Positions 1 through 64,000 of a stretch of 64,000 bases of DNA are shown in pieces (positions within the stretch are counted from its first letter, which is position 1; every line of letters begins with the position of its first letter). The stretch covers positions 62,001-126,000 of the forward strand of contig JAOACS010000014.1 in NCBI GenBank assembly GCA_026417655.1, written 5' to 3'. Position numbers and translations under genes: made by a program. The DNA comes from Syntrophobacterales bacterium. Its GTDB lineage: Bacteria; Desulfobacterota; Syntrophobacteria; Syntrophobacterales; Thermodesulforhabdaceae. Below the pieces are notes generated by a model, which made no database searches, was not told the origin of the DNA, and saw only the letters and a program-made list of their open reading frames with translations.

Positions 1-490
1 TTACCTCCGTTGTATGCCCTACAACACACCGATCGCCTATTAAGGCTCGACCTCGAATGTAGGCACCTTGACGTATTTCCGAGTTATTTCCAATTATGGT
101 AGGTCCCTTTATGAGCGCTCCAGGTTCTACAACTACCCCATTACCAATCCAAATCTTTTCATCCCAGAGGATTGCTCCAGCGTAAATGACCGATGCCTCA
201 ACCGTCTCTTCTCCCTCCACCACCACTTTAAAGGATCCTTTTGTTGGGTCACCTCCTTGGATCCTAAACCCCTGGCGATATACTTTTCCATGCCATAGAA
301 TAACCGTTTCGGGTAAGGGTTTTTGGAAATATCCGATCTTAGAAAGGGGACTTTCTTTTTTCTCTGAGGCCTCAAAACATATGTCCTGGATACCCTTTAC
401 TATTTCCCACACCAGATCGTATTGTCTCAGAAAATGACCGTAGCGCACAGAGGACAAATCAAAAAAAAATTCGGGCCTAAATATGTCCAT
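1..490 (-). CDS. Left-handed beta-helix (hexapeptide-repeat) protein, partial
   Basis: Reading from ATG at 490 the frame is open to the window edge (163 codons, C-terminus missing). After about 95 residues of mixed N-terminal sequence, a run of hexapeptide-like turns begins around residue 100, for example VVVEPGALIKGP and VRQG/IRQGAYIRG-like steps with I/V every sixth position. This is typical of left-handed beta-helix acyltransferases and of the C-terminal domains of sugar-nucleotide pyrophosphorylases. The N-terminal part shows no nucleotidyltransferase signature, so the enzyme class stays open. It is the last visible gene of a nine-gene minus-strand run, 15 nt after the CoA-binding protein, with GGAG shortly before the ATG. 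The beta-helix fold is clear; the substrate is unknown. Confidence 0.7.
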   Translation of the reverse strand, partial: MDIFRPEFFFDLSSVRYGHFLRQYDLVWEIVKGIQDICFEASEKKESPLSKIGYFQKPLPETVILWHGKVYRQGFRIQGGDPTKGSFKVVVEGEETVEASVIYAGAILWDEKIWIGNGVVVEPGALIKGPTIIGNNSEIRQGAYIRGRALIGDRCVVGHTTEV

Positions 491-505
491 TCACTAATCT
501 CCTTT

Positions 506-949
506 TCACTTTTTGGATTTAATAAGTCTATTGTGTTCTATCTTCATACATTTGTTCATCACCACCTTGAGCCCTGCCTGTTTTGCCTTCTCTGCGGCTT
601 CGTTATGCGTGAGACCAAGTTGCATCCATACCGCCCCTGCTCCTACCTGAATGGCCTCATCAACTATTCCTGGAATGGCTTCCACATTTCTAAAGATATC
701 GACAACATCAACCCTTTCGGGAATGGATTTGAGATCCGGATAGCATGGTTCCCCAAGGACTTCCTTGTATTTTGGATTCACGGGAATAACTTTATAACCG
801 TGTTCTTTGAGGTACTTTGCCACCTTGTGGCTGTCTCGGTCTTCGTTATGGGATATACCTACAACCGCAACAGTTTTTGCTGATTTCAAAAGTTCCACAA
901 CCTCTTCATCAGAAGCGATGTAATCTGGGATTTCACATCCTTTTGTCAT
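506..949 (-). CDS. CoA-binding domain protein (YccU type)
   Basis: A 147-residue single-domain Rossmann protein of the CoA_binding_2 (YccU) family. The N-terminus has the nucleotide-binding strand-turn VAVVGISHNEDRDSHKVA, followed by the family segment YKVIPVNPKYKEVLG and the later VWMQLGLTHNEAA and VVMNKCMKIEH motifs. Length matches the family. These proteins resemble the CoA-binding part of succinyl-CoA synthetase alpha but lack the catalytic ligase domain; a role as a CoA or nucleotide-ligand binding protein is inferred only. The start overlaps the end of the U32 gene by 17 nt, which suggests translational coupling. The gene belongs to the same minus-strand run as purB. Confidence 0.85.
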   Translation of the reverse strand: MTKGCEIPDYIASDEEVVELLKSAKTVAVVGISHNEDRDSHKVAKYLKEHGYKVIPVNPKYKEVLGEPCYPDLKSIPERVDVVDIFRNVEAIPGIVDEAIQVGAGAVWMQLGLTHNEAAEKAKQAGLKVVMNKCMKIEHNRLIKSKK

Positions 950-3032
950 GGCTTACCTCCTTTACTAGGTTTAGGTTCCAATTGCAGTCGGTAAAGGGTT
1001 TATCATCCCTTTCATGTTCAAATCCACTAAGGAGTCTCGAAAGATCTTTGCTAAGATCTCGAGGTCCCTCGCTTAAGTCTATAGCAAAATAATGATACCC
1101 CATATTGATAAGTTCTCCAAGCTTTCCAAAAAGGCTTATGGGGCGATCAGCGTAGATAAAGCTCAAAGCTCCATTTCTGGAGTAGTAATATCTTTCCCCC
1201 TTCTCCGTTATAAAGGGCTTCATTTCCATAAGCTTTGGCTCAAGGATGGATACCATAAGGGATGGCCATGAATACACTGTTACTATGGGCACTGCTGGCA
1301 TTGGATATTTTATGAACTCTAGAAGCTCTCCCTTCGTAACGTCTACAGAAAGGCTGATGGCGAAACATCCCTGTTGGGCCCAGTGAAAAAGAGCTGCTGG
1401 GTTTCTAACATTAAGTCTTATCCCTCCAAAGATTCCAATCTTTTGCCGATTTTCAGTAAGTTTTTGCAGAACCTCCAGGTGGCTAGTGTTATTGATTTCC
1501 CATAGCAAAAAACCTCTTGATATGAACCACCCTATGGCTCGTTCATAGATCTTCATCCTTTGCGTCCATCCAACTATAGGAGTAGGAAGAGAGAGCACAA
1601 GCCGCTCCTTTTGGGCATCGAGAATACGCATTTTGGCTAGACTCTCAAGATTATGAAGGGTTGCCTTCAGTATAATCCATCGTGCAGGCGAATGAAAAAC
1701 GGAAGGTAGAATTTCTGGATTTGAAATCTTGACTATAAGTTTAGTGCCTCCCCTTCGAAGGGCTCGTCTCTTATCTGGTAGCTCCTCTAACATATCCCTA
1801 AGAGACGTAGAGGGGGGTGGCTTTAGAGAAATACCTTGGGAAATCTCAGAGCGGATTCGCTTCCAAACTAAGTGGGGCCTTTCCCCCTTTCTCCCCACGA
1901 AGAATAGCTTAGCACCCACGGGTAGGTCGGAGAACCCTTCAAGCTCAAAAAGTTCATCTCCTAATTTACTAATCTTTATGATCTCCCTTAGTCTTTCTTC
2001 CCTGCCCTTGGATGTTTCCGGTCGGACAATATCTCCTAAATGAAGTCCCCTTTTCGATCTAATAATGACCCTATTTCCCTCTTTGGATTCAATTGTTCCT
2101 ACCCAAATTCCGCTAGTTCCAGAAAGTTTGGGAGAGAGGACATCCTGTGAAGGATTTTCTGACCAAAAACCCGGACTAAGGCGTCTAGATGGAGCCCTTC
2201 TTAGTAGATCTTCGGCCTGGAGCATTCGCTCCTTTTCATCTTCTGGCTTTGCATCCAGAACCATCCTATAGGCTTTAACTACCATTTTTACGTAATCAGG
2301 GGATTTCATCCGGCCCTCAATCTTAAGGGCAGCAATTTTCGATCGTTTAAGCTCTGGGATGAAGTGAAGGGCTGAGAAGTCGTTACAGGAGAGGAAAAAT
2401 CCCTCCCGATGCCCCTGACGAAAGCGAAGTCTGCATGGCTGAGCACATTCACCTCGAAGACCACTCCTTCCTCCTCTAAAGCTGCTTGCTATACAAAGTC
2501 CAGAAAAGGAAAAACAGAGGGCTCCATGGACAAAGACTTCCACTTCGATCGAGGCCCTCTGAGCGATTGAGATGGCTTCATCTAGGGGCACTTCGCGAGC
2601 AAGCACCACACGTTTTATTCCCCAACGGGCCGCCATCTCCACGCCTTGAAGGTTATGGATACCCGAGAGAGTGCTTAAGTGAAGAGGGATTCCCGGAAAG
2701 AATCGCTTTGATAAGAAGACCACACCGGCGTCTTGTACTATTAATCCACCAAAGCTTTTGAAACTTACAAAGGACGAAATTTCAGCTAGCAAGCTGTGTA
2801 AAGATTCAAGTTCGTTGGATAGGATAAGACTATTTAAGGCAAAATAAATCCTTTTTCTCCTTGATTCCGCCCAGGCGAGGAGATCGGTGCACTCATCTAA
2901 GGTAAAATTATCTGCAAAGGCTCGAGCATTCCACCCGCGGATACCGACGTAGACTGCGTCGGCTCCTGCTTCAAAGGCTGTCCAAAAAGTCTCAATAGAT
3001 CCGGCCGGTGCAAGCAGTTCAGGAGCCCCCAT
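933..3032 (-). CDS. Peptidase U32 family protein (RlhA/TrhP-like)
   Basis: A 699-residue U32-family protein. It opens with the family hallmark PELLAPAGSIETFWTAFEAG, carries AVYVGIRGWNARA, and has the U32 signature around residues 165-200 (EVFVHGALCFSFSGLC followed by GECAQPCRLRF). The four cysteines there are the probable Fe-S ligands of this family. Characterised relatives (RlhA, TrhP) hydroxylate rRNA or tRNA bases rather than degrade proteins, so an RNA-hydroxylation role is the better guess. The roughly 700-residue length matches the long RlhA-like form with extra C-terminal domains. ATG at 3032 is chosen over TTG at 3050 because a purine-rich GAGGA lies just upstream. It overlaps the creatininase gene by 14 nt. 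Confidence 0.85.
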   Translation of the reverse strand: MGAPELLAPAGSIETFWTAFEAGADAVYVGIRGWNARAFADNFTLDECTDLLAWAESRRKRIYFALNSLILSNELESLHSLLAEISSFVSFKSFGGLIVQDAGVVFLSKRFFPGIPLHLSTLSGIHNLQGVEMAARWGIKRVVLAREVPLDEAISIAQRASIEVEVFVHGALCFSFSGLCIASSFRGGRSGLRGECAQPCRLRFRQGHREGFFLSCNDFSALHFIPELKRSKIAALKIEGRMKSPDYVKMVVKAYRMVLDAKPEDEKERMLQAEDLLRRAPSRRLSPGFWSENPSQDVLSPKLSGTSGIWVGTIESKEGNRVIIRSKRGLHLGDIVRPETSKGREERLREIIKISKLGDELFELEGFSDLPVGAKLFFVGRKGERPHLVWKRIRSEISQGISLKPPPSTSLRDMLEELPDKRRALRRGGTKLIVKISNPEILPSVFHSPARWIILKATLHNLESLAKMRILDAQKERLVLSLPTPIVGWTQRMKIYERAIGWFISRGFLLWEINNTSHLEVLQKLTENRQKIGIFGGIRLNVRNPAALFHWAQQGCFAISLSVDVTKGELLEFIKYPMPAVPIVTVYSWPSLMVSILEPKLMEMKPFITEKGERYYYSRNGALSFIYADRPISLFGKLGELINMGYHYFAIDLSEGPRDLSKDLSRLLSGFEHERDDKPFTDCNWNLNLVKEVSHDKRM

Positions 3033-3753
3033 CAGGTTCCTCTTCCTCAAGAGATTTGATAATCTCTATAAGAGCTTCTACTGAGCGTTCCATAATTATT
3101 TTGCCCTTCTCTCGCGATGCCTTTCCCGGGTTTCCCCATACCCCTCCTTTCCAAAAGGCTCGTTTGTTTCTCACGATCAGAAAAGGAGGGAAGGAAGGGT
3201 ATTCTTCAGGAGCTCTTCCCTTTACGTAGCTGGGAAATAGATATTCCATGACCGATGTTTCCACCTCTCCGGCGTGGGAGTCCGACGGTGTTTCCACAAT
3301 GTCCTTCCAGGCTATCCGACCTAGATCATTTACGGATACCACAGCAAAACGACCCTTATGGAGCTCCAGGAGGAGTTCCTCACAGGCATCTACAAGCATG
3401 GCCATATGAGTGCTACCGGCATGACCACTTAGGATTAGGAAACGTCTCAACCCCTGTTGATAGAAGCCCCTTAAGATATCCTGGATGAAAAGCCTAAGGG
3501 TTGTGCCCTTTATTGTAATAGTTCCAGGATGGTTTGAGGAACTTCTACAGAGACCATAGGTGATCGGTGGGGCCACCCAGATAAATATTTTCTCCGATAC
3601 CGCCTTTGCAAGCTCTACAGCGTGCCAAGTGTCAGTTCCAAGGGGAAGGTGAGGGCCGTGCTCCTCTATAGAACCACAGGGGACAATCACCGTACGGCTT
3701 CTTTCGAGACCGGCTAGAAACTCATGCATTGTGACAGAGTCAACCGTAGGCAT
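3019..3753 (-). CDS. Creatininase family amidohydrolase
   Basis: A 244-residue creatininase-fold metal hydrolase. Metal-binding motifs are visible: GSIEEHGPHLPLGTD near the N-terminus, LSGHAGSTHMA in the middle and DSHAGEVETS towards the C-terminus, giving the expected Glu/His/Asp ligand set. The family includes creatininase, ArfB formamide hydrolases and MftE peptidases. Nothing here selects one, although linkage to purB leaves a purine or pteridine-related amide substrate possible. ATG at 3753 is preferred over GTG at 3792: it has GGGAG six bases upstream and leaves a clean 13-nt gap after purB, whereas the longer start would run into purB. Family assignment is firm; substrate is unknown. 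Confidence 0.85.
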   Translation of the reverse strand: MPTVDSVTMHEFLAGLERSRTVIVPCGSIEEHGPHLPLGTDTWHAVELAKAVSEKIFIWVAPPITYGLCRSSSNHPGTITIKGTTLRLFIQDILRGFYQQGLRRFLILSGHAGSTHMAMLVDACEELLLELHKGRFAVVSVNDLGRIAWKDIVETPSDSHAGEVETSVMEYLFPSYVKGRAPEEYPSFPPFLIVRNKRAFWKGGVWGNPGKASREKGKIIMERSVEALIEIIKSLEEEEPDGGS

Positions 3754-3766
3754 GGGGATCTCCCTT

Positions 3767-5071
3767 TTATTGGGAAGTTTTCCCAAAGACACGGGAAAAA
3801 ATCGTTTCTACATGACGGGCATAAAAACGAAGATCGAAGAGCCCTTCCAGTTCCTCTAAGCTGAGATATTTCATAACGTCGGGATCGTCCATTAGTCGCT
3901 CTTTCAACTGTCCACCTTCCTGCCATACTTTCATGGCGTTTCTCTGAACTAGTTCGTATGCATCATTTCGGGGAAGTCCCTTCTGGGTGAGTGCAAGCAT
4001 GACGCGCTGTGAATTAAAGAGCCCACCTGTAAGGGCAAGATTTCTTGCTATATTTTCCGGATAAACCGTAAGATTTTCAATAATATTGGTGAGGCGATTC
4101 AGCATATAATCAAGAAGTATGGTGCTATCTGGTCCTATGATGCGCTCGACTGAGGAATGACTTATATCCCGTTCATGCCATAGAGCTACATTCTCCATGG
4201 CAGCAAGGGCGTTAGCTCTTAGTATTCTGGCTAATCCGGAAAGATTTTCGCAACCAATAGGATTTCTCTTATGCGGCATTGCGGAGGAGCCTTTCTGGCC
4301 TGGGGCGAAATACTCCTCTGCCTCTCGCACCTCGGTCCTTTGGAGATGACGAATCTCGACAGCGATCTTTTCCACGGTGCAACCAATTATAGCGAGCGTT
4401 GAGAAGAATTCAGCATGGCGGTCTCTTTGGATAATCTGAGTGCTTATGGGATCTGGCTTAAGACCGAGTTTTTCACAAACATCCCTTTCTACTTCAGGAT
4501 CAATACTTGCATAGGTTCCGACAGCTCCAGAGATTTTACCTACCCGAATACTTTCCCTGGCATTCCAAAGTCTTTCTCTATTTCTTTTCATTTCTTCATA
4601 CCAGAGGGCGAATTTGAGCCCTAGAGTGATTGGTTCGGCATGGACACCGTGGGAACGTCCAATCATTATAAGGTCTTTCCACCTAAAGGCTTGAGTCTTT
4701 AGGGCTTTCATGAGTAGATCTATATCTTTTAGGAGAATATCGGAGGCTTCAACGAGGAGTAGGGCAAAGGATGTGTCTAACACGTCGGAGGATGTTAGTC
4801 CCTCGTGGATGAAGCGTGCTGGAGCGCCCACAAATTCTGCAACATTAGTTATGAAGGCTATGACGTCATGTTTTGTAACCTCTTCTATCTCTTCGACGCG
4901 TCTTGGATCAAAGTTAGCTCTTTCCTTTATAACGAGCCAGTCCTCCCAGGGGATTTCACCCCTTTCGGCTCGGACTTCGCAGACTGCAAGTTCTACTTCG
5001 AGCCATTTCCTATAACGATTTTCCTGACTCCACAGGGTGCCCATCTCCGGTCGAGTGTATCTTGGAATCAC
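3767..5071 (-). CDS. purB: Adenylosuccinate lyase
   Basis: A 434-residue fumarase/aspartase-superfamily enzyme. PurB cleaves adenylosuccinate to AMP and fumarate, and SAICAR to AICAR, in purine synthesis. The superfamily signature GSSAMPHKRNP is present near residue 265 and contains the flexible catalytic-serine loop. The catalytic-histidine region GRSHGVHAEPITLG and the N-terminal IPRYTRPEMGTLWS typical of the short bacterial PurB clade are also present. Length is normal for that clade (about 430). It lies 25 nt after trkA and 13 nt before the creatininase gene in the same minus-strand run. No anomaly seen. Confidence 0.96.
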   Translation of the reverse strand: MIPRYTRPEMGTLWSQENRYRKWLEVELAVCEVRAERGEIPWEDWLVIKERANFDPRRVEEIEEVTKHDVIAFITNVAEFVGAPARFIHEGLTSSDVLDTSFALLLVEASDILLKDIDLLMKALKTQAFRWKDLIMIGRSHGVHAEPITLGLKFALWYEEMKRNRERLWNARESIRVGKISGAVGTYASIDPEVERDVCEKLGLKPDPISTQIIQRDRHAEFFSTLAIIGCTVEKIAVEIRHLQRTEVREAEEYFAPGQKGSSAMPHKRNPIGCENLSGLARILRANALAAMENVALWHERDISHSSVERIIGPDSTILLDYMLNRLTNIIENLTVYPENIARNLALTGGLFNSQRVMLALTQKGLPRNDAYELVQRNAMKVWQEGGQLKERLMDDPDVMKYLSLEELEGLFDLRFYARHVETIFSRVFGKTSQ

Positions 5072-5096
5072 AGACGTTACCTCCTTTAACCTTTTT

Positions 5097-5756
5097 TTAA
5101 TGACGTTCTAGATCCCTAGAGAGCTTTTCCATCCCCCTTTGAAGGCCAAGAATAATTAAGATATCATCCTTCTCAATAAGATATTTAGCTCTAGGTATAA
5201 AAACGAACCGAGAGGGTTTTTTTATAGCGATGACTTGTAAGCTATACCTATTTATGAGATCGAGCTCCTGGAGTGTTTTCCCGTAGAAGGATAAAGGTGC
5301 CGGAAACTCGAATATGGCATAGTCTTCATGAAAGGGAAGGTAGTCTATCATATTAGGGTTATGAATACGTTGAGCTATAGTTAAGGCCATGTCCTTTTCG
5401 GGGAAGACAACATGATGGGCTCCAACGTATTTCAATATCTGGGCGTGTTCTTCGCTAAGAGCCTTTGCATAAATAAGCTTTGCCCTGATTTGTTGGAGAT
5501 TAAATGTAGTTAGAATGCTTGCTAACATATTGGTTCCTATGGCGACTATGTTAACGTCTAGATCCTGAAGCCCTAGGGATTTTAAGGTCTCTAGGTTTGT
5601 TCCGTCTGCCACAATGGCTTCACTTACCTCTTGACGGATTTTCTGTATGGGGTCTTTCCTTACATCTAGGGCGATAACTTCGTGGCCTTTTCTAGAGAGT
5701 TCACAAGCAAGGTAATAGCCGAAATTCCCAAGACCTATCACAGCAATTTGAGCCAT
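5097..5756 (-). CDS. TrkA/KtrA-type potassium channel regulatory subunit
   Basis: A 219-residue cytoplasmic RCK protein. The N-terminal TrkA_N Rossmann domain shows the dinucleotide motif IGLGNFGYYLACELSRKGHEV, with the acidic residue that contacts ribose in ALDVRKD. A TrkA_C ligand domain follows (about residues 135-215, LQVIAIKKPSRFVFIPRA and DDILIILGLQ). One RCK unit of about 220 residues is the KtrA form rather than the double-length TrkA. It would gate the adjacent membrane subunit (5765-7171) in response to ATP/ADP or NAD(H). The two genes are 8 nt apart. Confidence 0.92.
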   Translation of the reverse strand: MAQIAVIGLGNFGYYLACELSRKGHEVIALDVRKDPIQKIRQEVSEAIVADGTNLETLKSLGLQDLDVNIVAIGTNMLASILTTFNLQQIRAKLIYAKALSEEHAQILKYVGAHHVVFPEKDMALTIAQRIHNPNMIDYLPFHEDYAIFEFPAPLSFYGKTLQELDLINRYSLQVIAIKKPSRFVFIPRAKYLIEKDDILIILGLQRGMEKLSRDLERH

Positions 5757-5764
5757 AGCATCTC

Positions 5765-7171
5765 CTAACCTATCATTATTTTTTCCTCGGCGTAGATAAA
5801 GCTACTTTTGGGATAAGGCCTGGGGCTTATAGCTGAAGCGATCACAAGGGGACCTAATCTTCCAATGAACATTACGAATACCAGCACAAGCTTTGATAGG
5901 TCATTAAGCTCAGAGGTCACGCCCATGCTTAACCCAACAGTGCCGAATGCCGAAATTACCTCAAAGAGATACTTTACAAAAAGTCCACCGGTTTCGCCGT
6001 AGGGTTTTGCCCCAAGTTCTGTTACAAGAAGACATGCCGTTGACGAAATAACAATAAGAATACCAAGGGATAAAACCCCGAAAGCTTTATTTATGGAGTC
6101 TTCATCAATACTTCTTCTAAAGATTGAAGCCCTTTCTTTTCCTAAAAACCTTGAAATCCCAAAGGCTACCAACGCAGCTGTGGTAGATGTTTTGATTCCA
6201 CCTGCAGTGGAGCCAGGAGACCCTCCTATGAACATCAAGATCATAGTGCCCATGATGGTGATGGGTGTCATGGAGGCAAAGTCTAGAGTGTTAAAGCCTG
6301 CTGTTCTTGGGGTAACAGACTGAAAGAGGGAGGCTAAGATCCGCTCCGACAGGCTAAAATCCTTCATAGTAACATTCCATTCTAGGATTAGAAAAAGCAG
6401 AAGGCCAGAAACGATAAGCCAAAATGTTGTGGATAAAACTATTTTCGAATGAAGGGATAAACGATGCCACAGCCTTTTTGGGGATAGGATAAACCTCAAC
6501 TGTCCATATAGTTCATTGAGGACTAGAAATCCTAGACCTCCCATAACTATTAACGTGGATATGGTTAAAACAACATTAGGATCGGCACGATAACCCATTA
6601 GGGAGTCGGAGAAAAGGCTAAAGCCAGCATTACAAAAGGCGCTTATAGAATGAAAGATAGCTTCCCAAAGGCTTCTAGATAGATCTCCGTGGTGACTAAA
6701 GAACCCCAAAAAGAGAGTGATCGCTCCACTTGCCTCTATAACTAGTGTAAAAGCTACAATACGTTTTATCATGCTGAGGATGTCTGATTGGGGGCTGTGG
6801 GTAAAGGTGTCCTGTAGAATAAACCTAGATCTTATAGAGATACTTCGCCCCGTGAGAGTTAAAAGTCCTGTTGAGATGGTCATTATGCCTAAGCCACCTA
6901 TCTGAATCAGAATGAGTATAATAAGTTGCCCTAGGAAACTGAAGTAGGAACCTATATCTATCACCGAAAGCCCTGTAACACAGGCTGCTGATGTGGCCAT
7001 AAAAAGGGCATCAATAAAGGATAGGTGGGTTTTCCCATCGGTGGGAACTTTTAAAGGCACTGCCATGAGGCCTATGGAACCCATCAATATAAAGATGCCA
7101 AAACTTACAACCGGAAAGAACCACTGGGATGTTTTTAATTTCAACCAAGAGGTTGGTCCATGAAAAAACAT
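5765..7171 (-). CDS. TrkH/KtrB-type potassium transporter subunit
   Basis: A 468-residue multi-span membrane protein, the ion-conducting partner of the RCK protein encoded just downstream. The repeated pore-loop segments of the Trk/Ktr superfamily are visible: SAACVTGLSVIDIG, ISAFCNAGFSLFSD, TPRTAGFNTLDFA and ISAFGTVGLSMGV, each with the selectivity glycine. The GGSPGSTAGGIKTST segment is also typical. Hydrophobic helices run throughout, consistent with four M1-P-M2 repeats. Predicted function is Na+- or H+-coupled K+ uptake. Its ATG directly follows the stop of DUF2304, so the genes are co-translated neighbours. Confidence 0.94.
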   Translation of the reverse strand: MFFHGPTSWLKLKTSQWFFPVVSFGIFILMGSIGLMAVPLKVPTDGKTHLSFIDALFMATSAACVTGLSVIDIGSYFSFLGQLIILILIQIGGLGIMTISTGLLTLTGRSISIRSRFILQDTFTHSPQSDILSMIKRIVAFTLVIEASGAITLFLGFFSHHGDLSRSLWEAIFHSISAFCNAGFSLFSDSLMGYRADPNVVLTISTLIVMGGLGFLVLNELYGQLRFILSPKRLWHRLSLHSKIVLSTTFWLIVSGLLLFLILEWNVTMKDFSLSERILASLFQSVTPRTAGFNTLDFASMTPITIMGTMILMFIGGSPGSTAGGIKTSTTAALVAFGISRFLGKERASIFRRSIDEDSINKAFGVLSLGILIVISSTACLLVTELGAKPYGETGGLFVKYLFEVISAFGTVGLSMGVTSELNDLSKLVLVFVMFIGRLGPLVIASAISPRPYPKSSFIYAEEKIMIG

Positions 7172-7519
7172 CTAATCCTCCGATCCTCTGTCTCGTTTTT
7201 CAAGTATAGCTATCCTTTGGATGAGTCTTTTTATCTCCTTCTCCTGTTTCGAAAGCTCGATATCCATCTTCAAAATTTTAAGAAATAGAGCAGCAAAACC
7301 TAGAGAGAAGAATAGGGTAGGTGGATAATTTACTCCAAAAAACCAGGCTATCCTATCCACAACGTTTGGGAAGGCTCCAGCAATAATGGAAGCTATAGCA
7401 AGAAGGAACCACCATAGAGTATGGCGAACATGAATATAGTCTTTTCTAACAAGAAATAAAATAGTCAGTGCGATACTTACACCGATAATAGTCGATGTGA
7501 GACGATAGGGCATTATCAT
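7172..7519 (-). CDS. DUF2304 family small membrane protein
   Basis: A 115-residue protein with three hydrophobic segments (about residues 8-23, 34-52 and 65-82) and a charged C-terminal helix that looks coiled-coil (KQEKEIKRLIQRIAILEKR). This fits DUF2304, a small membrane protein family often encoded next to GT2 glycosyltransferases, as here: its ATG directly abuts the stop of the upstream GT2 gene. Function is not established; a membrane partner of the glycosyltransferase is an inference from gene pairing. Confidence 0.75.
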   Translation of the reverse strand: MIMPYRLTSTIIGVSIALTILFLVRKDYIHVRHTLWWFLLAIASIIAGAFPNVVDRIAWFFGVNYPPTLFFSLGFAALFLKILKMDIELSKQEKEIKRLIQRIAILEKRDRGSED

Positions 7520-8182
7520 CTAGAGACTCCTTTTTGAAATTCCAAAAATACTAGAATAAATCATGTATCGAATAACCGTTCCCCAGTTTGAGAAAACTCT
7601 TGAGTGCCCAGCCTTTCGCTCATACATCCTAACGGGCACTTCGACAATAGAAAGTCCCCTTTTAGCAAGAATTAGCAAAACACCTATATCCTGGTAGTCC
7701 AGAAGAAGAGCCTCCTTGCTAGTAAGGATTTCTATGGCTTCCTTGCTATACAATCTGAAGCCAGAAGTAAGGTCTATAACAGGGAGTCCCGTTAAAAATC
7801 TTAGGAAACTCCAGGCCCCTTTTCTCATCCAACTTGCTCTATCTGGGCATGAGCCAATCACGACGTGGGCTCCCGTTTTGCGATACACCTCAAGAAGCAG
7901 TGAAATATCCTCTACCTCGTGTTGTCCATCTCCATCAAGGGTTACGACTGGAAAAATTCGGTGATGTCTAGCGAAGAGAAGTCCCGTTTGGATAGCTGTC
8001 CAGGCTCCCAGTTGTCTTCCATGGGATATAACAATGGCACCTCCACGGAAAGCCTCGATCGCTGTATCGTCGGTGCTTCCATCATCTATCACCACAATCG
8101 GACATCCTATTTGACGCCACACATTTTCAACCACCTGCCTTATTGTCCTTTCCTCATTACATGCGGGTATTATGACAATCAC
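7520..8182 (-). CDS. Family 2 glycosyltransferase
   Basis: A 220-residue GT-A fold enzyme starting MIVIIPACNEERTIRQVVE, the nucleotide-sugar strand of GT2 enzymes. It has VVIDDGSTDDT and the DxD-like metal motif VVTLDGDGQHEVEDI, followed by DLTSGFRLYSKEA as in dolichyl-phosphate-mannose/undecaprenyl-phosphate transferases. There is no C-terminal membrane domain; the adjacent DUF2304 protein may supply the anchor. The start codon is GTG. It is the first gene of the nine-gene minus-strand run and lies 87 nt after marC. Sugar and acceptor cannot be told from sequence. Confidence 0.88.
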   Translation of the reverse strand: MIVIIPACNEERTIRQVVENVWRQIGCPIVVIDDGSTDDTAIEAFRGGAIVISHGRQLGAWTAIQTGLLFARHHRIFPVVTLDGDGQHEVEDISLLLEVYRKTGAHVVIGSCPDRASWMRKGAWSFLRFLTGLPVIDLTSGFRLYSKEAIEILTSKEALLLDYQDIGVLLILAKRGLSIVEVPVRMYERKAGHSRVFSNWGTVIRYMIYSSIFGISKRSL

Positions 8183-8269
8183 CTGAGATCTTTCCTTCCC
8201 TATTAAAGTTAAAGATCCTTAGAGCAGAAGCTTTGTAGCTTAAAGGAAAGAGAAGGTAAAGAGTCTCCC

Positions 8270-8899
8270 TTATTTTAAATTTAAGATAGCCTGGAGACCT
8301 TGGGCGATAAATTGGACCGCCATGGCCGCAAGAAGAAGTCCCATGAGCCTTGATATGACTCTTATTCCACCGTAGCCAAGAAATCTACTAATTATCACAC
8401 TGAACCTAAGGCTTAAGTAGACAACGAAGGAAGCTCCTATAACAGCTATAACAAGGATTATGACATGGTAAGAATCTTCCGCCAGTTGTCGCCATAAAAG
8501 AACATTGGTGATAGCACCAGGCCCCGCTATAAAGGGGATGCCCATGGGAACAATGGCTATGTTTTCCTTTTCCATAGTCTCCTGTTCTTCTTCCGTTGTG
8601 GTTTTCATACCACTAGGAAGAATCTGAAGCATCTGAAGGGCGTAAAGAAAAAAAATGATACCCCCCGTTATTTGGAAGGCCGGTATAGAGATTCCAAAAA
8701 AGGATAGAACCCTTTCTCCACCTATACAGAATATGGTAAGGATGGTTGCTGCAGAAACGGATGACCATATAGCTGTCCGAATTCGCTCCCTCGGCTCATA
8801 GGCTGAGGTAAAATTTAAAAATAGAGGAAGGTTTCCAAGAGGATCCATGATGAGGACCAGAGATATGAAGGCCTTAACAAAATATTCCCCTAAAGACAT
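8270..8899 (-). CDS. MarC family integral membrane protein
   Basis: A 209-residue protein with about six hydrophobic helices and MarC (UPF0056) family motifs: VLIMDPLGNLPLFLN near the N-terminus, IVPMGIPFIAGPGAIT in the middle and RVISRLMGLLLAAMAVQFIA near the end. MarC was once linked to multiple antibiotic resistance, but that link is not supported for E. coli marC; the transport substrate is unknown. It is monocistronic or lies ahead of the GT2 gene with an 87-nt gap. Confidence 0.9.
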   Translation of the reverse strand: MSLGEYFVKAFISLVLIMDPLGNLPLFLNFTSAYEPRERIRTAIWSSVSAATILTIFCIGGERVLSFFGISIPAFQITGGIIFFLYALQMLQILPSGMKTTTEEEQETMEKENIAIVPMGIPFIAGPGAITNVLLWRQLAEDSYHVIILVIAVIGASFVVYLSLRFSVIISRFLGYGGIRVISRLMGLLLAAMAVQFIAQGLQAILNLK

Positions 8900-9069
8900 A
8901 TGCTAGCCCCTTTGCCAATATTTTTTCCCTGGAAGTTTACGATCCCAAGGGGGAAATCTCAAGTAACTTCCTTCTATGGAGTTGACTAGGATTATTTATT
9001 TCGCTAGATTGCTTTCGCTTTTCATTGGGGAAAAGTCTAGTAATACTCGAAACTAAGGGAAGGAGTGTT

Positions 9070-9198
9070 ATGGCAAAGCATAAAAAAATCGAGAGAAGAC
9101 GAGAGATTGAAAGAAGAAGGAGACGTAGAGCTAAGAGGCTTAAGGAAAGAGCTAAGTTACAACTTCAACAACTCCAAAGCCAAGCTGGTCAACACTAA
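9070..9198 (+). CDS. 42-residue arginine/lysine-rich small protein
   Basis: A short frame of 42 codons beginning ATG at 9070 with a strong AGGAG seven bases upstream and ending TAA. The product is extremely basic: residues 5-29 are almost only K, R and E (KKIERRREIERRRRRRAKRL), followed by a glutamine-rich tail. It would form a charged single helix. Such composition occurs in small nucleic-acid or ribosome-associated proteins, but no family is recognised. The good ribosome-binding site in an otherwise empty stretch just before the RdgC-like gene is the main support. Confidence 0.5.
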   Translation: MAKHKKIERRREIERRRRRRAKRLKERAKLQLQQLQSQAGQH

Positions 9199-9227
9199 AG
9201 TCCACAAGTATTGTCGAGTGGAACACA

Positions 9228-10319
9228 ATGGGTATGAAAGCTGGCTCAATGCAACTTACATTTTTCTCTATTCCGGATCCTGTTACAGAGGATTTTTGGG
9301 GTTATGTATCAGAACATCTCAAGAAGGGGATCTTCAGACCCTGTGCGCCAGAAGATACTGTCTCTTACGGCTTCGTATCGTGGGAGGATCTTTTCGATTT
9401 GTCTTTTTCCGATGGTTATCAAAAGGCAAATTATCTAGCCTTTCAGTTTAGGCTCGATCAGAAAAAGATTCCGTCAATGATAGTAAAGCAAAAACTCCAA
9501 GAGGCTATATCGGCATATAAGAGTGAAAAGGGACATCTGCCATCAAAAAAAATCCGTTCCCTCCTTAAAGAGTCGGTTGAAGAGGCACTTTTTAAATCCA
9601 CTCTGCCATGCCCCTCTGGTTTTGAGGTGGTATGGCATCCAGTTACCAAAAGACTTATTCTTGGAACCACTAGTTCTAAACTTATTGAAGCCTTTTTAGA
9701 ACACTTTGAAAGAACATTTAGGCTTCATCCTGTTCCTCTCTACCATGTTCAACTAGCTCTAAGTATGGAAACTTTGCCCTCCAGAATTAAGGATAGTTTA
9801 TCACTTATTGTATCGCCCTCATCCCATAGAGCCTTTCAGGAAGGGCGCTTCCTAGGTTACGAATTTTTGACATGGCTTTGGTTTAAAAGTGATCAAAGGG
9901 AAAATTCCCTGCCAGTGTATTTGGGTGATAGGATAGTGTTGAGCCGACCAGATGACGGGAGGGAAAGGATAATATGCACAACCCAAAATCATAGTCTAAA
10001 AGAGGCCTATACAGCCCTTGGAGAAGGTAAAATGGTGGAAGAGGCTCAGTGGATAGTTCATAGAAGAGACAATGAATACATCTTCTCACTGGATGCTTCC
10101 CTTTGGATGATGAAAGGTGTAAGAACACCATCGCAGCCTTCTATGTCGAAAGATGGGGATCCAGAGGGAAGATTTCTTGAGAGGATGTTTTTTATTGAGG
10201 AACTACGGGACGTCTTCGAATCTCTTTACCAGGAATTTTTAATGCTAAGGTTCGATGGAAGGTGGCATGATGATGTTCTTCCAGCGATGGAGGAGTGGAA
10301 GCGGAGTAAGATGTCATAG
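9228..10319 (+). CDS. RdgC-like recombination-associated protein
   Basis: A 363-residue protein with the layout of RdgC, a ring-shaped DNA-binding protein that modulates RecA. The best matching stretch is KKIPSMIVKQKLQEAISAY followed by a basic KKIRSLLKESVEEAL segment and then EVVWHPVTKRLILGTTS, mirroring the N-terminal half of E. coli RdgC (about 300 residues). The GYEFLTWLWF segment near residue 207 occurs in divergent relatives outside Gammaproteobacteria. The start is uncertain: ATG codons at 9228, 9234 and 9249 are all in frame and none has a strong ribosome-binding site. Its 3' end overlaps the convergent methyltransferase by 6 nt. Confidence 0.65.
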   Translation: MGMKAGSMQLTFFSIPDPVTEDFWGYVSEHLKKGIFRPCAPEDTVSYGFVSWEDLFDLSFSDGYQKANYLAFQFRLDQKKIPSMIVKQKLQEAISAYKSEKGHLPSKKIRSLLKESVEEALFKSTLPCPSGFEVVWHPVTKRLILGTTSSKLIEAFLEHFERTFRLHPVPLYHVQLALSMETLPSRIKDSLSLIVSPSSHRAFQEGRFLGYEFLTWLWFKSDQRENSLPVYLGDRIVLSRPDDGRERIICTTQNHSLKEAYTALGEGKMVEEAQWIVHRRDNEYIFSLDASLWMMKGVRTPSQPSMSKDGDPEGRFLERMFFIEELRDVFESLYQEFLMLRFDGRWHDDVLPAMEEWKRSKMS

Positions 10320-11090
10320 AAGATCCTCTGTCTTAGGATGAGTTAGAGCTTTTCTCCGCTCTTCACAATACCATTCAATCTGCCTACAAATACCTCTAAT
10401 TATCTTTATATCCCTTGCCCTAAGTTGCATCCTTGCAAAAAAACGCCGTATATTCATCATCCAGTATTCGGGGTTTTCTGGATTTATGAAGTGAATTTTT
10501 GCAAGAGTTTCGGCCAAGTGGCGGTACATGTTTTCCAGCTCGAATACATTGGCAAGCCGAGGAACAAAATCAGGGGGACGTTCTAAAGATGCCGTAAATA
10601 TCTCGTAAAGAACAATTACAACAGCTTGGGATACGTTAAGTGATGCGAATTCAGAGGTGGGAATAGTTAGTAAGGTGTGGCAGTATTTGAGTTCTCTATT
10701 GGCAAGCCCTCTATTTTCTGGACCAAAGAGGATAGCTATCTGGTTGTTCTGACTTATGGGTATGAGTTCCTGAGCCAAGGCTCTTACATCCTTGACGGTA
10801 GGTCGGTTTGATCCCTGCCGTGCGGTGGTTCCAACAATATACTGGAATCCACCTAGTGCTTCCTCCAAGCTATCGTAAACTTCCATGTTTGCTACAACGT
10901 CCTCGGATGCGTGGGTCGCCATTTTTAAGATGCGAGTGAGGTCGCAATCGAGTGGGTCCACGACAATAAGGCGAGATATTCCCATATTTTTGCATGCCCT
11001 AGCTGTCGAACCAATGTTTTCAGGAAAATGGGGTCGATGAAGAACGACTGCTAAATTTTCTAACTTGGCTCGGTGAGTAACTTGACTCAC
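10314..11090 (-). CDS. TrmJ-like SPOUT RNA methyltransferase
   Basis: A 258-residue SpoU/TrmH-superfamily enzyme. It begins LAVVLHRPHFPENIGSTARA, the motif-1 region with the conserved N-x-G-x-x-x-R. Motif 2, ILFGPENRGLANREL, and motif 3, LTIPTSEFASLNVSQAVVIV, form the trefoil knot that binds S-adenosylmethionine. The C-terminal extension of about 90 residues matches TrmJ, which 2'-O-methylates tRNA position 32, better than TrmH or RlmB. The gene is convergent with the RdgC-like gene and divergent from 11227. Confidence 0.85.
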   Translation of the reverse strand: MSQVTHRAKLENLAVVLHRPHFPENIGSTARACKNMGISRLIVVDPLDCDLTRILKMATHASEDVVANMEVYDSLEEALGGFQYIVGTTARQGSNRPTVKDVRALAQELIPISQNNQIAILFGPENRGLANRELKYCHTLLTIPTSEFASLNVSQAVVIVLYEIFTASLERPPDFVPRLANVFELENMYRHLAETLAKIHFINPENPEYWMMNIRRFFARMQLRARDIKIIRGICRQIEWYCEERRKALTHPKTEDLL

Positions 11091-11145
11091 TTCCTACTCT
11101 CCTTTCTTTTCCCGTGAATTAGGGAAGAATACAAAAATCACAGGA

Positions 11146-11189
11146 CCTTGATCCATGTCAAGGATATTACCGAAGATAGTGACTATCTT
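11146..11189 (+). promoter_or_regulatory. FNR/HcpR-like operator with spaced -10 element
   Basis: A perfect inverted repeat CCTTGA-N6-TCAAGG lies at 11146-11163, containing TTGATCCATGTCAA, close to the FNR/DNR/HcpR half-site TTGAT-N4-ATCAA. Its centre is at 11154.5. A possible -10 element, TATCTT at 11184-11189, would put the transcription start near 11196, about 41.5 bases from the site centre, the class II activation position. A second perfect repeat, AAGATAG-TGA-CTATCTT (11173-11189), overlaps the -10. This suggests redox or nitrosative control of the gene at 11227. Confidence 0.6.
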
Positions 11190-11226
11190 AAAAACGGAAA
11201 CAGTCACTTAAATAAGGAGAGATGCT

Positions 11227-11922
11227 ATGAAATGCCCAGGACAGGATAGTAGGTTTTGGGGGCAAGAAGCTATATTCGAAGCACCATGCCCTAAGTGTGG
11301 AAAGACGGTAGAATTCTTTAAGGATGAACCATCTAGGAGATGTAAACACTGTGGTTTCAAATTCGTCAATCCTAGGATGGATTTTGGTTGTGCTGCCTAT
11401 TGTCGCTTTGCGGAAGAATGTTTAGGAGTTCTTTCGCCAGAACTGATAGCAAAGAGGGAATCCTTTCTGAAGGATCGGGTAGCTATTGAGGCTAAAAGGA
11501 GGTTTGGTAAAAACTTTAAAGCTCTTTCTCGAGCGGTTAAGGCTGCTAGGTATGCTGAAGGGATATTTCGCCAAAGCAGGTTAGATAATCCCGCCGTCAT
11601 TATAGCTACCTATCTTTACGAACTCCCTAAACAGGTTGGGGGAGAGAGTTCTGGCCCTGAGGAGAGTGTCGAAGAAGCAATAAAGCTTTTAGAGGGGATA
11701 TTCCCAAAAAGGGAGCTCATTGATGAGGTTGCTTCGCTTATACTTAGCCAGAAAAAACCTCACCATGAACTGTCTTCAGAGGAAGCGGTCTTTGCCGATG
11801 CTATAGCTCTTGCAAAGTTTGAGGAGGATCTAAAGGAGTATAAAAATCTTACCCCACCTGAGCTCTTAACTGAAGCAGGAAAAGGGATAGCTATAGAGAT
11901 TCTAAGTAGGGCCAAAGCCTAG
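11227..11922 (+). CDS. Zinc-ribbon protein with a degenerate HD-like domain
   Basis: A 231-residue protein. Residues 20-45 contain two CxxC pairs (CPKCGKTVEFF and CKHCGFKF) forming a zinc ribbon, followed by further cysteines (CAAYCRFAEEC). From about residue 85 the helical pattern SRAVKAARYAEGIF, then ATYLYEL, then a later KKPHHEL, resembles an HD phosphohydrolase in which the key H and HD positions are replaced (A-R-Y and Y-E). If so, hydrolase activity is doubtful. It is followed after 13 nt by a ferredoxin-type protein, and the pair sits behind an FNR/HcpR-like site. Such pairs are familiar next to hybrid-cluster-protein genes, which is from memory. Function unknown. Confidence 0.6.
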   Translation: MKCPGQDSRFWGQEAIFEAPCPKCGKTVEFFKDEPSRRCKHCGFKFVNPRMDFGCAAYCRFAEECLGVLSPELIAKRESFLKDRVAIEAKRRFGKNFKALSRAVKAARYAEGIFRQSRLDNPAVIIATYLYELPKQVGGESSGPEESVEEAIKLLEGIFPKRELIDEVASLILSQKKPHHELSSEEAVFADAIALAKFEEDLKEYKNLTPPELLTEAGKGIAIEILSRAKA

Positions 11923-11935
11923 AGGAGAAGAACAG

Positions 11936-12652
11936 ATGAAGGTCATGAGAAAAATAATAGAGATAGATGAAAAGCGATGTGATGGCTGTGGGCAATGTGC
12001 CATGGCTTGTGCAGAGGGAGCCATAGCTATAATTGATGGTAAAGCTAGGCTTGTTTCGGAAAGTTACTGTGACGGTTTGGGAGCCTGTATTGGAGAATGC
12101 CCTCAGGGTGCTATTTCCATAGTTGAGCGTGAGGCAGAAGATTTTGATCCAGAGGCCGTTCACCAACACCTAACATCTAGGGAGTCATCGGAGTCCACAT
12201 TGCCATGTGGATGCCCATTAACTCATGTTAAAACTTTTTCCTCTTCCTTTGTGAAGAATTGGCCTGTAAAGATTCGTTTAATATCTCCTAGGGCTCCCTT
12301 TTTTGAAGGGGCTCGGATTTTTATAGCTGCAGATTGTGGGCCGGCCTCATGTCCTAGCTTTCACGAAAAATTCTTAGGGGAAAGTGGCGTGCTCCTTATA
12401 GGTTGTCCTAAATTTGATAACCTTAATGAGTATAGAGAGAGAATTGGTAGCATCCTTAAGGCTCACCCCTCTATAGAGGAGGTAACTGTTATTCGCATGG
12501 AGGTTCCCTGTTGTTCAGGCCTTACCGGGATTGTGAGAAGGGCGGCGGAAGACTCTGGAAGGCCGATAGAGGTTAAGGAAGTTGTCCTTTCCGCCAAGGG
12601 TAATGTAGTTCAGCAATCACCCGTTGTTATTGGCGCTAAGATAGCCCTATGA
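11936..12652 (+). CDS. Ferredoxin-like 4Fe-4S protein
   Basis: A 238-residue cytoplasmic protein. The N-terminus carries two 4Fe-4S motifs, CDGCGQCAMACAEGAI and CDGLGACIGECPQGAI, the second with a one-residue departure from the usual CxxCxxC spacing (C-D-G-L-G-A-C). The C-terminal half has additional cysteines (CGPASCPSF, GCPKFDN, VPCCSG) and could hold another cluster. It is probably an electron carrier or redox switch working with the zinc-ribbon protein encoded 13 nt upstream. The start has GAGGAG nearby. Partner enzyme not visible in the window. Confidence 0.75.
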   Translation: MKVMRKIIEIDEKRCDGCGQCAMACAEGAIAIIDGKARLVSESYCDGLGACIGECPQGAISIVEREAEDFDPEAVHQHLTSRESSESTLPCGCPLTHVKTFSSSFVKNWPVKIRLISPRAPFFEGARIFIAADCGPASCPSFHEKFLGESGVLLIGCPKFDNLNEYRERIGSILKAHPSIEEVTVIRMEVPCCSGLTGIVRRAAEDSGRPIEVKEVVLSAKGNVVQQSPVVIGAKIAL

Positions 12653-12659
12653 TGTTTCT

Positions 12660-13727
12660 TTAGGATTTATGGGAGAATTGATCAACTTCTCCAGCGATCT
12701 GTTCAAGGGGGGAGTAGAAATTTAGGATGAATATCACGGTCCCAGTGACGAAGGGAATAAAATAATAAAATATGCGATATAGTATAACGGCAATAAGAGC
12801 TTTCTCGTATTGAACACCGAAATAGTAAAAAACACTCACCATTGAGCCTTCCATAAGCCCTACTCCCCCGGGGATTATGGATATACTTGCTATAAAAAGA
12901 CTTACGCAAAAGCCTATTACTAAGACGTCTAGGTCCACATTGGAATGGACGGCTAGAAAAGATGTTCTGAGGCATTCGAACATGAGGATCCAATCTGCAA
13001 TCGCATAAACGCTGGCTTGAAAAAGTCTTTTGGAATCTTTAACAATAAGGGTTATGCTTTCGTCGAAACTGGAGAAGGCAGTCTCCAGTTGGTTCTTTTT
13101 CCTGGCAAGCCATGAAATTTTTCTACTAAGGGGATCATAGATAAACATTATGGCCTTCCAGGTAGCATGGCGTATTGTTCTTGAGATAATGAAAAGACCT
13201 ACCCACACAAAGGTAATAAAGAGACCTGATCCAAGTAAGGCGATTGTCCATTGAACTGAGCCTTTTCTTGCTGCTTCTATCGTGTAATGGGTGTAAAATA
13301 CAACTATTCCTACGACGATAAAAAATTTTGCTATGGCTACTGTGAAGAAGCCATGAACTATGGAAATAGAAAGGGTCTTAGAGGGGGGTATATTTTTTTT
13401 TAGCATAAGATAGATCTTTATTGCCAACCCACTTAGGCCTGCCGCATGAAGAGCATAGTTTGCTACTGTAGAAATTAGGGAGATGTTGAAAATATCTCGA
13501 AGCTTAAGATAATGTCCGGAGGCTACGACTAAACTGTAAAGCACTCCAGCGATGCAAACGTAACTTAAAACGGAACAGATAAAGGAGACACTAGCCCACG
13601 ATATGCTGAGATCTCTAAGGTTACCGTAAATTAGATATATGTTGGATTTATGGAACATGTACCAGATAATTGCTAACCCAAAAAAAAGAGATATCCAGAA
13701 ACGTTTGCTTTTGTAAAAGACTTTCAA
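12660..13727 (-). CDS. Lysylphosphatidylglycerol synthase TM-domain (UPF0104) membrane protein
   Basis: A 355-residue protein with about eight hydrophobic helices and no soluble synthetase domain. Family-type segments include NYALHAAGLSGLAIKIYLM and, near the C-terminus, SIIPGGVGLMEGSMVSVFYY, the conserved P-G-G-x-G-x-x-E motif of the LPG_synthase_TM/UPF0104 flippase-like family. Members translocate or modify lipids, but the substrate here cannot be assigned. It is convergent with the ferredoxin-like gene (7 nt apart) and divergent from the TetR gene. Confidence 0.8.
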   Translation of the reverse strand: MKVFYKSKRFWISLFFGLAIIWYMFHKSNIYLIYGNLRDLSISWASVSFICSVLSYVCIAGVLYSLVVASGHYLKLRDIFNISLISTVANYALHAAGLSGLAIKIYLMLKKNIPPSKTLSISIVHGFFTVAIAKFFIVVGIVVFYTHYTIEAARKGSVQWTIALLGSGLFITFVWVGLFIISRTIRHATWKAIMFIYDPLSRKISWLARKKNQLETAFSSFDESITLIVKDSKRLFQASVYAIADWILMFECLRTSFLAVHSNVDLDVLVIGFCVSLFIASISIIPGGVGLMEGSMVSVFYYFGVQYEKALIAVILYRIFYYFIPFVTGTVIFILNFYSPLEQIAGEVDQFSHKS

Positions 13728-13855
13728 ATAGCTCCTCCAGTAAAAAGAAATGTTCTATTGGACCCCTATTTTGTGATCTCAAACTTTTTATAGTTTTTTA
13801 GATTCCTTTGTCCAGCATTCTTTGATATTGTTTGAAAACATTAACAATTTTGTAA

Positions 13856-13897
13856 TTGACTGGGGTCATAAAAATCTTTAGAATGACCACGTGGTCA
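13856..13897 (+). promoter_or_regulatory. Promoter with overlapping palindromic operator ahead of the TetR-mqn operon
   Basis: TTGACT (13856-13861) and TAGAAT (13879-13884) are separated by exactly 17 bases and form a good sigma-70 promoter. The perfect 14-base palindrome TGACCACGTGGTCA (13884-13897) starts on the last base of the -10 element and covers the likely transcription start. A bound dimer there would block initiation, the classic layout for TetR autoregulation. The TetR gene starts 37 bases later and is the first gene of the menaquinone operon. Confidence 0.7.
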
Positions 13898-13934
13898 CCA
13901 ACGGATGTGGACTCTAGAAAGATTAAGATAGATA

Positions 13935-14588
13935 ATGGAAGATTCAAGCTACAATCTGTTCAATCGCATACCGAAGGATAAGAGGGAACGCCTTCTTCAT
14001 GCTTCCATCGAAGAGTTTGCCGAACATGGTTTCCATCAGGCGAGTATAAACCGGTTAGTGAACCGTCTTGGTATAGCCAAGGGCTCAATATTTAGATACT
14101 TTGGTTCCAAAGAGCGACTTTTTGCCTTTGTATTTGACTACGCCATAGAGCTTGTCAAAGCCAGATTAAGGGGTATTAGGGATATTACTAAAGAGATGCC
14201 CTTTTTTCAACGGCTTAAATCTATCCTATGGGTGGGTATCAACTTTGTGGAACAGCATCCAAGCATTTACAGACTTTATCTCAAAATGATTTTTCAGGAA
14301 AATTTTCCCCTAAGGGATGAACTTCTTAGAAAGGTTCATTTAATGTCGGCAGAATATCTAACGTCCCTTGTAAGGGATAGCATCTCAAAGGGGGAGATTC
14401 GGAATGATTTGGATGTGGATTTCGTGGTATTTTTTCTAAACTCCATGCTTGATCGATTTCTTCAGGCCTATACTGTTGCTTTCTGGGATGCGGGAACAGG
14501 GATTTACAAAGCACCTCAAGAAGAACTTTTACGTAAAGTTGACCATTTTGTCTCAGTTATAGAAAAGGGACTTGCTATCCATGAGTGA
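13935..14588 (+). CDS. TetR/AcrR family transcriptional regulator
   Basis: A 217-residue repressor. The N-terminal TetR DNA-binding domain is clear: RERLLHASIEEFAEHGFHQA, then the helix-turn-helix INRLVNRLGIAKGSIFRYFG and SKERLFAFVFDYA. The rest is an all-helical ligand domain without a recognisable subfamily. Its 3' end overlaps mqnE by 8 nt, so it heads the mqnE-mqnC-mqnX-mqnA operon and probably controls it together with itself through the palindrome at 13884-13897. The ligand is unknown; a quinone, redox signal or acyl compound would be guesses. Confidence 0.9.
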   Translation: MEDSSYNLFNRIPKDKRERLLHASIEEFAEHGFHQASINRLVNRLGIAKGSIFRYFGSKERLFAFVFDYAIELVKARLRGIRDITKEMPFFQRLKSILWVGINFVEQHPSIYRLYLKMIFQENFPLRDELLRKVHLMSAEYLTSLVRDSISKGEIRNDLDVDFVVFFLNSMLDRFLQAYTVAFWDAGTGIYKAPQEELLRKVDHFVSVIEKGLAIHE

Positions 14589-15666
14589 AGACCTAGATGA
14601 TATTTTTGAAAAGGTTAAAGAAGGTAAAAGGTTAACTCGCGAGGATGGAGTAAGACTCTTTAACTGCAAGAATCTCCTAACCCTGGGAGAGTTGGCTCAT
14701 ACTGTCAAGGTCAACCTCCATGGAAACGATGTTTTCTATGTCCTAAACCGTCATATTAATTACTCTAACATTTGCCTTAGCGGCTGTCTATTTTGTGCCT
14801 TTGGGAAACCTCCAGGCCATAGTCAAGCCTTTGAACTGACTGTTGGTGATATACGTAGGAAAATTCAGGAAGAAAACGCTTCACAAATAAGGGAATTGCA
14901 CATAGTTGGGGGATGTCATCCTGATCTACCAATCTCCTACTATGAAGAGATCTTAAAGACCGCTAAAACTCTCTGTCCCAATGCGGTTGTAAAGGCCTTT
15001 ACAGCCGTAGAGGTTGACCATATTGCCAGGCTTGAAGGTATGAGGGTAGAGGAGGTTCTTAAGCGCTTTAAAGATAAGGGTCTTGATATGATGCCAGGTG
15101 GAGGTGCCGAAATATTTGCAGACCATATACGCAAGAAAATTTGCCCGAATAAGATTGATGCCTTCCGATGGCTAGAAGTTCATAGAATCGCTCACCAAAT
15201 GGGTATAAAAACCAACGCAACAATGCTTTTTGGACATATCGAGTCTATAGAAGATAGAGTGGATCATCTTCTAGCGTTAAGAGATCTTCAGGATGAAACT
15301 GGTGGGTTTGTCTGCTTTATCCCTCTCCCATATCAGGCGAGACTCTCTCCCCTTAAAACCCTTTCATCTCCTAGTGGTGTAGATGTTTTAAAGACTATAG
15401 CCGTAAGCCGCCTTTTATTGGATAACATTTTGCATATCAAGGCCTATTGGGTAATGCTCACAGTAAAGCTTGCTCAACTTGCGCTTTACTTTGGCGCTAA
15501 CGATTTGGATGGAACTGTTGTAGAGGAGAAGATAGGTCACATGGCCGGGGCCGAGTCGGAGGAATTTTTAACAAGAGGTGAACTGGAATGGATTATCCGA
15601 TCGGCAAGTTTTAATCCCGTCGAAAGAGATGGGCTTTTCAATCCGGTGCATAAAAATGAAGGGTAA
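14581..15666 (+). CDS. mqnE: Aminofutalosine synthase (radical SAM)
   Basis: A 361-residue radical SAM enzyme with the cluster motif C65-x3-C69-x2-C72 in NICLSGCLFCAFG. The flanking NGNDVFYVLNRHIN-type segment (residues NDVFYVLNRHINYSN) and the later MMPGGGAEIF match MqnE of the futalosine pathway, which joins 3-[(1-carboxyvinyl)oxy]benzoate to S-adenosylmethionine to give aminodeoxyfutalosine. The second radical SAM gene downstream carries the MqnC version VTYVVDRNINYSNVC, which separates the two. ATG at 14581 is chosen; an upstream in-frame start would increase the overlap with the TetR gene. It overlaps mqnC by 11 nt. Confidence 0.9.
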   Translation: MSEDLDDIFEKVKEGKRLTREDGVRLFNCKNLLTLGELAHTVKVNLHGNDVFYVLNRHINYSNICLSGCLFCAFGKPPGHSQAFELTVGDIRRKIQEENASQIRELHIVGGCHPDLPISYYEEILKTAKTLCPNAVVKAFTAVEVDHIARLEGMRVEEVLKRFKDKGLDMMPGGGAEIFADHIRKKICPNKIDAFRWLEVHRIAHQMGIKTNATMLFGHIESIEDRVDHLLALRDLQDETGGFVCFIPLPYQARLSPLKTLSSPSGVDVLKTIAVSRLLLDNILHIKAYWVMLTVKLAQLALYFGANDLDGTVVEEKIGHMAGAESEEFLTRGELEWIIRSASFNPVERDGLFNPVHKNEG

Positions 15667-16732
15667 CGAGTTAAAATATATAGTCCACAAGCTCCACGAA
15701 GGGAAGCGTGTTTCCGGTAGTGAAGCATATGATCTTTATATTAAGGCCGACCTATTCTCCCTCGGTCATCTCGCTCACTCCATTAGGATGAAAAAACACC
15801 CCTATCCTTATGTAACCTACGTGGTGGATCGTAATATTAATTATTCCAACGTATGTGTCTCTAAATGTAGCTTTTGTGCATTCTATCGTTCACCTGATTC
15901 ACCAGAGGCTTATGTCATAAAGAGAGAGGAATTAGCTCGAAAGATCGAGGAAACCCTTTCCTTAGGTGGAACCCAAATTCTTCTCCAGGGAGGGCATCAT
16001 CCCGAACTTCCGCTATCCTTCTATGAGGAGATGCTAACCTTTATAAAGAGCTTCTTTCCGACGATTCATATTCACGCCTTTTCCCCTCCTGAGATCGTTT
16101 TTTTTGCAAAAAGAGAATCAATACCCATCTCAGAGGTTATCTCCAGGCTTAAGGCCTCCGGTCTTGGTTCTATACCGGGAGGGGGAGCCGAAATCCTTGT
16201 TGATGAAGTTCGCTCTCTTGTTTCTCCCCGCAAATGCAGTGTTTCCGAGTGGCTTGCCGTTATGGAGGAAGCCCATAAACAGGGGCTTAGGACAACCGCG
16301 ACGATGATGTTTGGACACCTAGAAGCCCCCAAGCATCGCATAGAGCATCTCTTAAGACTTAGGGAGTTACAGGATAAGACGAAGGGATTTACTGCATTTA
16401 TCCCGTGGGCATTTCAGCCAAGGAATACAGCTCTTGAAGGGAAGGTTAAGGTGGCCACGGGCGTAGAGTATTTAAGAGTCCTTGCCATATCCCGGATTGT
16501 GCTAGACAATTTTGATAATATTCAGGCTTCCTGGGTCACAATGGGACCTCATGTGGCGCAAATAGCTCTTTTTTTCGGGGCTAACGATTTTGGATCAACT
16601 ATGATCGAGGAAAATGTTGTTGCCGCGGCCGGGGTAAGATTCAGGATGTCTATAGAAGAGATACACCGAATCATTCGATATGCCGGCTTTATCCCCAAAC
16701 AGAGAACAATGGCCTATGAGTGGATTGACTGA
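15656..16732 (+). CDS. mqnC: Cyclic dehypoxanthinylfutalosine synthase (radical SAM)
   Basis: A 358-residue radical SAM enzyme with C67-x3-C71-x2-C74 in VCVSKCSFCAFYR. The MqnC hallmark TYVVDRNINYSN precedes it, and the conserved SIPGGGAEILVDEVR and TTATMMFGHLE follow. MqnC cyclises dehypoxanthinylfutalosine, forming the naphthoquinone ring carbons. The start is taken as ATG 15656, eleven bases inside mqnE, because homologous sequence begins there (MKGNELKYIVHKLHEGKRV); an upstream in-frame start would read through mqnE. It overlaps mqnX by 17 nt. All four mqn genes overlap, so translation is likely coupled. Confidence 0.92.
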   Translation: MKGNELKYIVHKLHEGKRVSGSEAYDLYIKADLFSLGHLAHSIRMKKHPYPYVTYVVDRNINYSNVCVSKCSFCAFYRSPDSPEAYVIKREELARKIEETLSLGGTQILLQGGHHPELPLSFYEEMLTFIKSFFPTIHIHAFSPPEIVFFAKRESIPISEVISRLKASGLGSIPGGGAEILVDEVRSLVSPRKCSVSEWLAVMEEAHKQGLRTTATMMFGHLEAPKHRIEHLLRLRELQDKTKGFTAFIPWAFQPRNTALEGKVKVATGVEYLRVLAISRIVLDNFDNIQASWVTMGPHVAQIALFFGANDFGSTMIEENVVAAAGVRFRMSIEEIHRIIRYAGFIPKQRTMAYEWID

Positions 16733-17951
16733 AGATTTTGTAATTATAAGGGCTCCATGGGTTCTCGGAAAGGGGGGAGAATGGCTTGAGGATACCTCCA
16801 TTTTGTGGGATCGAGTTAGGAATAGGGCGATAGAGGTAGAAGGTAGCAAAGATTTTGGAAAGACAATAAAGACAGGATGGGAATTTATAGATGTTGGGGA
16901 TAGAGCACTTATCCCAGGTCTTGTGAATGCTCACGTTCACCTTGAACTCTCAGCTCTTTCGGGGCTTTTTAGGGAGGTTTTGCGGGGAGATTATTTAGGG
17001 TGGGTGAAGAGCTTGATGGCGAAAAGAGATGCTTTAGTCGATAAGGACCTCCATAAAGCCTTTGTTATGGCCGCCTTTGAATCTTTTAAAAGGGGAGTGG
17101 CCTTCGTGGGAGATGTCTCGAATAGACCTCTTCTGGAGCTTCCTGAGGAGATAGATTGTAGAGCTCTTCCCGTAAGGTATCTTTTCTGGGAGTGGATTGG
17201 ATTTACAGTAAAGGAGGTCCATTTTCCTAGTAGAGAAGATCTAGGGGGATGGGTAGAGGAGTTAAGTATTGTTCCTCACGCCGTCTACTCTACCTCCCCC
17301 TTTCTTATCAGAGAAACCAAGAGGTGGTGTAAAACCTTCGGAAAGGTATTTTCCATTCATGTAGGAGAGACCGAAGAGGAAAATATTTTTATTCGGGAAG
17401 GGAAGGGGAGATGGAAAGATTTTTTGGTGGAACTTGGTAAATGGGACGATAAATGGGAGCCTCCTGGAACCACTCCTATTAAGTACTTAGATACTCTCGA
17501 AGTATTGGACAAACAAACCCTTCTTGTCCATTGTCTCCATCTTAATTCGGACGACTGGGACATTGTCCAGAGGAGGCAGTGTCATGTATGTTTGTGTCCT
17601 AGAAGTAATCATGAACTAGGTGTTGGGGAAATACCAGCCCTTGAAATTATCCGGCGAAATCTTCCATTTCTTCTAGGAACCGATAGCCTCGCTAGCTCAC
17701 CGAGCCTTGATCTCTTTGAGGAAGCCGTGTTTCTCATAGAACATTACGGGCTCTTCAATCCCAAAGATGTTCTAGAAGCAATAACTGGAAGAGGTCGTCG
17801 TTTTTTCACAAACTCAAGCTCCTTTATAGAACCAGGTTTTAGAGGACCAATCCTTGCTGTGGAGATTTCTGATGGGGCATCTGTTAAAGACATTTCTGAG
17901 AAAGTTCTATACAGTGGATTGAGGGGAGCATATACATGGATTCAGTTTTGA
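16716..17951 (+). CDS. mqnX: Amidohydrolase, probable aminodeoxyfutalosine deaminase
   Basis: A 411-residue amidohydrolase-superfamily protein. Metal-site motifs are visible: LIPGLVNAHVHLELS (HxH), FSIHVGETEEE, LLVHCLHLNSDD and LLGTDSLASSPSLDLFEE (catalytic Asp). The cytosine/adenosine deaminase branch and the position between mqnC and mqnA point to aminodeoxyfutalosine deaminase (MqnX), which makes futalosine for a hydrolase (MqnB) not present here. Name confidence rests largely on context. ATG 16716 gives a 17-nt overlap with mqnC; a start at 16680 would overlap by 53 nt. Confidence 0.8.
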   Translation: MSGLTEDFVIIRAPWVLGKGGEWLEDTSILWDRVRNRAIEVEGSKDFGKTIKTGWEFIDVGDRALIPGLVNAHVHLELSALSGLFREVLRGDYLGWVKSLMAKRDALVDKDLHKAFVMAAFESFKRGVAFVGDVSNRPLLELPEEIDCRALPVRYLFWEWIGFTVKEVHFPSREDLGGWVEELSIVPHAVYSTSPFLIRETKRWCKTFGKVFSIHVGETEEENIFIREGKGRWKDFLVELGKWDDKWEPPGTTPIKYLDTLEVLDKQTLLVHCLHLNSDDWDIVQRRQCHVCLCPRSNHELGVGEIPALEIIRRNLPFLLGTDSLASSPSLDLFEEAVFLIEHYGLFNPKDVLEAITGRGRRFFTNSSSFIEPGFRGPILAVEISDGASVKDISEKVLYSGLRGAYTWIQF

Positions 17952-18808
17952 AGGTAGGGCGCATCGGTTATCTCAATGTTCTTCCCATCTATTATCCTCT
18001 GGAACAAGGGGCTGTAAGACATAGTTTCTCCTTTGTATATGGGTCTCCTGCGGAATTAAATGGTCTGATGGCTCATGGGGATCTTGATGTGAGCGTAGTT
18101 TCATCGGTTGAGTACGCAAGACACTTTACAAGGTATTTAATTCTCCCAAATCTTAGTATTTCGTGTCGGGGAGAGGTAAAAAGTGTTTTGCTCTTTTCGA
18201 AATTTCCCCTTGAAAAACTAAATAATCGGGTTGTCCACATGACACCCCAGTCCCACACCTCTGTTACTCTTTTAAAGATCTTGCTTACAAAGGCTTACGG
18301 AATTAAATGTTCCTTTATTAGCATGGTAAGACCTCTGTGGCAAAGTACCATTAAAGACCTTCCCGATGCCTATTTGACAATTGGTGACGAAGCTCTTTAT
18401 TGGAAAAAACGCCAGATCTTTCCCCACGTGTGGGATCTCGGCAAGCTGTGGTATAAATGGACAGGCCTTCCTTTTGTCTTTGCTCTCTGGGTGTGCAGGA
18501 AAGATTTAGAAGGTTTTGGAAGAGACAGGTTAGTAAGATGCATTGAAAGTTTTCTTGAAGCGAAATCATGGGGACTTAGAAATCTGGAGATTGTGTGTAG
18601 CCAAGCATCTCAAACTACCTTTATGACCTGCGATGAACTTAGAATTTATCTATCTTGCCTTTCCTATGATCTGGAGGAAGATATGTTTAGTGGACTTAAG
18701 TATTACTATAAACTCCTCCACCAGGAAGGCATTATACACTCTGAACCTCCCCTAGTCTTTGCAAGAACTGAACCGTCCGAGATGATCTCAACCTATAAGA
18801 GTAGGTAG
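17936..18808 (+). CDS. mqnA: Chorismate dehydratase
   Basis: A 290-residue periplasmic-binding-protein-fold enzyme, here cytoplasmic (no signal peptide). It starts VGRIGYLNVLPIYYPLEQG and continues GSPAELNGLMAHGDLDVSVV with SSVEYARHF, the conserved substrate-binding segments of MqnA, which removes water from chorismate in the first committed futalosine step. MqnD shares the fold, but the G-x-L-D-V-S-x-x-S-S-x-E-Y pattern is MqnA-type. It overlaps mqnX by 16 nt and ends 3 nt from the convergent sensor kinase, with no terminator in the gap. Confidence 0.92.
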   Translation: MDSVLKVGRIGYLNVLPIYYPLEQGAVRHSFSFVYGSPAELNGLMAHGDLDVSVVSSVEYARHFTRYLILPNLSISCRGEVKSVLLFSKFPLEKLNNRVVHMTPQSHTSVTLLKILLTKAYGIKCSFISMVRPLWQSTIKDLPDAYLTIGDEALYWKKRQIFPHVWDLGKLWYKWTGLPFVFALWVCRKDLEGFGRDRLVRCIESFLEAKSWGLRNLEIVCSQASQTTFMTCDELRIYLSCLSYDLEEDMFSGLKYYYKLLHQEGIIHSEPPLVFARTEPSEMISTYKSR

Positions 18809-18811
18809 AAA

Positions 18812-21682
18812 CTATTTGGGTTTAGGTTTATCAAGTTTTTCCCTGATCGTTTTCAAAAAATCTCCAATTTTAAAGGGCTTCATAATAAGGGTTATATCAC
18901 TTTCATAAACGTCGTATTTATCTATAACATCCTTTGGGTAACCAGACATATAAATCACTTTAATCTCACCAAACCGCTTTTTTATTTCTTGGGCAAGGGT
19001 TCCACCATTCATTTCCGGCATAATCACATCAGTTATAACAAGATCCGGTTTACCTTCTTTTTCGATTATAGAAAGGGCTTCTTTGCCGTGTCTTGCCCAT
19101 ATGACACAGTATCCTACTTTTTTGAGATAATTAACCATAAGATTTCTCAGTTCTTCATTATCCTCAACAACCATTATGCGTTCACCAAGACCGTAAGCCG
19201 TTTCTGTTGATATGGATTCCATAGTCTTTTTTGACTCCTTACTCTCTACCGCAGGGATATAGATTTTAAATGTAGTGCCCCTTTTAGGTTCTGAGTAAAC
19301 ATGAATTTCTCCACCTGCTCGCTTTACAATCCCGTAGACTATTGAAAGCCCTAGTCCAGTTCCTTTTCCCTCTGGTTTTGTGCTAAAAAATGGCTCAAAG
19401 ATTTGTTCCAATGTTTCCGCATCCATCCCATGACCTGTGTCTGTTACAGAAATAAGAACATACCGTTTTGGCTTTGTATTTGGATGCGAATCGATGTATA
19501 CCTCTCTGGACTCCACAAGAGCCGTTCCTATAAGGAGTGTGCCTCCTTGAGGCATTGCGTCTCTGGCATTAATAGCAAGATTGAGGATTACCTGTTCCAT
19601 TTCTGCTGGATCTACAAATAAATATAAGGGCTCATCAGAGAGATTCATTTTAAGTTCAACATCTTCACCGACAAGCCTTACAAGCATTTGCTTAAAGTTA
19701 CTGATAAGCTCATTAATATTGACAAACTCCGGATTGGAAGGCTGTTTCCTGCTAAAAGTAAGAAGTTGTTTTGTGAGTTGAGCTGCCCTTTCGGCCGAAA
19801 TTAACATCTGTTCTAGTTTGTCCCTTGATGGATGTTTGTCATCTAACTCTTTTGAAACCATTTCTCCATATCCAAGGAGCACCATTAATATGTTGTTGAA
19901 ATCATGGGCGATTCCACCGGCTAGTCGTCCAAGGGATTCAAATTTGGATATTTTTGCGAGTTCTTTTTCTAGTTTTTTAAGTTTTTCGTCGGATGCTTTC
20001 CGATTGGTTATATCGAACAAAATCCCTCCATACCAGATGGGGTTTCCATGTTCGTCCCGCTCAATGATCCTACCACGGACATGTATCCAGATATAATGGC
20101 CAGCACTATGTTTCAGTGGGTATTCGTCGTCATAGAATTGAGCTTCTTTGCTGGAATGTGAGAAGATCGACCTTCTTACTCTGTCTTTATGGTCGGGGTG
20201 TATTAGGGGAAACCACGTCTCAATGGGCTCACCCGAATTTGATGGCTCCATGCCCATTATTCTGTTGGAGATCTCATTTCTGTACATGATGCCTAGGGGA
20301 ATATTGAAGGTCACTATTCCCATTTGAGCTCCCTCGACAGCGAGGTGGAACATTTTCTTAATAATCTCAAGCTCTCTGGATTTTATTTTTTCTTCAGTAA
20401 CATCATGAAAAACGATGACTACTCCATAATGATCTCCTTCTTCTTTGCTAGAGACGGGAATGGGAGAAATAGTTAATTCTATGAAATGGGGTTGATCGGA
20501 TGAGCGAGTTACCAAAAGTCCATCTCTAACATGCAATGTGCTATTGTCATGAATAGCCTTTTCAATTTTATCACTTAAGATAGGATCTTCGCCACTTCTA
20601 CGATCTGACACATGAAAGATTTCATGAGGATATTTTCCTATGTACTCTTCGGTTTCGCTATAAATAAATCGCATCGCCGATTTATTTAGTTTGCTAACAC
20701 GTCCCTTATTATTAGCGATAACTACTCCGTCCTCAAGATTGTCAAGAGTAACCTGCAATAGTTGTTCTCTATCCCTTATAATTTCTATAGATCTTCTCAA
20801 CTCTTGCGTCTTTCTTTGAACCACCCTATGGAGAAAGAAGTTCCAAATACCAATTAAACTAATGAGTAATAATATGGCAAAAGATATTGGCCAAAGGTAT
20901 TTGGAATACTTAGATATCTCATAGATTTTCTCTTCTTTCCATCTATCATGAACTGCTTTAACTTTCTTATCAGGAATAGAGTTGAAACCTTCTTCTACAA
21001 TTGTAAGTAAATCAGTCATTCCCTTTCTTACAGCTCTATGAAATTGCCCAACATACAATGGAAATCCTCTCCGAAATTCGTTCGAGATACCGTATTTTTC
21101 TAGATAATAAATGGCTGGTGGTTCATCCATGCAAAATATCTTTACGTTTCCTTCCTTGGCATCCCTAACGATGGCTTCATAACCTGGATACAGTCGAAAT
21201 AGTGAGATACCATCCCTTTTTAGAATATCTATACAGGCATCCCCTGCTTTAACTGCTATGGTAAAACCTCGAATGGAGTGCGTGTCAGTAATACCTGAAA
21301 GTGACTTATGATGGAATATACTTACAGGTATCCCCACATAGGGTTTTGAAAAATCGTAAAGTTGCTCACGATCTACGGTTTTGAAAAGCGTGTCAATGAG
21401 ATCGGCCTTCCCCTCCATAATAATCTTTTGAGCTTCCAGCCAGTCGGCTCCTATCAGTATTACTTTTATTCCAGTTTTCTTTTCAAACTCATACCATAGT
21501 TCCGGCAGTATCCCTATTAGATTGTTTTGAGAATCCTTCATTACATAGGGTGGATAGTCATTATCAATTACGACATGAAGTTCCTTTAGGGCGAACGCCT
21601 TCTCTAAGAATCCAGAAATGAGCGTAAATAAAAAAAGAGAAGCCATCAGAAAAAATGCCCTTTTAATAATATATCTAGCCAT
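18812..21682 (-). CDS. Hybrid sensor histidine kinase with periplasmic solute-binding sensor
   Basis: A 956-residue membrane receptor. Order of parts: signal helix (about 10-31); periplasmic SBP_bac_3-type domain (32-260, HVVIDNDYPPYVMKDSQNNL and an ADLIDTLFKT segment); membrane helix (about 268-290); two PAS domains (about 305-425 and 440-560); HisKA with phospho-acceptor His593 in GGIAHDFNNILMV; ATPase domain with GKGTGLGLSIVYGIVKRAGG; and a C-terminal receiver domain with Asp885 in LVITDVIMPEMNGG. It would sense a small molecule such as an amino acid outside the inner membrane. No response regulator gene is adjacent. It is divergent from the peroxiredoxin gene. Confidence 0.93.
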   Translation of the reverse strand: MARYIIKRAFFLMASLFLFTLISGFLEKAFALKELHVVIDNDYPPYVMKDSQNNLIGILPELWYEFEKKTGIKVILIGADWLEAQKIIMEGKADLIDTLFKTVDREQLYDFSKPYVGIPVSIFHHKSLSGITDTHSIRGFTIAVKAGDACIDILKRDGISLFRLYPGYEAIVRDAKEGNVKIFCMDEPPAIYYLEKYGISNEFRRGFPLYVGQFHRAVRKGMTDLLTIVEEGFNSIPDKKVKAVHDRWKEEKIYEISKYSKYLWPISFAILLLISLIGIWNFFLHRVVQRKTQELRRSIEIIRDREQLLQVTLDNLEDGVVIANNKGRVSKLNKSAMRFIYSETEEYIGKYPHEIFHVSDRRSGEDPILSDKIEKAIHDNSTLHVRDGLLVTRSSDQPHFIELTISPIPVSSKEEGDHYGVVIVFHDVTEEKIKSRELEIIKKMFHLAVEGAQMGIVTFNIPLGIMYRNEISNRIMGMEPSNSGEPIETWFPLIHPDHKDRVRRSIFSHSSKEAQFYDDEYPLKHSAGHYIWIHVRGRIIERDEHGNPIWYGGILFDITNRKASDEKLKKLEKELAKISKFESLGRLAGGIAHDFNNILMVLLGYGEMVSKELDDKHPSRDKLEQMLISAERAAQLTKQLLTFSRKQPSNPEFVNINELISNFKQMLVRLVGEDVELKMNLSDEPLYLFVDPAEMEQVILNLAINARDAMPQGGTLLIGTALVESREVYIDSHPNTKPKRYVLISVTDTGHGMDAETLEQIFEPFFSTKPEGKGTGLGLSIVYGIVKRAGGEIHVYSEPKRGTTFKIYIPAVESKESKKTMESISTETAYGLGERIMVVEDNEELRNLMVNYLKKVGYCVIWARHGKEALSIIEKEGKPDLVITDVIMPEMNGGTLAQEIKKRFGEIKVIYMSGYPKDVIDKYDVYESDITLIMKPFKIGDFLKTIREKLDKPKPK

Positions 21683-21862
21683 TTTAATTTTCTCCCTTCG
21701 GTTTTTGGTTTTAGGCTATGAAATCAAATTTATTATAACATCCCCTTTCTGATGTTTGAAAATAATTATTTTTTATATTGACATTAAATTTTTGAGAATT
21801 ACTATCAAATATGTATTTATCTAGTTATAATAGGGTCTAAAAACAAAAAGGGGGAGGTCAAT

Positions 21863-22585
21863 ATGTCAGAGCATTTGCATGAATGCTGCGTCTCAGCAAT
21901 GCCTAGAATTGGAGACAGGGCTCCATCTTTTAAGGCTATTACTACTCAAGGAGAAATTAACTTTCCGGAAGATTATGCTGGGAGCTGGGTTATTCTTTTC
22001 AGCCACCCTGCGGATTTTACACCTGTTTGTACCACGGAATTCATTACCTTTGCTTCAATGATGGATGAGTTCGCCAAGCTAAATTGTAAGCTTTTAGGGC
22101 TTTCCATAGATAGCATTTATGGTCACATTGCTTGGCTCAGAACCATTAAGGAAAAGATAGAATACCGGGGAATGAAAGATGTTGAAGTGAATTTCCCTGT
22201 TATAGAAGATATTACGATGGAAGTTGCTAAGAAGTATGGAATGCTTCAACCAGGAGAGAGCACTACTAAAGCTGTGCGAGCCGTTTTTGTGATTGATCCT
22301 AAAGGTGTTATTCGAGCTATTATCTACTATCCCTTAAGTGTTGGTAGAAACTTTGATGAGATAAAGAGACTTCTTATCGCTCTTCAGACAACTGACGCCT
22401 TCGGAGTGGCAACTCCGGCGGATTGGAGACCTGGCGACGATGTAATAGTTCCGCCCCCTGGCTCATGTGGGGTGGCTAAGGAGCGCGTAGAATCTAAACG
22501 GGAGGACATGGTCTGTTACGATTGGTTCTTCTGCCTTAAGAAGCTTAGTAAGGAGGAAATATTTGATAGAATTTTGAAGAAATAG
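21863..22585 (+). CDS. Peroxiredoxin (Prx6/archaeal thioredoxin-peroxidase type)
   Basis: A 240-residue thiol peroxidase. The peroxidatic cysteine is Cys56 in the family motif HPADFTPVCTTEF. The C-terminal extension carries more cysteines (PPPGSCGVA, then VCYDWFFC), the pattern of the Prx6-like thermophilic/archaeal thioredoxin peroxidases that use C-terminal cysteines for resolution. It reduces peroxides in the cytoplasm. The AT-rich upstream region contains TATAAT at 21826-21831 and TTGACA at 21778-21783, but these are not spaced as one promoter. AGGGGGAGG lies just before the ATG. A hairpin follows at 22617-22645. Confidence 0.92.
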   Translation: MSEHLHECCVSAMPRIGDRAPSFKAITTQGEINFPEDYAGSWVILFSHPADFTPVCTTEFITFASMMDEFAKLNCKLLGLSIDSIYGHIAWLRTIKEKIEYRGMKDVEVNFPVIEDITMEVAKKYGMLQPGESTTKAVRAVFVIDPKGVIRAIIYYPLSVGRNFDEIKRLLIALQTTDAFGVATPADWRPGDDVIVPPPGSCGVAKERVESKREDMVCYDWFFCLKKLSKEEIFDRILKK

Positions 22586-22616
22586 ATATCGGAATTAAAC
22601 CTCTTGTAAGTTAAAC

Positions 22617-22645
22617 TTATGGGCAACCCCTTGGGTTGCCCATAA
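22617..22645 (+). terminator. Hairpin terminator after the peroxiredoxin gene
   Basis: A perfect 12-bp stem, TTATGGGCAACC against GGTTGCCCATAA, with a 5-base loop, 31 nt after the peroxiredoxin stop. The following sequence is only moderately T-rich (TCATTTCTT), so it is probably, but not certainly, a Rho-independent terminator. Confidence 0.7.
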
Positions 22646-22734
22646 TCATTTCTTAATGATATATAACCGACGATAGTTTTTGATAAGTGGTGGCTGATGG
22701 AGCTCAAGATCGTATTGAGCGGAGGAGCAAGACT

Positions 22735-23556
22735 ATGAGCATTGGAGCTAAACTAAGGCTTAGACGTATAATGAATTCTCGAACTGGCAGGGTGGTAATC
22801 TTTCCCCTCGATCATGGCGTAACCTTTGGTCTTATGAGAGGCCTTGAAGATATGACCCTATGTCTTCAAAACGGGATAGATGGAGGAGCCGATGCTTTTG
22901 TTCTTCACAAGGGCATGATGCGGCTCCTTGAATGCACCAGTGGAAAGCTACCTGGTGTCTTTATGCACCTTTGTGGTAGCACTCAGCTCGGGACGGCTGT
23001 TCATCATAAAGTTGTTGTAGGAAGTGTTGAAGAGGCCATTATGTATGGTGCCGATGGGGTTTCTTACCATATCAATCTTGGTAACGAATATGAACCGGAA
23101 ATGCTAAGAGATCTTGGAGTCATTAGTGGAGAATGTATCAAATGGCAAATGCCTCTTCTTGTTATGACGTATGTAAGGGGACGTTATGCCGGTGACTCAG
23201 AACATGATAAGGCCATCTCCCATGCGGTAAGACTTGCGGCAGAGCTTGGAGCTGACATAGTGAAGACGGCTATGCCTTCCTCTTTTCTAGTATTAGAGCG
23301 CATTGTAAAAAGTGTATCCGTTCCAGTAGTCATTGCTGGTGGTAGCAAGGCGGAGAATCCCATCTATTTCCTAGAGAATGTTGAACGGGCTATTCAGGCT
23401 GGAGCTAGCGGGGTTGCAGTGGGTCGTAATGTGTTTCAACATGAGAGACCTCGGATGTTTCTCAGGGCGATAGGGTTGATTGTTCATGGTGGTCTATCGG
23501 CTAAGGATGCCATTGAGAGAGCTTCCGAGGAGGAATTTTCCAATGCAACCCCCTAA
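22735..23556 (+). CDS. 2-amino-3,7-dideoxy-D-threo-hept-6-ulosonate synthase-like aldolase (AroA'/DhnA)
   Basis: A 273-residue class I aldolase of the DhnA/LsrF/AroA' group. The N-terminus VVIFPLDHGVTFGLMRGLED closely parallels the archaeal ADH synthase, and the Schiff-base lysine sits in GADIVKTAMP, with the phosphate-binding VIAGGSK and AGASGVAVGRNVFQH near the end. In archaea and some sulfate reducers this enzyme starts the alternative route to dehydroquinate; ordinary class I fructose-bisphosphate aldolase activity is the main alternative. ATG 22735 has GGAGGAG upstream. No AroB' partner is visible nearby. It overlaps the UbiX-like gene by 14 nt. Confidence 0.8.
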   Translation: MSIGAKLRLRRIMNSRTGRVVIFPLDHGVTFGLMRGLEDMTLCLQNGIDGGADAFVLHKGMMRLLECTSGKLPGVFMHLCGSTQLGTAVHHKVVVGSVEEAIMYGADGVSYHINLGNEYEPEMLRDLGVISGECIKWQMPLLVMTYVRGRYAGDSEHDKAISHAVRLAAELGADIVKTAMPSSFLVLERIVKSVSVPVVIAGGSKAENPIYFLENVERAIQAGASGVAVGRNVFQHERPRMFLRAIGLIVHGGLSAKDAIERASEEEFSNATP

Positions 23557-24151
23557 AGACAACGTGGTTATAGCTATAACTGGTGCAAGTGGTGCTATTT
23601 ACGCAAAACTCTTAATTCACAGGCTAGCAAAAGACGAAGGAATTAATTTAAACATTATAGCATCCCATGCTGGCTCCTTCGTATATGAATTTGAGATAGG
23701 GACTACCCTAGATAAGGATCTTCCGGATAACGTAAGACTTTACAGAGAAGACGAGTTTACCGCACCCTTTGCAAGTGGTTCTGTGCCCCTTAGAGCTATG
23801 GTTATCGTTCCGTGTACAATGGCAACTTTGGGAGCTATTGCATGGAGTAGTGGCCGTAACCTCATTCATAGAGTTGCCGATGTGTGTCTTAAGGAAAGGC
23901 GACGTCTTATCCTGGTTCCTAGGGAGACACCCCTTCATGAGGGACATCTTGAAAATATGTTGAGATGCGTTAGGTTGGGTGCTCTAATCCTTCCTGCCAT
24001 GCCCGGCTTTTACCATAAACCTTCTACCATTGAAGATCTTGCAAACTTTGTGGTCTCTAGAATCCTAAACCACCTCGATATGTCTGATGGCTTCGCTAAG
24101 CCTTGGAATTATGAAAAAGAGGAAATTGAAAGGGGGGATCACTTTATTTGA
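23543..24151 (+). CDS. UbiX-like flavin prenyltransferase
   Basis: A 202-residue flavoprotein that prenylates FMN to make the cofactor of UbiD-type decarboxylases. Recognisable motifs are VVIAITGASGAIYAKLL (FMN phosphate loop), VIVPCTMATLGAIAWSSG with the usual L-I-x-R-x-A-D-V-x-L-K-E continuation, and LVPRETPLHEGHLENM. ATG 23543 is chosen, with GAGGAGG upstream, inside the end of the aldolase gene. In futalosine-pathway organisms a UbiX/UbiD pair decarboxylates the naphthoate, so this gene may serve menaquinone synthesis, but no ubiD-like gene is in the window. Confidence 0.92.
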   Translation: MQPPKDNVVIAITGASGAIYAKLLIHRLAKDEGINLNIIASHAGSFVYEFEIGTTLDKDLPDNVRLYREDEFTAPFASGSVPLRAMVIVPCTMATLGAIAWSSGRNLIHRVADVCLKERRRLILVPRETPLHEGHLENMLRCVRLGALILPAMPGFYHKPSTIEDLANFVVSRILNHLDMSDGFAKPWNYEKEEIERGDHFI

Positions 24152-24205
24152 TTGATTTTGGTAATAGCCTCTGGTATTCTTACTTTGATTAAATAAGGAG
24201 TATAC

Positions 24206-25030
24206 ATGAATCCCTCTTTAGATTCTACTTTGAGTAATTTCTTGGAGTCACTCTTCTTAAAAATCTCCTTTAAAAAGGAAAATCTTTGGATCTCCCTGGT
24301 TAAGAAGGCTTCACCTTTGGTGTTTCACCTGGGGATCGCTATAACAGTTATTAATTTATTTCTTTTTCTGTCGCTTGCGATACGGTTGAAGAGTCTTGAT
24401 ACCATGTTTGTCTTGGCAATTTTGGTAGCCCTATATCCGGTATTTTTCTTTAGTTGGAGAAATATTCTAGATTTGCTAGAAAAGGAACTTAGCTATCAAA
24501 AGGATTTTACGCTCCCGGATCCATTACGAAAATCCATAGGTGCAATCCTTTTAGGCCTTTCCTTCGCTACTTTATTTGGTGGACTTTTGTGGGGTATTTC
24601 CTCAGGAAACGTAATTGTAGTAGTCTCAGGTGTGCTTGGGGCATTCCTTTTTTATCAGTGGTTTTCCGCCATGTTTTATCCTTCCACAATAGGAATTTCT
24701 TTTAGGGATGCTTCTTTCGATGAGACTCCTTTAGTTTTCCTCGATTGGTTAATTTTAAAACTCTTGGTGTTTTATCTATTTATAGTTGAGCTATCTGTGA
24801 TAGGAATGGCCGTCACACCCTTTGTAATTATCGTGGATCTTATTCGTGCATGGAGTGTTAAATCTCCGAGGGTAATTTATGAAATGGCTCTAATCCATCA
24901 GGGAATATGGGTTGGATCCCTTATGTTTCCTGTAATAGGTTATTTTATGTTTCAAGGGTGGGTTTTTGTATGGAATCTTCCAAAGAGGATATGGATTAAA
25001 TCGAAGGAGGACATCAATGAAAAATCATAG
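24206..25030 (+). CDS. Uncharacterised multi-span membrane protein
   Basis: A 274-residue protein with roughly six hydrophobic segments (near residues 38-62, 66-84, 108-130, 134-152, 185-208 and 232-255) and no recognised family. Short charged segments separate the helices, and there is no signal peptide or catalytic motif. AAGGAG stands before the ATG. Its last 14 nt overlap the start of the TPR lipoprotein gene, which ties it to the following run of exported proteins; it may be their inner-membrane component. Function unknown. Confidence 0.7.
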   Translation: MNPSLDSTLSNFLESLFLKISFKKENLWISLVKKASPLVFHLGIAITVINLFLFLSLAIRLKSLDTMFVLAILVALYPVFFFSWRNILDLLEKELSYQKDFTLPDPLRKSIGAILLGLSFATLFGGLLWGISSGNVIVVVSGVLGAFLFYQWFSAMFYPSTIGISFRDASFDETPLVFLDWLILKLLVFYLFIVELSVIGMAVTPFVIIVDLIRAWSVKSPRVIYEMALIHQGIWVGSLMFPVIGYFMFQGWVFVWNLPKRIWIKSKEDINEKS

Positions 25031-25682
25031 AATGATAAGGTTTTTGTTAGTTTGTGTTGTGTTATCTGGACTTATGGCCTGTGTTCCGCCACCTCCACCC
25101 CCTACTCCTCCTACACCTACCGCGGAAGATCATTTTAGAAGTGGTCTATCCTACTTTAAAGACGGCTATTTCGACAGTGCGATTTCCTCCTTTCAAGCGG
25201 CCATTGGACTGAGACCTAATTACACTGAGGCTTACTACTATCTTGGACAGTCCTACGAGAAAAAGAATATGGTTGATAAAGCTGAGGCAGCCTATCGGGA
25301 TGCTATTAGAACGAATCCACGCTATCTAGAAGCTCATGAGGCTCTAGGACTTCTTCTTTTCCGGCTTAACCGATTCCCCGAGGCGAAGCCAGAACTTGAG
25401 ATGGCGGTGAATTTGGGTTCCGTCTCTCCTGAGGTCTATACAAAGCTTGGTGAAATTTACCTTGCTGAGCGACAGTGTCAAAGAGCTATAGACATGTTTA
25501 AAAAGGCTCTTTCACTTAATTCCAATTTTTATCCAGCTCAGGACGGCCTGAAACGGGCTCAGGCTATTTGTAAGGTGCCTGGCAGTGGATATAAACCACC
25601 TACGGATGGTGACAAGAGAGGAACAAAGAAGCTAAGAACTTTCCAAGGGGGAGGAAAGGCTATTAGCCCAGAGGAGTTCTAA
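25017..25682 (+). CDS. TPR-repeat lipoprotein
   Basis: A 221-residue lipoprotein. Residues 1-21 form a signal peptide ending in the lipobox LMAC, with lipidation at Cys22, followed by a proline-rich linker (PPPPPPTPPTP). From about residue 38 there are four tetratricopeptide repeats, for example AISSFQAAIGLRPNYTEAYY, AEAAYRDAIRTNPRYLEAHE and AIDMFKKALSLNSNFYPA. TPR domains are protein-binding scaffolds. The ATG at 25017 has AAGGAGG five bases upstream. It lies at the start of the exported-protein run and could assemble the other members at the membrane. Confidence 0.85.
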   Translation: MKNHRMIRFLLVCVVLSGLMACVPPPPPPTPPTPTAEDHFRSGLSYFKDGYFDSAISSFQAAIGLRPNYTEAYYYLGQSYEKKNMVDKAEAAYRDAIRTNPRYLEAHEALGLLLFRLNRFPEAKPELEMAVNLGSVSPEVYTKLGEIYLAERQCQRAIDMFKKALSLNSNFYPAQDGLKRAQAICKVPGSGYKPPTDGDKRGTKKLRTFQGGGKAISPEEF

Positions 25683-25718
25683 TTAACTCCCTTGGGGTTC
25701 TAAAAGGAAGGAGAAAGA

Positions 25719-26348
25719 GTGACAGTCAAAGGGAGAAAAGTTCTAGTCCTAAGTATCGTAGCCTTATTTTTGGTTTTAGGTTCTGGGTCTCTTCTTGCTG
25801 ACCAAAAGGAGCTAATGGATGAGTGGGCTAGACACAAAAGGCAGATCACTGAAAAGATCGTAACCAAACTTCGACAGGAGGGTAAGCTTCCCCAGTATGG
25901 GACAATTGAATTTACGGCTCGAGTTAAACCTCTTCCCTCTGGTGAATTAGAAGTTACTGTCGATAGCCTTAAGGTTTATCCCAAAGAAGGAGTAAAATCT
26001 TCTGGCCCAACAGTAGTAAGGACTACTCAAGACGAAGAGGTAGCTCGTAAGTTCCAGGAGATATTTCGACCTAGAAATCCCTCTCCTTATTGGACTACGG
26101 GAACTATTGATATTATTGGAGGTGCTACAACTTCAGCAAATATTCGTATGGAAAAACCCCTAGATAAAACATTTACTGGCAGTCCGGAAGAAAGCCCTAA
26201 TAGTAGCGATGCTGGATCAAAGGAGAAACTTGTAGCCCTTTCGGAAGAATCTAGCAAGAAGGAGTCACAGGACGAAAGGGGAACCACGGGATGGTGGAGT
26301 AAGTTTTTAAATTGGTTGTTAGGCAAATCTTATGAAGGAGGTAAGTAA
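25719..26348 (+). CDS. Secreted protein of unknown function
   Basis: A 209-residue protein starting with GTG at 25719 and a good AAGGAGG-type ribosome-binding site. A signal peptide is evident (KVLVLSIVALFLVLGSGSLLA, residues about 7-27). The mature part begins DQKELMDEWARHKRQI, and a beta-rich middle has a TonB-C/energy-transducer-like look (GTIEFTARVKPLPSGELEVT), but no family is firmly recognised. The C-terminus is serine- and charge-rich, with a final WWSKFLNWLLGKSYEGGK. The stop overlaps the next ATG by one base (TAATG). Periplasmic location is inferred; role unknown. Confidence 0.7.
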   Translation: MTVKGRKVLVLSIVALFLVLGSGSLLADQKELMDEWARHKRQITEKIVTKLRQEGKLPQYGTIEFTARVKPLPSGELEVTVDSLKVYPKEGVKSSGPTVVRTTQDEEVARKFQEIFRPRNPSPYWTTGTIDIIGGATTSANIRMEKPLDKTFTGSPEESPNSSDAGSKEKLVALSEESSKKESQDERGTTGWWSKFLNWLLGKSYEGGK

Positions 26349-27247
26349 TGAGAAGTAGACCCCTTTTAACTCTAGCGATAATTTTAATAGCAAGTGTTTT
26401 AATTAGCATAGATCTTTGGGCCGGGGGTAATCGCCAGCTCATGTCTGAAAAGATGGCAGAACAAGATCTTAAGCGTAACATCGTTGAGATGGTAATTGGA
26501 TATAAGGTTCATAGCGAGGGACAGTTTGGTCTTACCGAAGAGGCCGCCTATAGAATCCAACAAAAGGCAGGAGCCCTTATTAAGGGTATCCACGTAGAAA
26601 AGATGATCTATGATAAGGATAAGGATATCGCCTTTTGCACGGGATACATTGACCTTGGCGATGTAATAAATGTTGCCGGAGAAAGAATGTCCTTCAAAAA
26701 TGTCAGAGTTCACGCCTATGGCTTCGGAACAATGACTCCCGAATCTAAACCACCTCTTATGGCGCTGCGCGCTGCCCTTGTTAATGCCTATGATGAAATG
26801 GCTGCTAAGATCGTTGGAGAAAGAATTATGAGCGCCAGTGAGGTAGAGAATTTCATTCTTACTAAGGATATTAACCGATCGAGAGTTCTTGCTGCTGTCT
26901 ATGGATCTTATATTCCCAACGTTGACATTGACAGTCCTAACCGTGGATGGGGTTGGGATGAGTCGGGAAATGCCTTCGTGAGACTTCAGCTTGATGTAAG
27001 AAAGGTTCGAGATATTCTTGGCCAAAGAATCAGATATGAAGGACCCAATATAGTTGAGGTCATAGGCCGCGGGGCTCAGACCGATGAGCTCCGAAAAGCA
27101 TCTGAAGGTGCTCCGGGTGGGACAAAAGTAGAGCGAACCGAATACCGTTCCCTCCCTGTTCCCACCGGAGCCGATAGAGAATTAAAGGGTGCTCCAGCTC
27201 CCCCAGTTGTTCCTACAAGTCCGGTTCCAGAGAAAAAAGAACAATAA
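26348..27247 (+). CDS. LPP20-like secreted protein
   Basis: A 299-residue exported protein with an N-terminal signal (about residues 1-25, LLTLAIILIASVLISIDLWA). The region from about residue 118 (YGFGTMTPES, then MALRAALVNAYDEMAAKIVG and the later NAFVRLQLDVRKVRD) follows the LPP20 pattern of alanine-rich helix plus closing strands seen in FlgP and related envelope proteins. The last 60 residues are proline-rich and low-complexity. No lipobox is present. A hairpin at 27263-27290 separates it from the FlgT-like gene. Family call is by pattern and not certain. Confidence 0.55.
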   Translation: MRSRPLLTLAIILIASVLISIDLWAGGNRQLMSEKMAEQDLKRNIVEMVIGYKVHSEGQFGLTEEAAYRIQQKAGALIKGIHVEKMIYDKDKDIAFCTGYIDLGDVINVAGERMSFKNVRVHAYGFGTMTPESKPPLMALRAALVNAYDEMAAKIVGERIMSASEVENFILTKDINRSRVLAAVYGSYIPNVDIDSPNRGWGWDESGNAFVRLQLDVRKVRDILGQRIRYEGPNIVEVIGRGAQTDELRKASEGAPGGTKVERTEYRSLPVPTGADRELKGAPAPPVVPTSPVPEKKEQ

Positions 27248-27262
27248 ATTTTCAACTATATA

Positions 27263-27290
27263 CTCCCCGCCTAACTCTGGAGGCGGGGGG
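27263..27290 (+). terminator. GC-rich hairpin between exported-protein genes
   Basis: CCCCGCCT (27265-27272) pairs with AGGCGGGG (27281-27288) and extends by one G-T and one C-G pair to a 10-bp stem with an 8-base loop. The sequence after it is TTAGAAATTTT, only partly T-rich. It may reduce rather than stop read-through into the FlgT-like gene 26 nt later. Confidence 0.5.
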
Positions 27291-27315
27291 TTAGAAATTT
27301 TAGTGGAGTGAAAAC

Positions 27316-28677
27316 ATGGCTGTTGATCTCCTGGGAAGAGTCTTTGTAACAATATCTTTTCTAGCTTCCATTTTTGTACATTCAGTTGAGGCAAAGGGTG
27401 AACTTTCTATTAAACCTGCCACTATAATTGTATCGGCCGAGGGGTTGTCCGATCCTAACTTCTATAAAGATAAAACCCTTGCTTACGATGAGGCCCTACG
27501 TGATGCCAAAAGACAGGCCATAGAAAAAGCTGTTGGATGTTATGTCTCTTCCCAGACTATTGTTGAGAATTATACCCTGGTTCGTGATCAGGTCATATCT
27601 AAGAGCGAAGGGGTGATTTCTAAAATTATTAATGTAGTAAACGGTGGTATTCAAGAGGATGGCTTTTACCATGTATGGATCAAAGCAGAGGTCTTTACCG
27701 CTCCGATAAGGCAAGTAGTATCATCCCTTTCCAAGCTTGAAAGAATGTCCCTTATAAGGGAAAAGGGTAATCCGACCTTTTCTGTGGGGCTTTTTATAGT
27801 ATCTCCTGACTCATACGGGGATAGGATCCCCTGTGAGGTATGTAATAGGGAGATCGCAAACAGATTAAAAAATTTTGGTTACAAGGTTATTTCGGAAGAG
27901 GAGGCCTCTAAGGAACTCCAAGAACGAGTGAAATTGCTTGTGGCTCAAGGACTCACTAGAGAAGCGGCCACCCAGATCGCAAAAAAGCCTAGTGATATCT
28001 CTATAAATGGTCTGATTAAGCTTCGCCGTTCTCAAAGGGTAAAGCTATCGAGTGGGATTGAAGTTCAGACTACACTTCTTACGGCTTGGTCGATTGAAGC
28101 TGTTGATAACCATTCTTCTGAGGTCATATTCTCAGAAAATTTTAGACCTCAACAGGGAGTTATATATAACGATGAAGATGAGGCTATAATGGATGTGGGT
28201 AAAAGGGTGGGTGATATTTTTAGTCAGGATATTTTTAAAGATTATATCATGAGACCCACTCATGATATAATTCTCACTTTTTCAGGTATTCCCGACAGGG
28301 AACTCGCCAAGATGATGAAAAAGGAGCTTTTGGGCATTCGCTCCGTTTTAAATGTTACTTTCCGTGAATTTCTTGCCAATGGAGATACTGTTTTTGAAGT
28401 AGAGTTTGCAGGTCCCCGGGATCAGCTTGCCGATATCTTGGATGGTGTTGTTCTTAAGGCTTTGAACAGTAAATATGGAGAAAGGACCTTCGTTATTCAG
28501 GAAGAAAGGGGTGATATTGTCAAGATCAAGGTTGACAAGCCAAGGGCTCTATCGAGGGAAAAACTTGAAGAAGGGGTTCCCACACAGCTTGTGAGTAATG
28601 TTAGTTCCGAAAGAGTTCGGGAGATCATAAAGAGTCCGGAGCTTTCGGAAAAGTACAAAAATGTTCTTGATCTCTAA
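27316..28677 (+). CDS. FlgT N-domain-like secreted protein
   Basis: A 453-residue protein with a signal peptide (about residues 1-26, ending VEAKGE). After it, YDEALRDAKRQAIEKAVGCY with the following SSQTIVENYTLVRDQVISKS matches the FlgT N-terminal/LPP20-type module: alanine-rich helix then a V-x-N-x-x-L-x-x-D-x-I strand. The middle part (about 150-300) resembles the second, CsgG-like part of such proteins (IANRLKNFGYKVIS). The C-terminus has no recognised domain. FlgT builds the flagellar H-ring in Vibrio, but the same fold occurs in non-flagellar envelope proteins. Family call moderate; role open. Confidence 0.6.
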   Translation: MAVDLLGRVFVTISFLASIFVHSVEAKGELSIKPATIIVSAEGLSDPNFYKDKTLAYDEALRDAKRQAIEKAVGCYVSSQTIVENYTLVRDQVISKSEGVISKIINVVNGGIQEDGFYHVWIKAEVFTAPIRQVVSSLSKLERMSLIREKGNPTFSVGLFIVSPDSYGDRIPCEVCNREIANRLKNFGYKVISEEEASKELQERVKLLVAQGLTREAATQIAKKPSDISINGLIKLRRSQRVKLSSGIEVQTTLLTAWSIEAVDNHSSEVIFSENFRPQQGVIYNDEDEAIMDVGKRVGDIFSQDIFKDYIMRPTHDIILTFSGIPDRELAKMMKKELLGIRSVLNVTFREFLANGDTVFEVEFAGPRDQLADILDGVVLKALNSKYGERTFVIQEERGDIVKIKVDKPRALSREKLEEGVPTQLVSNVSSERVREIIKSPELSEKYKNVLDL

Positions 28678-28693
28678 ATGTGGAGGGAGGCTT

Positions 28694-29155
28694 ATGTGGT
28701 TTAGAAAAGTTGTTTCCTCGGCTGTGGTGATAACTTTTACTATTGTGATGTTTGGATGTGCTACAACACCTCAGGGTCAACAGGAACAACAGGCGGCTCT
28801 TACAGGAGGTGCAATAGGGGCTGTTACAGGTGGTGTTATAGGGTATCTCGTTGGTGGAGAGAAGGGTGCTGCCATAGGGGCGTTAGCTGGGGCAGCCTTA
28901 GGAGCTCTTTCTGCTTGGGCTATAGAAAAGCGAAATCAGGCTATGCGCGAAGCAGCCCTTCGAAACAAGCCAATAGTCATTGTGAAGGAAGACAAAACCG
29001 AAAAGGTTATTGCGGAACCGGTTGAGGGTGGCAAGATTGAGGAAGAGGGCGGTAAAAAATACCGCAAAGTTAAGGTAAGAACCTATAAGGTAGATCCTAA
29101 GACTAAGAAAGAGGAGATTACGAGCGATACTATAGAAAGAGTGCCTCTTGAATAA
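28694..29155 (+). CDS. Glycine-zipper lipoprotein
   Basis: A 153-residue lipoprotein with signal peptide and lipobox MFGC (Cys22). Residues 38-75 form a glycine-zipper hairpin (GGAIGAVTGGVIGYLVGG then GAAIGALAGAALGALSAW) that could insert into or oligomerise in a membrane. The rest is hydrophilic and beta-rich (KYRKVKVRTYKVDPKTKKEE). ATG 28694 has GGAGGGAGG upstream; an in-frame start at 28661 lies inside the previous gene and would destroy the lipoprotein signal. Glycine-zipper lipoproteins (SlyB/OsmB type) are outer-membrane associated; exact partner unknown. Confidence 0.8.
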   Translation: MWFRKVVSSAVVITFTIVMFGCATTPQGQQEQQAALTGGAIGAVTGGVIGYLVGGEKGAAIGALAGAALGALSAWAIEKRNQAMREAALRNKPIVIVKEDKTEKVIAEPVEGGKIEEEGGKKYRKVKVRTYKVDPKTKKEEITSDTIERVPLE

Positions 29156-29213
29156 GACACTCTCAAGATGGCCAGATGATTGGTGTAAAAATAGGGTGCA
29201 GGTGCCTTAGGGT

Positions 29214-29939
29214 ATGAAAAAGTCTTATATAATGGTTTTTATTTGCCTATTGGGTATAACTACTGTAGGGAAGGTGTTAGCTCAATGTCCTAAAGAATTA
29301 GGTGGCAAAAAGGTTGCTGTCATTGTAGGTAGTAGCTCGGCCGATGTTACACCAGATCTCATTAAAGATATTGAGACAATCTTTGAAAATCAACTTTTGG
29401 GCGTTGGATTCCAGGTCATTAACCAGTCTCTAGTTGAAAAAATTATTCCTGAACAGGAGAAACAACTTTTACTTAGAGGAGACACCGTAGGAGCTGTAAA
29501 GCTTTCTGAAAAGCTTGGAGCCGATCTCCTTTTCGTAAGTCAACTGTCTGTTAGGACAAGCCCTATTGAGGGGGTGAAAACGAATTTAAAATCCGTATAT
29601 GTTACTTTGGGCTTAAAGCTTCTTTCTGCTAAGACCGCTCAAGCGATTTCATCAAAGACGTGGACAGGTAAGTCCGCAGGTAGTGAAATCTCGAAAACAA
29701 CGCTAGGACTTGTTGAAAAAAACTCCGAGGTATTAACCCGTGCTATATATGAAGAATATTGTCAAAGGGGAGCGGTTGCCCTTTCAGTTGGATCTAGTAG
29801 CCCTTCGACGTCATCCCGACTCTCTGGTGAAAAAGAAGGGAGTGTTCCTTCAGCTGAAGGCCCTGGTGAGGTTCCTACTAGAGAGGGACCTAAGAATGAA
29901 ATAACTCCTAAGCCGTCCACAAACCTTGAGAATCTATAA
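29214..29939 (+). CDS. CsgG/FlgO-like secreted protein
   Basis: A 241-residue exported protein with a signal peptide (about residues 1-23, ending VLAQ). The body has the pattern of CsgG/FlgO-type modules: KKVAVIVGSSSADVTPDL, FENQLLGVGFQVINQSLVEK, AVKLSEKLGADLLFVSQLSV and a strand KSVYVTLGLKLLSAKTAQAI followed by an S-x-x-W segment. This fold is also known from LpoB and TolB N-domains. The C-terminus is a low-complexity serine/proline tail. Its place between the glycine-zipper lipoprotein and the WD40-caspase gene suggests a shared envelope complex. Family call is by fold pattern. Confidence 0.55.
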   Translation: MKKSYIMVFICLLGITTVGKVLAQCPKELGGKKVAVIVGSSSADVTPDLIKDIETIFENQLLGVGFQVINQSLVEKIIPEQEKQLLLRGDTVGAVKLSEKLGADLLFVSQLSVRTSPIEGVKTNLKSVYVTLGLKLLSAKTAQAISSKTWTGKSAGSEISKTTLGLVEKNSEVLTRAIYEEYCQRGAVALSVGSSSPSTSSRLSGEKEGSVPSAEGPGEVPTREGPKNEITPKPSTNLENL

Positions 29940-29960
29940 AATTTTGGGGGGTTATAAGGT

Positions 29961-32894
29961 ATGAGAAGTAAGAGGTGGATATGGCTCATAATTCTTACAT
30001 GCCTTGTTTCCACTTCCCTATCTTTAGCTAATCAACCCTCTTCTGAGCCAATCTTGAAGATCCACTCTCCAACGCATACTGCGAGCATTCGTAAGGTAAA
30101 AAGCGACCTCCTCGGGACATATTTAGTGACGGCCTCCTATGATCAGACAGTAAAGGTATGGGATGCCTCTACAGGTGATGTCCTATCTACCCTGCATCCC
30201 CCCATAGGGGATGGTAATGAAGGTAAGATATATGCGGCCGCTCTGTCTTCTGATGGGAAGCATGTTGCCTGTGGAGGATTTACTGGAAAACAGTGGGATG
30301 GAAAGTTTGCAGTCTATATCTTCGATTGGCATTCGGGAAGTATGATTCGTCGTCTTGGAGGTCTTCCTGAGGCTATATTGGATATCGCCTATTCTCCCAA
30401 TGGTAAATATCTTGTGGTAGCTCTTGCAAAAAAGCAGGGCATTAGGGTTTATAATGCCGAAAACTATGGTGTTGTTTTTGAGGACTTTCATTATGGTGGA
30501 TCGGCTTACGGTGTGGATTTTGACAAAAAGGGACGTCTTACCGTTGTATCCGACGATGGTTTTATTCGCCTCTATGATAGTAATCTTTCCCTTGTTGCAA
30601 AGCAAAAGACCTCTGGGAAAGCACCTTTTTCTGTAGCCTTTAATCAGGATGGTTCTCTCATTGCTGTTGGTTATATGGACATTGCTAAGGTGGATATTTT
30701 CTCAGGAGAGAACTTAAAATTATTATTTTCTCCATCAACCCAGGGTATTTCTAGTGGAAATCTTAGTAGTGTAGCCTGGTTAAGTAATGGAAATCTTTGT
30801 GCGGCAGGAAGATGGAGCCTCTCTAATGGGATCAATCCTATTAGATGCTGGGAAAATGGTGGCAAAGGTCCCTATAGGGATATTTCTACTGGCAGTCGAG
30901 ACACTATCCTTGGTCTTAAGGCTCTTCCCGGTAACCAGTTGGTATTCATTTCAGGTGATCCTTCCGTTGGTAAGATAGGTAAAGACGGCTCGGTGGTTTT
31001 TATGCATTCTCCAACAAACGCCGATTTTAGAGACAAACAGGATGATTTTCTGATAAATGCCGATGGTTCTCAGGTGGTATTTGGATTTTTTTGGTCAGAT
31101 ACCAACGCTAAGGGCTTGTTTTCTATAAGTGAACGCTTTCTCGAAGTTAATCCTAAGAAGATGGATGGCTTTAAACCCCCCATTACCAAGGGGCTTCCTG
31201 TCACCAATTGGAAAGGTAGTGACAAACCCCTTTTCAGAGATAAGCCAATACCCCTAGATCCCTACGAAAGGAGTTACTGTTTAGCAATAAGCCCTGATCT
31301 TCAGGGGTTTGTAATAGGGTCGGAGTGGTCTTTACGGTTATTCGATTCTAATGGTGTTCAGAAATGGAAGGTAACGGCTCCTTCGCCTGTTAGAGCAGTA
31401 AATATTACCTCCGATAGACGTATTGTGGTAGCTGCCTATGCTGATGGAACGATACGATGGCATCGTCTAAGGGACGGTACACTAGTTATGAGCCTTTTCT
31501 TTATTCCCAAAACAGGACAATGGGTTTTGTGGGCTCCTTCGGGCTACTATGATGCATCAGCTGGAGCAGAAGACTATATTGGATGGCACATTAACCGTGG
31601 GACTGACAAGGAGGCGGATTTTTTCCCCATCTCTAGATTTAGATCCGTTTACTATCGCCCTGATCTTCCCACGGCTCTAATTAAAACTCTTGATGAGAAA
31701 GAGGCTCTTCGGTTTGCTGAAAAGGAATGGGGAAGAAGTGCAAGAGATGTCAAGCCTACAGAGGTCCTTCCACCTGTCGTCCGGATCCTAAGTCCTCCTA
31801 AGAATTATGAAACCGATTCTAAGGAACTTAAAATGAAGATCTCTCTTCGCTCGCCTTCTAATGCCCCAGTAAGATCAGTTAAGGTGTTAATAGATGGAAG
31901 ACCGGTCAGAGTGGAGGAGGGTGAATGGGCTGCCGGAGAGGAGGTAACCCGTGAAATTACGATACCACTAGAGCCGAGAGAACAATCTATTTCTGTGATC
32001 GCCATAAATAAATATGGAGCTAGTGAGCCTTCAATTATAAGGGTTTCTTACGGCACGAAGGTGGGCAAGGCCGACGCTTTTCCTGAAGAAAAACCAACCG
32101 CCATTCTCCTTATGCCAAAACTTTACATTTTGGCTGTTGGGGTCGGTAAATATCCAAATGAGGAAATGAAACTTCTTTTCCCTGCTAAGGATGCTCAGGA
32201 CTTTGTAAAAACTATGGAAAGTCAGAAGGGAAAACTTTACCGCGATGTGGTAGCAAAAATATTGATTGATGAAAAGGCGACTCGTGAAAATATAGTTGAT
32301 GGACTTGAATGGATCCGGAAGGAGACTACAGCCCGAGATGTAGCCATGATATTTCTTGCCGGTCACGGGTTTACAGACAATCGTAACCAGGTTTATTATT
32401 ATATGCCTATTGATGCTAATCCTGACAAACTTATGGGAACCGCTGTTTCGGCTAAAACATTACAAGAGACAATTTCATCAATCCCTGGCAAAGTCATCCT
32501 TTTCCTGGATACCTGTTATGCTGCCAATGTTCTTGGTGGTAAGGCTGCAAGGGGACTCGCGGTAGGAGCGACGAACGATGTTATAGGTGTTGCTAATGAG
32601 TTGAGTAGTTCGGAAAATGGAGCTGTAGTATTTGCTTCATCTTTCAAGACTCAGAAATCCTTTGAATCGCCCGATTGGGGCAATGGAGCCTTTACCAAAG
32701 CCCTCATAGAAGGTATTTCTGGGAAAGCGGATCTTATGGGAAAGGGTAAGGTGACGATAAAAACTCTTGAGATATATATATCCGATAGAGTAAAGGATTT
32801 GACGAAGGGAGATCAAACACCGGTGATTCAAGCTCCAGAAAAAACAGATAAGGGTATAGTGGATTTTCCCATTGCTGTTGTAGAAAAAATCTAA
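29961..32894 (+). CDS. Exported WD40-repeat caspase-family protease
   Basis: A 977-residue protein: signal peptide (about 1-23, SLSLANQ); WD40 propeller (about 30-520, with the textbook blade YLVTASYDQTVKVWDASTGD); a bridging GYYDASAGAEDYIGWHINRG segment typical of bacterial WD40-caspases; an Ig-like domain (about 600-690, VRSVKVLIDGRPV); and a C14 caspase domain (about 715-970). The catalytic dyad is intact: His802 in FLAGHGFTDNR and Cys852 in FLDTCYAANVLGG. It should be a periplasmic or surface peptidase. It lies in a run of lipoproteins and CsgG/LPP20-like proteins, whose assembly it may sense or cut. Confidence 0.93.
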   Translation: MRSKRWIWLIILTCLVSTSLSLANQPSSEPILKIHSPTHTASIRKVKSDLLGTYLVTASYDQTVKVWDASTGDVLSTLHPPIGDGNEGKIYAAALSSDGKHVACGGFTGKQWDGKFAVYIFDWHSGSMIRRLGGLPEAILDIAYSPNGKYLVVALAKKQGIRVYNAENYGVVFEDFHYGGSAYGVDFDKKGRLTVVSDDGFIRLYDSNLSLVAKQKTSGKAPFSVAFNQDGSLIAVGYMDIAKVDIFSGENLKLLFSPSTQGISSGNLSSVAWLSNGNLCAAGRWSLSNGINPIRCWENGGKGPYRDISTGSRDTILGLKALPGNQLVFISGDPSVGKIGKDGSVVFMHSPTNADFRDKQDDFLINADGSQVVFGFFWSDTNAKGLFSISERFLEVNPKKMDGFKPPITKGLPVTNWKGSDKPLFRDKPIPLDPYERSYCLAISPDLQGFVIGSEWSLRLFDSNGVQKWKVTAPSPVRAVNITSDRRIVVAAYADGTIRWHRLRDGTLVMSLFFIPKTGQWVLWAPSGYYDASAGAEDYIGWHINRGTDKEADFFPISRFRSVYYRPDLPTALIKTLDEKEALRFAEKEWGRSARDVKPTEVLPPVVRILSPPKNYETDSKELKMKISLRSPSNAPVRSVKVLIDGRPVRVEEGEWAAGEEVTREITIPLEPREQSISVIAINKYGASEPSIIRVSYGTKVGKADAFPEEKPTAILLMPKLYILAVGVGKYPNEEMKLLFPAKDAQDFVKTMESQKGKLYRDVVAKILIDEKATRENIVDGLEWIRKETTARDVAMIFLAGHGFTDNRNQVYYYMPIDANPDKLMGTAVSAKTLQETISSIPGKVILFLDTCYAANVLGGKAARGLAVGATNDVIGVANELSSSENGAVVFASSFKTQKSFESPDWGNGAFTKALIEGISGKADLMGKGKVTIKTLEIYISDRVKDLTKGDQTPVIQAPEKTDKGIVDFPIAVVEKI

Positions 32895-32932
32895 GTGGTG
32901 CCATCTTAATTCTTTGGGTGGGGGAAGGTATA

Positions 32933-34354
32933 ATGAAAAGATCTTTGTTGATAGTTTTTATCATCTTTTTTTCGTTTTTTGTATTGTTAGTCCAAAAAGC
33001 TAAAGCAGATTGTGAAGAGGCAAAAAAAATATTTGTCCAAAGTCTTAACGAAGGGGACGTAGATAGAAGGATTCAGCTTTTGGTAAAAGCGGTTACTGAC
33101 TGTCCCGATTTTGCTGAAGCCTATAATAATCTTGGACTGGCCTTTGAAGAAAAGAACCTTTTTAATGAAGCACTTGACGCTTACCGTAAGGCCTCAGAAA
33201 TAAAACCGAATTTCCCTCATCCTTTCGCCGGCATGGGCGATATTTATAGGAAACAGGAAAAATATGGTGAAGCGATCAAAATGTATCGTCGATTTCTCGA
33301 TCTTTCGGCGTCTAAAGAAGTTCGCCAGAGGTATCCTGATGTGGCTAACTACGTTTCTATAATAGAAAAAAACCTTAAAGCCTGTGAGGCCAAATTGAAT
33401 CCTCAGGAGAAACAAAAGGTGGAATCTGAGGAGCTTGAGGATTCTGATCAAATTGTGACGGCTAAGGCCATTACAGAAGCTCTTACCAAAAAAACGAGAG
33501 GTATAAGTGCAGGCTCTAGCATTCCTATAAAAATCCATTTTGCCACAAACAGTGCAGCTATTTCTCCCAAGTCTCATAGACAACTAGAAGAAATTGCCCG
33601 TGCCTTGAATGAACCAGTCCTGGCTTCATCAAAAATTCTCATTGAAGGACATACGGATAATGTAGGAAGTGATGCGTATAATTTGGAACTTTCTTCGAAA
33701 CGGGCAGAGAGCGTGAAAAGCTATCTCGTGGAAAAGTTCGGAATCGAAGCTAATCGTTTGGAGACCCGAGGTGTTGGTTCCTCGAGACCTGTGGCATCTA
33801 ATGATACCTCCTGGGGGAGAGCGCAGAATAGGAGAGTAGAGCTTGTAAACTTAGGTTCTATAAGTCAGGAAATTTCAAGGGAGGCTTCTAGGGGACAGGT
33901 GGCCCTAACCACAAATGAAAAGACTGTTGAACCTCCGAAGGAATCGATAAAGCTTGCTATTCTTGAGCTAGACTTTCTTGATCGCTCAGGACGTCAGGAT
34001 CCTATGGGTAGAATGATTTCCGAATTTCTTACCACGGCTTCCGTTGACAGTGGAAGGTTCAGTATCGTTGAGAGGAGTCTCCTGGAGAAGGTCATGAAGG
34101 AGCTAGAACTCGGTCAAAGCGGTATTGTTGAAGAAGGGAAGGCTAGAGAAATAGGGAAGATGGTAGGGGCTGGAGCTATCCTTACCGGTTCAGTAAGCCG
34201 CCTTGGAAACACTATGAGAATAGACATTAGACTCATAGACGTGGAGTCTGGTAAAATTATGGCGGCAGCAAATGAAATTACCGAAGGGGATCTCCAATCC
34301 TTATCTCGGGCTTGTAATATCTTGGTTCAGCGGATTATTGCTAAACTAAAATGA
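32933..34354 (+). CDS. TPR - OmpA-like - CsgG/FlgO-like fusion protein
   Basis: A 473-residue exported protein starting at ATG 32933 (GGGGGAAGG upstream) with a signal peptide ending about residue 24. Next come two to three TPR repeats (PDFAEAYNNLGLAFEEKNLF, about 35-145), then an OmpA-like peptidoglycan-binding domain (about 190-305: ILIEGHTDNVGSDAYNLELS, SKRAESVKSYL, RAQNRRVEL). A C-terminal CsgG/FlgO-type domain follows (about 330-470: KLAILELDFLDRSG, FSIVERSLLEKVMKEL, GAGAILTGSVSRLG, MRIDIRLIDVESGKI). It would tie the envelope complex to peptidoglycan. It is the last member of the run; its stop overlaps the ParB-like gene by 4 nt. Confidence 0.88.
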   Translation: MKRSLLIVFIIFFSFFVLLVQKAKADCEEAKKIFVQSLNEGDVDRRIQLLVKAVTDCPDFAEAYNNLGLAFEEKNLFNEALDAYRKASEIKPNFPHPFAGMGDIYRKQEKYGEAIKMYRRFLDLSASKEVRQRYPDVANYVSIIEKNLKACEAKLNPQEKQKVESEELEDSDQIVTAKAITEALTKKTRGISAGSSIPIKIHFATNSAAISPKSHRQLEEIARALNEPVLASSKILIEGHTDNVGSDAYNLELSSKRAESVKSYLVEKFGIEANRLETRGVGSSRPVASNDTSWGRAQNRRVELVNLGSISQEISREASRGQVALTTNEKTVEPPKESIKLAILELDFLDRSGRQDPMGRMISEFLTTASVDSGRFSIVERSLLEKVMKELELGQSGIVEEGKAREIGKMVGAGAILTGSVSRLGNTMRIDIRLIDVESGKIMAAANEITEGDLQSLSRACNILVQRIIAKLK

Positions 34355-35328
34355 TAGGCTGGGACAATGTGTTTTTTAAGTATCTCCTGCTGGAATCCAT
34401 TGAATCGGACGAGGATTTTAGACTAACTTCTACATATAATCCCCGCCTTTATTCTATCCTCAATATTTCTGGTATATTATCTCCTTTGTGGGTTTGGGAG
34501 ACTAGCAGTAATAGGCTGGTGCTCATAGATGGTTATAGTAGATATGGCTGGGCGAAGGGGACAGGTTGTTACACTTTACCCTGCCTTGTATTTCCTTCCT
34601 CCTTTTCCAAAGAAGAGCTTCTTAAAATGAGAATCCTTACGAAGTCCTCGGAATCTAATCTAAGCCTTGAGGAGAAAGCAAATATTGTTGAAAGACTTTT
34701 GAGGCTATACTCGGCCCGAGAAGTAGAGCGTAATTTCTTACCGCTTTTTAGTTTTCCATCAAAGCCAGGATTTTCTAAAGTAATTGTGGCCTTCACAAAA
34801 ACCTCAAAGGAATTTCGCTGTGCAGTGAGGGAGGGGATTATAGACGAGAGGATAGCCCTTGTATTAGCTACGTGGGATGAGGAATCCCGTCATGGGATGT
34901 TGAGGCTCCTAAAAAAACTTCGATGTTCTGTTAGTATTCAGCGAGAAATTTTAGAATCGGTTGAGGATCTTGGACGAGCAAAGAATATTCCCTATAGTGA
35001 GGTTTTAAGAGAGATAGAAGTAGTCTTAGGAGATCAGAATCTATCTCCTCGAGAGGGGACAGAGCGGGTTCGGCATTTTCTAAAGGCCCTATTGTTTCCC
35101 AATCTTATGGCGAGGAGAAATTCATTCGAGAAAACTCTAAAGAGCCTCGAATTACCTTATGGAGTAGAGCTTAAACCACCTGACCAATTTGAAGGAGATG
35201 AGTGGGAAATGAAGGTTCGATTCTCAAAACCCCAGGAACTCCTTGATAAACTTAAGATCTTTAATTCGAAGATCTCTATGGAGGTGCTTGATAAGATTTT
35301 TTATGGCGACCGACATAGATCCCTTTGA
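34351..35328 (+). CDS. ParB-N-like protein of unknown function
   Basis: A 325-residue soluble protein. Residues 40-75 (LSPLWVWETSSNRLVLIDGY then SRYGWAKGTG and LPCLVFP) look like the ParB/Srx nucleotide-binding fold, in which the D-G-x-x-R motif contacts phosphate. The helical rest (EEKANIVERLLRLYS, REGIIDERIALVLATWDEES) resembles the central ParB region, without a recognisable KorB/ParB C-terminal dimer domain. It starts in the ATGA overlap with the previous gene and overlaps the SPL-like gene by 26 nt. It pairs with that gene, not with a chromosome-partition ParA. DNA binding and any CTPase activity are inferred. Confidence 0.6.
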   Translation: MIGWDNVFFKYLLLESIESDEDFRLTSTYNPRLYSILNISGILSPLWVWETSSNRLVLIDGYSRYGWAKGTGCYTLPCLVFPSSFSKEELLKMRILTKSSESNLSLEEKANIVERLLRLYSAREVERNFLPLFSFPSKPGFSKVIVAFTKTSKEFRCAVREGIIDERIALVLATWDEESRHGMLRLLKKLRCSVSIQREILESVEDLGRAKNIPYSEVLREIEVVLGDQNLSPREGTERVRHFLKALLFPNLMARRNSFEKTLKSLELPYGVELKPPDQFEGDEWEMKVRFSKPQELLDKLKIFNSKISMEVLDKIFYGDRHRSL

Positions 35329-36466
35329 TGATGTTTTTGTTGAAGAGTCCGTAAGGGAAAGTCCCATTGTAAGGGAGCTTAGAAAGAATCTTCCCGAAGC
35401 TAGATTCTACTGTTTATCCTCCGAGCCCTGTTATAGAAACTCCCTTTCGGAAGATTTTTCGAAAAAACTTTACGTGATTCGCTTCAAAGGGCGTTTCTTG
35501 AGATCATGTCCTGCTACCCGTTTTTACCATTGTTGTGGATATACGATCCTCCACTTTGGAGAGCACTGCACAGTAGGATGCACGTATTGTATTTTACAAG
35601 CCTATCTAAATCAGCCCTATATTAAAATTTTTGGTAACTTAGAGGAGATGCTTTCTGAGGTAAAAGGTGTCCTCTTACAATACCCTCAGGTGCTCTTTAG
35701 AGTAGGGACAGGAGAGTTTACCGACTCCCTTTTACTCGATCCCTGGGCTGGTTACTCCTCCCATTTTGTGCCCCTTTTTGCCACAATTCCTAATGCTGTT
35801 CTAGAACTCAAAACAAAGACAGCCTTTGTAGATCGCCTCAAGGATCTTCCCCATGGGGGCCATACTATTGTTAGCTGGTCTCTCAACGCCCCTTCTATTA
35901 TGACTCAGGAGGAGGCAAATGCTGCTCCCTTTGAACTTCGTCTAGAATGCGCCAGAAGATGTCTTGAATGGGGTTATTTTCTCAGTTTTCATTTCGACCC
36001 TATCTTTTTTTTTCCGGGCTGGGAGAAGGAGTATGCCCTAGTGGTAAGAGAGCTTTTTGAAACTATCCCGCCGAGAAAGATTGTGTATATAAGCCTTGGA
36101 GCTTTCCGGTTTATGCCTGAACTAAAGGGGAGAATTCTCGAAAAGAATCCTACCTGGAAGTTTGCAAGTGGTGAATTCGTTCCATGTCCCGACGGAAAAA
36201 GACGGTATTTTGTCGATATTAGGGTGGGACTTTATAAATTCTTACTTGAGGCAATTCGATCTTACGCTCCTGATATTTGTGTTTATTTATGCATGGAGAG
36301 TGGCTCTGTGTGGAAGCGGGTTTTTGGATACAGTCCCGACGAGGTAGGAGGTCTTCCTAGGATACTCGATGATGCGGTAAGAAAAACGATGAAGGTTGGG
36401 ATGAACTGTCTTAACTCCGCTGCGTCACTATTTTTAAGAAAACCTCAGCCCTATTCCTCTATATGA
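35303..36466 (+). CDS. Spore-photoproduct-lyase-like radical SAM protein
   Basis: A 387-residue radical SAM protein with the cluster motif Cys89-x3-Cys93-x2-Cys96 in GEHCTVGCTYC, at almost the same position as in Bacillus SPL (90/94/97). Overall layout follows the SPL family (FYHCCGYTILHFGEHC, HFDPIFFFPGWEKEY). At the position where SPL carries its hydrogen-atom-donor cysteine 141, this protein reads FRVGTGEFTDSLLLD, with no cysteine in that stretch. DNA photoproduct repair is therefore not assured. The ATG at 35303 lies inside the ParB-like gene (26-nt overlap), implying coupled expression. Function unknown. Confidence 0.75.
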   Translation: MATDIDPFDDVFVEESVRESPIVRELRKNLPEARFYCLSSEPCYRNSLSEDFSKKLYVIRFKGRFLRSCPATRFYHCCGYTILHFGEHCTVGCTYCILQAYLNQPYIKIFGNLEEMLSEVKGVLLQYPQVLFRVGTGEFTDSLLLDPWAGYSSHFVPLFATIPNAVLELKTKTAFVDRLKDLPHGGHTIVSWSLNAPSIMTQEEANAAPFELRLECARRCLEWGYFLSFHFDPIFFFPGWEKEYALVVRELFETIPPRKIVYISLGAFRFMPELKGRILEKNPTWKFASGEFVPCPDGKRRYFVDIRVGLYKFLLEAIRSYAPDICVYLCMESGSVWKRVFGYSPDEVGGLPRILDDAVRKTMKVGMNCLNSAASLFLRKPQPYSSI

Positions 36467-36827
36467 AGCTTGTAACATCTATGGTCCAATAGAGATATAG
36501 AAAAAACTGAGGGAGGACCTTAATAAAGAGATAGAAAAGGGTAAATCTTACGAAGGATATAGAGAGGTCAAAAAGGGATTTTACAGGAAAAATTTGCTAG
36601 ATTAAAGAAAGCCTTATAGAGGGGCTACCTATCTTTGGTGGATAACTACATCCGTAAAATCCTTTCTTATAAAGATTGGAATTCCTAAATTTAGGCCTCA
36701 TAACCAAGTTATAGGGCATAGTTATCTTCAGATAGAAAATGGTTTTACCCTGAAGAAGGGGGATTTTATTTTAGATTATCAAAAATAATTTGATTATATC
36801 ATTGACAAGATAGAAGCTTTCTTTTAG
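36467..36827 (+). pseudogene. Decayed coding remnant in the intergenic region
   Basis: The 458-base gap 36467-36924 has no intact gene. One forward frame gives sensible protein interrupted by stops at 36498, 36603, 36786 and 36825: KKLREDLNKEIEKGKSYEGY, then after a stop RGATYLWWITTSVKSFLIKI and RPHNQVIGHSYLQIENGFTL. The A-x-x-L-W-W...V-K pattern faintly recalls PaREP1/HEPN-type helical proteins, but this is weak. The tail overlaps the promoter candidate at 36802-36830. The remainder up to 36924 shows nothing else. Confidence 0.4.
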
Positions 36828-36830
36828 AAA
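36802..36830 (+). promoter_or_regulatory. Sigma-70-type promoter ahead of the leucine-catabolism operon
   Basis: TTGACA (36802-36807) and TAGAAA (36825-36830) are separated by 17 bases, 95 nt before the acyl-CoA dehydrogenase ATG. A short imperfect repeat GGGT-N8-ACCC (36837-36852) follows the -10 and could be an operator, though it is weak. Confidence 0.5.
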
Positions 36831-36924
36831 AAAGATGGGTGTTACGTTACCCTCTTACCCTTAGGATTTTGGGGGTATGTTTTTTCTAATGATTTTTCTT
36901 ATCAAAAGTATCAGGGAGGGTATT

Positions 36925-38109
36925 ATGGATTTTGAATTGACCGAAGAGCAACGTATGATGAGAGATATGGTTTATAAGTGGGCTCTAAAGGAACTTGCTC
37001 CTATACAGGAAAAGGTTGATGAAGAGGATTGGTTCCCTCCTGATTTCTTCAAGAAATGTGCAGAAATAGGAATACTCGGTATAACTATCGATGAAAAATA
37101 CGGTGGTCTAGGAAGTGATGTTCTTACCCAAACCCTTGTGGTTGAGCAAATGAGTCGTTTTGCTCCAGGGCTTGCCATGACTTACGCTGCCCATTCCAAT
37201 CTCTGTGTCCATAATATTCACCGTAACGCTAATGAATACCTCAAGGAAAAATATCTTCCTCCAATGGTTCGAGGTGAAAAGATAGGTGCCCTTGCCCTTA
37301 CCGAACCGAATGCAGGCTCTGATGCCATGAGTATTAGAACCCGAGCCGTCAAAAAGGGGGATAAGTATATATTAAATGGCACTAAAATCTTCATAACCAA
37401 TGGTCCTGTTGCGGATGTCTTTCTTGTTTATGCTAAAACTCAGCCTGAATTGGGAGCAAAGGGTATCTCTGCCTTTATCGTAGAAAAGGATTTCCCGGGA
37501 TTTTCTGTTTCTAGAAAGATCCGAAAATGCGGCATGCGGGGCTCTCCTACGGGAGAGTTAGTATTCGACAATTGTGAAGTGCCTGCTGAGAATCTTGTAG
37601 GTCAGGAAAATATGGGTGTCCATGTGATGACAAGCGGTCTCGATGTGGAACGCATAGTTCTTGCTGGGGGAAGTGTTGGTATGGCCGAACAGGCCTTAGA
37701 ATATGCGGTAAATTATGCAGTCGAACGGGAACAATTTGGCCAACCTATTGCGAACTTCCAGATGATCCAACAGAAGCTTGCCGATATGTATGCTAGAACG
37801 GAGGCAGCTCGGCTTCTTGTCTACAGAGCTGCTGATCTTGCCCAAAAATCGCCAAGAGGCGGTAAGGGGACGGAGCTTACTAAAATGGCAGCAGCGGCTG
37901 TTCTTTTTGCCTCTGAAACCGCGACCTGGGTATGTAACCAGGCCGTTCAAATTCACGGTGGTTACGGATACTGCCTTGAATTCCCTGTGCAAAACCTTTG
38001 GCGTGATGCAAAACTTTATGAAATTGGCGCGGGAACCAACGAAATTCGCCGTATCATTGTGGCTCGAGAACTCACTAGGGAAGCCTTCGCTAGAAAGGCC
38101 CAGCGTTAA
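36925..38109 (+). CDS. Acyl-CoA dehydrogenase, probably isovaleryl-CoA dehydrogenase
   Basis: A 394-residue flavoprotein of full family length. Family motifs are present: ALTEPNAGSDAMSIRTRA (FAD/substrate loop), YILNGTKIFITNGPVADVF, EREQFGQPIANFQMIQQKLA and QIHGGYGYCLEFPVQNLWRD. The C-terminal YEIGAGTNEIRRIIVARE is also there. Substrate is inferred from the genes that follow (3-methylglutaconyl-CoA hydratase, carboxyltransferase, HMG-CoA lyase), which make leucine/isovalerate oxidation the best fit. ATG 36925 has GGGAGG nine bases upstream. Electrons would pass to an electron-transfer flavoprotein not encoded here. Confidence 0.88.
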   Translation: MDFELTEEQRMMRDMVYKWALKELAPIQEKVDEEDWFPPDFFKKCAEIGILGITIDEKYGGLGSDVLTQTLVVEQMSRFAPGLAMTYAAHSNLCVHNIHRNANEYLKEKYLPPMVRGEKIGALALTEPNAGSDAMSIRTRAVKKGDKYILNGTKIFITNGPVADVFLVYAKTQPELGAKGISAFIVEKDFPGFSVSRKIRKCGMRGSPTGELVFDNCEVPAENLVGQENMGVHVMTSGLDVERIVLAGGSVGMAEQALEYAVNYAVEREQFGQPIANFQMIQQKLADMYARTEAARLLVYRAADLAQKSPRGGKGTELTKMAAAAVLFASETATWVCNQAVQIHGGYGYCLEFPVQNLWRDAKLYEIGAGTNEIRRIIVARELTREAFARKAQR

Positions 38110-38131
38110 TTTCATGAGAAGGAGCCTACAA

Positions 38132-38914
38132 ATGGAACAGCCTTTAGTCTTAGAAGAACGTAAGGATCAGGTAGCGATACTTACATTGAATCGCCCAGAA
38201 GTAATGAACTCTTTTAATTTTGCGATGCTTAGGGCGCTCAAAGAAAAGGTGGAGGCACTTCACTTCGATCGGGATGTTCGGGTTGTAATTATCACTGGAG
38301 CAGGTGAGAAGGCCTTTTGTGCCGGAGCGGATCTTAAAGAAAGGGCAACGCTTACGGAAGACCAGGTCCGAGAGTTTATATTTACTATAAGAAATCTTTT
38401 CACCTTCATTGAGTTCATGAACAAACCGGTTATTGCCGCAGTAAATGGTATTGCCCTTGGGGGAGGAACGGAGCTTGCCTTAGCCTGCGATATTCGGATC
38501 GCCTCCACTAATGCTACTATGGGTCTTACGGAGACCCGACTTGCTATTATTCCAGGGGCAGGAGGGACTCAGAGACTTCCAAGACTTGTCGGTCGAGGGA
38601 AGGCTAAAGAACTTATATTTACCGGCCGAAGGGTAGATGCTCAGGAGGCCCTTCAAATAGGACTTGTAAACAAGATTTGTCCGCCCGAGAAGCTCATGGA
38701 GGAATGCCTTTCTATGGCGGCAATGATATGTGAGACTGGTCCCATAGCCATCCAACAGGCAAAATATGCCATAAACTACGGTCTTGAAGTTGACATTCAT
38801 ACCGGCCTCGCTATTGAATCCAATGCTTACTGGGTCACAATTCCAACAGAAGATCGTCTTGAGGGGTTGAAGGCTTTCCAGGAGAAGCGAAAGCCGATTT
38901 ACAAAGGTAGGTAA
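38132..38914 (+). CDS. Enoyl-CoA hydratase family, probable 3-methylglutaconyl-CoA hydratase
   Basis: A 260-residue crotonase with oxyanion-hole segments AFCAGADLKERA and NGIALGGGTELALACDIR. The stretches GLTETRLAIIPGAGGTQRLP and AKYAINYGLEVDIHTGLAIE, then IPTEDRLEGLKAFQEKRKP, closely follow mammalian AUH, the 3-methylglutaconyl-CoA hydratase, giving specific support for leucine breakdown. ATG 38132 with GAAGGAG upstream gives the normal crotonase length; a start further upstream at 37778 would lie inside the dehydrogenase gene. It is 22 nt after that gene. Confidence 0.87.
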   Translation: MEQPLVLEERKDQVAILTLNRPEVMNSFNFAMLRALKEKVEALHFDRDVRVVIITGAGEKAFCAGADLKERATLTEDQVREFIFTIRNLFTFIEFMNKPVIAAVNGIALGGGTELALACDIRIASTNATMGLTETRLAIIPGAGGTQRLPRLVGRGKAKELIFTGRRVDAQEALQIGLVNKICPPEKLMEECLSMAAMICETGPIAIQQAKYAINYGLEVDIHTGLAIESNAYWVTIPTEDRLEGLKAFQEKRKPIYKGR

Positions 38915-39002
38915 GCCTTGTGGATCCTCTTCTTTTTAAATCTAGGTGAGAAGAAATAAGTGGGAGGCGCGTTGGATTTATCAATTAAGGGAGTGATACC
39001 CC

Positions 39003-40604
39003 ATGTCAGACGAAAGAGCTGAAAATAGACGCTTCTGGGAGGAGGAAGAAAGGAAACTTGATGAGCTGATGTATCAGGCTGTGTGGCCCGGAGGCGAGGA
39101 AGCCGTAAAGCGTCTCGCTAAACAGGGAAAACAGCCTGTTAGGCAACTCATCCAGAAGCTTATAGATGAAGGAACAGAGTTTTATGAACTCGGTGTGATC
39201 GCCGGTTTTGGCATGAACTATCCTGAGGTAGATGATGTTCCCTGTGGGGGGATTGTCACGGGTATCGGAAAAATTCACGGCAATTGGACTATGATTATTG
39301 CAAATGACAGTAGGGTCAAGGCGGGAACCTATTTTCCTATCACTCTCAAAAAGCATATGAGAGCTCAGGCTATCGCTGAGCAGTGTGGGTTAAACTGCGT
39401 CTATATTGCCGACTCAGGTGGAGCTTTCCTTCCAATGCAGGCAGATGTTTTCCCTGATGATGGCCACTTTGGTTCTATGTTTTACAATATGGCCAGAATG
39501 TCCGCCAAGGGGCTTAAACAGATTACGTTGAGCACGGGAGGGAATACTGCGGGGGGAGCCTACATTGTATTTATGGCCTGTCAAGCGGTTATGATTGATA
39601 AGCTTGCCTACTCTTTCCTTGGGGGACCACCACTTGTAAAGGCTGCAACTGGTGAAGTTATTACGGCAGAAGATCTTGGTGGAGCTAGAGTTCATACTCA
39701 GATTTCTGGTGGAGCGGACTATTTCTGTCGAACTCAGGATGAGGCTATAGAGAAAGTAAGAGAGATTCTATCTATGGAGCCTCCCCAGAAGATTCATATC
39801 CATCGTTACGAAGAAATACCTCCTCGGGTACCTGTTGAAACTATCTACGAGATACTCCCTGCCAAAATCCATCAGGGGATTAATGTTAGAGCCTTTATAC
39901 AGGCCATAGCTGATGATAGCTATTTTGTTGAATATAAGAAGACCTATGCTCCTGGTAGAGGTGACAATATTGTTACGGGAAAAATTCGAATAAAGGGTAT
40001 CCCTGTAGGTGTGATTGCAGCAAACGGTTTGGGAATTATCTTTGTTGAGGCGGCGAGAAAGGCTACGGAATGGATCGTTCGGTGCTCCTATGAAAAGGTT
40101 CCTCTCTTATTCATTCAGAGCTCTCCAGGATATATGGTCGGTTCGGAGTCCGAGCACATGGGTATTGGGAAATATGGGGCCGATATGGTGAGGGCAGTCT
40201 CTTGTGCTCAGGTTCCTCGGATTCAGCTTGTTATAGGGCCCGATAACGGAGCGGCTAACTACGGCATGTGCGGAAGGGCCTATCGTCCCCACTTTCTATT
40301 CGCCACAATGAGGGCTAGGACCTCGGTTATGAGTGGAAGATCTGCCGCCGAAGTACTACTCTCCATCGAGGAAAGGAAAAGGGCCTCTGAAGGAAATCCT
40401 ATGACGGAAGGAGAAAAACAGGCATTTAGAGAAAAGATGATAGAAAAATACGATGGGGAAGCCCATCCCTTCTTTTGTGGTGCCCGTCTTCTTAACGACA
40501 GGGTATTGAAATTTAGAGAAATTCGAGATTGGCTTGCCTTCGCCTTTGAGGTGAGCCTGCTTAAACCAATTGGCGAACCGTCATTTGGTAATTTTAGATT
40601 TTAG
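39003..40604 (+). CDS. Acyl-CoA carboxylase carboxyltransferase subunit (methylcrotonyl-CoA carboxylase beta-like)
   Basis: A 533-residue carboxyltransferase, the usual length of MccB-type beta subunits. N-terminal half: ADSGGAFLPMQADVFPD and the oxyanion-forming STGGNTAGGAYIVFMAC, then GGARVHTQISGGADYF. C-terminal half: QSSPGYMVGSESEHMGIGKY and DNGAANYGMCGRAYRP, all as in methylcrotonyl-CoA carboxylase. A glutaconyl-CoA decarboxylase alpha subunit is the alternative. No biotin carboxylase or biotin carrier gene lies in the cluster, so those subunits must be encoded elsewhere. It is followed after 12 nt by HMG-CoA lyase. Confidence 0.87.
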   Translation: MSDERAENRRFWEEEERKLDELMYQAVWPGGEEAVKRLAKQGKQPVRQLIQKLIDEGTEFYELGVIAGFGMNYPEVDDVPCGGIVTGIGKIHGNWTMIIANDSRVKAGTYFPITLKKHMRAQAIAEQCGLNCVYIADSGGAFLPMQADVFPDDGHFGSMFYNMARMSAKGLKQITLSTGGNTAGGAYIVFMACQAVMIDKLAYSFLGGPPLVKAATGEVITAEDLGGARVHTQISGGADYFCRTQDEAIEKVREILSMEPPQKIHIHRYEEIPPRVPVETIYEILPAKIHQGINVRAFIQAIADDSYFVEYKKTYAPGRGDNIVTGKIRIKGIPVGVIAANGLGIIFVEAARKATEWIVRCSYEKVPLLFIQSSPGYMVGSESEHMGIGKYGADMVRAVSCAQVPRIQLVIGPDNGAANYGMCGRAYRPHFLFATMRARTSVMSGRSAAEVLLSIEERKRASEGNPMTEGEKQAFREKMIEKYDGEAHPFFCGARLLNDRVLKFREIRDWLAFAFEVSLLKPIGEPSFGNFRF

Positions 40605-40616
40605 GAGGGGATCGCT

Positions 40617-41636
40617 ATGGCTAAATTGAATTACCCAAAAAAGGTTGTTCTAGGTGACATTACTGTTCGTGATGGTTTCCAGCACGAGGAGAAATTCATC
40701 CCTACTGATGCTAAACTCTGGATTGCTGAGGAGCTCATTCTTGCAGGGTTTAAACGTATTGAGCTGACTAATCTTGGAAATCCAAAGCGCATGCCTCAGT
40801 TTAAAGATGCAGAGGAACTTCTAAAGAAGCTTAGAAATAGTAAGCGAGTTCAGCATCTACTTCCAGAGGTTATAATAACAACTGTAACAATTCGTGAACA
40901 GGCCATTGAAAGAGCTATAAGGGCTCGTCAAGAGGGATGGGGACCCGATCGTATCCTGGTTATGGTATCTACAAGTGAGGCTCACCACAAAACCAATTCG
41001 GGCACCACTCTTGCCGAATACTGGAAGATGTGCGAAGAGTGGTTCCCTAAGGCTAAAGATGCGGGTCTAAAGATTAACGGAACGGTCAGCACCATTTGGG
41101 GATGTCCTATTACTGGACGAACTGAGATGAAAACTGCAATAGAGTTTACTAAAAGATGGCTTGATATGGGAGCTGACGATGTAGAGCATGCTGACCACGA
41201 TGGTTCTGCATCCCCAGATCGAGTCTATGAATATTTTTCGATGGTTTTAGATGCTATTCCCGATCCAACAAAACATATCGCCCATTTCCATACAACCAGA
41301 GGTTGGGGACTTGCAAATGTATTGGCTGCACTTCTTGCAGGTATTACCCATTTTGAATCGACAATGGGTGGAATTGGTGGGCAGCCGGCAAACTTTGTAG
41401 ATGGTGTTCCCGTAGGTGGAACTGGCGAATACTACTATCGAGATCCTGAGATCGTGGGACTTGTGTCAACGGAAGATATGGTGGTCATGATGGATGAAAT
41501 GGGTATTGACACTGGTGTCGATGTAGACCATGTTTTAAAGATCGGGCGTATGGTGGAGAGAATTGTGGGACGCAGGCTTAGATCTGAGTGCATCAGAACT
41601 GGCCGTATCCCCAAGGAGATGACGGGTAGAGCGTAA
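40617..41636 (+). CDS. Hydroxymethylglutaryl-CoA lyase-like protein
   Basis: A 339-residue TIM-barrel enzyme of the HMGL-like family. The N-terminal motif VVLGDITVRDGFQHEEKF corresponds to the metal/substrate-binding R-D-G-x-Q of HMG-CoA lyase. Barrel motifs follow: HADHDGSASPDRVYEYFSMV, AHFHTTRGWGLANVLAALLA (HxH metal ligands) and STMGGIGGQPANF. HMG-CoA lyase usually has a C-terminal GCPYA-type active-site loop; here the glycine-rich loop lacks that cysteine, so a related claisen-type lyase cannot be excluded. As last gene of the cluster it would release acetoacetate and acetyl-CoA. Confidence 0.78.
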   Translation: MAKLNYPKKVVLGDITVRDGFQHEEKFIPTDAKLWIAEELILAGFKRIELTNLGNPKRMPQFKDAEELLKKLRNSKRVQHLLPEVIITTVTIREQAIERAIRARQEGWGPDRILVMVSTSEAHHKTNSGTTLAEYWKMCEEWFPKAKDAGLKINGTVSTIWGCPITGRTEMKTAIEFTKRWLDMGADDVEHADHDGSASPDRVYEYFSMVLDAIPDPTKHIAHFHTTRGWGLANVLAALLAGITHFESTMGGIGGQPANFVDGVPVGGTGEYYYRDPEIVGLVSTEDMVVMMDEMGIDTGVDVDHVLKIGRMVERIVGRRLRSECIRTGRIPKEMTGRA

Positions 41637-41727
41637 GCTTGGCGAGTTTTAGAGCAACTTGCCGAAGCAGGAGCAAATTGAATATGTCGCCGAAGCTTCG
41701 CTCTGGAAATGCTAATGAGATGAGAGG

Positions 41728-42603
41728 ATGTCAATCAAACGCTATTATTGCCTCTTCTTTGTTGAGGTGTTTCTGGGACTTTTGGTAGCGGTTATTGTTG
41801 GTACCTTTGTAGCGCACTTTCTAGCGACTTATCAATTTGGCTGGCTTTCGGTAGGTAAAAAAACTCCATGGTGGGATTTTTCTTGGATAAAGCAAAAATC
41901 CCCCTGGGGTTTTTTCATTAGCTTCTTTATTGGGAGCGCCTTTGCTACTGCACTGATACAAATCCTATGGACGTTACTCCAATGGACAGTAACCCTTTTC
42001 ATATCCGAAAGGATGGCTCGATATGAGAAATCAGAAAATCCATCCTATGGAACCTTTGGGAAAGGGTTAAATGTTATCTTTCATCCCTTTAGGCGTATCG
42101 CCTGTCTTTTTTCAAAGATGGATGATAGTAGCTACCTCCCGTCGATAGCGATTTTTGAGCAAAAGCAGCGGTTTCTTTCTGAAAATGATAGAACGCTAGT
42201 CTCATTGCCATGGAAGGTGCTGAAATTTTTTATTGTAATAGCCCTATTGGGAGCTTGGTTCTTGAGTCTTTTCGTCTTTTACGGATATGCAACAACTATT
42301 GTGAACGGTCAATCTGCTGTAAATAACCTGTGGATTTACTTTTTATCGAGTTTTAGGATTTTTACCCACACCCTTCTCGCTACCCTAGTGATTATAATGT
42401 TGGGACTTGTCGCTAACCGATTCTCTAGATTCTATCTTCTCCATCTTGACAATATGGTCTATGATGAAGTGCTCTCTCGATTGGACAGTGAAAACAAGGA
42501 TTTTAAAGAAATTAAGGAGATTCTTGCCTCCCTTAATGATAAAATCTCCCGCTTAGAACAGGCTGTTGGGAACCTTATAAGGATTTCTCTATCAAACCGG
42601 TGA
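41728..42603 (+). CDS. Uncharacterised membrane protein with C-terminal coiled coil
   Basis: A 291-residue protein with four predicted membrane helices (about residues 7-30, 60-85, 162-186 and 208-228), a cytoplasmic middle region and a C-terminal helix (about 245-287, KEIKEILASLNDKISRLEQA) of coiled-coil character. No family recognised. Its stop overlaps the GTG start of the DUF721 gene, so the two are probably co-translated. Spacing from the HMG-CoA lyase gene is 91 nt, so it may be in the same transcript. Confidence 0.65.
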   Translation: MSIKRYYCLFFVEVFLGLLVAVIVGTFVAHFLATYQFGWLSVGKKTPWWDFSWIKQKSPWGFFISFFIGSAFATALIQILWTLLQWTVTLFISERMARYEKSENPSYGTFGKGLNVIFHPFRRIACLFSKMDDSSYLPSIAIFEQKQRFLSENDRTLVSLPWKVLKFFIVIALLGAWFLSLFVFYGYATTIVNGQSAVNNLWIYFLSSFRIFTHTLLATLVIIMLGLVANRFSRFYLLHLDNMVYDEVLSRLDSENKDFKEIKEILASLNDKISRLEQAVGNLIRISLSNR

Positions 42604-43139
42604 AGGTTATGGATCATATTGGTTCCATAATTCAAAAACTTCTTTATGAGAATAAGATCTTTGACATTTTCAATTATCCTGGAGATTGGAAAGATATTGT
42701 TGGGGAGTATATCGCGTCGAAGTCAAAACCGATCAGGCTTAGGCAGGGAGTCTTAACAGTTCATGTATACGACAGCGTGTGGAAACATCATCTCGATTTG
42801 CATAAGGGGGAGATACTCCAAAGGATTAATGCCTTTTTCCCCGAGAGGCCTGTGACTAGAATAGTTTTCAAGATTGGGGAACTTCCTTTAGAATCAAAGG
42901 ATCATAAATTGGTTTCTGCGAAACCTTCTAGATCAAAAAAACCTGCTAAGATAAAAAAACCTAAACCCAAAAGACATGCACTTTCTGAAGAAGCTAAAAG
43001 GTTTATTAAAGGCTGCTCCGATCCTGATCTAAAAAAAATGGCCCAAAGACTTCTACCTCTCTTTGAGCCAGCGGCGGTATTATCTTCAAAGGAAGGCTCT
43101 GTCTGCTTAGATAAAAATAATAGTAATGATACCAGTTAA
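42600..43139 (+). CDS. DUF721/DciA-like protein
   Basis: A 179-residue protein. Residues 5-95 fit the DUF721 (DciA) domain: IIQKLLYENKIFDIFNYPGD, WKDIVGEYIASKSKPIRLRQ with the L-T-V-x-V-x-x-S-x-W-x-x-x-L pattern (GVLTVHVYDSVWKHHLDL). DciA-type proteins load the replicative helicase in bacteria without DnaC. The C-terminal half is lysine-rich and disordered. The start is GTG 42600 (or ATG 42609), overlapping the previous stop. Its last 33 nt run antisense through the end of the DUF1614 pseudogene, so the C-terminal tail may be newly acquired. Confidence 0.8.
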   Translation: MKVMDHIGSIIQKLLYENKIFDIFNYPGDWKDIVGEYIASKSKPIRLRQGVLTVHVYDSVWKHHLDLHKGEILQRINAFFPERPVTRIVFKIGELPLESKDHKLVSAKPSRSKKPAKIKKPKPKRHALSEEAKRFIKGCSDPDLKKMAQRLLPLFEPAAVLSSKEGSVCLDKNNSNDTS

Positions 43140-43500
43140 TAAAATTCCGTCAAAGGTTCCTGCCCCACCTATCGATAAAATTGGAGTCCTAGATTTTCTG
43201 TTTTTGGAAGATTAAGAATACCTGCTCCCAGAAGAGTTCCTATGGTGTCGCTTATGTAAGCCGTTTTAGGTGCCCCATCGGGTGAAAGTATAAGCCCCCA
43301 GTATCGCTATTCCTATCGAGGAAGCTTATGGGTCACGGAAGTCACTGTCGTTATGGCTACAAGGACAGTTGTAAAATCCGGGGCTTTGCTCCATAAATAG
43401 AAAGAGGAAGAAAGGGTATTAAGGCACCACCGATATTTACAGAGCTATGATAAGGGGGGGTAGTTCATGCTTTAGAATTAATGCTCCCTAAGCGAGGTAT
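43107..43500 (-). pseudogene. Frameshifted DUF1614 membrane protein pseudogene
   Basis: No intact gene fills 43140-43600, but minus-strand translation shows pieces of a DUF1614 membrane protein in different frames: SSVNIGGALIPFLPLSIYG, then TTVLVAITTVTSVTHKLPR, then IGIAILGA, then GAPKTAYISDTIGTLLGAGI, and finally ILSIGGAGTFDGILLTGIIT ending at stop 43107-43109. These match the family's conserved blocks in the right order, with at least three frameshifts and in-frame stops between them, so the gene is dead. The 5' end is unclear (up to about 43560). Confidence 0.78.
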
Positions 43501-43600
43501 TAGAAGGGGCTCTTAACCCTAGTCACGAGATATATTAAAAACTGTAAGATAGGATAAACTCTTAGGACAACGGAAATCATCTTCTGGGGAGGATGGATTG

Positions 43601-44032
43601 ATGAGTAACGCTCGACTTCTAAAAAAAATAGAGTTACCCAATGGACTTATCCTGTATTGCTACGACAAATCTAAACACATAGCAGGTGATCGCTGGTATG
43701 TATGTCTTCGTATAGAGGTCCCTATTGAGGTAAGGAAGGAATTTTTCAATGGTGAACAGAATCCCGAAGAGGCCTATAAAGAGTTCGTAGAGGCCTTTGG
43801 GCATGCATATTTTTTCTCCTATGAGAAGGAGAGAAATTTCATAGCCGACAAGGATGTCCAACCCCTTTTGGAGGAATTACTAAAGGATTTTATGGATAAT
43901 TCCAGTGCCTACCTAACTCGTTCAACATGGCAAAAAATGTGTATTTTAAAGGCTTATCGTGACTGGAAAGAAAGGATTCGTCTGAGACAGCTTCACGAAG
44001 AAGTTATAAAGAGAGCCGATGAAGGGAATTAG
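43601..44032 (+). CDS. Small cytoplasmic protein of unknown function
   Basis: A 143-residue protein from ATG 43601, preceded by GGGGAGG; an in-frame TTG at 43598 is less likely. It is hydrophilic, with a beta-rich first half (GLILYCYDKSKHIAGDRWYV) and a helical charged second half (KMCILKAYRDWKERIRLRQL). No family or motif recognised, no signal or membrane segment. It stands alone between the DUF1614 pseudogene and the GAF-domain gene. Confidence 0.65.
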   Translation: MSNARLLKKIELPNGLILYCYDKSKHIAGDRWYVCLRIEVPIEVRKEFFNGEQNPEEAYKEFVEAFGHAYFFSYEKERNFIADKDVQPLLEELLKDFMDNSSAYLTRSTWQKMCILKAYRDWKERIRLRQLHEEVIKRADEGN

Positions 44033-44211
44033 AGTTTAAGTCTTTGGTATTATTTAAGCTAACAATTTTTGATATATTAACATGGAATTACGATTTTACA
44101 TAGAAGGATAAAATAGATGCTTGTGTAATTTTGTAAAAAAGTGTATCAAGATGTGTTGAAAAAATGAACTAATAATCTTGGAGGGGGCCTATTTAAGATT
44201 AAAAAATACAA

Positions 44212-44225
44212 AGGGAAGCTTCCCT
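44212..44225. repeat. 14-base palindrome before the GAF-hdr operon
   Basis: AGGGAAGCTTCCCT is a perfect palindrome, 16 nt before the ATG of the GAF protein and just before its ribosome-binding site. It could be an operator or a short mRNA hairpin controlling the operon. No known regulator site is recognised. The rest of the AT-rich gap 44033-44211 shows no clear feature. Confidence 0.4.
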
Positions 44226-44241
44226 CTTGAAAGGAGAGTCT

Positions 44242-45297
44242 ATGATTTCAAGAGAGTGTCTTAGTCTTTTTGTTGAGATGAGCAGGGCTCTTTGTGATCT
44301 AACCGATGTATACAGCATAGCCCATCTTGCATCTAAAAGACTTACTGAACTCCTTGAACTAAAGGGGTGTTTTATTAAGGCAAAGAGAAACGGTTCCGAA
44401 AGGCTTGAAATTCTAGGGAGCTACGGTCTTACGGATTATTTCCTTTTGGGAGAACCACCTAAGAGCCGAAAGAGCGTTTGTTTTATGTTGCCTGAGGCGA
44501 CGGTTTGTTGTTCGAACATAAAGGAGGCCGAAGATGTCCCTGAGCATGAACAGCTCCTCATTGAAGGTATTCGGGCTATTGCGGTAGTTCCGGTGGAAAT
44601 AGGCCAGGAGATAAGAGGCATGGTAGCCCTTTTTGCTCCTAGTCCTCGGGAGTTTTCTAAAGATGAGGTAGCCCTTGCAGAAACCGTTGGTTCCTTTGTT
44701 ATATACGCCTTTTACCAGCAGTTAGAAAAGGATCGGTGTGTGGCAAAGGAGCGCCAGTATCTTAAGAGTTTTCAGGAAGTAAGTGCTGCAATCAACTCAT
44801 CTCTTAATGTTAACAGAGTCCTTCAACTGGTAGTGACAAAGACTACTGAGCTCTTGAATGCTATAGGTTGTGTAGTTCGGCTTTTGGATCCGAAAACTCA
44901 ACAACTCTATGTCGCTCAAGCCTATGGATTAAGTGAAGAATTTTTACATAAGGGCCCTGTTGATGCTCACAAGAGCATTGCTGAAAACATGGCAGGCCGG
45001 ACAGTAATTATCGATGATGTCTTCACAGACCCACGCATTCAATATCGGGCTGAGGTAGTTGAGTCTGGCATTCGCCGTATTCTTTCAATTCCTCTTATGG
45101 TCAGAGGAAAGGTTATAGGTGTCTTGAGGGTTATGGCAGGAGAAAGGCCTCCCTTTACAGAAGACGAGGTCGAGTTTGCTCAGGCAATTGCTCAACAGTG
45201 TGCCTTTGCCTTGGAAAATGCCAGAATGTATCAAAGGCTAAAATATGAGTATCAGCAACTTCTCATAGATTTTGGCTACGATGGAAGTAGCACTTAA
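44242..45297 (+). CDS. Tandem GAF-domain protein
   Basis: A 351-residue soluble protein with two GAF domains, about residues 15-165 and 180-335. The second contains TELLNAIGCVVRLLDPKTQQ, GRTVIIDDVFTDPRIQYRAE and RRILSIPLMVRGKVIGVLRV. No kinase, cyclase or DNA-binding output domain is attached. ATG 44242 with AAAGGAG is preferred to TTG 44227. The 17-nt gap to hdrC suggests that it is the first gene of the Hdr-Flx transcript, where it may be a small-molecule or redox sensor. Confidence 0.88.
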   Translation: MISRECLSLFVEMSRALCDLTDVYSIAHLASKRLTELLELKGCFIKAKRNGSERLEILGSYGLTDYFLLGEPPKSRKSVCFMLPEATVCCSNIKEAEDVPEHEQLLIEGIRAIAVVPVEIGQEIRGMVALFAPSPREFSKDEVALAETVGSFVIYAFYQQLEKDRCVAKERQYLKSFQEVSAAINSSLNVNRVLQLVVTKTTELLNAIGCVVRLLDPKTQQLYVAQAYGLSEEFLHKGPVDAHKSIAENMAGRTVIIDDVFTDPRIQYRAEVVESGIRRILSIPLMVRGKVIGVLRVMAGERPPFTEDEVEFAQAIAQQCAFALENARMYQRLKYEYQQLLIDFGYDGSST

Positions 45298-45314
45298 AGG
45301 GGAGAACAGGAATA

Positions 45315-45899
45315 ATGGAGCGGCTGCGGGTTTTAGCTTTGAATAGCACCTATGATGAATCCTTTATCCGCCAGGTGGAGATGGAAAGCGGGCAACAAAT
45401 AAGTCGCTGTTACCAATGTGGAAACTGTGGTGCGAGTTGTAATTACACCTGTGTTTACGACTATCCTGTAAACCAGATCATGCGTTTAATTCAATTGGGA
45501 CAAAAGGAAGTGGTTCTTTCGTCTCGTGCTATTTGGCTTTGTGCTGCCTGTACGGCCTGCACAACTCGATGTCCCTGTAATATCGAAGTTACCAAAATAA
45601 TGGAGACTCTTCGAGTAATGTCTCTTGAGGAGGGAACAGTATCACTAAAGGATGTAGAGCTTTTCTACAAAGAGTTTTTAAGATCTTTAAAGAATTTTGG
45701 TCGTGTATTTGAAGCAGGTCTACTTCCTCTTGTTAATCTAAGAATTGGACGTCCATTTAATGATATGGAGCTTGCTCCGTTGGTTTTTAAGGGAAGAAAG
45801 ATTCATTTGTTCCCATCTTTCATCAAGGGACGAAAAGAGATTTCGGCGATTTTTGATCGTTTCGAATCATGGCGACGTAAGAAGGAAGATCTCTCATGA
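45315..45899 (+). CDS. hdrC: Heterodisulfide reductase subunit C-like protein
   Basis: A 194-residue iron-sulfur protein with two 4Fe-4S motifs: CYQCGNCGASCNYTCVYDYP (C-x2-C-x2-C-x3-C) and CAACTACTTRCPCNIEV. This is the HdrC pattern; HdrC transfers electrons between HdrA and the catalytic HdrB. The C-terminal helices lack other domains. It is the first of the seven hdrCBA-flxDCBA genes; the hdrB ATG overlaps its stop (ATGA). Confidence 0.93.
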   Translation: MERLRVLALNSTYDESFIRQVEMESGQQISRCYQCGNCGASCNYTCVYDYPVNQIMRLIQLGQKEVVLSSRAIWLCAACTACTTRCPCNIEVTKIMETLRVMSLEEGTVSLKDVELFYKEFLRSLKNFGRVFEAGLLPLVNLRIGRPFNDMELAPLVFKGRKIHLFPSFIKGRKEISAIFDRFESWRRKKEDLS

Positions 45900-46819
45900 A
45901 GGACAATTTCTCAAGAACCGTTGCCTATTATCCTGGCTGTTCGGTTGAAGGGACGGCTAAAGAGTTTGACGAATCTACGAGAGAAATCTTTCGGGTTCTC
46001 AATGTGGCCCTAAGGGAGATTCCCGACTGGAACTGTTGCGGATCGACACCTTCCCATATTTACGATCCTCTCCTTTCTGCGGCCATCTCCGGGAGGAATC
46101 TTGCTATAGCCGAAAGGATGGGGTTTTATGAGGTTATGACACCTTGTCCTGGTTGTCTTAAGGCCCTTAAGGGATCCATAGAAGTTTTCAACAATCCATT
46201 GAAGCGAAAGGATCTACTAAATATCCTCGACATGCCTTTTTATGGGAGAATTAAGGCCGTATCGGTGGTTCAATTTCTTGTGGAAGATGTAGGGATAGAG
46301 GAAATAGAGCGTTGTGTGCTTTTTCCATTGGAGGGAATTACCATTGTGCCTTATTACGGATGCCTCCTCACACGGCCTCCCAAATCAGCTCAATTCGACG
46401 ATCCTGAGCAACCTACGTCGCTTGATCGTATTTTGGAGGCGATCGGGGCCACAGTTCCTCACTTTCCTTTTAAAACCGAATGTTGTGGAGCAACCTATGG
46501 AGTTGTGAGAAAAGACATTGTGGGAAGACTTACGGGGCGAATTTTAGAAATGGCTCTAGATTTGGGAGCCGATGCTATTGCCGTAGCCTGTCCCTTGTGT
46601 CAGCAAAATCTTGACTTACGGCAGGAGCAGATTGAGAGGTATCGAGGTAGGAGTTTTAAAATCTCGGTTCCTTACATAACTCAGTTAATAGGTCTATCCT
46701 TCGGAATAGACCCTAAAAAACTTGGCTGGCATAGGCTAGCGGCAGATCCTCAAAAACTTTTGACAAGGTTTGATAAACTCTCGAAGAAAAGACCTACAGA
46801 GCCACCAACTATTAGATAA
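45896..46819 (+). CDS. hdrB: Heterodisulfide reductase subunit B-like protein
   Basis: A 307-residue protein with both CCG domains intact: YYPGCSVEG, DWNCCGSTPSHI and CPGCLKALKG in the first, and YYGCLL, KTECCGATYG and CPLCQQNLDL in the second. Together these coordinate the two noncubane 4Fe-4S clusters of the disulfide-reducing site. In non-methanogens the natural disulfide acceptor is unknown and may be DsrC. It is 15 nt from hdrA and forms the catalytic end of the bifurcating complex. Confidence 0.94.
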   Translation: MKDNFSRTVAYYPGCSVEGTAKEFDESTREIFRVLNVALREIPDWNCCGSTPSHIYDPLLSAAISGRNLAIAERMGFYEVMTPCPGCLKALKGSIEVFNNPLKRKDLLNILDMPFYGRIKAVSVVQFLVEDVGIEEIERCVLFPLEGITIVPYYGCLLTRPPKSAQFDDPEQPTSLDRILEAIGATVPHFPFKTECCGATYGVVRKDIVGRLTGRILEMALDLGADAIAVACPLCQQNLDLRQEQIERYRGRSFKISVPYITQLIGLSFGIDPKKLGWHRLAADPQKLLTRFDKLSKKRPTEPPTIR

Positions 46820-46834
46820 ACAGGACAGGAGACT

Positions 46835-48793
46835 ATGCGAATAGGGGTTTTTGTCTGTCAATGTGGCACCAACATAGCATCTACTGTAGATACTGAAAGG
46901 GTCGCTCAAGAGGTTAAGAAACTTCCCGATGTGGTTTATACAACCACTTATATGTACACCTGTTCCGAGCCAGGACAGCAGGAGATCCAGAGAGCCATTG
47001 AAGAACACAATCTGCAAGGTGTTGTTGTGGCAGCCTGCTCTCCACGCATGCACGAACCAACCTTTCGTCGTGCTGTAGAGAAGGCTGGACTAAATCGATA
47101 TATGTTCGAGATGGCAAATATTCGAGAGCACGTCTCTTGGGTCAGCAACGATAGAGAGGCGAATACAAAAAAGGCTATAGAACTTGTTCGAATGGCCGTT
47201 GCAAAGCTTCGATTTAATCAACCCCTCTTTCCTTCTCGAGTGGCAATTAACAAGCGAGTTATGGTTATTGGAGGAGGAGTTGCAGGAATTCAGGCAGCTC
47301 TTGATTGTGCCGATGCTGGATTGGATGTAGTTTTAGTTGAGAGAAGGACTTCCATAGGTGGAAAGATGGCTCAACTTGATAAGACCTTTCCAACCATAGA
47401 TTGCTCTTCCTGTATTCTTGGTCCTAAAATGGTAGATGTTGCTCAGAAGGAAAATATTACCCTTCATGCCTATAGCGAGATAGAGTCAGTTTCTGGATAC
47501 GTGGGAAACTTTGCTGTTAGGGTCAGGAAAAAGGCCACCTATGTGGACTGGAAGGCTTGCACGGGATGCGGTGTCTGTATGGAGAAATGTCCCTCCCGTA
47601 AGGTGCCCGACGAATTCAATGAAGGACTTTCCTTTACGAGAGCTATAAACATTCCATTCCCCCAGGCTATTCCTAAAAAAGCCACAATAAACCGATCCTA
47701 CTGTATATACTTTACAAAGGGAAAATGTGGAATCTGCGCGAAAGTCTGCCCCGCTAAGGCTATAAGATATGATATGACTGACGAAGTAGTCACCGAAGAG
47801 GTTGGAGCGATTATAGTTGCAACGGGCTATGACCTCTTTGACCCGTCGGCTTATGGAGAATATGGAGCGGGGCAGTATAGAGATGTGATTACGGGAATTC
47901 AGTATGAGCGGATTCTAAGCGCTTCAGGTCCCTTTGGTGGACATATAAAACGACCGTCCGATGGGAGGGAACCTAAGGATGTGGTGTTTATAGCCTGTGT
48001 CGGATCTCGCGATGCGTCGGTTGGAAGACCCTACTGTTCTGGTGTGTGCTGCATGTATATCGCCAAACAAGCTATTTTAACAAAAGACCATATCCCTAAT
48101 TCCAGATCCTATGTCTTTTATATGGACATAAGGTCTCCTGCTAAGAACTATGACGAGTTCGTAAGAAGGGCCCAGGAAGAGTATGGTGTGCAATACATTA
48201 GAGGACGTGTTGGAAAGATTTATCCTAGGGGTGACCGATTAGTTGTCCAAGGAATGGATACGCTTTTAGGCATCCAAGTTGAAGTGGAGGCCGATCTTGT
48301 AGTCCTTGCAACGGGTATAGAGGCCAGTAGGGGAGCTCGTGAATTAGCTGAAAAACTTCACATATCTTATGATCAGTATGGATTCTTTATGGAAAATCAC
48401 CCCAAATTGAGACCCGTTGAAACAAATACCGCTGGTATCTATCTTGCTGGTGTTTGCCAGGGACCTAAGGATATCCCTGCATCGGTTGCTCAAGGGAGTG
48501 CCGCTGCGGCAAAGGTTTTAGCGCTTTTTGCAAGGGACACCATAGAGACGAGTCCTCAGGTGGCCAGTGTCACTGAACGAGCCTGTATAGCCTGTGGAAA
48601 GTGCATCGAGGTATGCCCCTATGGGGCCATTCGGTGGAAAGAGCTTAAGGGTGGAGTAAGGAAAGCAGAGGTTATTACAACGGTCTGTCAAGGTTGTGGG
48701 CTTTGTAATGCTACATGCCCTCCAAAGGCGATACAATTACAACACGCAACGGATAATCAGATTCTTGCAGAGATTGAGGAACTCTGTGCTTAA
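46835..48793 (+). CDS. hdrA: Heterodisulfide reductase subunit A-like flavoprotein
   Basis: A 652-residue HdrA of normal length. It has the N-terminal segment IGVFVCQCGTNIASTVDTER and VVVAACSPRMHE, the FAD-binding VMVIGGGVAGIQAALDCADA, and FPTIDCSSCILGPKM. Internal ferredoxin motifs are CTGCGVCMEKCPSRKV and CGICAKVCPAKAIRYD; C-terminal ones are CIACGKCIEVCPYGAI and CQGCGLCNATCPPKAI. HdrA carries the bifurcating FAD that splits an electron pair between ferredoxin and the HdrBC disulfide site. No motif is missing. SD CAGGAG precedes the ATG. Confidence 0.95.
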   Translation: MRIGVFVCQCGTNIASTVDTERVAQEVKKLPDVVYTTTYMYTCSEPGQQEIQRAIEEHNLQGVVVAACSPRMHEPTFRRAVEKAGLNRYMFEMANIREHVSWVSNDREANTKKAIELVRMAVAKLRFNQPLFPSRVAINKRVMVIGGGVAGIQAALDCADAGLDVVLVERRTSIGGKMAQLDKTFPTIDCSSCILGPKMVDVAQKENITLHAYSEIESVSGYVGNFAVRVRKKATYVDWKACTGCGVCMEKCPSRKVPDEFNEGLSFTRAINIPFPQAIPKKATINRSYCIYFTKGKCGICAKVCPAKAIRYDMTDEVVTEEVGAIIVATGYDLFDPSAYGEYGAGQYRDVITGIQYERILSASGPFGGHIKRPSDGREPKDVVFIACVGSRDASVGRPYCSGVCCMYIAKQAILTKDHIPNSRSYVFYMDIRSPAKNYDEFVRRAQEEYGVQYIRGRVGKIYPRGDRLVVQGMDTLLGIQVEVEADLVVLATGIEASRGARELAEKLHISYDQYGFFMENHPKLRPVETNTAGIYLAGVCQGPKDIPASVAQGSAAAAKVLALFARDTIETSPQVASVTERACIACGKCIEVCPYGAIRWKELKGGVRKAEVITTVCQGCGLCNATCPPKAIQLQHATDNQILAEIEELCA

Positions 48794-48814
48794 GTATAAC
48801 GTAGGGAAGAGACC

Positions 48815-49279
48815 ATGGAAGAAAGGGAAAAAACGAAGAACAATACTGAAATGAGAATCCTAGGATTCTTATGTAATTGGTGCTCTTACGGTGGAGCTGA
48901 CACGGCGGGCGTGTCAAGACTTAAACAGCCGACGGATTTGAGAATTATAAGGATTCCCTGCACGGGAAGAATGGATCCTCTATTCGCCTTTAAAGCCCTT
49001 ATCTCAGGGGCAGATGGGGTGTTGGTTTCAGGGTGTCATCCAAAGGATTGCCACTATAGTGTAGGAAATCTCTACGCTAGGAGGCGGTTTGAGGTCCTTA
49101 AGGATTTTCTTCCCTTTTTGGGAATAGAATCCGATAGGTTTCATTACACGTGGGTTTCCGCTTCCGAGGGACAGAGATGGCAGGAAGTGGTAACTGAGTT
49201 TTCCCGCCGTATCCATGAACTAGGGCGAAATCCGGGTTTTGACATGAATACTAATTTGGTAAATTCGGAGGCTCGTTAG
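48815..49279 (+). CDS. flxD: MvhD/FlxD-like electron-transfer protein
   Basis: A 154-residue 2Fe-2S protein of the MvhD family: LGFLCNWCSYGGADTAGVSR, RIPCTGRMDP and GADGVLVSGCHPKDCHYSVG. In methanogens MvhD links hydrogenase to HdrA; in Flx-Hdr clusters FlxD links the NADH-oxidising FlxABC part to HdrA. It lies 21 nt after hdrA and 3 nt before flxC. Confidence 0.9.
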   Translation: MEEREKTKNNTEMRILGFLCNWCSYGGADTAGVSRLKQPTDLRIIRIPCTGRMDPLFAFKALISGADGVLVSGCHPKDCHYSVGNLYARRRFEVLKDFLPFLGIESDRFHYTWVSASEGQRWQEVVTEFSRRIHELGRNPGFDMNTNLVNSEAR

Positions 49280-49282
49280 ACT

Positions 49283-50251
49283 GTGTGGTCCGAAATTACA
49301 AAAAAACTTCAAGAAACAGTTCAAAATATTATGCCCCAAGTGGAAGCAGTTATCGGTTGGGAGCGCGGATTCAATGAAATTCGTATAAAACCTGTTGTTA
49401 TTAAAAAGGAAGGGGATATTTCGAAACTGGTATGGAACCCATTTTGTGTTCAGAATCTTTCGGGATATCTGGTTAAATCTCCTGCAGTGATTCCTCGAGA
49501 AGGTAGGAGGGTTGCCATCTGTGTAAAGGGTTGCGATAGCCGATCGGTTACTGCTCTTATCCAAGAAGGTTTTTTAAAAAGAGACCAGATTTTCATAATA
49601 GGTATTCCCTGTTCCGGAACGGTAGATTGGCGTAAGGTGATGAAGCGCCTCGAAAGGTCCTCAGTCATACACAGAGCTGAGATAAAGGATGGAAGGTTAA
49701 TGGTTGAGCATGCTGAAGGTGTAGAGGAGATACCCCTTCGAGAGATCCTTCTTAGGCGTTGTCTTCGGTGTGTCTATCCAAATCCTACGGTCTCTGATGT
49801 AGTAATTGGAGAAACCGTATCGCCTCACATAGAAAAGGAGGATCTCTACAAAGATGTAGAGGCTTTTGAGAGGAAATCACTCGATGAGAGGCGGAAATTC
49901 TGGGCGGAAACGCTTTCTCGCTGTATTCGATGTTATGCCTGTAGAAATGCCTGTCCCCTTTGTATATGTCAAGACTGGTGTATTGCAGAAAGGCGTGATC
50001 CAAAGTGGGTCACTCAGAAACCGACCCTAAAAGATATCCTTCTCTTTCATGGCATTCATGCTCTCCATCTTGCTGGAAGGTGTACAGAATGTGGAGAATG
50101 TGAGAGGGTGTGTCCAATGGAAATCCCAGTAATGTTTATAAAGGAAAAGCTAAATGAAACCACCTTAAGGCTCTTTTCCTATGAGGCAGGGATCGATTCT
50201 AACCTGGTGCCTCCTCTTCTTACATTTAATCCCCATGAAACTGGTATATAA
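49283..50251 (+). CDS. flxC: FlxC-like iron-sulfur protein
   Basis: A 322-residue protein starting with GTG 49283 (GGAGG upstream). The N-terminal half resembles the F420-dehydrogenase beta/FrhB-like fold (VAICVKGCDSRSVTALIQEG and FIIGIPCSGTVDW), and the C-terminal half has ferredoxin motifs RCIRCYACRNACPLCICQDW and RCTECGECERVCPMEIP. Size and position match FlxC of the NADH-dependent Flx-Hdr complex. The name is partly context-based. Confidence 0.8.
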   Translation: MWSEITKKLQETVQNIMPQVEAVIGWERGFNEIRIKPVVIKKEGDISKLVWNPFCVQNLSGYLVKSPAVIPREGRRVAICVKGCDSRSVTALIQEGFLKRDQIFIIGIPCSGTVDWRKVMKRLERSSVIHRAEIKDGRLMVEHAEGVEEIPLREILLRRCLRCVYPNPTVSDVVIGETVSPHIEKEDLYKDVEAFERKSLDERRKFWAETLSRCIRCYACRNACPLCICQDWCIAERRDPKWVTQKPTLKDILLFHGIHALHLAGRCTECGECERVCPMEIPVMFIKEKLNETTLRLFSYEAGIDSNLVPPLLTFNPHETGI

Positions 50252-50263
50252 AAATAGGACAGG

Positions 50264-51373
50264 ATGGGAAATATGGTAGCCCGTAGAAAAGAGAAAAAAT
50301 CTCAAAATAGGATTTTTATTCCTTTGGAAGGATTAAATCAGACTCTGGAAAATCTTTCTAAACATTTTACAGTTTGGGTGCCAATGCCTTCGGGGGAGAA
50401 TGAATGGTCTCTTGAATTTAAACCCTTGCATAGGGGATGTAAAATCCTTCTAGACCGCCAAAGCACCTTGCCACCCAAGAAAGTTATACTTCCTCAAGGA
50501 CAAACCCTTATTGAGTATGAATATAAAAAGAGCGAAAGTGACCCTTCAAAGCAGGATTTGGTTTTGAGAGAAGTCATAGACGAATCACCTATTATTGTAT
50601 TCGGTACTCGTCCATGTGACGTTAGAGGGTTTTTAGTCTGTGATAAGGTATTCCTCCAGGGACGCTATATAGATGTTTACTATAGAGCCAGAAGGCTTAA
50701 TACGTTATTTGCAACTCTTTTTTGTCGTGAGGCCGATGATGCATGTTTTTGTTCTTCCGTTGGAAGTGGTCCTGCTGATATGGAAGGGAGTGATATAGGG
50801 ATAACACCTATAGATGGAGGCTGGATTTTAGAGGGGTTGACTGATAGAGCCTCTGAGATCTTTTCCCTTTGCGATTGCGAAGCCCCTGATGAAAAACAGA
50901 TTGAAGATGCTCGACGTGTTCAGGAAGAGGTGAGAAGCATGAGGGTAGGGAACCTGAGAACTGACGGAGTCTTAGAGGGTGTAAAGGGACAGTTCCAAAA
51001 TATGGAACTCTGGCGAGATATTGCAGAATCATGTTTAAGTTGCGGCGTGTGCACCTATGTTTGTCCTACCTGCTATTGCTTTACGATAACCGATGAGCCC
51101 CAGGGACTTCGTGGAGAGAGGCTACGTTCTTGGGATTCCTGTATGTTCTATCAGTATACTCAAGAAGCTAGCGGTCACAATCCTAGACCAACAAAGCTTG
51201 AAAGATATAGAAATCGTCTAGGCCATAAATTTTCCTATTTTCCGCTCCGTTATAGTGGGATGATAGCATGTTGTGGATGTGGACGATGCATAAGATCTTG
51301 TCCCGTCTCTATCGACATAAGACAGGGGGTTGAACGTGTAAGGGAGGCACATCATGGCTGTGTATGTTCCTAA
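50264..51373 (+). CDS. flxB: FlxB-like iron-sulfur protein
   Basis: A 369-residue protein similar to anaerobic sulfite reductase subunit A and FlxB: an N-terminal PLEGLNQTLENLSKHFTV-type segment, VFGTRPCDVRGFLVCDKVFL, and two ferredoxin motifs CLSCGVCTYVCPTCYCFTI and CCGCGRCIRSCPVSIDIRQ. It passes electrons between the flavin subunit FlxA and FlxC/FlxD. It overlaps flxA by 20 nt. Confidence 0.85.
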   Translation: MGNMVARRKEKKSQNRIFIPLEGLNQTLENLSKHFTVWVPMPSGENEWSLEFKPLHRGCKILLDRQSTLPPKKVILPQGQTLIEYEYKKSESDPSKQDLVLREVIDESPIIVFGTRPCDVRGFLVCDKVFLQGRYIDVYYRARRLNTLFATLFCREADDACFCSSVGSGPADMEGSDIGITPIDGGWILEGLTDRASEIFSLCDCEAPDEKQIEDARRVQEEVRSMRVGNLRTDGVLEGVKGQFQNMELWRDIAESCLSCGVCTYVCPTCYCFTITDEPQGLRGERLRSWDSCMFYQYTQEASGHNPRPTKLERYRNRLGHKFSYFPLRYSGMIACCGCGRCIRSCPVSIDIRQGVERVREAHHGCVCS

Positions 51374-52190
51374 CCCGTATCTTCCTGAGATAGGAACGGT
51401 TACTGAAGTGATTCCAGAGACACCAAATATCAAGACTATTAGGGTCTTACTTAGGGACCCTGAAAGGATGAAAAATTTTAATTTTCGTCCTGGGCAGGTA
51501 GCACAACTTTCTGTGTTTGGGGTAGGAGAGGCGACCTTTGTGATTAATTCTCCCCCTACCTGTAAGGACTATCTGCAGTTTAGTGTTATGAAAGTGGGTG
51601 AAGTGACCAATAGGATTCATCAACTGGTGCCGGGTGATATAATTGGTGTTAGGGGACCTTTAGGAAATGGTTTCCCCTACGAAATGATGGAAGGAAAGGA
51701 CATTCTTTTTATAGCTGGCGGCATAGGAATGGCCCCCCTTAGAACCCTTCTCCTATTTATGCTTGAAAACAAGAATAACTATGGGGAGATCTCTCTTATT
51801 TACGGAGCTAGAACGCCACAGGATATGTGTTATCGCTATGAGATTCCCGTATGGCAGAAAAGAGGGGTCAATGTCGTTCTGACCGTCGATACTGAAGCCC
51901 CAGGATGGACTCATCGCGTAGGATTCGTCCCTACGGTTCTTTCGGAGGAAGCACCATCTCCTAAAGATCGTATCGCTATCGTATGTGGACCTCCTATCAT
52001 GATAAAATTTGTTTTATTTGGTCTTAGAGAGCTTGGTTTTGAGGATTGGCAGATCTATACTACCTTAGAAAAGAGGATGAAATGCGGCATTGGTATATGC
52101 GGTCGATGTAACATGGGAGAAAAGTTTGTATGCCTCGACGGCCCCGTTTTCAGTATGGAGGAACTTCAAAGCATGGTTCCAGAGTTATAG
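51354..52190 (+). CDS. flxA: FlxA-like FAD/NAD(P)-binding oxidoreductase
   Basis: A 278-residue ferredoxin-reductase-fold protein. The FAD site is RPGQVAQLSVFGVG with GVRGPLGNGFPYE, the NAD site is DILFIAGGIGMAPLRTLLLF, and the C-terminal 2Fe-2S motif is CGIGICGRCNMG with a later cysteine in KFVCLDGPVF, as in PyrK/AsrB-type electron-transfer subunits. It would oxidise NADH and feed the Hdr complex. It is the final gene of the cluster and is followed by a hairpin at 52210-52243. Confidence 0.9.
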   Translation: MAVYVPNPYLPEIGTVTEVIPETPNIKTIRVLLRDPERMKNFNFRPGQVAQLSVFGVGEATFVINSPPTCKDYLQFSVMKVGEVTNRIHQLVPGDIIGVRGPLGNGFPYEMMEGKDILFIAGGIGMAPLRTLLLFMLENKNNYGEISLIYGARTPQDMCYRYEIPVWQKRGVNVVLTVDTEAPGWTHRVGFVPTVLSEEAPSPKDRIAIVCGPPIMIKFVLFGLRELGFEDWQIYTTLEKRMKCGIGICGRCNMGEKFVCLDGPVFSMEELQSMVPEL

Positions 52191-52209
52191 TCTTTGCCAA
52201 AAATTAAAA

Positions 52210-52290
52210 CCCTGTCCGGCTGGAGGGGGGAAGCCGAACAGGGCCAGGAGGGGTTAGGAGAAGGCGACCAACGCCATCCTGATTACAATA
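52210..52290 (+). terminator. Structured intergenic region after flxA
   Basis: CCCTGTCCGGCT (52210-52221) pairs with AGCCGAACAGGG (52232-52243) with one C-A mismatch, giving an 11-pair stem. A second weaker structure, GGCG-N5-CGCC inside CAGGA...TCCTG, follows at about 52244-52283. There is no U-tract, so it could be a Rho-independent-like terminator or a structured transcript 3' end. The rest of the gap to 52426 is AT-rich. Confidence 0.5.
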
Positions 52291-52426
52291 CATATATCAA
52301 ATGGGTTCTAAATTCAAGTTTTTTGAAGAGGATTTTGTGAATTTTTTTTTATGAGTCTGTTGCAATATTGTGTAATACCTGAACTATCCAAGTAAATGTC
52401 TTTGTGAAATATTCGAGGAAGGAAAG

Positions 52427-52816
52427 ATGTTAATAGATCCCATTTTGGTTGTGGCAGGTGTTATAGAGAAAGACGGAAGATTTTTTATTGCTAAACGCTT
52501 TAAATCTGAGGATCCCCTTAAGGGAACTTGGGAGTTTCCTGGGGGTAAAGTGAAAAGGGGAGAAACACCTCAGGAGTCTCTTAAGCGAGAACTTTATGAA
52601 GAATTGAATATTGAGGTAGAAGTCGGAGATTTTCTTGTTGAAGAAATATACCACTATCCTCACATTTCTATTAGGCTTAGGGCTTACAGGTGTACCTGGA
52701 AAGGTGGAGAAATACATCTTAAGGACCACGGAGAATATGCTTGGGTGCTCCCGGAGGAACTTTTCAGCTTTACCCTTTCTCCCGCAGATTACATTATTGC
52801 TAAAAAGCTCACATAA
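52427..52816 (+). CDS. MutT-like Nudix hydrolase
   Basis: A 129-residue protein with a complete Nudix box GGKVKRGETPQESLKRELYE plus EL (G-x5-E-x7-R-E-x2-E-E-L pattern). The small MutT-like size suggests hydrolysis of 8-oxo-dGTP or a similar nucleotide. SD GAGGAAGG precedes the ATG. It is convergent with phoU, 29 nt apart. Confidence 0.9.
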   Translation: MLIDPILVVAGVIEKDGRFFIAKRFKSEDPLKGTWEFPGGKVKRGETPQESLKRELYEELNIEVEVGDFLVEEIYHYPHISIRLRAYRCTWKGGEIHLKDHGEYAWVLPEELFSFTLSPADYIIAKKLT

Positions 52817-52845
52817 AGAGGCTCTTCTATGTTCCCATGCAATGT

Positions 52846-53553
52846 CTAAGCATCCCAATGTTTTCTAGTCTTTTCCTTTTCTTTGTTTGCAAAAATGTGT
52901 TTGACGTTTCTACCCTCCACAACAAATATCACATTTTCAGCTATATTTGTAGCAATGTCTGCAGATCTTTCAAGACATCTTGCTACAATTATTGTTTGAA
53001 GTGCCTGTTCTACACAACTAGGATGGTCTGTCATGTATTGTAGGGAATATCTCATAACAGCAAAATTTGCTTCATCGGCTTCATCATCCATAGCGCAAAC
53101 TTTATTTGCTAACTCCACATCTTCATTCGAAAAGGCCCGGAGCGAATCTTCAACCATGGCTATAGCAACCTTATAAAGATCCTCAAAAGTTGGGGGTTGA
53201 CAAATTGTTGGGAGTTTGGAAAGCCTAATAGTTCGCTGAGCTATATTTACCGCTTGATCACCGATTCGTTCAATTTCTATGTTCATTCTCAAGCAGGCGA
53301 CAATAAGCCTAAGATCCTTGGCAACCGGCTGTTCCAGGGCTAATAGGTTTAGTGCCCTCCGGTCTATATCAATTTCCCACCGATCTAATATGGCATCCCT
53401 TTCAACGATCTTTCTGGCTTCCTCGGAAGAATAACTCAGGAAGGCCATAACTGAACTCTTGAGGGCCTCCAAAGCAAAAATGCCCATTTTCAAGGTTTCA
53501 TTTTTTAGCTCCTCAAGTTCCCTTACATATCTAGATCTTACACTCTCGGTCAT
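52846..53553 (-). CDS. phoU: Phosphate signalling regulator PhoU
   Basis: A 235-residue all-helical protein of the PhoU family with two three-helix repeats. Conserved segments are LKMGIFALEALKSSVMAFLS, the acidic metal-binding ERDAILDRWEIDIDRRALNL, LRMNIEIERIGDQAVNIAQR and CLERSADIATNIAENVIFVV. PhoU links the Pst transporter to the PhoR kinase and damps Pho activation when phosphate is plentiful. The stop of phoR overlaps its start by 4 nt. Confidence 0.95.
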   Translation of the reverse strand: MTESVRSRYVRELEELKNETLKMGIFALEALKSSVMAFLSYSSEEARKIVERDAILDRWEIDIDRRALNLLALEQPVAKDLRLIVACLRMNIEIERIGDQAVNIAQRTIRLSKLPTICQPPTFEDLYKVAIAMVEDSLRAFSNEDVELANKVCAMDDEADEANFAVMRYSLQYMTDHPSCVEQALQTIIVARCLERSADIATNIAENVIFVVEGRNVKHIFANKEKEKTRKHWDA

Positions 53554-55376
53554 ACAAGGCTGTCCTTTCTTGCCTGTTTAGGTAGGGTAAAACAAAAACG
53601 AGCTCCCCTTTCTCCTTCTACCCATATCCTTCCACCATGGTTTTTCACTATATGTTTACAAATGGCAAGTCCTAATCCTATGTGGAATGAATTTTTTTCT
53701 TTCTTAGGGCCTCTCTCAATTTGATAGAATCTCTCAAAGATTCTTTCTCTGTGGACTTTGTCTATTCCCGGTCCTCGATCTTCAAGACATATCAAAATAT
53801 CATTTTCATTCTGAAGGTTTATTAAAAGCTTGAGAGGAATCCCATCGGGTTGATATCTCAGGGCATTCTCGTAGAGGTTTTGAAAAACTGTCAAAAGTTG
53901 CTCCCTATGACCTTTTATTGAAACGGAGTGACCATCCACAATCGTTTCCAGTTCAATATGTTTTTTTGACGCGATAGGTTTACATACCTCCCAGGCCTCT
54001 TCTGCAATTTCAAGAATATCAATTTCCTCAAAGTCTTTAGTAGACATGGTGTAGGATTCAACCTCAGCAAGTTTGAGGAGCTTATCTACTAATCTCATCA
54101 TGTATTCAGTGTTTCTAAGGATAACTTCCAGAAATGTCTTTGATTGCTCTAATCTGTTATCTCTGGGGATGAGATCTAGGAGCGTTTCGGTGTAACCTTT
54201 AATTGATGTAAGAGGTGTTCTCAAAGCGTGAGAGACGTTGGCAATGAAATCTTTTCTTATCTTTTCTATGCGAACCATATCCGATACGTCGTGAAATACC
54301 GCTACAGCTCCTTTTAATTCTCCTCTTTTTTCGAGTCTAACGAGATTTACATCATAGACCCTATTTCCGTCACCCAAAGATAACTTAAGGCTTATGTAAT
54401 TAGCTCTACCCTGAATTATTTCTTTGCATGCGCTTTGGAGTTCCACCGAGGGGATCAGCTCTATTGGATATCGCCCCTCCCAGGTTGTGGCTTCACCTAT
54501 AATGTGTTTCACCATGAAGGGATTGGCCATACGAATTTTACCCTGTTTATCCAGAAGTAGAATGCCTTCCTTCATCTCCTTTAGAATAGTGCTAAATTTT
54601 TCGGTAGTTTCGGTTATTTGGTTAAGTTGAGTTTCTATTGAATCGGCCATTGTATTTATAGCGTTAAGGAGCTCAGGGAATTCATATTTTGGTGAAGCTA
54701 CAAGCCTTTTTTTGATATCACCACCGGCAACGTCTTTAGCAAAATTGATTATTTCCTCAAGTGAACCATATAACCTTCTGGCAAGTAAGTAGGCAACAGA
54801 ACATATTAGAGCGAATACGCCAATGAAGGATATTCCAAAGCGGGGAAGCAGGTAATAGAATGTTTCTTCAAGAGGTTGCGTTGGGGTTGCGGCTCTCATT
54901 ACTCCCTGGTAAGTTCTATCGCCAATTGTGACGTCACAGGTCTTTGCAACGTATATTAGGTCTCTTCGAAGTGTTTCACTAAACCGTGTTGATCTACCTG
55001 TGCCAACTTTTAGGGCCTGTTGAATCTCCTCTCTATTTATGTGGTTTTCCATGGATGTAATTTTTTCTAAGGGTACCTCGGAGTCTCCTAAGACCTTTCC
55101 CGTTGTATCGACATAGGTAAAGCGAAGACGGAAAATTAGACCATTAGATCTCAACCATTCATAAAAGGACTGGAAATCTTCAAAGGACTGGCGCTGTTTC
55201 ATCAAGGAGATGGCAATATCTAATTTTTCATCGGCACTTCTAAAATTTTCATCTATCAAAACCTTATTTACAGTCACCTTGTAAAAGTACCCGGAAAATA
55301 AGAAGGCAAGGGTTAACACAAACCAGAAGTAAGCGAGTAACTTGGCCTGAAAGGGAGAATATTTTCTTATGATCAC
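53550..55376 (-). CDS. phoR: PhoR-type phosphate sensor histidine kinase
   Basis: A 608-residue membrane kinase: first membrane helix (about 12-32), a periplasmic or extracytoplasmic region (33-175), second helix (about 175-197), HAMP (200-255), PAS (260-370), HisKA and ATPase domain ending in FHIGLGLAICKHIVKNHGGR. The phospho-acceptor is His383 in FIANVSHALRTPL, where the residue after His is Ala384 instead of the usual Glu or Asp. Its phoR identity rests on the phoB and phoU neighbours. It overlaps both by 4 nt. Confidence 0.92.
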   Translation of the reverse strand: MIIRKYSPFQAKLLAYFWFVLTLAFLFSGYFYKVTVNKVLIDENFRSADEKLDIAISLMKQRQSFEDFQSFYEWLRSNGLIFRLRFTYVDTTGKVLGDSEVPLEKITSMENHINREEIQQALKVGTGRSTRFSETLRRDLIYVAKTCDVTIGDRTYQGVMRAATPTQPLEETFYYLLPRFGISFIGVFALICSVAYLLARRLYGSLEEIINFAKDVAGGDIKKRLVASPKYEFPELLNAINTMADSIETQLNQITETTEKFSTILKEMKEGILLLDKQGKIRMANPFMVKHIIGEATTWEGRYPIELIPSVELQSACKEIIQGRANYISLKLSLGDGNRVYDVNLVRLEKRGELKGAVAVFHDVSDMVRIEKIRKDFIANVSHALRTPLTSIKGYTETLLDLIPRDNRLEQSKTFLEVILRNTEYMMRLVDKLLKLAEVESYTMSTKDFEEIDILEIAEEAWEVCKPIASKKHIELETIVDGHSVSIKGHREQLLTVFQNLYENALRYQPDGIPLKLLINLQNENDILICLEDRGPGIDKVHRERIFERFYQIERGPKKEKNSFHIGLGLAICKHIVKNHGGRIWVEGERGARFCFTLPKQARKDSLV

Positions 55377-56071
55377 TTGTTACTCCGGGTATTAGTTTCA
55401 AATTTATATCCAAACCCTCTTACGGTTTGAATCCAATCGCCGTAGGCTCCAAGTTTTTTTCTGAGTCTTCTTATATGGGTGTCTACAGTTCGAGCGTAAC
55501 CTTCGAAATTGTAACCCCATACGCGGTCCAGTAGAATCTCTCTTGTAAGAACTCTACCTTCGTTACGAACAAACGCAAGAAGAAGGTTAAATTCGGTAGC
55601 CGTAAGAGGCACAGCCACTCCGTCTATCGCAAGACTGTGGGCTTCAATGTTGAAAACCATCCCTTCGCGCTGCCATAAATTTTGGTCTTCAGACAAAGAT
55701 TGTTTTCGCCTAAGAATAGCTTTGATCCTAAGTATAAGTTCCCTCGGGCTAAAGGGTTTTACAACATAGTCGTCCGCCCCTAATTCAAAGCCGAGCACTC
55801 GATCTATCTCTTCACCCTTTGCCGTGAGCATTATTACGGGAATGTGGGTAGTCTCGTCATGTCTTTTAAGTCTCTTACAGACTTCAAAACCATCCATATC
55901 TGGCAGCATAATATCAAGTATTATTAAATCTGGACGTTCATTCCAAGCAATTTCAAACCCCTCTTGACCACTTTGAGCTCGCCTTACAATAAATTGATGG
56001 GCTTCTAATTGGTAGGAAATCAGATTCAAAATATCCTCATCATCCTCTATTACTAGAATCTTTTCTTTCAT
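55373..56071 (-). CDS. phoB: PhoB-type response regulator
   Basis: A 232-residue OmpR/PhoB-family regulator. Receiver domain: ILVIEDDEDILNLISYQLEA, the phosphorylated Asp in PDLIILDIMLPDMDG, and the Lys in DDYVVKPFSPREL. The winged helix is at about 130-225: LTATEFNLLLAFVRNEGRVL, with the recognition-helix segment ARTVDTHIRRLRKKLG. It would bind the Pho boxes in the region 56103-56204, controlling itself and pst. The gene is divergent from pstC. Confidence 0.95.
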   Translation of the reverse strand: MKEKILVIEDDEDILNLISYQLEAHQFIVRRAQSGQEGFEIAWNERPDLIILDIMLPDMDGFEVCKRLKRHDETTHIPVIMLTAKGEEIDRVLGFELGADDYVVKPFSPRELILRIKAILRRKQSLSEDQNLWQREGMVFNIEAHSLAIDGVAVPLTATEFNLLLAFVRNEGRVLTREILLDRVWGYNFEGYARTVDTHIRRLRKKLGAYGDWIQTVRGFGYKFETNTRSNK

Positions 56072-56102
56072 GCTCTCTCTCCACTACATTTTGATGTCGA
56101 CC

Positions 56103-56140
56103 AGATTACAACACTATTATAATGTTACGATATGTTTACA
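56103..56140 (-). promoter_or_regulatory. PhoB box and -10 of the phoBRU promoter
   Basis: On the minus strand TGTAAAC (56140-56134) and CGTAAC (56129-56124) are direct repeats 11 bases apart, the spacing of a PhoB box. Ten bases after the two 11-base units comes TAATCT (56108-56103), a possible -10. This suggests autoactivation of phoB under phosphate limitation. Confidence 0.65.
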
Positions 56141-56166
56141 GGCGAGCGTCAATTTTATCTCCATAA

Positions 56167-56204
56167 TGTAACATGAATGTAACTTTTCCGAAATGTTTCG
56201 ATAA
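56167..56204 (+). promoter_or_regulatory. PhoB box and -10 of the pst promoter
   Basis: TGTAAC (56167-56172) and TGTAAC (56178-56183) are perfect direct repeats at 11-base spacing, a strong PhoB box. The possible -10 CGATAA (56199-56204) begins ten bases after the second 11-base unit. The pstC gene follows, with the likely start at TTG 56268. Confidence 0.75.
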
Positions 56205-56267
56205 CAATCTAAACCCATTTTTAGATTGTCCTTTTTAAGATCGGTTATAAGCGAGAGGGAGACTAAA

Positions 56268-57659
56268 TTGAGTGTAACCTTTTTAGGAATCTTTATACTC
56301 TTTCTTTTTTCTGCTGCCTATTCCTTCGGGGTAAAGAGGGCTCTTGCCATTTCAAGGGAAAATAGCGTTCCCATAAGGGATTTTAATTCTTTGCCCTCTT
56401 ACCATGGAGCCTACATAGCGCTTCAGGCTACTTTGCCTTGCATAATAATACTGTTTTTATGGTTTGCTTTAGAACCGGTTGTAATCTCCCATATTCTAAG
56501 AATTAATTTGCAAAAGATCTTTCCAGGTATACCCAATAATGAACTTTCCCTATGGCTCTATAAAATAAAGGCCGCCGCCACGGGAGAAAGTAGCTTTTTT
56601 AAGATTGACGAGTCTGTAAGACCTCTTGTCTCCATGTATATAACACTTAAGCATTCTAGCCGATGGATTCTTTCTGGCGTAGTGATTGTAGTTGGACTAG
56701 CATCGGCGGCCTTTCTCTTTCAAAGGATCTCTCCGCAGTTGAAGGCTCGTCACCGTGTGGAGGCTATTATCACAGGGCTTCTCGGGGCCTGCGGTGTCTT
56801 CGCTATTTTCGTTACGTTAAGCATAGTTGTCTCGGTTTTGTTTGAATCCGTTAGGTTTTTTAGAAACGTTCCCCTATGGGAGTTTCTCACAGGAACTCAA
56901 TGGAATCCCCATATAGCTATGAGACCTGATCAGGTAGCAACGGAGGGATATTTTGGAGCCATACCTGTATTTGCCGGAACCTTTCTTATATCCTTTATTG
57001 CTCTATTGGTGGCGGTGCCGATAGGGCTTTTTGCTGCTATTTTTACCTCTGAATATGCTCCACCTAAGCTTCGGGCAATTATAAAACCGGTCTTGGAAAT
57101 TCTTGCTGGTATTCCAACCGTTGTTTATGGCTTTTTTGCAGCCCTCTTTGTAGGTCCCTTCGTAAGGGCGATAGCAGAACAGTTCCAACTTGAGGTAGCC
57201 TCTGAAAGCGCTTTAGCTGCAGGGTTGGTGATGGGTATTATGATCATCCCCTTTGTCTCATCTCTTTCAGATGACGCTATGAGTGCCGTGCCTCTGTCGC
57301 TTAGAGAGGGAGCTTATGCTCTGGGTGCTACAAAATCTGAGATGATAAAAAGGGTTCTTATTCCAGCGGCCCTTCCTGGGATAGCCGGGGGGATGCTTCT
57401 TGCTGTGTCTAGAGCCATTGGAGAGACTATGATTGTTGTTATGGCTGCAAGCCTTAGAGCGAAGCTTACACTTAATCCTCTTGATGCGGTGACTACCGTC
57501 ACCGTTCAAATTGTGAGTTTACTCACCGGTGATATAGAATTTGATAATCCTAAGACCCTTTCAGCTTTTGCTCTAGGTTTGGCTCTGTTTGTGATGACTT
57601 TTCTCTTAAACCTTTTTGCTTTCCTAATAGTTAAAAAATACAGGGAACAGTATGAATAG
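56268..57659 (+). CDS. pstC: Phosphate ABC transporter permease PstC
   Basis: A 463-residue permease, longer than the roughly 320 residues of E. coli PstC because of an N-terminal part with extra membrane helices and a soluble insert (about 60-140). The ABC-permease EAA loop is REGAYALGATKSEMIKRVLI with PAALPGIAGG. Also present are AIFTSEYAPPKLRAIIKP and LEILAGIPTVVYGFFAALF. Start: TTG 56268 is preferred, with GAGAGGGAG eight bases upstream, over TTG 56226, which lies in the promoter leader. It overlaps pstA by 8 nt. Confidence 0.92.
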   Translation: MSVTFLGIFILFLFSAAYSFGVKRALAISRENSVPIRDFNSLPSYHGAYIALQATLPCIIILFLWFALEPVVISHILRINLQKIFPGIPNNELSLWLYKIKAAATGESSFFKIDESVRPLVSMYITLKHSSRWILSGVVIVVGLASAAFLFQRISPQLKARHRVEAIITGLLGACGVFAIFVTLSIVVSVLFESVRFFRNVPLWEFLTGTQWNPHIAMRPDQVATEGYFGAIPVFAGTFLISFIALLVAVPIGLFAAIFTSEYAPPKLRAIIKPVLEILAGIPTVVYGFFAALFVGPFVRAIAEQFQLEVASESALAAGLVMGIMIIPFVSSLSDDAMSAVPLSLREGAYALGATKSEMIKRVLIPAALPGIAGGMLLAVSRAIGETMIVVMAASLRAKLTLNPLDAVTTVTVQIVSLLTGDIEFDNPKTLSAFALGLALFVMTFLLNLFAFLIVKKYREQYE

Positions 57660-58926
57660 ACCCTCAAGGATTCCAACAGCCGATATAGTAAGAAGGAGCC
57701 TCCCTAGGCGATACAAGAAGGAGAGAAGGTTCTTAATCTATGGTGCCTTAAGTATTGTTGTGTGTTTTCTCTTTTTGGGAATTTTCTTCAGTGGAATTTT
57801 CAGAATGGGATGGAGGGCCTTTTTTGAAACCCGCATTAAACTGCCTATATACTTGGATCCGGAGCTTATATTGCCTTACAACATAAAGGAAAGCGATTAC
57901 GGGTTGGTTATTAGCCAGTCTCTTCAAAGGTTCTTCCCCGATGTCACATCTAGGCAAGAAAAGAGAGAACTTTCAAAGCTACTTGGAGCTGGCGTAGAAG
58001 AGGTTCTTAAGGAGTTTGTGATTAAACATCCGGAAGCTGTGGGGTCAGCGGTGGAAATATGGCTTCCTGCAGGAGATGGCATAAATCTTATTAATAAAGG
58101 GGTTATTTCCAAGGAAAGGGCTATCCAGGCGGGCCTTGTTACGGAAGGGATCCTTCAAAAATTCGAGCAACTTAGTAGTGATGGGAGGGTTTCCACAGGC
58201 TTTAATAGTCGATTTTTTACCTCGGGGGATTCACATACCCCTAGTATGGCCGGAATAGGGGGTGCAATTGTTGGATCCTTTTACCTTATGGTTGTGACAT
58301 TCTTTCTATCTTTCCCGATAGGGGTGGGAGCTGCTATATATTTAGAAGAATGCGCCCCGAAATCTAGGCTTACCGATATTATAGATATAAATATCAATAA
58401 CTTGACGGCTGTTCCCTCTATTATATTTGGTTTGATTGGTCTCGCTATATTCCTTAATTTCTTTAAGCTTCCAAGGTCCTCTCCCTTAGTAGGGGGACTT
58501 GTGCTATCCCTAATGACTATCCCGGTAATAGTCATAGCATCCAAAAGTGCTTTAAAAAGTGTTCCGCCTAGCATAAGGGAAGCCGCCCTTGGGGTAGGAG
58601 CATCAAAAATTCAAACTATTTTCCATCATGTTGTTCCCCTTGCTTTACCAGGTATGTTCACAGGGGCCATTCTAGGAATGGCAAGAGCTGTTGGAGAAAC
58701 AGCTCCCCTGTTAATGGTAGGTATGGTTGCCTTTGTTGTTGACATACCAAAGAAACTTATGGATCCAGCCTCAGCTTTACCTGTACAGATTTATTTATGG
58801 TCGGATCAACCAGATAGGGCCTTTAATGAAAAAGCTGCCGCAGCGATTATAGTGTTGATATTTTTCATGATCGCCATGAATAGTGCCGCCATCTTTCTAA
58901 GGAAAAAATATGAAAGAAAATATTAA
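57652..58926 (+). CDS. pstA: Phosphate ABC transporter permease PstA
   Basis: A 424-residue permease, also longer than the E. coli form (296) owing to a roughly 150-residue periplasmic insert after the first membrane helix. Membrane core and EAA loop are clear: GAAIYLEECAPKSRLTDIID, NLTAVPSIIFGLIGLAIFL and IREAALGVGASKIQTIFHHV with PLALPGMFTG. It pairs with PstC to form the channel. It is followed by a 104-nt gap before pstS. Confidence 0.93.
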   Translation: MNRPSRIPTADIVRRSLPRRYKKERRFLIYGALSIVVCFLFLGIFFSGIFRMGWRAFFETRIKLPIYLDPELILPYNIKESDYGLVISQSLQRFFPDVTSRQEKRELSKLLGAGVEEVLKEFVIKHPEAVGSAVEIWLPAGDGINLINKGVISKERAIQAGLVTEGILQKFEQLSSDGRVSTGFNSRFFTSGDSHTPSMAGIGGAIVGSFYLMVVTFFLSFPIGVGAAIYLEECAPKSRLTDIIDININNLTAVPSIIFGLIGLAIFLNFFKLPRSSPLVGGLVLSLMTIPVIVIASKSALKSVPPSIREAALGVGASKIQTIFHHVVPLALPGMFTGAILGMARAVGETAPLLMVGMVAFVVDIPKKLMDPASALPVQIYLWSDQPDRAFNEKAAAAIIVLIFFMIAMNSAAIFLRKKYERKY

Positions 58927-59030
58927 GCCCACAGAAGGGGGGTGAAATAAGGATCTAGAGAGCTTTAAGAAAAATTTAAAGTATTGTGGGAACCTAATGA
59001 TAATGAAAAGTATGATTGGGGGGAGCTACT

Positions 59031-60083
59031 ATGAATCAGAAAAAACTGAGTATTTCAACGGCTATTTTAGTTTGCGCAAGTTTTATACTGATAGTTACGG
59101 CATGGTTTAGTCCCGCTTTAGCTGCAAGAGATACTATTCAGATAGTTGGCTCTTCTACGGTTTATCCCTTCTCCATCACGGTTGCTGAGCATCTAGGTAA
59201 AAAAGGGTTTAAAACTCCTAAGGTTGAATCTACGGGAACTGGGGGAGGGTTTAAGTTGTTCTGTGCAGGTGTCGGAGAAACTCACCCTGATATAAGCAAT
59301 GCCTCTAGAGCTATAAAAGATTCTGAGAAAGAGACCTGCGCCCTAAATGGTGTCAAAGATATAATAGAAGTAAAGATAGGATACGATGGTATTGTGCTGG
59401 CGGTATCTAAAAAAGGACAACCAATGGATCTTACCACGAAGGATATTTTTTTAGCCATCGCAAAGCAAGTTCCAGATCCTAAGGAGGAAGGCAAGATTAT
59501 TCCCAATCCTTACAAAACCTGGAAGGACATAAATCCCAACTTTCCCAACATTAAGATAGAAATTTATGGACCTCCCCCTACTTCAGGAACAAGGGATGCC
59601 TTTCTAGAGCTTGCCATGGAGTCTGGGGCGAAGAGTTTTACTTTTCTGAAAGAGATGGCAAAAAAGGACGAAAAACAGTTTAAATCTATTGCTCACACTA
59701 TTCGTGAAGATGGAGCATATATTGACGCAGGAGAAAATGACAATCTAATAGTTCAAAAGCTTGATGGTAATCCTAAGGCCTTAGGAATTTTCGGGTTTAG
59801 TTTCCTCGATCAAAACCAGGATAAGATTCAGGGATGTTCTATAAATGGAGCTAAGCCTACTTTTGAAAATATAGCCTCAGGTTCTTATCCCCTTGCGAGA
59901 CCTCTCTTCTTCTATGTTAAAAAGGCCCATGTTGGGGTGATCCCTGGCATAAAGGAATATGTTGAAGAGTTTCTTAGCGAGAGGGCGATAGGGGATAATG
60001 GTTATTTGACTCAGAAAGGGCTCATTCCGCTGCCAAAGGAAGAGCGAGAAAAGGTGCGTAATACCGTCAAAGGTCAGTTGTAA
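59031..60083 (+). CDS. pstS: Phosphate-binding protein PstS
   Basis: A 350-residue periplasmic protein with a signal peptide (about residues 1-30, ending SPALAA). The mature protein begins TIQIVGSSTVYPFSITVAEH, the phosphate-binding loop, followed by STGTGGGFKLFCAG, DISNASRAIKDSE and PPPTSGTRDAFLEL. ATG 59031 has GGGGGGAG upstream; an in-frame start at 59016 would lie before the ribosome-binding site. The gene comes third in the operon rather than first, and is followed by a strong hairpin. Confidence 0.95.
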   Translation: MNQKKLSISTAILVCASFILIVTAWFSPALAARDTIQIVGSSTVYPFSITVAEHLGKKGFKTPKVESTGTGGGFKLFCAGVGETHPDISNASRAIKDSEKETCALNGVKDIIEVKIGYDGIVLAVSKKGQPMDLTTKDIFLAIAKQVPDPKEEGKIIPNPYKTWKDINPNFPNIKIEIYGPPPTSGTRDAFLELAMESGAKSFTFLKEMAKKDEKQFKSIAHTIREDGAYIDAGENDNLIVQKLDGNPKALGIFGFSFLDQNQDKIQGCSINGAKPTFENIASGSYPLARPLFFYVKKAHVGVIPGIKEYVEEFLSERAIGDNGYLTQKGLIPLPKEEREKVRNTVKGQL

Positions 60084-60106
60084 TAATTTCGTCGATTAGT
60101 TAAGAA

Positions 60107-60140
60107 ACCATAATTCGAGTCCTTCGACTCGAATTATGGT
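60107..60140 (+). other. 15-bp perfect hairpin between pstS and pstB
   Basis: ACCATAATTCGAGTC pairs perfectly with GACTCGAATTATGGT around the loop CTTC, 23 nt after the pstS stop. No T-run follows, so it is less likely a terminator than an mRNA stabiliser or processing site that keeps pstS message abundant relative to pstB, as often seen after binding-protein genes. Confidence 0.75.
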
Positions 60141-60165
60141 AGATGTTGGAGGTTATTAAAGGCTT

Positions 60166-61065
60166 ATGAAAAATTTTATTGCGAAGTTTATAAATACTTC
60201 AGCCCTAAGTAGAGACAATTCCTATTGTTATCAAGACGTATCGGTTTTTCTCTCTGACACTTCTCAGTTAAAGAGTAAGGAGCCCTTCTCTTTGCCAGAA
60301 AGTTCTAAAAAGCCATGTATTGTTTGCCGTAATGTCAATGTATTCTATAAAAACAAGCAGGCTATAAATGATGTATCTCTTGATATATATCGCCGTGAGG
60401 TGCTTGCTATAATAGGAGCCTCTGGATGTGGAAAGTCTACCTTTATCAGGTGCTTAAATCGTATGAACGATACCATTGAAGGGTGCCGAGTTACTGGTCA
60501 GATACTCTTTGATGGGATCGATATCCATAGTAAAGATATGGACGTGGTACTCCTTAGGGCCCGTGTGGGTATGGTTTTTCAAAAACCTAACCCATTCCCA
60601 AAATCTATATACGAAAACGTTGCATACGGCCCCAAAATACATGGCTTGGCTCAATCTAAAAGAGAGCTCGATGAAATTGTGGAGGTTTCTCTCAGAAAGG
60701 CTGGGTTGTGGGATGAAGTAAAGGACAGACTCTCTCACTCTGGACTAAGCCTTTCCGGTGGCCAGCAGCAGAGGTTATGCATAGCTAGAACTATTGCAGT
60801 AAACCCAGAAGTTATTCTTATGGATGAGCCTTGCTCTGCCTTGGATCCGATTGCAACTGCTCGTATTGAGGAACTTATGGCTGAGTTAAGCCAGGAATAC
60901 GCTATTGTTATTGTTACCCATTCACTACAACAGGCTGCACGAGTTTCTCATAGGACAGCCTTCTTTCATCTAGGTAGCCTAATCGAAATAGGACCTACTG
61001 AGGAAATATTTACTAGACCTTCCAAGAAACTGACCGAAGATTACATAACTGGAAGATTTGGATAA
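60166..61065 (+). CDS. pstB: Phosphate ABC transporter ATP-binding protein PstB
   Basis: A 299-residue ABC ATPase with Walker A (GASGCGKST), the signature LSGGQQQRL, Walker B (VILMDEP) with D-loop SALD, and the PstB-typical [10 protein letters not shown] and [19 protein letters not shown]. Reading from ATG 60166 gives a 42-residue N-terminal extension over the usual 250-260. An in-frame TTG at 60292, nine bases after AAGGAG, would give a normal 257-residue protein, so the start is open. Confidence 0.94.
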
Positions 61066-61176
61066 GAATTTCAATATAAGGAAAAAATTTCCCTATCCTT
61101 TCAGCCTCTCCTCATCTTATCGACGGTAAAAAAAGGTATAAAGGCTCCTCTGAGAATAGGGGAGTTCGCGTCCTTT

Positions 61177-61192
61177 TGGCAATCTTCTTGCA
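61177..61192 (+). promoter_or_regulatory. Sigma-54 promoter upstream of fliK
   Basis: TGGCAATCTTCTTGCA has the -24 GG and -12 GC elements exactly ten bases apart, the sigma-54 consensus spacing, with TGGCA and TTGCA halves. It lies 51 nt before the fliK ATG and fits RpoN control of hook genes. The rest of the gap 61066-61243 shows no further site. Confidence 0.75.
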
Positions 61193-61243
61193 TACAAAAT
61201 CTTTGGCAATCTGGTGTAATTTGGATAAGAGGAGGAGTTTCAT

Positions 61244-62884
61244 ATGTTTCAAATTAAGCCGAGAATTTTAGAGAAGCTAGAGACTATGCAAGATGCTAGA
61301 ATTAGCTCGGCTCTGACTCGGAGAAGAACTAATGAGCAGGAAAGGGATTTCCTACCCTTTTTCATTGATCAGACGAAAAAAAGTGATGTTGAGATAGGTA
61401 GCCAGAAGCTTCTTAATAATTCTAAAAAAGCTAAAGATAGAAATGGGAGCAAAGAAAGTCAACCATTAACACTTCAAGACGTGGTAAATGAGATGGGACT
61501 TTCCTACTTTTTTATTGTTACTCAGAAGGGGGATACTTCGAAACAAAATGAATTAATCGATAAAAATAGTTTAACTATGGACCTAAAGGAGGCCTCCCAG
61601 TTACTTTCAGAATTAGGTTTTTCGGCTGAGGATATTATGTCACTTCAGATGCAGGCTTCAGAAGATGGAAAAATTAGCCTCCAGGCTCTTATTAACTTCC
61701 TCTATTCCTCTACTTCTGAGGGCGCCACCATTAAGGGAAGTGAGCTTTCTAAGATACTTTCAACTATTTCTCTCGACTCTAACCAACTTCACTTTTCTTT
61801 GGATGGAGAGAAAACCTTTTCTCTTGAAGAAGTTAAGAGTATATTTTCCGGTATTTATAAGCTTACAGAGGAAGCAAAGCTCGATTTAACTGATTCGGCC
61901 TTAAATAAGCCATTGGAGTTAGTTTTATCCTCGGAGGTGTCATCCTATCAGGGTGTAGGAAAGGAAAACCAAGTCTATCAAAGGGAACTGGGAGATGCCT
62001 TTGCTAAAGCTGTTATATCCTCTTCCTCTGATAGGGCTGGAGATGAAGGTTACTTTAGTGACTCTAATGCCATCCTCTCCTCTACTAACCAACCAGTTAA
62101 CCAGAAGGAGGATGGGTTAGTTTCTACTACGAGTGGTTTTGTGGATCCTAGTTTCCCAAAAAATTTAGAGGAGGATATAGATAACGGTGCATCCTTCAAA
62201 AGCGGTAACTTGGACTCAATGGCTACTCACTCTTCCTCTGAGACTTCAACATCGGCAGAGGTAAATACTTCCCACAGATTTTTTGGGGATAGCGGCAAAG
62301 GGTTCTCCGAGAATTTTTCTTTTAACCCAGGGCAACAGGATACCCCAAATGGGGGCTTAAATGGCCTATTTCGAGATCCCTCATTGGGAAATTTTGATCA
62401 GCTATTTGGTCAAATGCAGGAAAAATTTTCCCTTACCTCCAATGTTATCTCCCAATCGTCGATCCTATCGGAGGTTAATGAATATAATATCAGTTATGTT
62501 AGGTACGAAGGAAGGAATAGTTTGATTATTCAGCTTGAACCGGAGGAGTTAGGAAAGGTCGTGGTAAAACTTACGGCAAAGGATCAAAAAGTTTCTGCCA
62601 CCATCACTACAGAAACGGATGAGGCAAGAATTTTGCTTCAGAAAAACAGTGAAATATTAAAGCAGTATCTTGAAGGACAGGGACTGTTATTAGAAGAGTT
62701 TTCTGTGGAAACTGGAAATGGTGGCAATAATACCTACAGTAAAAGGCAAAATTATGAAGGTATCTTTTTACCAGATGAAGGGATTACAACAAATTTTTCT
62801 AGCGGTTTGGTCACATCTAGAGGGAGCAATAATTCTGGCAATGTAACTTCCATTGAAGGACATTTGATATACTTTTATGCCTAG
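61244..62884 (+). CDS. fliK: Flagellar hook-length control protein FliK
   Basis: A 546-residue export-apparatus ruler protein. The long N-terminal and middle part is serine/asparagine-rich and poorly conserved, as usual. The C-terminal Flg_hook domain (about 410-490) is recognisable: SLIIQLEPEELGKVVVKLTA and TTETDEARILLQKNSEILKQ with YLEGQGLLLEEF. It measures hook length and switches the secretion apparatus to filament substrates. GAGGAGG precedes the ATG; flgD follows after 10 nt. Confidence 0.85.
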   Translation: MFQIKPRILEKLETMQDARISSALTRRRTNEQERDFLPFFIDQTKKSDVEIGSQKLLNNSKKAKDRNGSKESQPLTLQDVVNEMGLSYFFIVTQKGDTSKQNELIDKNSLTMDLKEASQLLSELGFSAEDIMSLQMQASEDGKISLQALINFLYSSTSEGATIKGSELSKILSTISLDSNQLHFSLDGEKTFSLEEVKSIFSGIYKLTEEAKLDLTDSALNKPLELVLSSEVSSYQGVGKENQVYQRELGDAFAKAVISSSSDRAGDEGYFSDSNAILSSTNQPVNQKEDGLVSTTSGFVDPSFPKNLEEDIDNGASFKSGNLDSMATHSSSETSTSAEVNTSHRFFGDSGKGFSENFSFNPGQQDTPNGGLNGLFRDPSLGNFDQLFGQMQEKFSLTSNVISQSSILSEVNEYNISYVRYEGRNSLIIQLEPEELGKVVVKLTAKDQKVSATITTETDEARILLQKNSEILKQYLEGQGLLLEEFSVETGNGGNNTYSKRQNYEGIFLPDEGITTNFSSGLVTSRGSNNSGNVTSIEGHLIYFYA

Positions 62885-62894
62885 GAGGTAAAAA

Positions 62895-63617
62895 ATGCCT
62901 GTTAGTGCCCCATATATACTAGGAGTTCCACCGTTTCTAGCTCAAGATAAGACTTTAATCGATCTTCAGAAGAACAAAGCTCTTGATCTAGAAGCGTTCC
63001 TTAAGATGTTTACTACCCAACTTCAACATCAGGATCCCATGAATCCTCTAAAATCCCATGAACTGGCGGCTCAGCTTGCTCAATTCAGTACTGTGGAACA
63101 GCTTATTAGAGCGAACCAATATTTGGAAGAAGGTGCCAAGTATCTTTTCTCCATAAATAATCTGGAAACTGTCGAACTTATCGATAAGTATGTGAAGGGT
63201 TTTACCGATGTCATAGTTGTAAAGGATGGTGCTCCAAAAGATTTAAATTTCACATTGGATACGGGAGGAGTTGTAACCGTAAACATTTATGATCAATCGG
63301 GGAAGCTAATTAGAGTCCTAGATAAAGGAAAGGTTGATAGGGGATCCCATGCAATAGGGTGGGATGGCCTAGATAATCAAGGTAGGCGAGTTCCTGACGG
63401 GGATTACAGGGTTGAGGTTGTGGTCGTTACTGAGAGTGGCCGGAGGCAGGTTATTTATCCTGATGCTAAAGGAAAGGCAACGAGTCTTAGATTCGTAAAT
63501 GGCCTACCATACTTGGTTCTTGATAATGATGAGGGCCTCAAGATGCCGGCAGGTTACGTAATACAAATATGGAGTGATGATCCAGTAAAAACCTCCGGAT
63601 CCCAGAGCAATATTTAG
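62895..63617 (+). CDS. flgD: Flagellar hook-capping protein FlgD
   Basis: A 240-residue hook cap protein. The N-terminal motif FLKMFTTQLQHQDPMNPLKS and ELAAQLAQFSTVEQL are the export/cap signature; then a FlgD tudor/Ig-like core with VNIYDQSGKLIRVLD, HAIGWDGLDNQGRRVPDGDY and the FlgD Ig fold. FlgD scaffolds hook polymerisation and is removed at completion. AGGAGG precedes the ATG. Confidence 0.95.
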   Translation: MPVSAPYILGVPPFLAQDKTLIDLQKNKALDLEAFLKMFTTQLQHQDPMNPLKSHELAAQLAQFSTVEQLIRANQYLEEGAKYLFSINNLETVELIDKYVKGFTDVIVVKDGAPKDLNFTLDTGGVVTVNIYDQSGKLIRVLDKGKVDRGSHAIGWDGLDNQGRRVPDGDYRVEVVVVTESGRRQVIYPDAKGKATSLRFVNGLPYLVLDNDEGLKMPAGYVIQIWSDDPVKTSGSQSNI

Positions 63618-63634
63618 AGAAAGGAGGGATAGCC

Positions 63635-64000
63635 ATGGCAGGAGTTGGCACAGCCTTATATAACGGAGTGAATGGCTTAAGGTGTTTCAGTACAGCCGTT
63701 TCGGTAGTGAGTGATAACATTGCGAACGCAAACACTATCGGTTATAAGTCTAATTCTATTAGGTTTTGTGACTTCGTAGCAGGTTATTACTCAACGGTAT
63801 CTGCCTTTAATGATCGAGAAGGTTCTGGGGCAAGACCTTTAGCTGTTCTTACGAATTTTGCTCAGGGTCCTATAATAAATACCTCTAATTGGTCCGATGT
63901 GGCCATTAATGGGAAGGGTTTCTTTGGGGTAAAGGATTCTTCAGGAAATATTTTCTACACTCGGGATGGAGGATTCTACCTTAATAAAGAAGGGAAGTTA
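63635..64000 (+). CDS. flgE: Flagellar hook protein FlgE-like, partial
   Basis: The first 122 codons of a flagellar hook/basal-body protein, open to the window end. The start MAGVGTALYNGVNGLRCFST and SVVSDNIANANTIGYKSNSI are the N-terminal rod/hook signature, followed by FAQGPIINTSNWSDVAINGK and FYTRDGGFYLNKEG. Position after flgD makes FlgE the best choice over FlgF/FlgG. AAGGAGG precedes the ATG by eight bases. Confidence 0.9.
   Translation, partial: MAGVGTALYNGVNGLRCFSTAVSVVSDNIANANTIGYKSNSIRFCDFVAGYYSTVSAFNDREGSGARPLAVLTNFAQGPIINTSNWSDVAINGKGFFGVKDSSGNIFYTRDGGFYLNKEGKL

Follow-up and report, generated by a model that had tools for sequence, protein, structure and literature searches.

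An exported WD40-caspase within an envelope gene module of FlgP-, FlgT- and FlgO-type domains in Thermodesulforhabdaceae

Bacterial caspases are mostly discussed as cytoplasmic death or defence agents. A 64,000-nucleotide stretch of a Thermodesulforhabdaceae genome (the window) encodes a caspase among envelope proteins, raising the question whether this protease is the centre of the gene set, a later recruit to it, or an independent enzyme sharing its operon. The initial annotation proposed an envelope operon built around the caspase. We compared the locus with other Desulfobacterota genomes and with caspase loci of other phyla.

The nine-gene cassette and its proteins

Nine open reading frames (g1 to g9) occupy positions 24206-34354 of the window, all on the plus strand, as the initial annotation had described. 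The intergenic gaps from g1 to g9 are -17, 36, -1, 68, 13, 58, 21 and 38 bp (68 bp at most), and the preferable starts are ATG 25014 (g2), ATG 28691 (g6) and ATG 32933 (g9). Identical gene content and order were detected in four genomes representing three genera of Thermodesulforhabdaceae (G000, G001, G002, G003); the flanks differ in G002 and G003, and since the order is kept despite the different flanks, the arrangement is not due to chance. Every caspase-bearing member of the family has the nine-gene set (4/4), and G004, a member with a 97% complete genome, has neither the core genes described below nor the caspase. Membership of the nine genes in one operon was assigned from gene spacing alone; the genes remain closely spaced beyond g9, where g10 and then an SPL-like radical-SAM gene are found (34351-36466); next to the set this pair is confined, among the four genomes, to the same genus. 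The last 4 bp of g9 are shared with g10 (325 aa, no assigned function), and the SPL-family gene comes next. Promoter and terminator scans detected sites no more numerous than in shuffles. A plasmid-borne element was considered and rejected, as tblastn of g4 against a plasmid collection gave no match.

Export signals were found on eight of the nine proteins (g2 to g9) and recur in their orthologues, in agreement with the earlier statement that most carry signals or lipoboxes; they were judged by the hydrophobic core and conservation among orthologues. Five genes, g2, g3, g4, g5 and g7, form the core. The TPR lipoprotein g2 (25014-25682) has a Pfam TPR match and a lipobox (...LMAC), present in nearly all its orthologues. 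Its C-terminal tail, FxGGGxAI..(F/W) (25560-25682), is kept across the phylum, caspase present or not, and is also seen in the orthologues of loci L142, L143, L144, L165, L166 and L169; the g5 and g7 C-termini often read -(D/N)L or -NF. These C-terminal tails look like docking or sorting signals. The small secreted protein g3 (25719-26348), with a signal peptide conserved in orthologues, has no known domain and gave no match in the Pfam search.

The secreted FlgP/LPP20-type protein g4 (26348-27247) is the best conserved of the core (58-87% identity) and has two SHS2/FlgT_N-like domains, at about 26429-26596 and 26702-26908. A g4 profile searched against PDB returned five sequences at E<=1, all FlgP or FlgP-type lipoproteins (E 0.007-0.15). 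FlgP, FlgT and Lpp20 have a common SHS2-like fold, FlgP/FlgT-type domains are established ring formers, and ring formation among these proteins is associated with an insertion that comes after the SHS2 helix (PMC12222027); the g4/FlgP alignment runs without a gap through the segment past that helix. In the secreted FlgT-like protein g5 (27316-28677), a CsgG/FlgO-like middle domain comes after a FlgT_N-like domain (about 27418-27717). With a FlgT_N-type profile built from eight proteins, g4 and g5 both excluded, g5 scored 76 bits and g4 was matched twice. Relatives of g5 score above the Pfam cut-off for FlgT_N, some of them with a weak FlgO match as well; g5 itself has a weak LipL46 match, and it matches g7 in the CsgG/FlgO-like region. 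The predicted structure of g5 (pLDDT 46) was unusable, and hhalign of g4 against g5, with too few sequences, gave a probability of 3%. The secreted FlgO/LpoB/CsgG-fold protein g7 (29214-29939) has an orthologue in G001 that exceeds the Pfam LpoB cut-off, and its Cys25 and Cys183 are invariant within Thermodesulforhabdaceae.

Three further proteins are restricted to the Thermodesulforhabdaceae version of the cassette, each with orthologues in G001-G003. The polytopic membrane protein g1 (24206-25030, 274 aa), without a match in the Pfam search, is fast-evolving, its orthologues in the matching position being 24-47% identical. The glycine-zipper lipoprotein g6 (28691-29155) exceeds the Pfam Gly-zipper_Omp cut-off and has a lipobox-like signal (FGC/VGC/MGC). 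The secreted fusion protein g9 (32933-34354) matches Pfam TPR, OmpA (4.9e-26), CsgG (1.4e-14) and FlgO (1.9e-7), with the peptidoglycan-binding OmpA domain at about 33539-33832 and the CsgG/FlgO domain at about 33938-34279. The domain names proposed initially were thus confirmed by Pfam for g2, g6, g8 and g9; LPP20, FlgT-N and FlgO were not called by Pfam in the window proteins g4, g5 and g7 themselves, although the PDB FlgP matches, the FlgT_N-type profile and the LpoB orthologue speak for these labels.

The g8 gene (29961-32894) encodes an exported WD40-caspase of 977 aa, with a signal peptide, a beta-propeller region (residues ~31-515), an Ig-like region (~605-697) and a caspase domain (718-957). 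Pfam detected WD40 and Peptidase_C14 (PF00656, 3.3e-14; 53.6 bits against a curated cut-off of 21.4), and NCBIfam gave a caspase match of 3.4e-20. The catalytic His802 (codon 32364-32366, AGHG motif) and Cys852 (codon 32514-32516, D-x-C motif), both noted as intact in the initial annotation, are invariant among 53 diverse homologues, as are Asp744 and Asp850, which we take to be the expected acidic S1 pocket by analogy with metacaspases and which fit a cleavage after Arg or Lys. Judged from these residues, the exported g8 is catalytically intact and apparently an active protease. The AlphaFold model (mean pLDDT 89) comprises the propeller region, the Ig-like region and a complete caspase domain, and the top Foldseek matches are WD40 propeller structures, several of them double-propeller. 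A p20/p10 linker (residues 860-885, 32538-32615) is disordered (pLDDT below 50) and longer in Thermodesulforhabdaceae, as an insertion relative to other caspases; it contains Arg864, invariant in seven orthologues and a candidate self-cleavage site. The source genome has one gene of this type. When the caspase domain was used as a profile query against PDB, MCR phosphoethanolamine transferases ranked first, above metacaspases, through a short GHG-type segment; this was rejected as a chance match because the Pfam and NCBIfam caspase evidence is strong.

Core and caspase occur separately elsewhere

Searches with g4 and g5 profiles detected the core, whole or in large part, without the caspase in nine other Desulfobacterota genomes (G096, G020, G024, G322, G261, G430, G374, G234, G371). 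The g2, g4, g5 and g7 genes are present together in 8/9 of these loci and g3 in 6/9; G371 has g4, g5 and g7 only. No full-length WD40-caspase was found in these nine genomes, at the locus or genome-wide, and some of them gave caspase or WD40 matches, all shorter or partial. Every caspase-free core locus (9/9) is paired with another CsgG/LpoB-fold protein: a CsgG-like protein with a glycine-rich loop, its fold assigned by eye and without a Pfam match, in G020, G024, G322, G261, G430 and G371; an SH3-CsgG protein in G374 and G234; and an LpoB protein with a protein named COG3014-like by eye, beside the core, in G096. The distribution is patchy, with g4 in 14 of 395 genomes of the phylum (E<=1e-6; 12 strongly) and in 6 of 56 genomes of the class. 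In G374 g4 and g2 are separated by two transposase-like ORFs (L168:11871-13027), which are missing from the locus in its close relative G234 (L169). Both genomes also encode a 273-aa metacaspase ~3 kb from the core on the same strand (L168:16838-17659 and L169:14624-15445), which we treated as probably coincidental rather than as a core partner because it has no signal peptide and other ORFs, apparently for a transporter, intervene.

The full-length exported WD40-caspase was detected by the genome scan in 144 loci from many phyla. Only two of the 78 caspase-anchored loci examined have the nine-gene set, both from Thermodesulforhabdaceae (L044 of G003 and L052 of G002), and a core beside the caspase was not seen outside this family among these 78 loci. 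The recurrent neighbours of the other WD40-caspases are FecR-like proteins, CHASE2-cyclases, OmpA lipoproteins, glycine-zipper and FlgT_N-like proteins, at least one of the latter carrying DUF4384. FlgT_N-like proteins account for 10/314 genes near a caspase (within 2.5 kb) versus 1/317 far genes (Fisher p about 0.006, or about 0.02 excluding the two Thermodesulforhabdaceae loci). A secreted FlgT_N-like protein precedes the exported WD40-caspase in L100 (9105-14997), L042 (9070-12880), L048 and L113, and a CHASE2-type protein follows it in L100, L048 and L046; in L100 DUF4384 in the FlgT_N-like protein and the CHASE2-cyclase were confirmed. No description of this recurrent pair was found.

The presence of core alone and caspase alone elsewhere suggests separate histories and, most simply, one joining. 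The four Thermodesulforhabdaceae caspases form one clade (support 100) on a long stem (0.72), suggesting that the caspase joined an older envelope module once; its recruitment is well supported, and from the genomes compared only Thermodesulforhabdaceae appear to have added the caspase to the core. The proposal of an operon built around the caspase is therefore not upheld, the core existing without it and the caspase mostly without the core. The initial annotation had named caspase relatives lacking these neighbours in nearly all genomes as evidence against its view, and for the caspase at large this is what we found; within Thermodesulforhabdaceae, however, the link is strict. What it described as an exported envelope set is supported, including the lipoproteins, the OmpA domain that binds peptidoglycan and the catalytically intact caspase.

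A proposed scaffold with a recruited caspase, and its rivals

We give a probability of about one half to the reading that the cassette encodes an accessory periplasmic scaffold of FlgP/FlgT/FlgO type, outside the flagellar cluster, with a recruited caspase of Arg/Lys specificity that processes itself or a partner. The scaffold would be built by g4, g5 and g7, whose domain families also make up the outer rings or disks of some flagellar motors, and would be tied to the outer membrane via the lipoproteins g2 and g6 and to peptidoglycan via the OmpA domain of g9; these anchoring and scaffold steps are proposed because of the domains and signals of the proteins. The caspase would use its beta-propellers to dock on the scaffold and would process a partner or itself, the cleavage leading to maturation or remodelling of the complex. 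We infer the physical complex, the propeller docking and the cleavage of a partner after Arg or Lys, and by analogy with the flagellar proteins the scaffold may have the shape of a ring or disk. The most specific form of this proposal is put forward only tentatively: subunits of FlgP/FlgT/FlgO type would form a ring or disk machine at the outer membrane that is not flagellar, and a caspase dedicated to it, drawn from the widespread family of exported WD40-caspases, would control its assembly or disassembly in the periplasm.

The same domains could instead mark an accessory of the flagellar motor: an outer-membrane ring or disk comparable to FlgO/FlgP/FlgT of Vibrio or to the basal disk of Campylobacter. 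In this case g9 would take the place of the peptidoglycan anchor, and the caspase would remodel the disk or clear it away. The core includes one gene each of FlgP, FlgT and FlgO type (without a direct Pfam match), FlgI is present in most core-bearing genomes, and a flagellar hook cluster (recognised by eye from FlgD- and FlgE-like ORFs) begins at 61244-64003 of the window, ~27 kb downstream of the cassette. Linkage to flagella and co-occurrence with them were not found, however: the flagellated close relatives G004, G005 and G021 have FlgI and no core, whereas G234 (98% complete) has the core and neither FlgI nor a second FlhA-type gene (one FlhA-type gene, versus two in its congener G374), and the FlgI surroundings sampled in G000 and G003, on other contigs, contain no FlgP/FlgT/FlgO-type core genes. 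H. pylori Lpp20, of the same fold, is moreover not required for the motor disk (PMC11756786). The core is thus not a general flagellar part, a dedicated flagellar part was rejected as the main reading on account of the relatives and G234, and we consider the accessory role doubtful.

It is equally doubtful that g8 is a secreted protease acting independently of the other eight proteins, its place in the operon reflecting no more than, for instance, a common induction by envelope stress. WD40-caspases elsewhere, in dozens of loci of many phyla, work without these partners, so that g8 could have its own substrate, and the core in turn exists without the caspase. Yet the caspase stays inside the nine-gene block while the flanks change, the long stem of its clade fits adaptation to new partners, and FlgT_N-like genes are enriched beside related caspases. 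A defence or programmed-death system with the caspase as effector is very improbable: g8 matches the generic PADLOC caspase model (3.7e-10) and bacterial caspases act in defence elsewhere, but this caspase is exported, its neighbours are envelope proteins with no linked sensor, cytoplasmic defence gene or known defence partner, the gene content is stable rather than variable within Thermodesulforhabdaceae, and the ZorB-like PADLOC matches of g9 reflect its OmpA domain.

Relation to described systems

The scaffold with a recruited caspase, our preferred reading, consists of known domain families arranged in an undescribed module; in accordance with the initial annotation, our literature search found no paper describing this module or its exported caspase. 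As in the flagellar H-ring or basal disk (FlgO, FlgP, FlgT), FlgP/LPP20-, FlgT_N- and FlgO/LpoB-type domains occur together, all exported, in a set with a peptidoglycan anchor and lipoproteins. The cassette differs in lying outside the flagellar cluster, in its absence from flagellated relatives, in the additional TPR lipoprotein g2, secreted g3 and caspase, and in the two SHS2-type domains of g4. The LpoB/CsgG/COG3014-type outer-membrane lipoprotein loci share the CsgG/LpoB-fold subunits present in every version of the module, which adds FlgP-/FlgT-like subunits and, in Thermodesulforhabdaceae, the caspase and the TPR-OmpA-CsgG fusion.

The closest relatives of g8 in the literature are the WD40 metacaspases (orthocaspases; Asplund-Samuelsson 2012, PMC3501461), which share the Peptidase C14 His-Cys dyad, WD40 repeats, an N-terminal hydrophobic helix and, in some operons, OmpA or flagellar neighbours. 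In that survey WD40 was the additional domain met most often in bacterial metacaspases, signal peptides were suspected, and metacaspase operons were recorded, 16 with cell-surface functions (flagellar proteins included) and 14 with OmpA (PMC3501461). In contrast, g8 is exported, with propellers N-terminal to the caspase domain, and belongs to a fixed nine-gene envelope block absent from the survey.

The caspase-free core indicates an envelope module, not described before, in which domains of flagellar-ring type are employed away from the flagellar cluster, and the three states, core alone, caspase alone and both joined, can be compared as a before-and-after contrast. The joined state in Thermodesulforhabdaceae suggests a protease recruited to act on an envelope machine outside the cytoplasm, and the placement of a caspase within a periplasmic scaffold module would make a housekeeping or assembly role of caspases outside the cytoplasm directly testable.

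Follow-up and report, generated by a model that had tools for sequence, protein, structure and literature searches.

The functions of bacterial caspase relatives are largely unknown, and thinking about them has dwelt mostly on cell death in the cytoplasm. What would such a protease do if it carried an export signal and a WD40 propeller, as the initial annotation proposed for one gene in the 64,000-nucleotide stretch of a Syntrophobacterales genome analysed here (the window; contig JAOACS010000014.1, positions 62,001 to 126,000)? The coordinates, strand, start and length given for that gene were all exact. Its features, numbered from the first letter of the window, are as follows.

29961..32894, + strand: exported WD40-caspase gene, 977 amino acids from the ATG
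29961..30032, + strand: signal sequence, residues 1–24, with a probable signal peptidase I site between SLA and NQ
31521–31595: junction motif W521-x2-W524...G541-W-H543-x-N545, residues 521–545
32190..32192, + strand: Asp744 codon, predicted S1 acidic residue, equivalent to TbMCA2 Asp95
32364..32366, + strand: His802 codon, catalytic His (AGHG)
32508..32516, + strand: Asp850-Thr851-Cys852 codons, S1 acid and catalytic Cys (DTCYA)
32550..32555, + strand: Arg864-Gly865 codons, candidate self-cleavage site in the loop after the catalytic Cys

Domain architecture of the WD40-caspase

The protein is made up of a Sec-type signal (residues 1–24), a long WD40 propeller region (approximately 31–545), an Ig-like domain (approximately 604–698), so labelled from a run of strands in the model rather than from a family match, and a C-terminal Peptidase_C14 domain (720–977). 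Pfam matches are strongest for WD40 at residues 37–68 (E 1e-21) and for Peptidase_C14 at residues 724–959 (E 3e-14; 53.6 bits against a curated cut-off of 21.4). By its sequence the protein is a member of peptidase family C14, a metacaspase/orthocaspase, and its gene is the sole Peptidase_C14 match of the genome (96% complete).

Structure prediction, proposed earlier as the check on the caspase domain, returned a caspase fold: in an AlphaFold2 model built from a 28-sequence alignment (mean pLDDT 87, pTM 0.79), which was used in place of a poor 4-sequence model (pLDDT 58), strands 721–727, 763–769, 794–806, 844–853 and 888–892 alternate with helices. The WD40 repeats form a propeller in this model, blade number aside. 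The propeller assignment of the initial annotation is borne out by the Pfam matches, by the model and by Foldseek, for which the matches listed from the PDB were propellers only, including the two-propeller structure 1nr0; propellers dominated this search, with no separate match of the caspase domain. The last propeller blade is followed by the junction motif (WxxW...GYYDAS...IGWHxN), which contains 5 of the 7 columns that are invariant across all 28 sequences, a conservation at least equal to that of the His-Cys dyad.

Active site and predicted specificity

In the model His802 lies within strand segment 794–806 and Cys852 at the end of segment 844–853, which upholds the proposal of an intact dyad, its residues 50 positions apart at strand ends of the caspase fold. 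The spacing had been likened to that of active caspases; the figure is confirmed, and it lies instead near that of metacaspases and paracaspases. Asp744, His802, Asp850 and Cys852 are invariant in all 25 complete caspase domains, which were drawn from Desulfobacterota, Nitrospirota, Pseudomonadota, Acidobacteriota and Bacteroidota.

A profile search of solved structures matched the domain to GSU0716, an uncharacterised protein of Geobacter sulfurreducens that gave the best match with the dyad aligned (PDB 3bij, E 8e-9), to Arabidopsis-type metacaspase 4 and to MALT1, as well as to yeast-type metacaspase 1 and TbMCA2. The GSU0716 chain differs in having 285 residues, against 977 here, and no propeller region. 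In most rows the profile's matches to Mcr-1 fell on a stretch lacking the catalytic Cys; these matches were put down to chance. In the alignments displayed, the GHG and DxC motifs fall on the known dyad, and Asp744 aligns with the NDA of yeast metacaspase-1 chain 4f6o.

Substrate binding in TbMCA2 involves Cys92, Asp95, Ser156 and Asp211 (PMC4357240), the serine being printed as Ser159 in PMC6426788, which gives the two aspartates as known S1 pocket residues. Alignment and these published residues make Asp850 the equivalent of Asp211; the Ser156 position is occupied by Ala800. The S1 pocket, matched by alignment to those of yeast metacaspase and TbMCA2, is thus acidic, with two aspartates. Because Asp744 and Asp850 lie in S1, and because C14 members other than caspases prefer Arg/Lys, that is, a basic P1 residue (PMC5756287), Arg/Lys specificity is predicted, and the protein is probably an active Arg/Lys-specific orthocaspase and not an Asp-specific caspase. 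The basic S1 pocket of an Asp-specific animal-type caspase is absent, the aligned positions being Asp; the Asp reporter peptides suggested for activity assays are not expected to be cut, since the S1 residues are acidic. Loss of the substrate pocket, named at the outset as grounds for rejecting the protease reading, was not seen at the level of residues, as both S1 aspartates are present and invariant in 25 of 25 domains.

Conserved pocket residues would also be expected of a pseudo-protease, in which the caspase domain binds envelope partners as a scaffold and cuts nothing: pseudo-orthocaspases are common in bacteria and retain the acidic pocket (PMC6426788), and the junction motif at residues 521–545 is conserved at least as well as the dyad. 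However, pseudo-forms change exactly the dyad residues, which here are invariant in every complete domain across phyla, and we regard a scaffold as decidedly improbable.

The model of the protease includes a disordered loop behind the catalytic Cys (residues 859–871, pLDDT below 50). An Arg-Gly pair occurs in this loop in 19 of 25 relatives, recurring in loops that otherwise differ, and is absent from it in the other 6; 2,000 within-loop shuffles averaged 5.5 and reached 13 at most, a null that ignores relatedness among relatives that are not independent. On the strength of this conservation, the disorder of the loop and the predicted specificity, self-cleavage after Arg864 is plausible, with Arg864-Gly865 as a candidate self-processing site for an Arg/Lys-type pocket.

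Export of the caspase family

The N-terminus reads MRSKR-WIWLIILTCLVSTSLSLA-NQ and is parsed as MRSKR / WIWLIILTCLVSTSL / SLA-NQ; read directly, it has a basic n-region, a hydrophobic core and an SLA site. The frame opens one codon upstream of the ATG, so the hydrophobic N-terminus is taken as the true one. A lipobox at Cys14 (ILTC) was judged unlikely, as it lies early in the signal and has Thr at −1. Relatives were scored for a basic n-region, then a hydrophobic core, then either a signal-peptidase site or a lipobox. By this measure, of the 27 relatives whose N-terminus could be read, 25 have a signal peptide or a lipoprotein signal, with cores of similar strength; the signal peptide claimed in the initial annotation is borne out at this level. 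Several relatives have a lipobox (LAAC in L032, LVGC in L037, MVAC in L035 and, by eye, NTSC in L029), and some of those without one end in an AxA-type site instead. L049 and L041 show no visible export signal, and stops lie upstream of both. Signal peptidase I and II routes reach the same side of the membrane; such a convergence would be surprising were export itself not under selection, and the comparison supports export as a family-wide trait of this caspase group.

Exported clan CD proteases with a caspase-like fold and Arg/Lys specificity include gingipain and clostripain, which, unlike the protein described here, belong to families C25 and C11 and have no WD40 region. Gingipain is treated among clan CD in PMC4357240. 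Among prokaryotic metacaspases, Asplund-Samuelsson et al. in 2012 reported 46 with a single N-terminal helix, a possible signal peptide, and noted that WD40 is the domain most often added; they also discussed extracellular action, suggested fratricidal use and mentioned operons with surface functions (PMC3501461). The present protein resembles these in its WD40 partner domain and N-terminal signal, and it resembles orthocaspases generally in its p20-type domain, His-Cys dyad and two pocket aspartates (PMC3501461, PMC5756287, PMC6426788). Signal-bearing and WD40-bearing metacaspases having been reported (PMC3501461), the novelty first attached to export was overstated. What sets this protein apart is that export is family-wide and that the gene lies in a conserved set of eight exported products.

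An eight-gene exported set

The caspase gene stands seventh in an uninterrupted run of eight genes (25017–34354), all with N-terminal export signals. The other seven are listed here.

25017..25682, + strand: up4, TPR lipoprotein, lipobox LMAC (listed reading frame from 24966, likely ATG 25017)
25719..26348, + strand: up3, small exported protein, no family
26348..27247, + strand: up2, exported FlgP/LPP20-like protein, on weak but concordant matches
27316..28677, + strand: up1, exported, with an N-terminal domain common to DUF4384 proteins flanking distant caspase orthologues
28694..29155, + strand: gz, glycine-zipper lipoprotein (listed frame from 28661, likely ATG 28694)
29214..29939, + strand: lpp, exported, no family; 21 bp separate its end from the caspase gene
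32933..34354, + strand: ompA, exported TPR-OmpA-CsgG/FlgO protein (listed frame from 32918, likely ATG 32933)

The N-terminal hydrophobic cores of the eight products have 12-residue means of 2.38–3.36. No such core is found in the next two genes downstream of ompA, and only 3 of 40 other non-polytopic reading frames in the window are equally hydrophobic at the N-terminus, one of them by a doubtful start. The proposal that the substrate or trigger lies outside the inner membrane is strengthened by this run of eight export signals, one on an OmpA-type protein; it stands on the exported protein, its intact site and its exported neighbours, and falls short in how new it made export appear, while the WD40 regulation put forward with it is conjectural.

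The OmpA domain is of the peptidoglycan-binding type, and the ompA protein is likely to be a peptidoglycan anchor; its matches to ZorB cover only the shared OmpA/MotB domain. No Pfam family was matched by lpp, up1, up2 or up3, and matches of lpp and up1 to GlmU, HflX and flavodoxin were discarded as chance. The N-terminal domain of up1 (residues 38–143) is related to that of DUF4384 proteins (hhalign probability 97%, E 1.7e-10). A DUF4384-type neighbour of the caspase occurs at about 9 loci outside the Thermodesulforhabdaceae, which puts this domain first among candidates for a general partner; none was seen at many other caspase loci, several of which end at a contig edge. At one of the nine or so loci that have it (L045:8059-14997), genes for FecR, DUF4384, WD40-caspase and CHASE2-guanylate cyclase proteins lie in a row, a possible signalling cluster.

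Five PDB matches to up2, each named as a lipoprotein or FlgP and thus all of FlgP/LPP20 type, together with the FlgO/CsgG domain of the ompA protein, recall the FlgO/FlgP/FlgT flagellar accessories, and a FlgD-like hook gene (62895) was recognised by eye about 28 kb away. The partners could accordingly form a motor-associated ring processed by the caspase. Yet every up2 match is weak (E 0.016–0.2), and the operon has no flagellar gene next to it. Domains of LPP20 and CsgG type occur outside flagella too, and we know of no caspase in the FlgO/FlgP/FlgT set. A flagellar accessory is very unlikely.

Relatives and distribution

Three genomes of the same family encode full-length orthologues of the caspase (70, 64 and 54% identity), and all eight genes are present in identical order in G001, G002 and G003. 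G004, also of this family, gave no match to the caspase, up1 or ompA proteins, the three tested. Two genomes of another family (G024 and G020) have six exported genes without the caspase, glycine-zipper or OmpA gene, namely homologues of lpp, up1, up4, up3 and up2 and one lipoprotein without a Pfam family. As this version lacks both the protease and the putative anchor, the two look as if they were either gained by an exported module or lost from it. A gene of FHA-GAF-cyclase-like appearance by eye lies divergently beside the caspase-less exported operon (L136:10052-11659, L137:9082-10686).

Scanning the named genomes with the single protein gave no matches; an alignment-based scan of the same genomes was needed, and it found about 28 loci closely matching the caspase, most at 31–47% identity and some truncated, in Desulfobacterota, Nitrospirota, Thiotrichaceae and other Pseudomonadota, Acidobacteriota and Bacteroidota. 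Two of these loci are those of G002 and G003 again. Many distant orthologues have no operon partners beside them, so the family as a whole does not depend on these partners. At one locus (L148:120-11701) four WD40-caspase genes lie in tandem, successive reading frames overlapping by 4 bp, and at another (L048) there is a two-gene tandem. In the phylum, 43 of 395 genomes match the caspase at E 1e-40 or better, a patchy distribution, and many of these matches cover only the second half (approximately 480–959 of the model), which suggests that the N-terminal parts of the family are exchangeable.

Patchiness would suit regulated killing, with the exported caspase as the trigger for lysis of its own cell, death of neighbours or defence against phage. 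The protein is matched by the PADLOC 'caspase' model (E 4e-10), and extracellular or fratricidal action has been suggested for such proteins (PMC3501461). The best NCBIfam model is that of the EACC1-associated caspases (NF047832, E 3e-20), at a score of 72.4 bits against the 140 bits for membership, and no EACC1 partner was recognised. The surroundings of the gene argue against killing: no NTPase sensor, nuclease or toxin gene was recognised beside it, the neighbours are metabolic genes and exported structural proteins, the gene order is stable in three relatives, a caspase-less version of the set exists, and the ZorB matches reflect a shared domain. On balance we consider killing unlikely.

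A proposed role in the cell envelope

We think it reasonably probable that the protein is an active orthocaspase that supplies the proteolytic activity of the eight-gene exported assembly in the cell envelope. The Sec machinery would take the precursor across the inner membrane, as its signal sequence predicts. The propeller region may then dock on the partner lipoproteins or sense a periplasmic or outer-membrane signal, while the TPR-OmpA-CsgG protein and the lipoproteins, judging from their domains, would attach the assembly to both peptidoglycan and outer membrane. As part of its activation the protease might cut itself after Arg864, in the flexible loop that follows the catalytic Cys, and the His802/Cys852 dyad would cut envelope proteins after Arg or Lys, as predicted from Asp744 and Asp850. 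Its likeliest role is cleavage on a signal, in quality control or remodelling of the envelope, ahead of the killing of its own cell or of neighbours.

A more specific version, which we hold tentatively and find somewhat doubtful, is that of an undescribed envelope machine: a self-cleaving Arg/Lys caspase that OmpA/CsgG/FlgP-like partners tether to peptidoglycan and the outer membrane, and that has joined an exported module found without a caspase in related bacteria. No description of the eight-gene envelope set was found in the literature searched, a coverage outside which most subscription papers fall; both the envelope operon and the version of it that lacks the caspase seem to be new, whereas exported bacterial caspases were already known. 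Family-wide export and partners of peptidoglycan and outer-membrane type would make envelope proteolysis a different use of the caspase fold, one that can be tested on a handful of partners and through the self-cleavage site and specificity predicted here.

Other genes in the window

Just downstream of the exported set lies a spore photoproduct lyase-like gene (35243–36466; Pfam SPL, E 8e-24), in a Gram-negative genome. Further along, positions 52846–61065 hold a probable phosphate uptake and sensing cluster, with PhoU/PhoR/PhoB-like and Pst-like genes recognised by eye.
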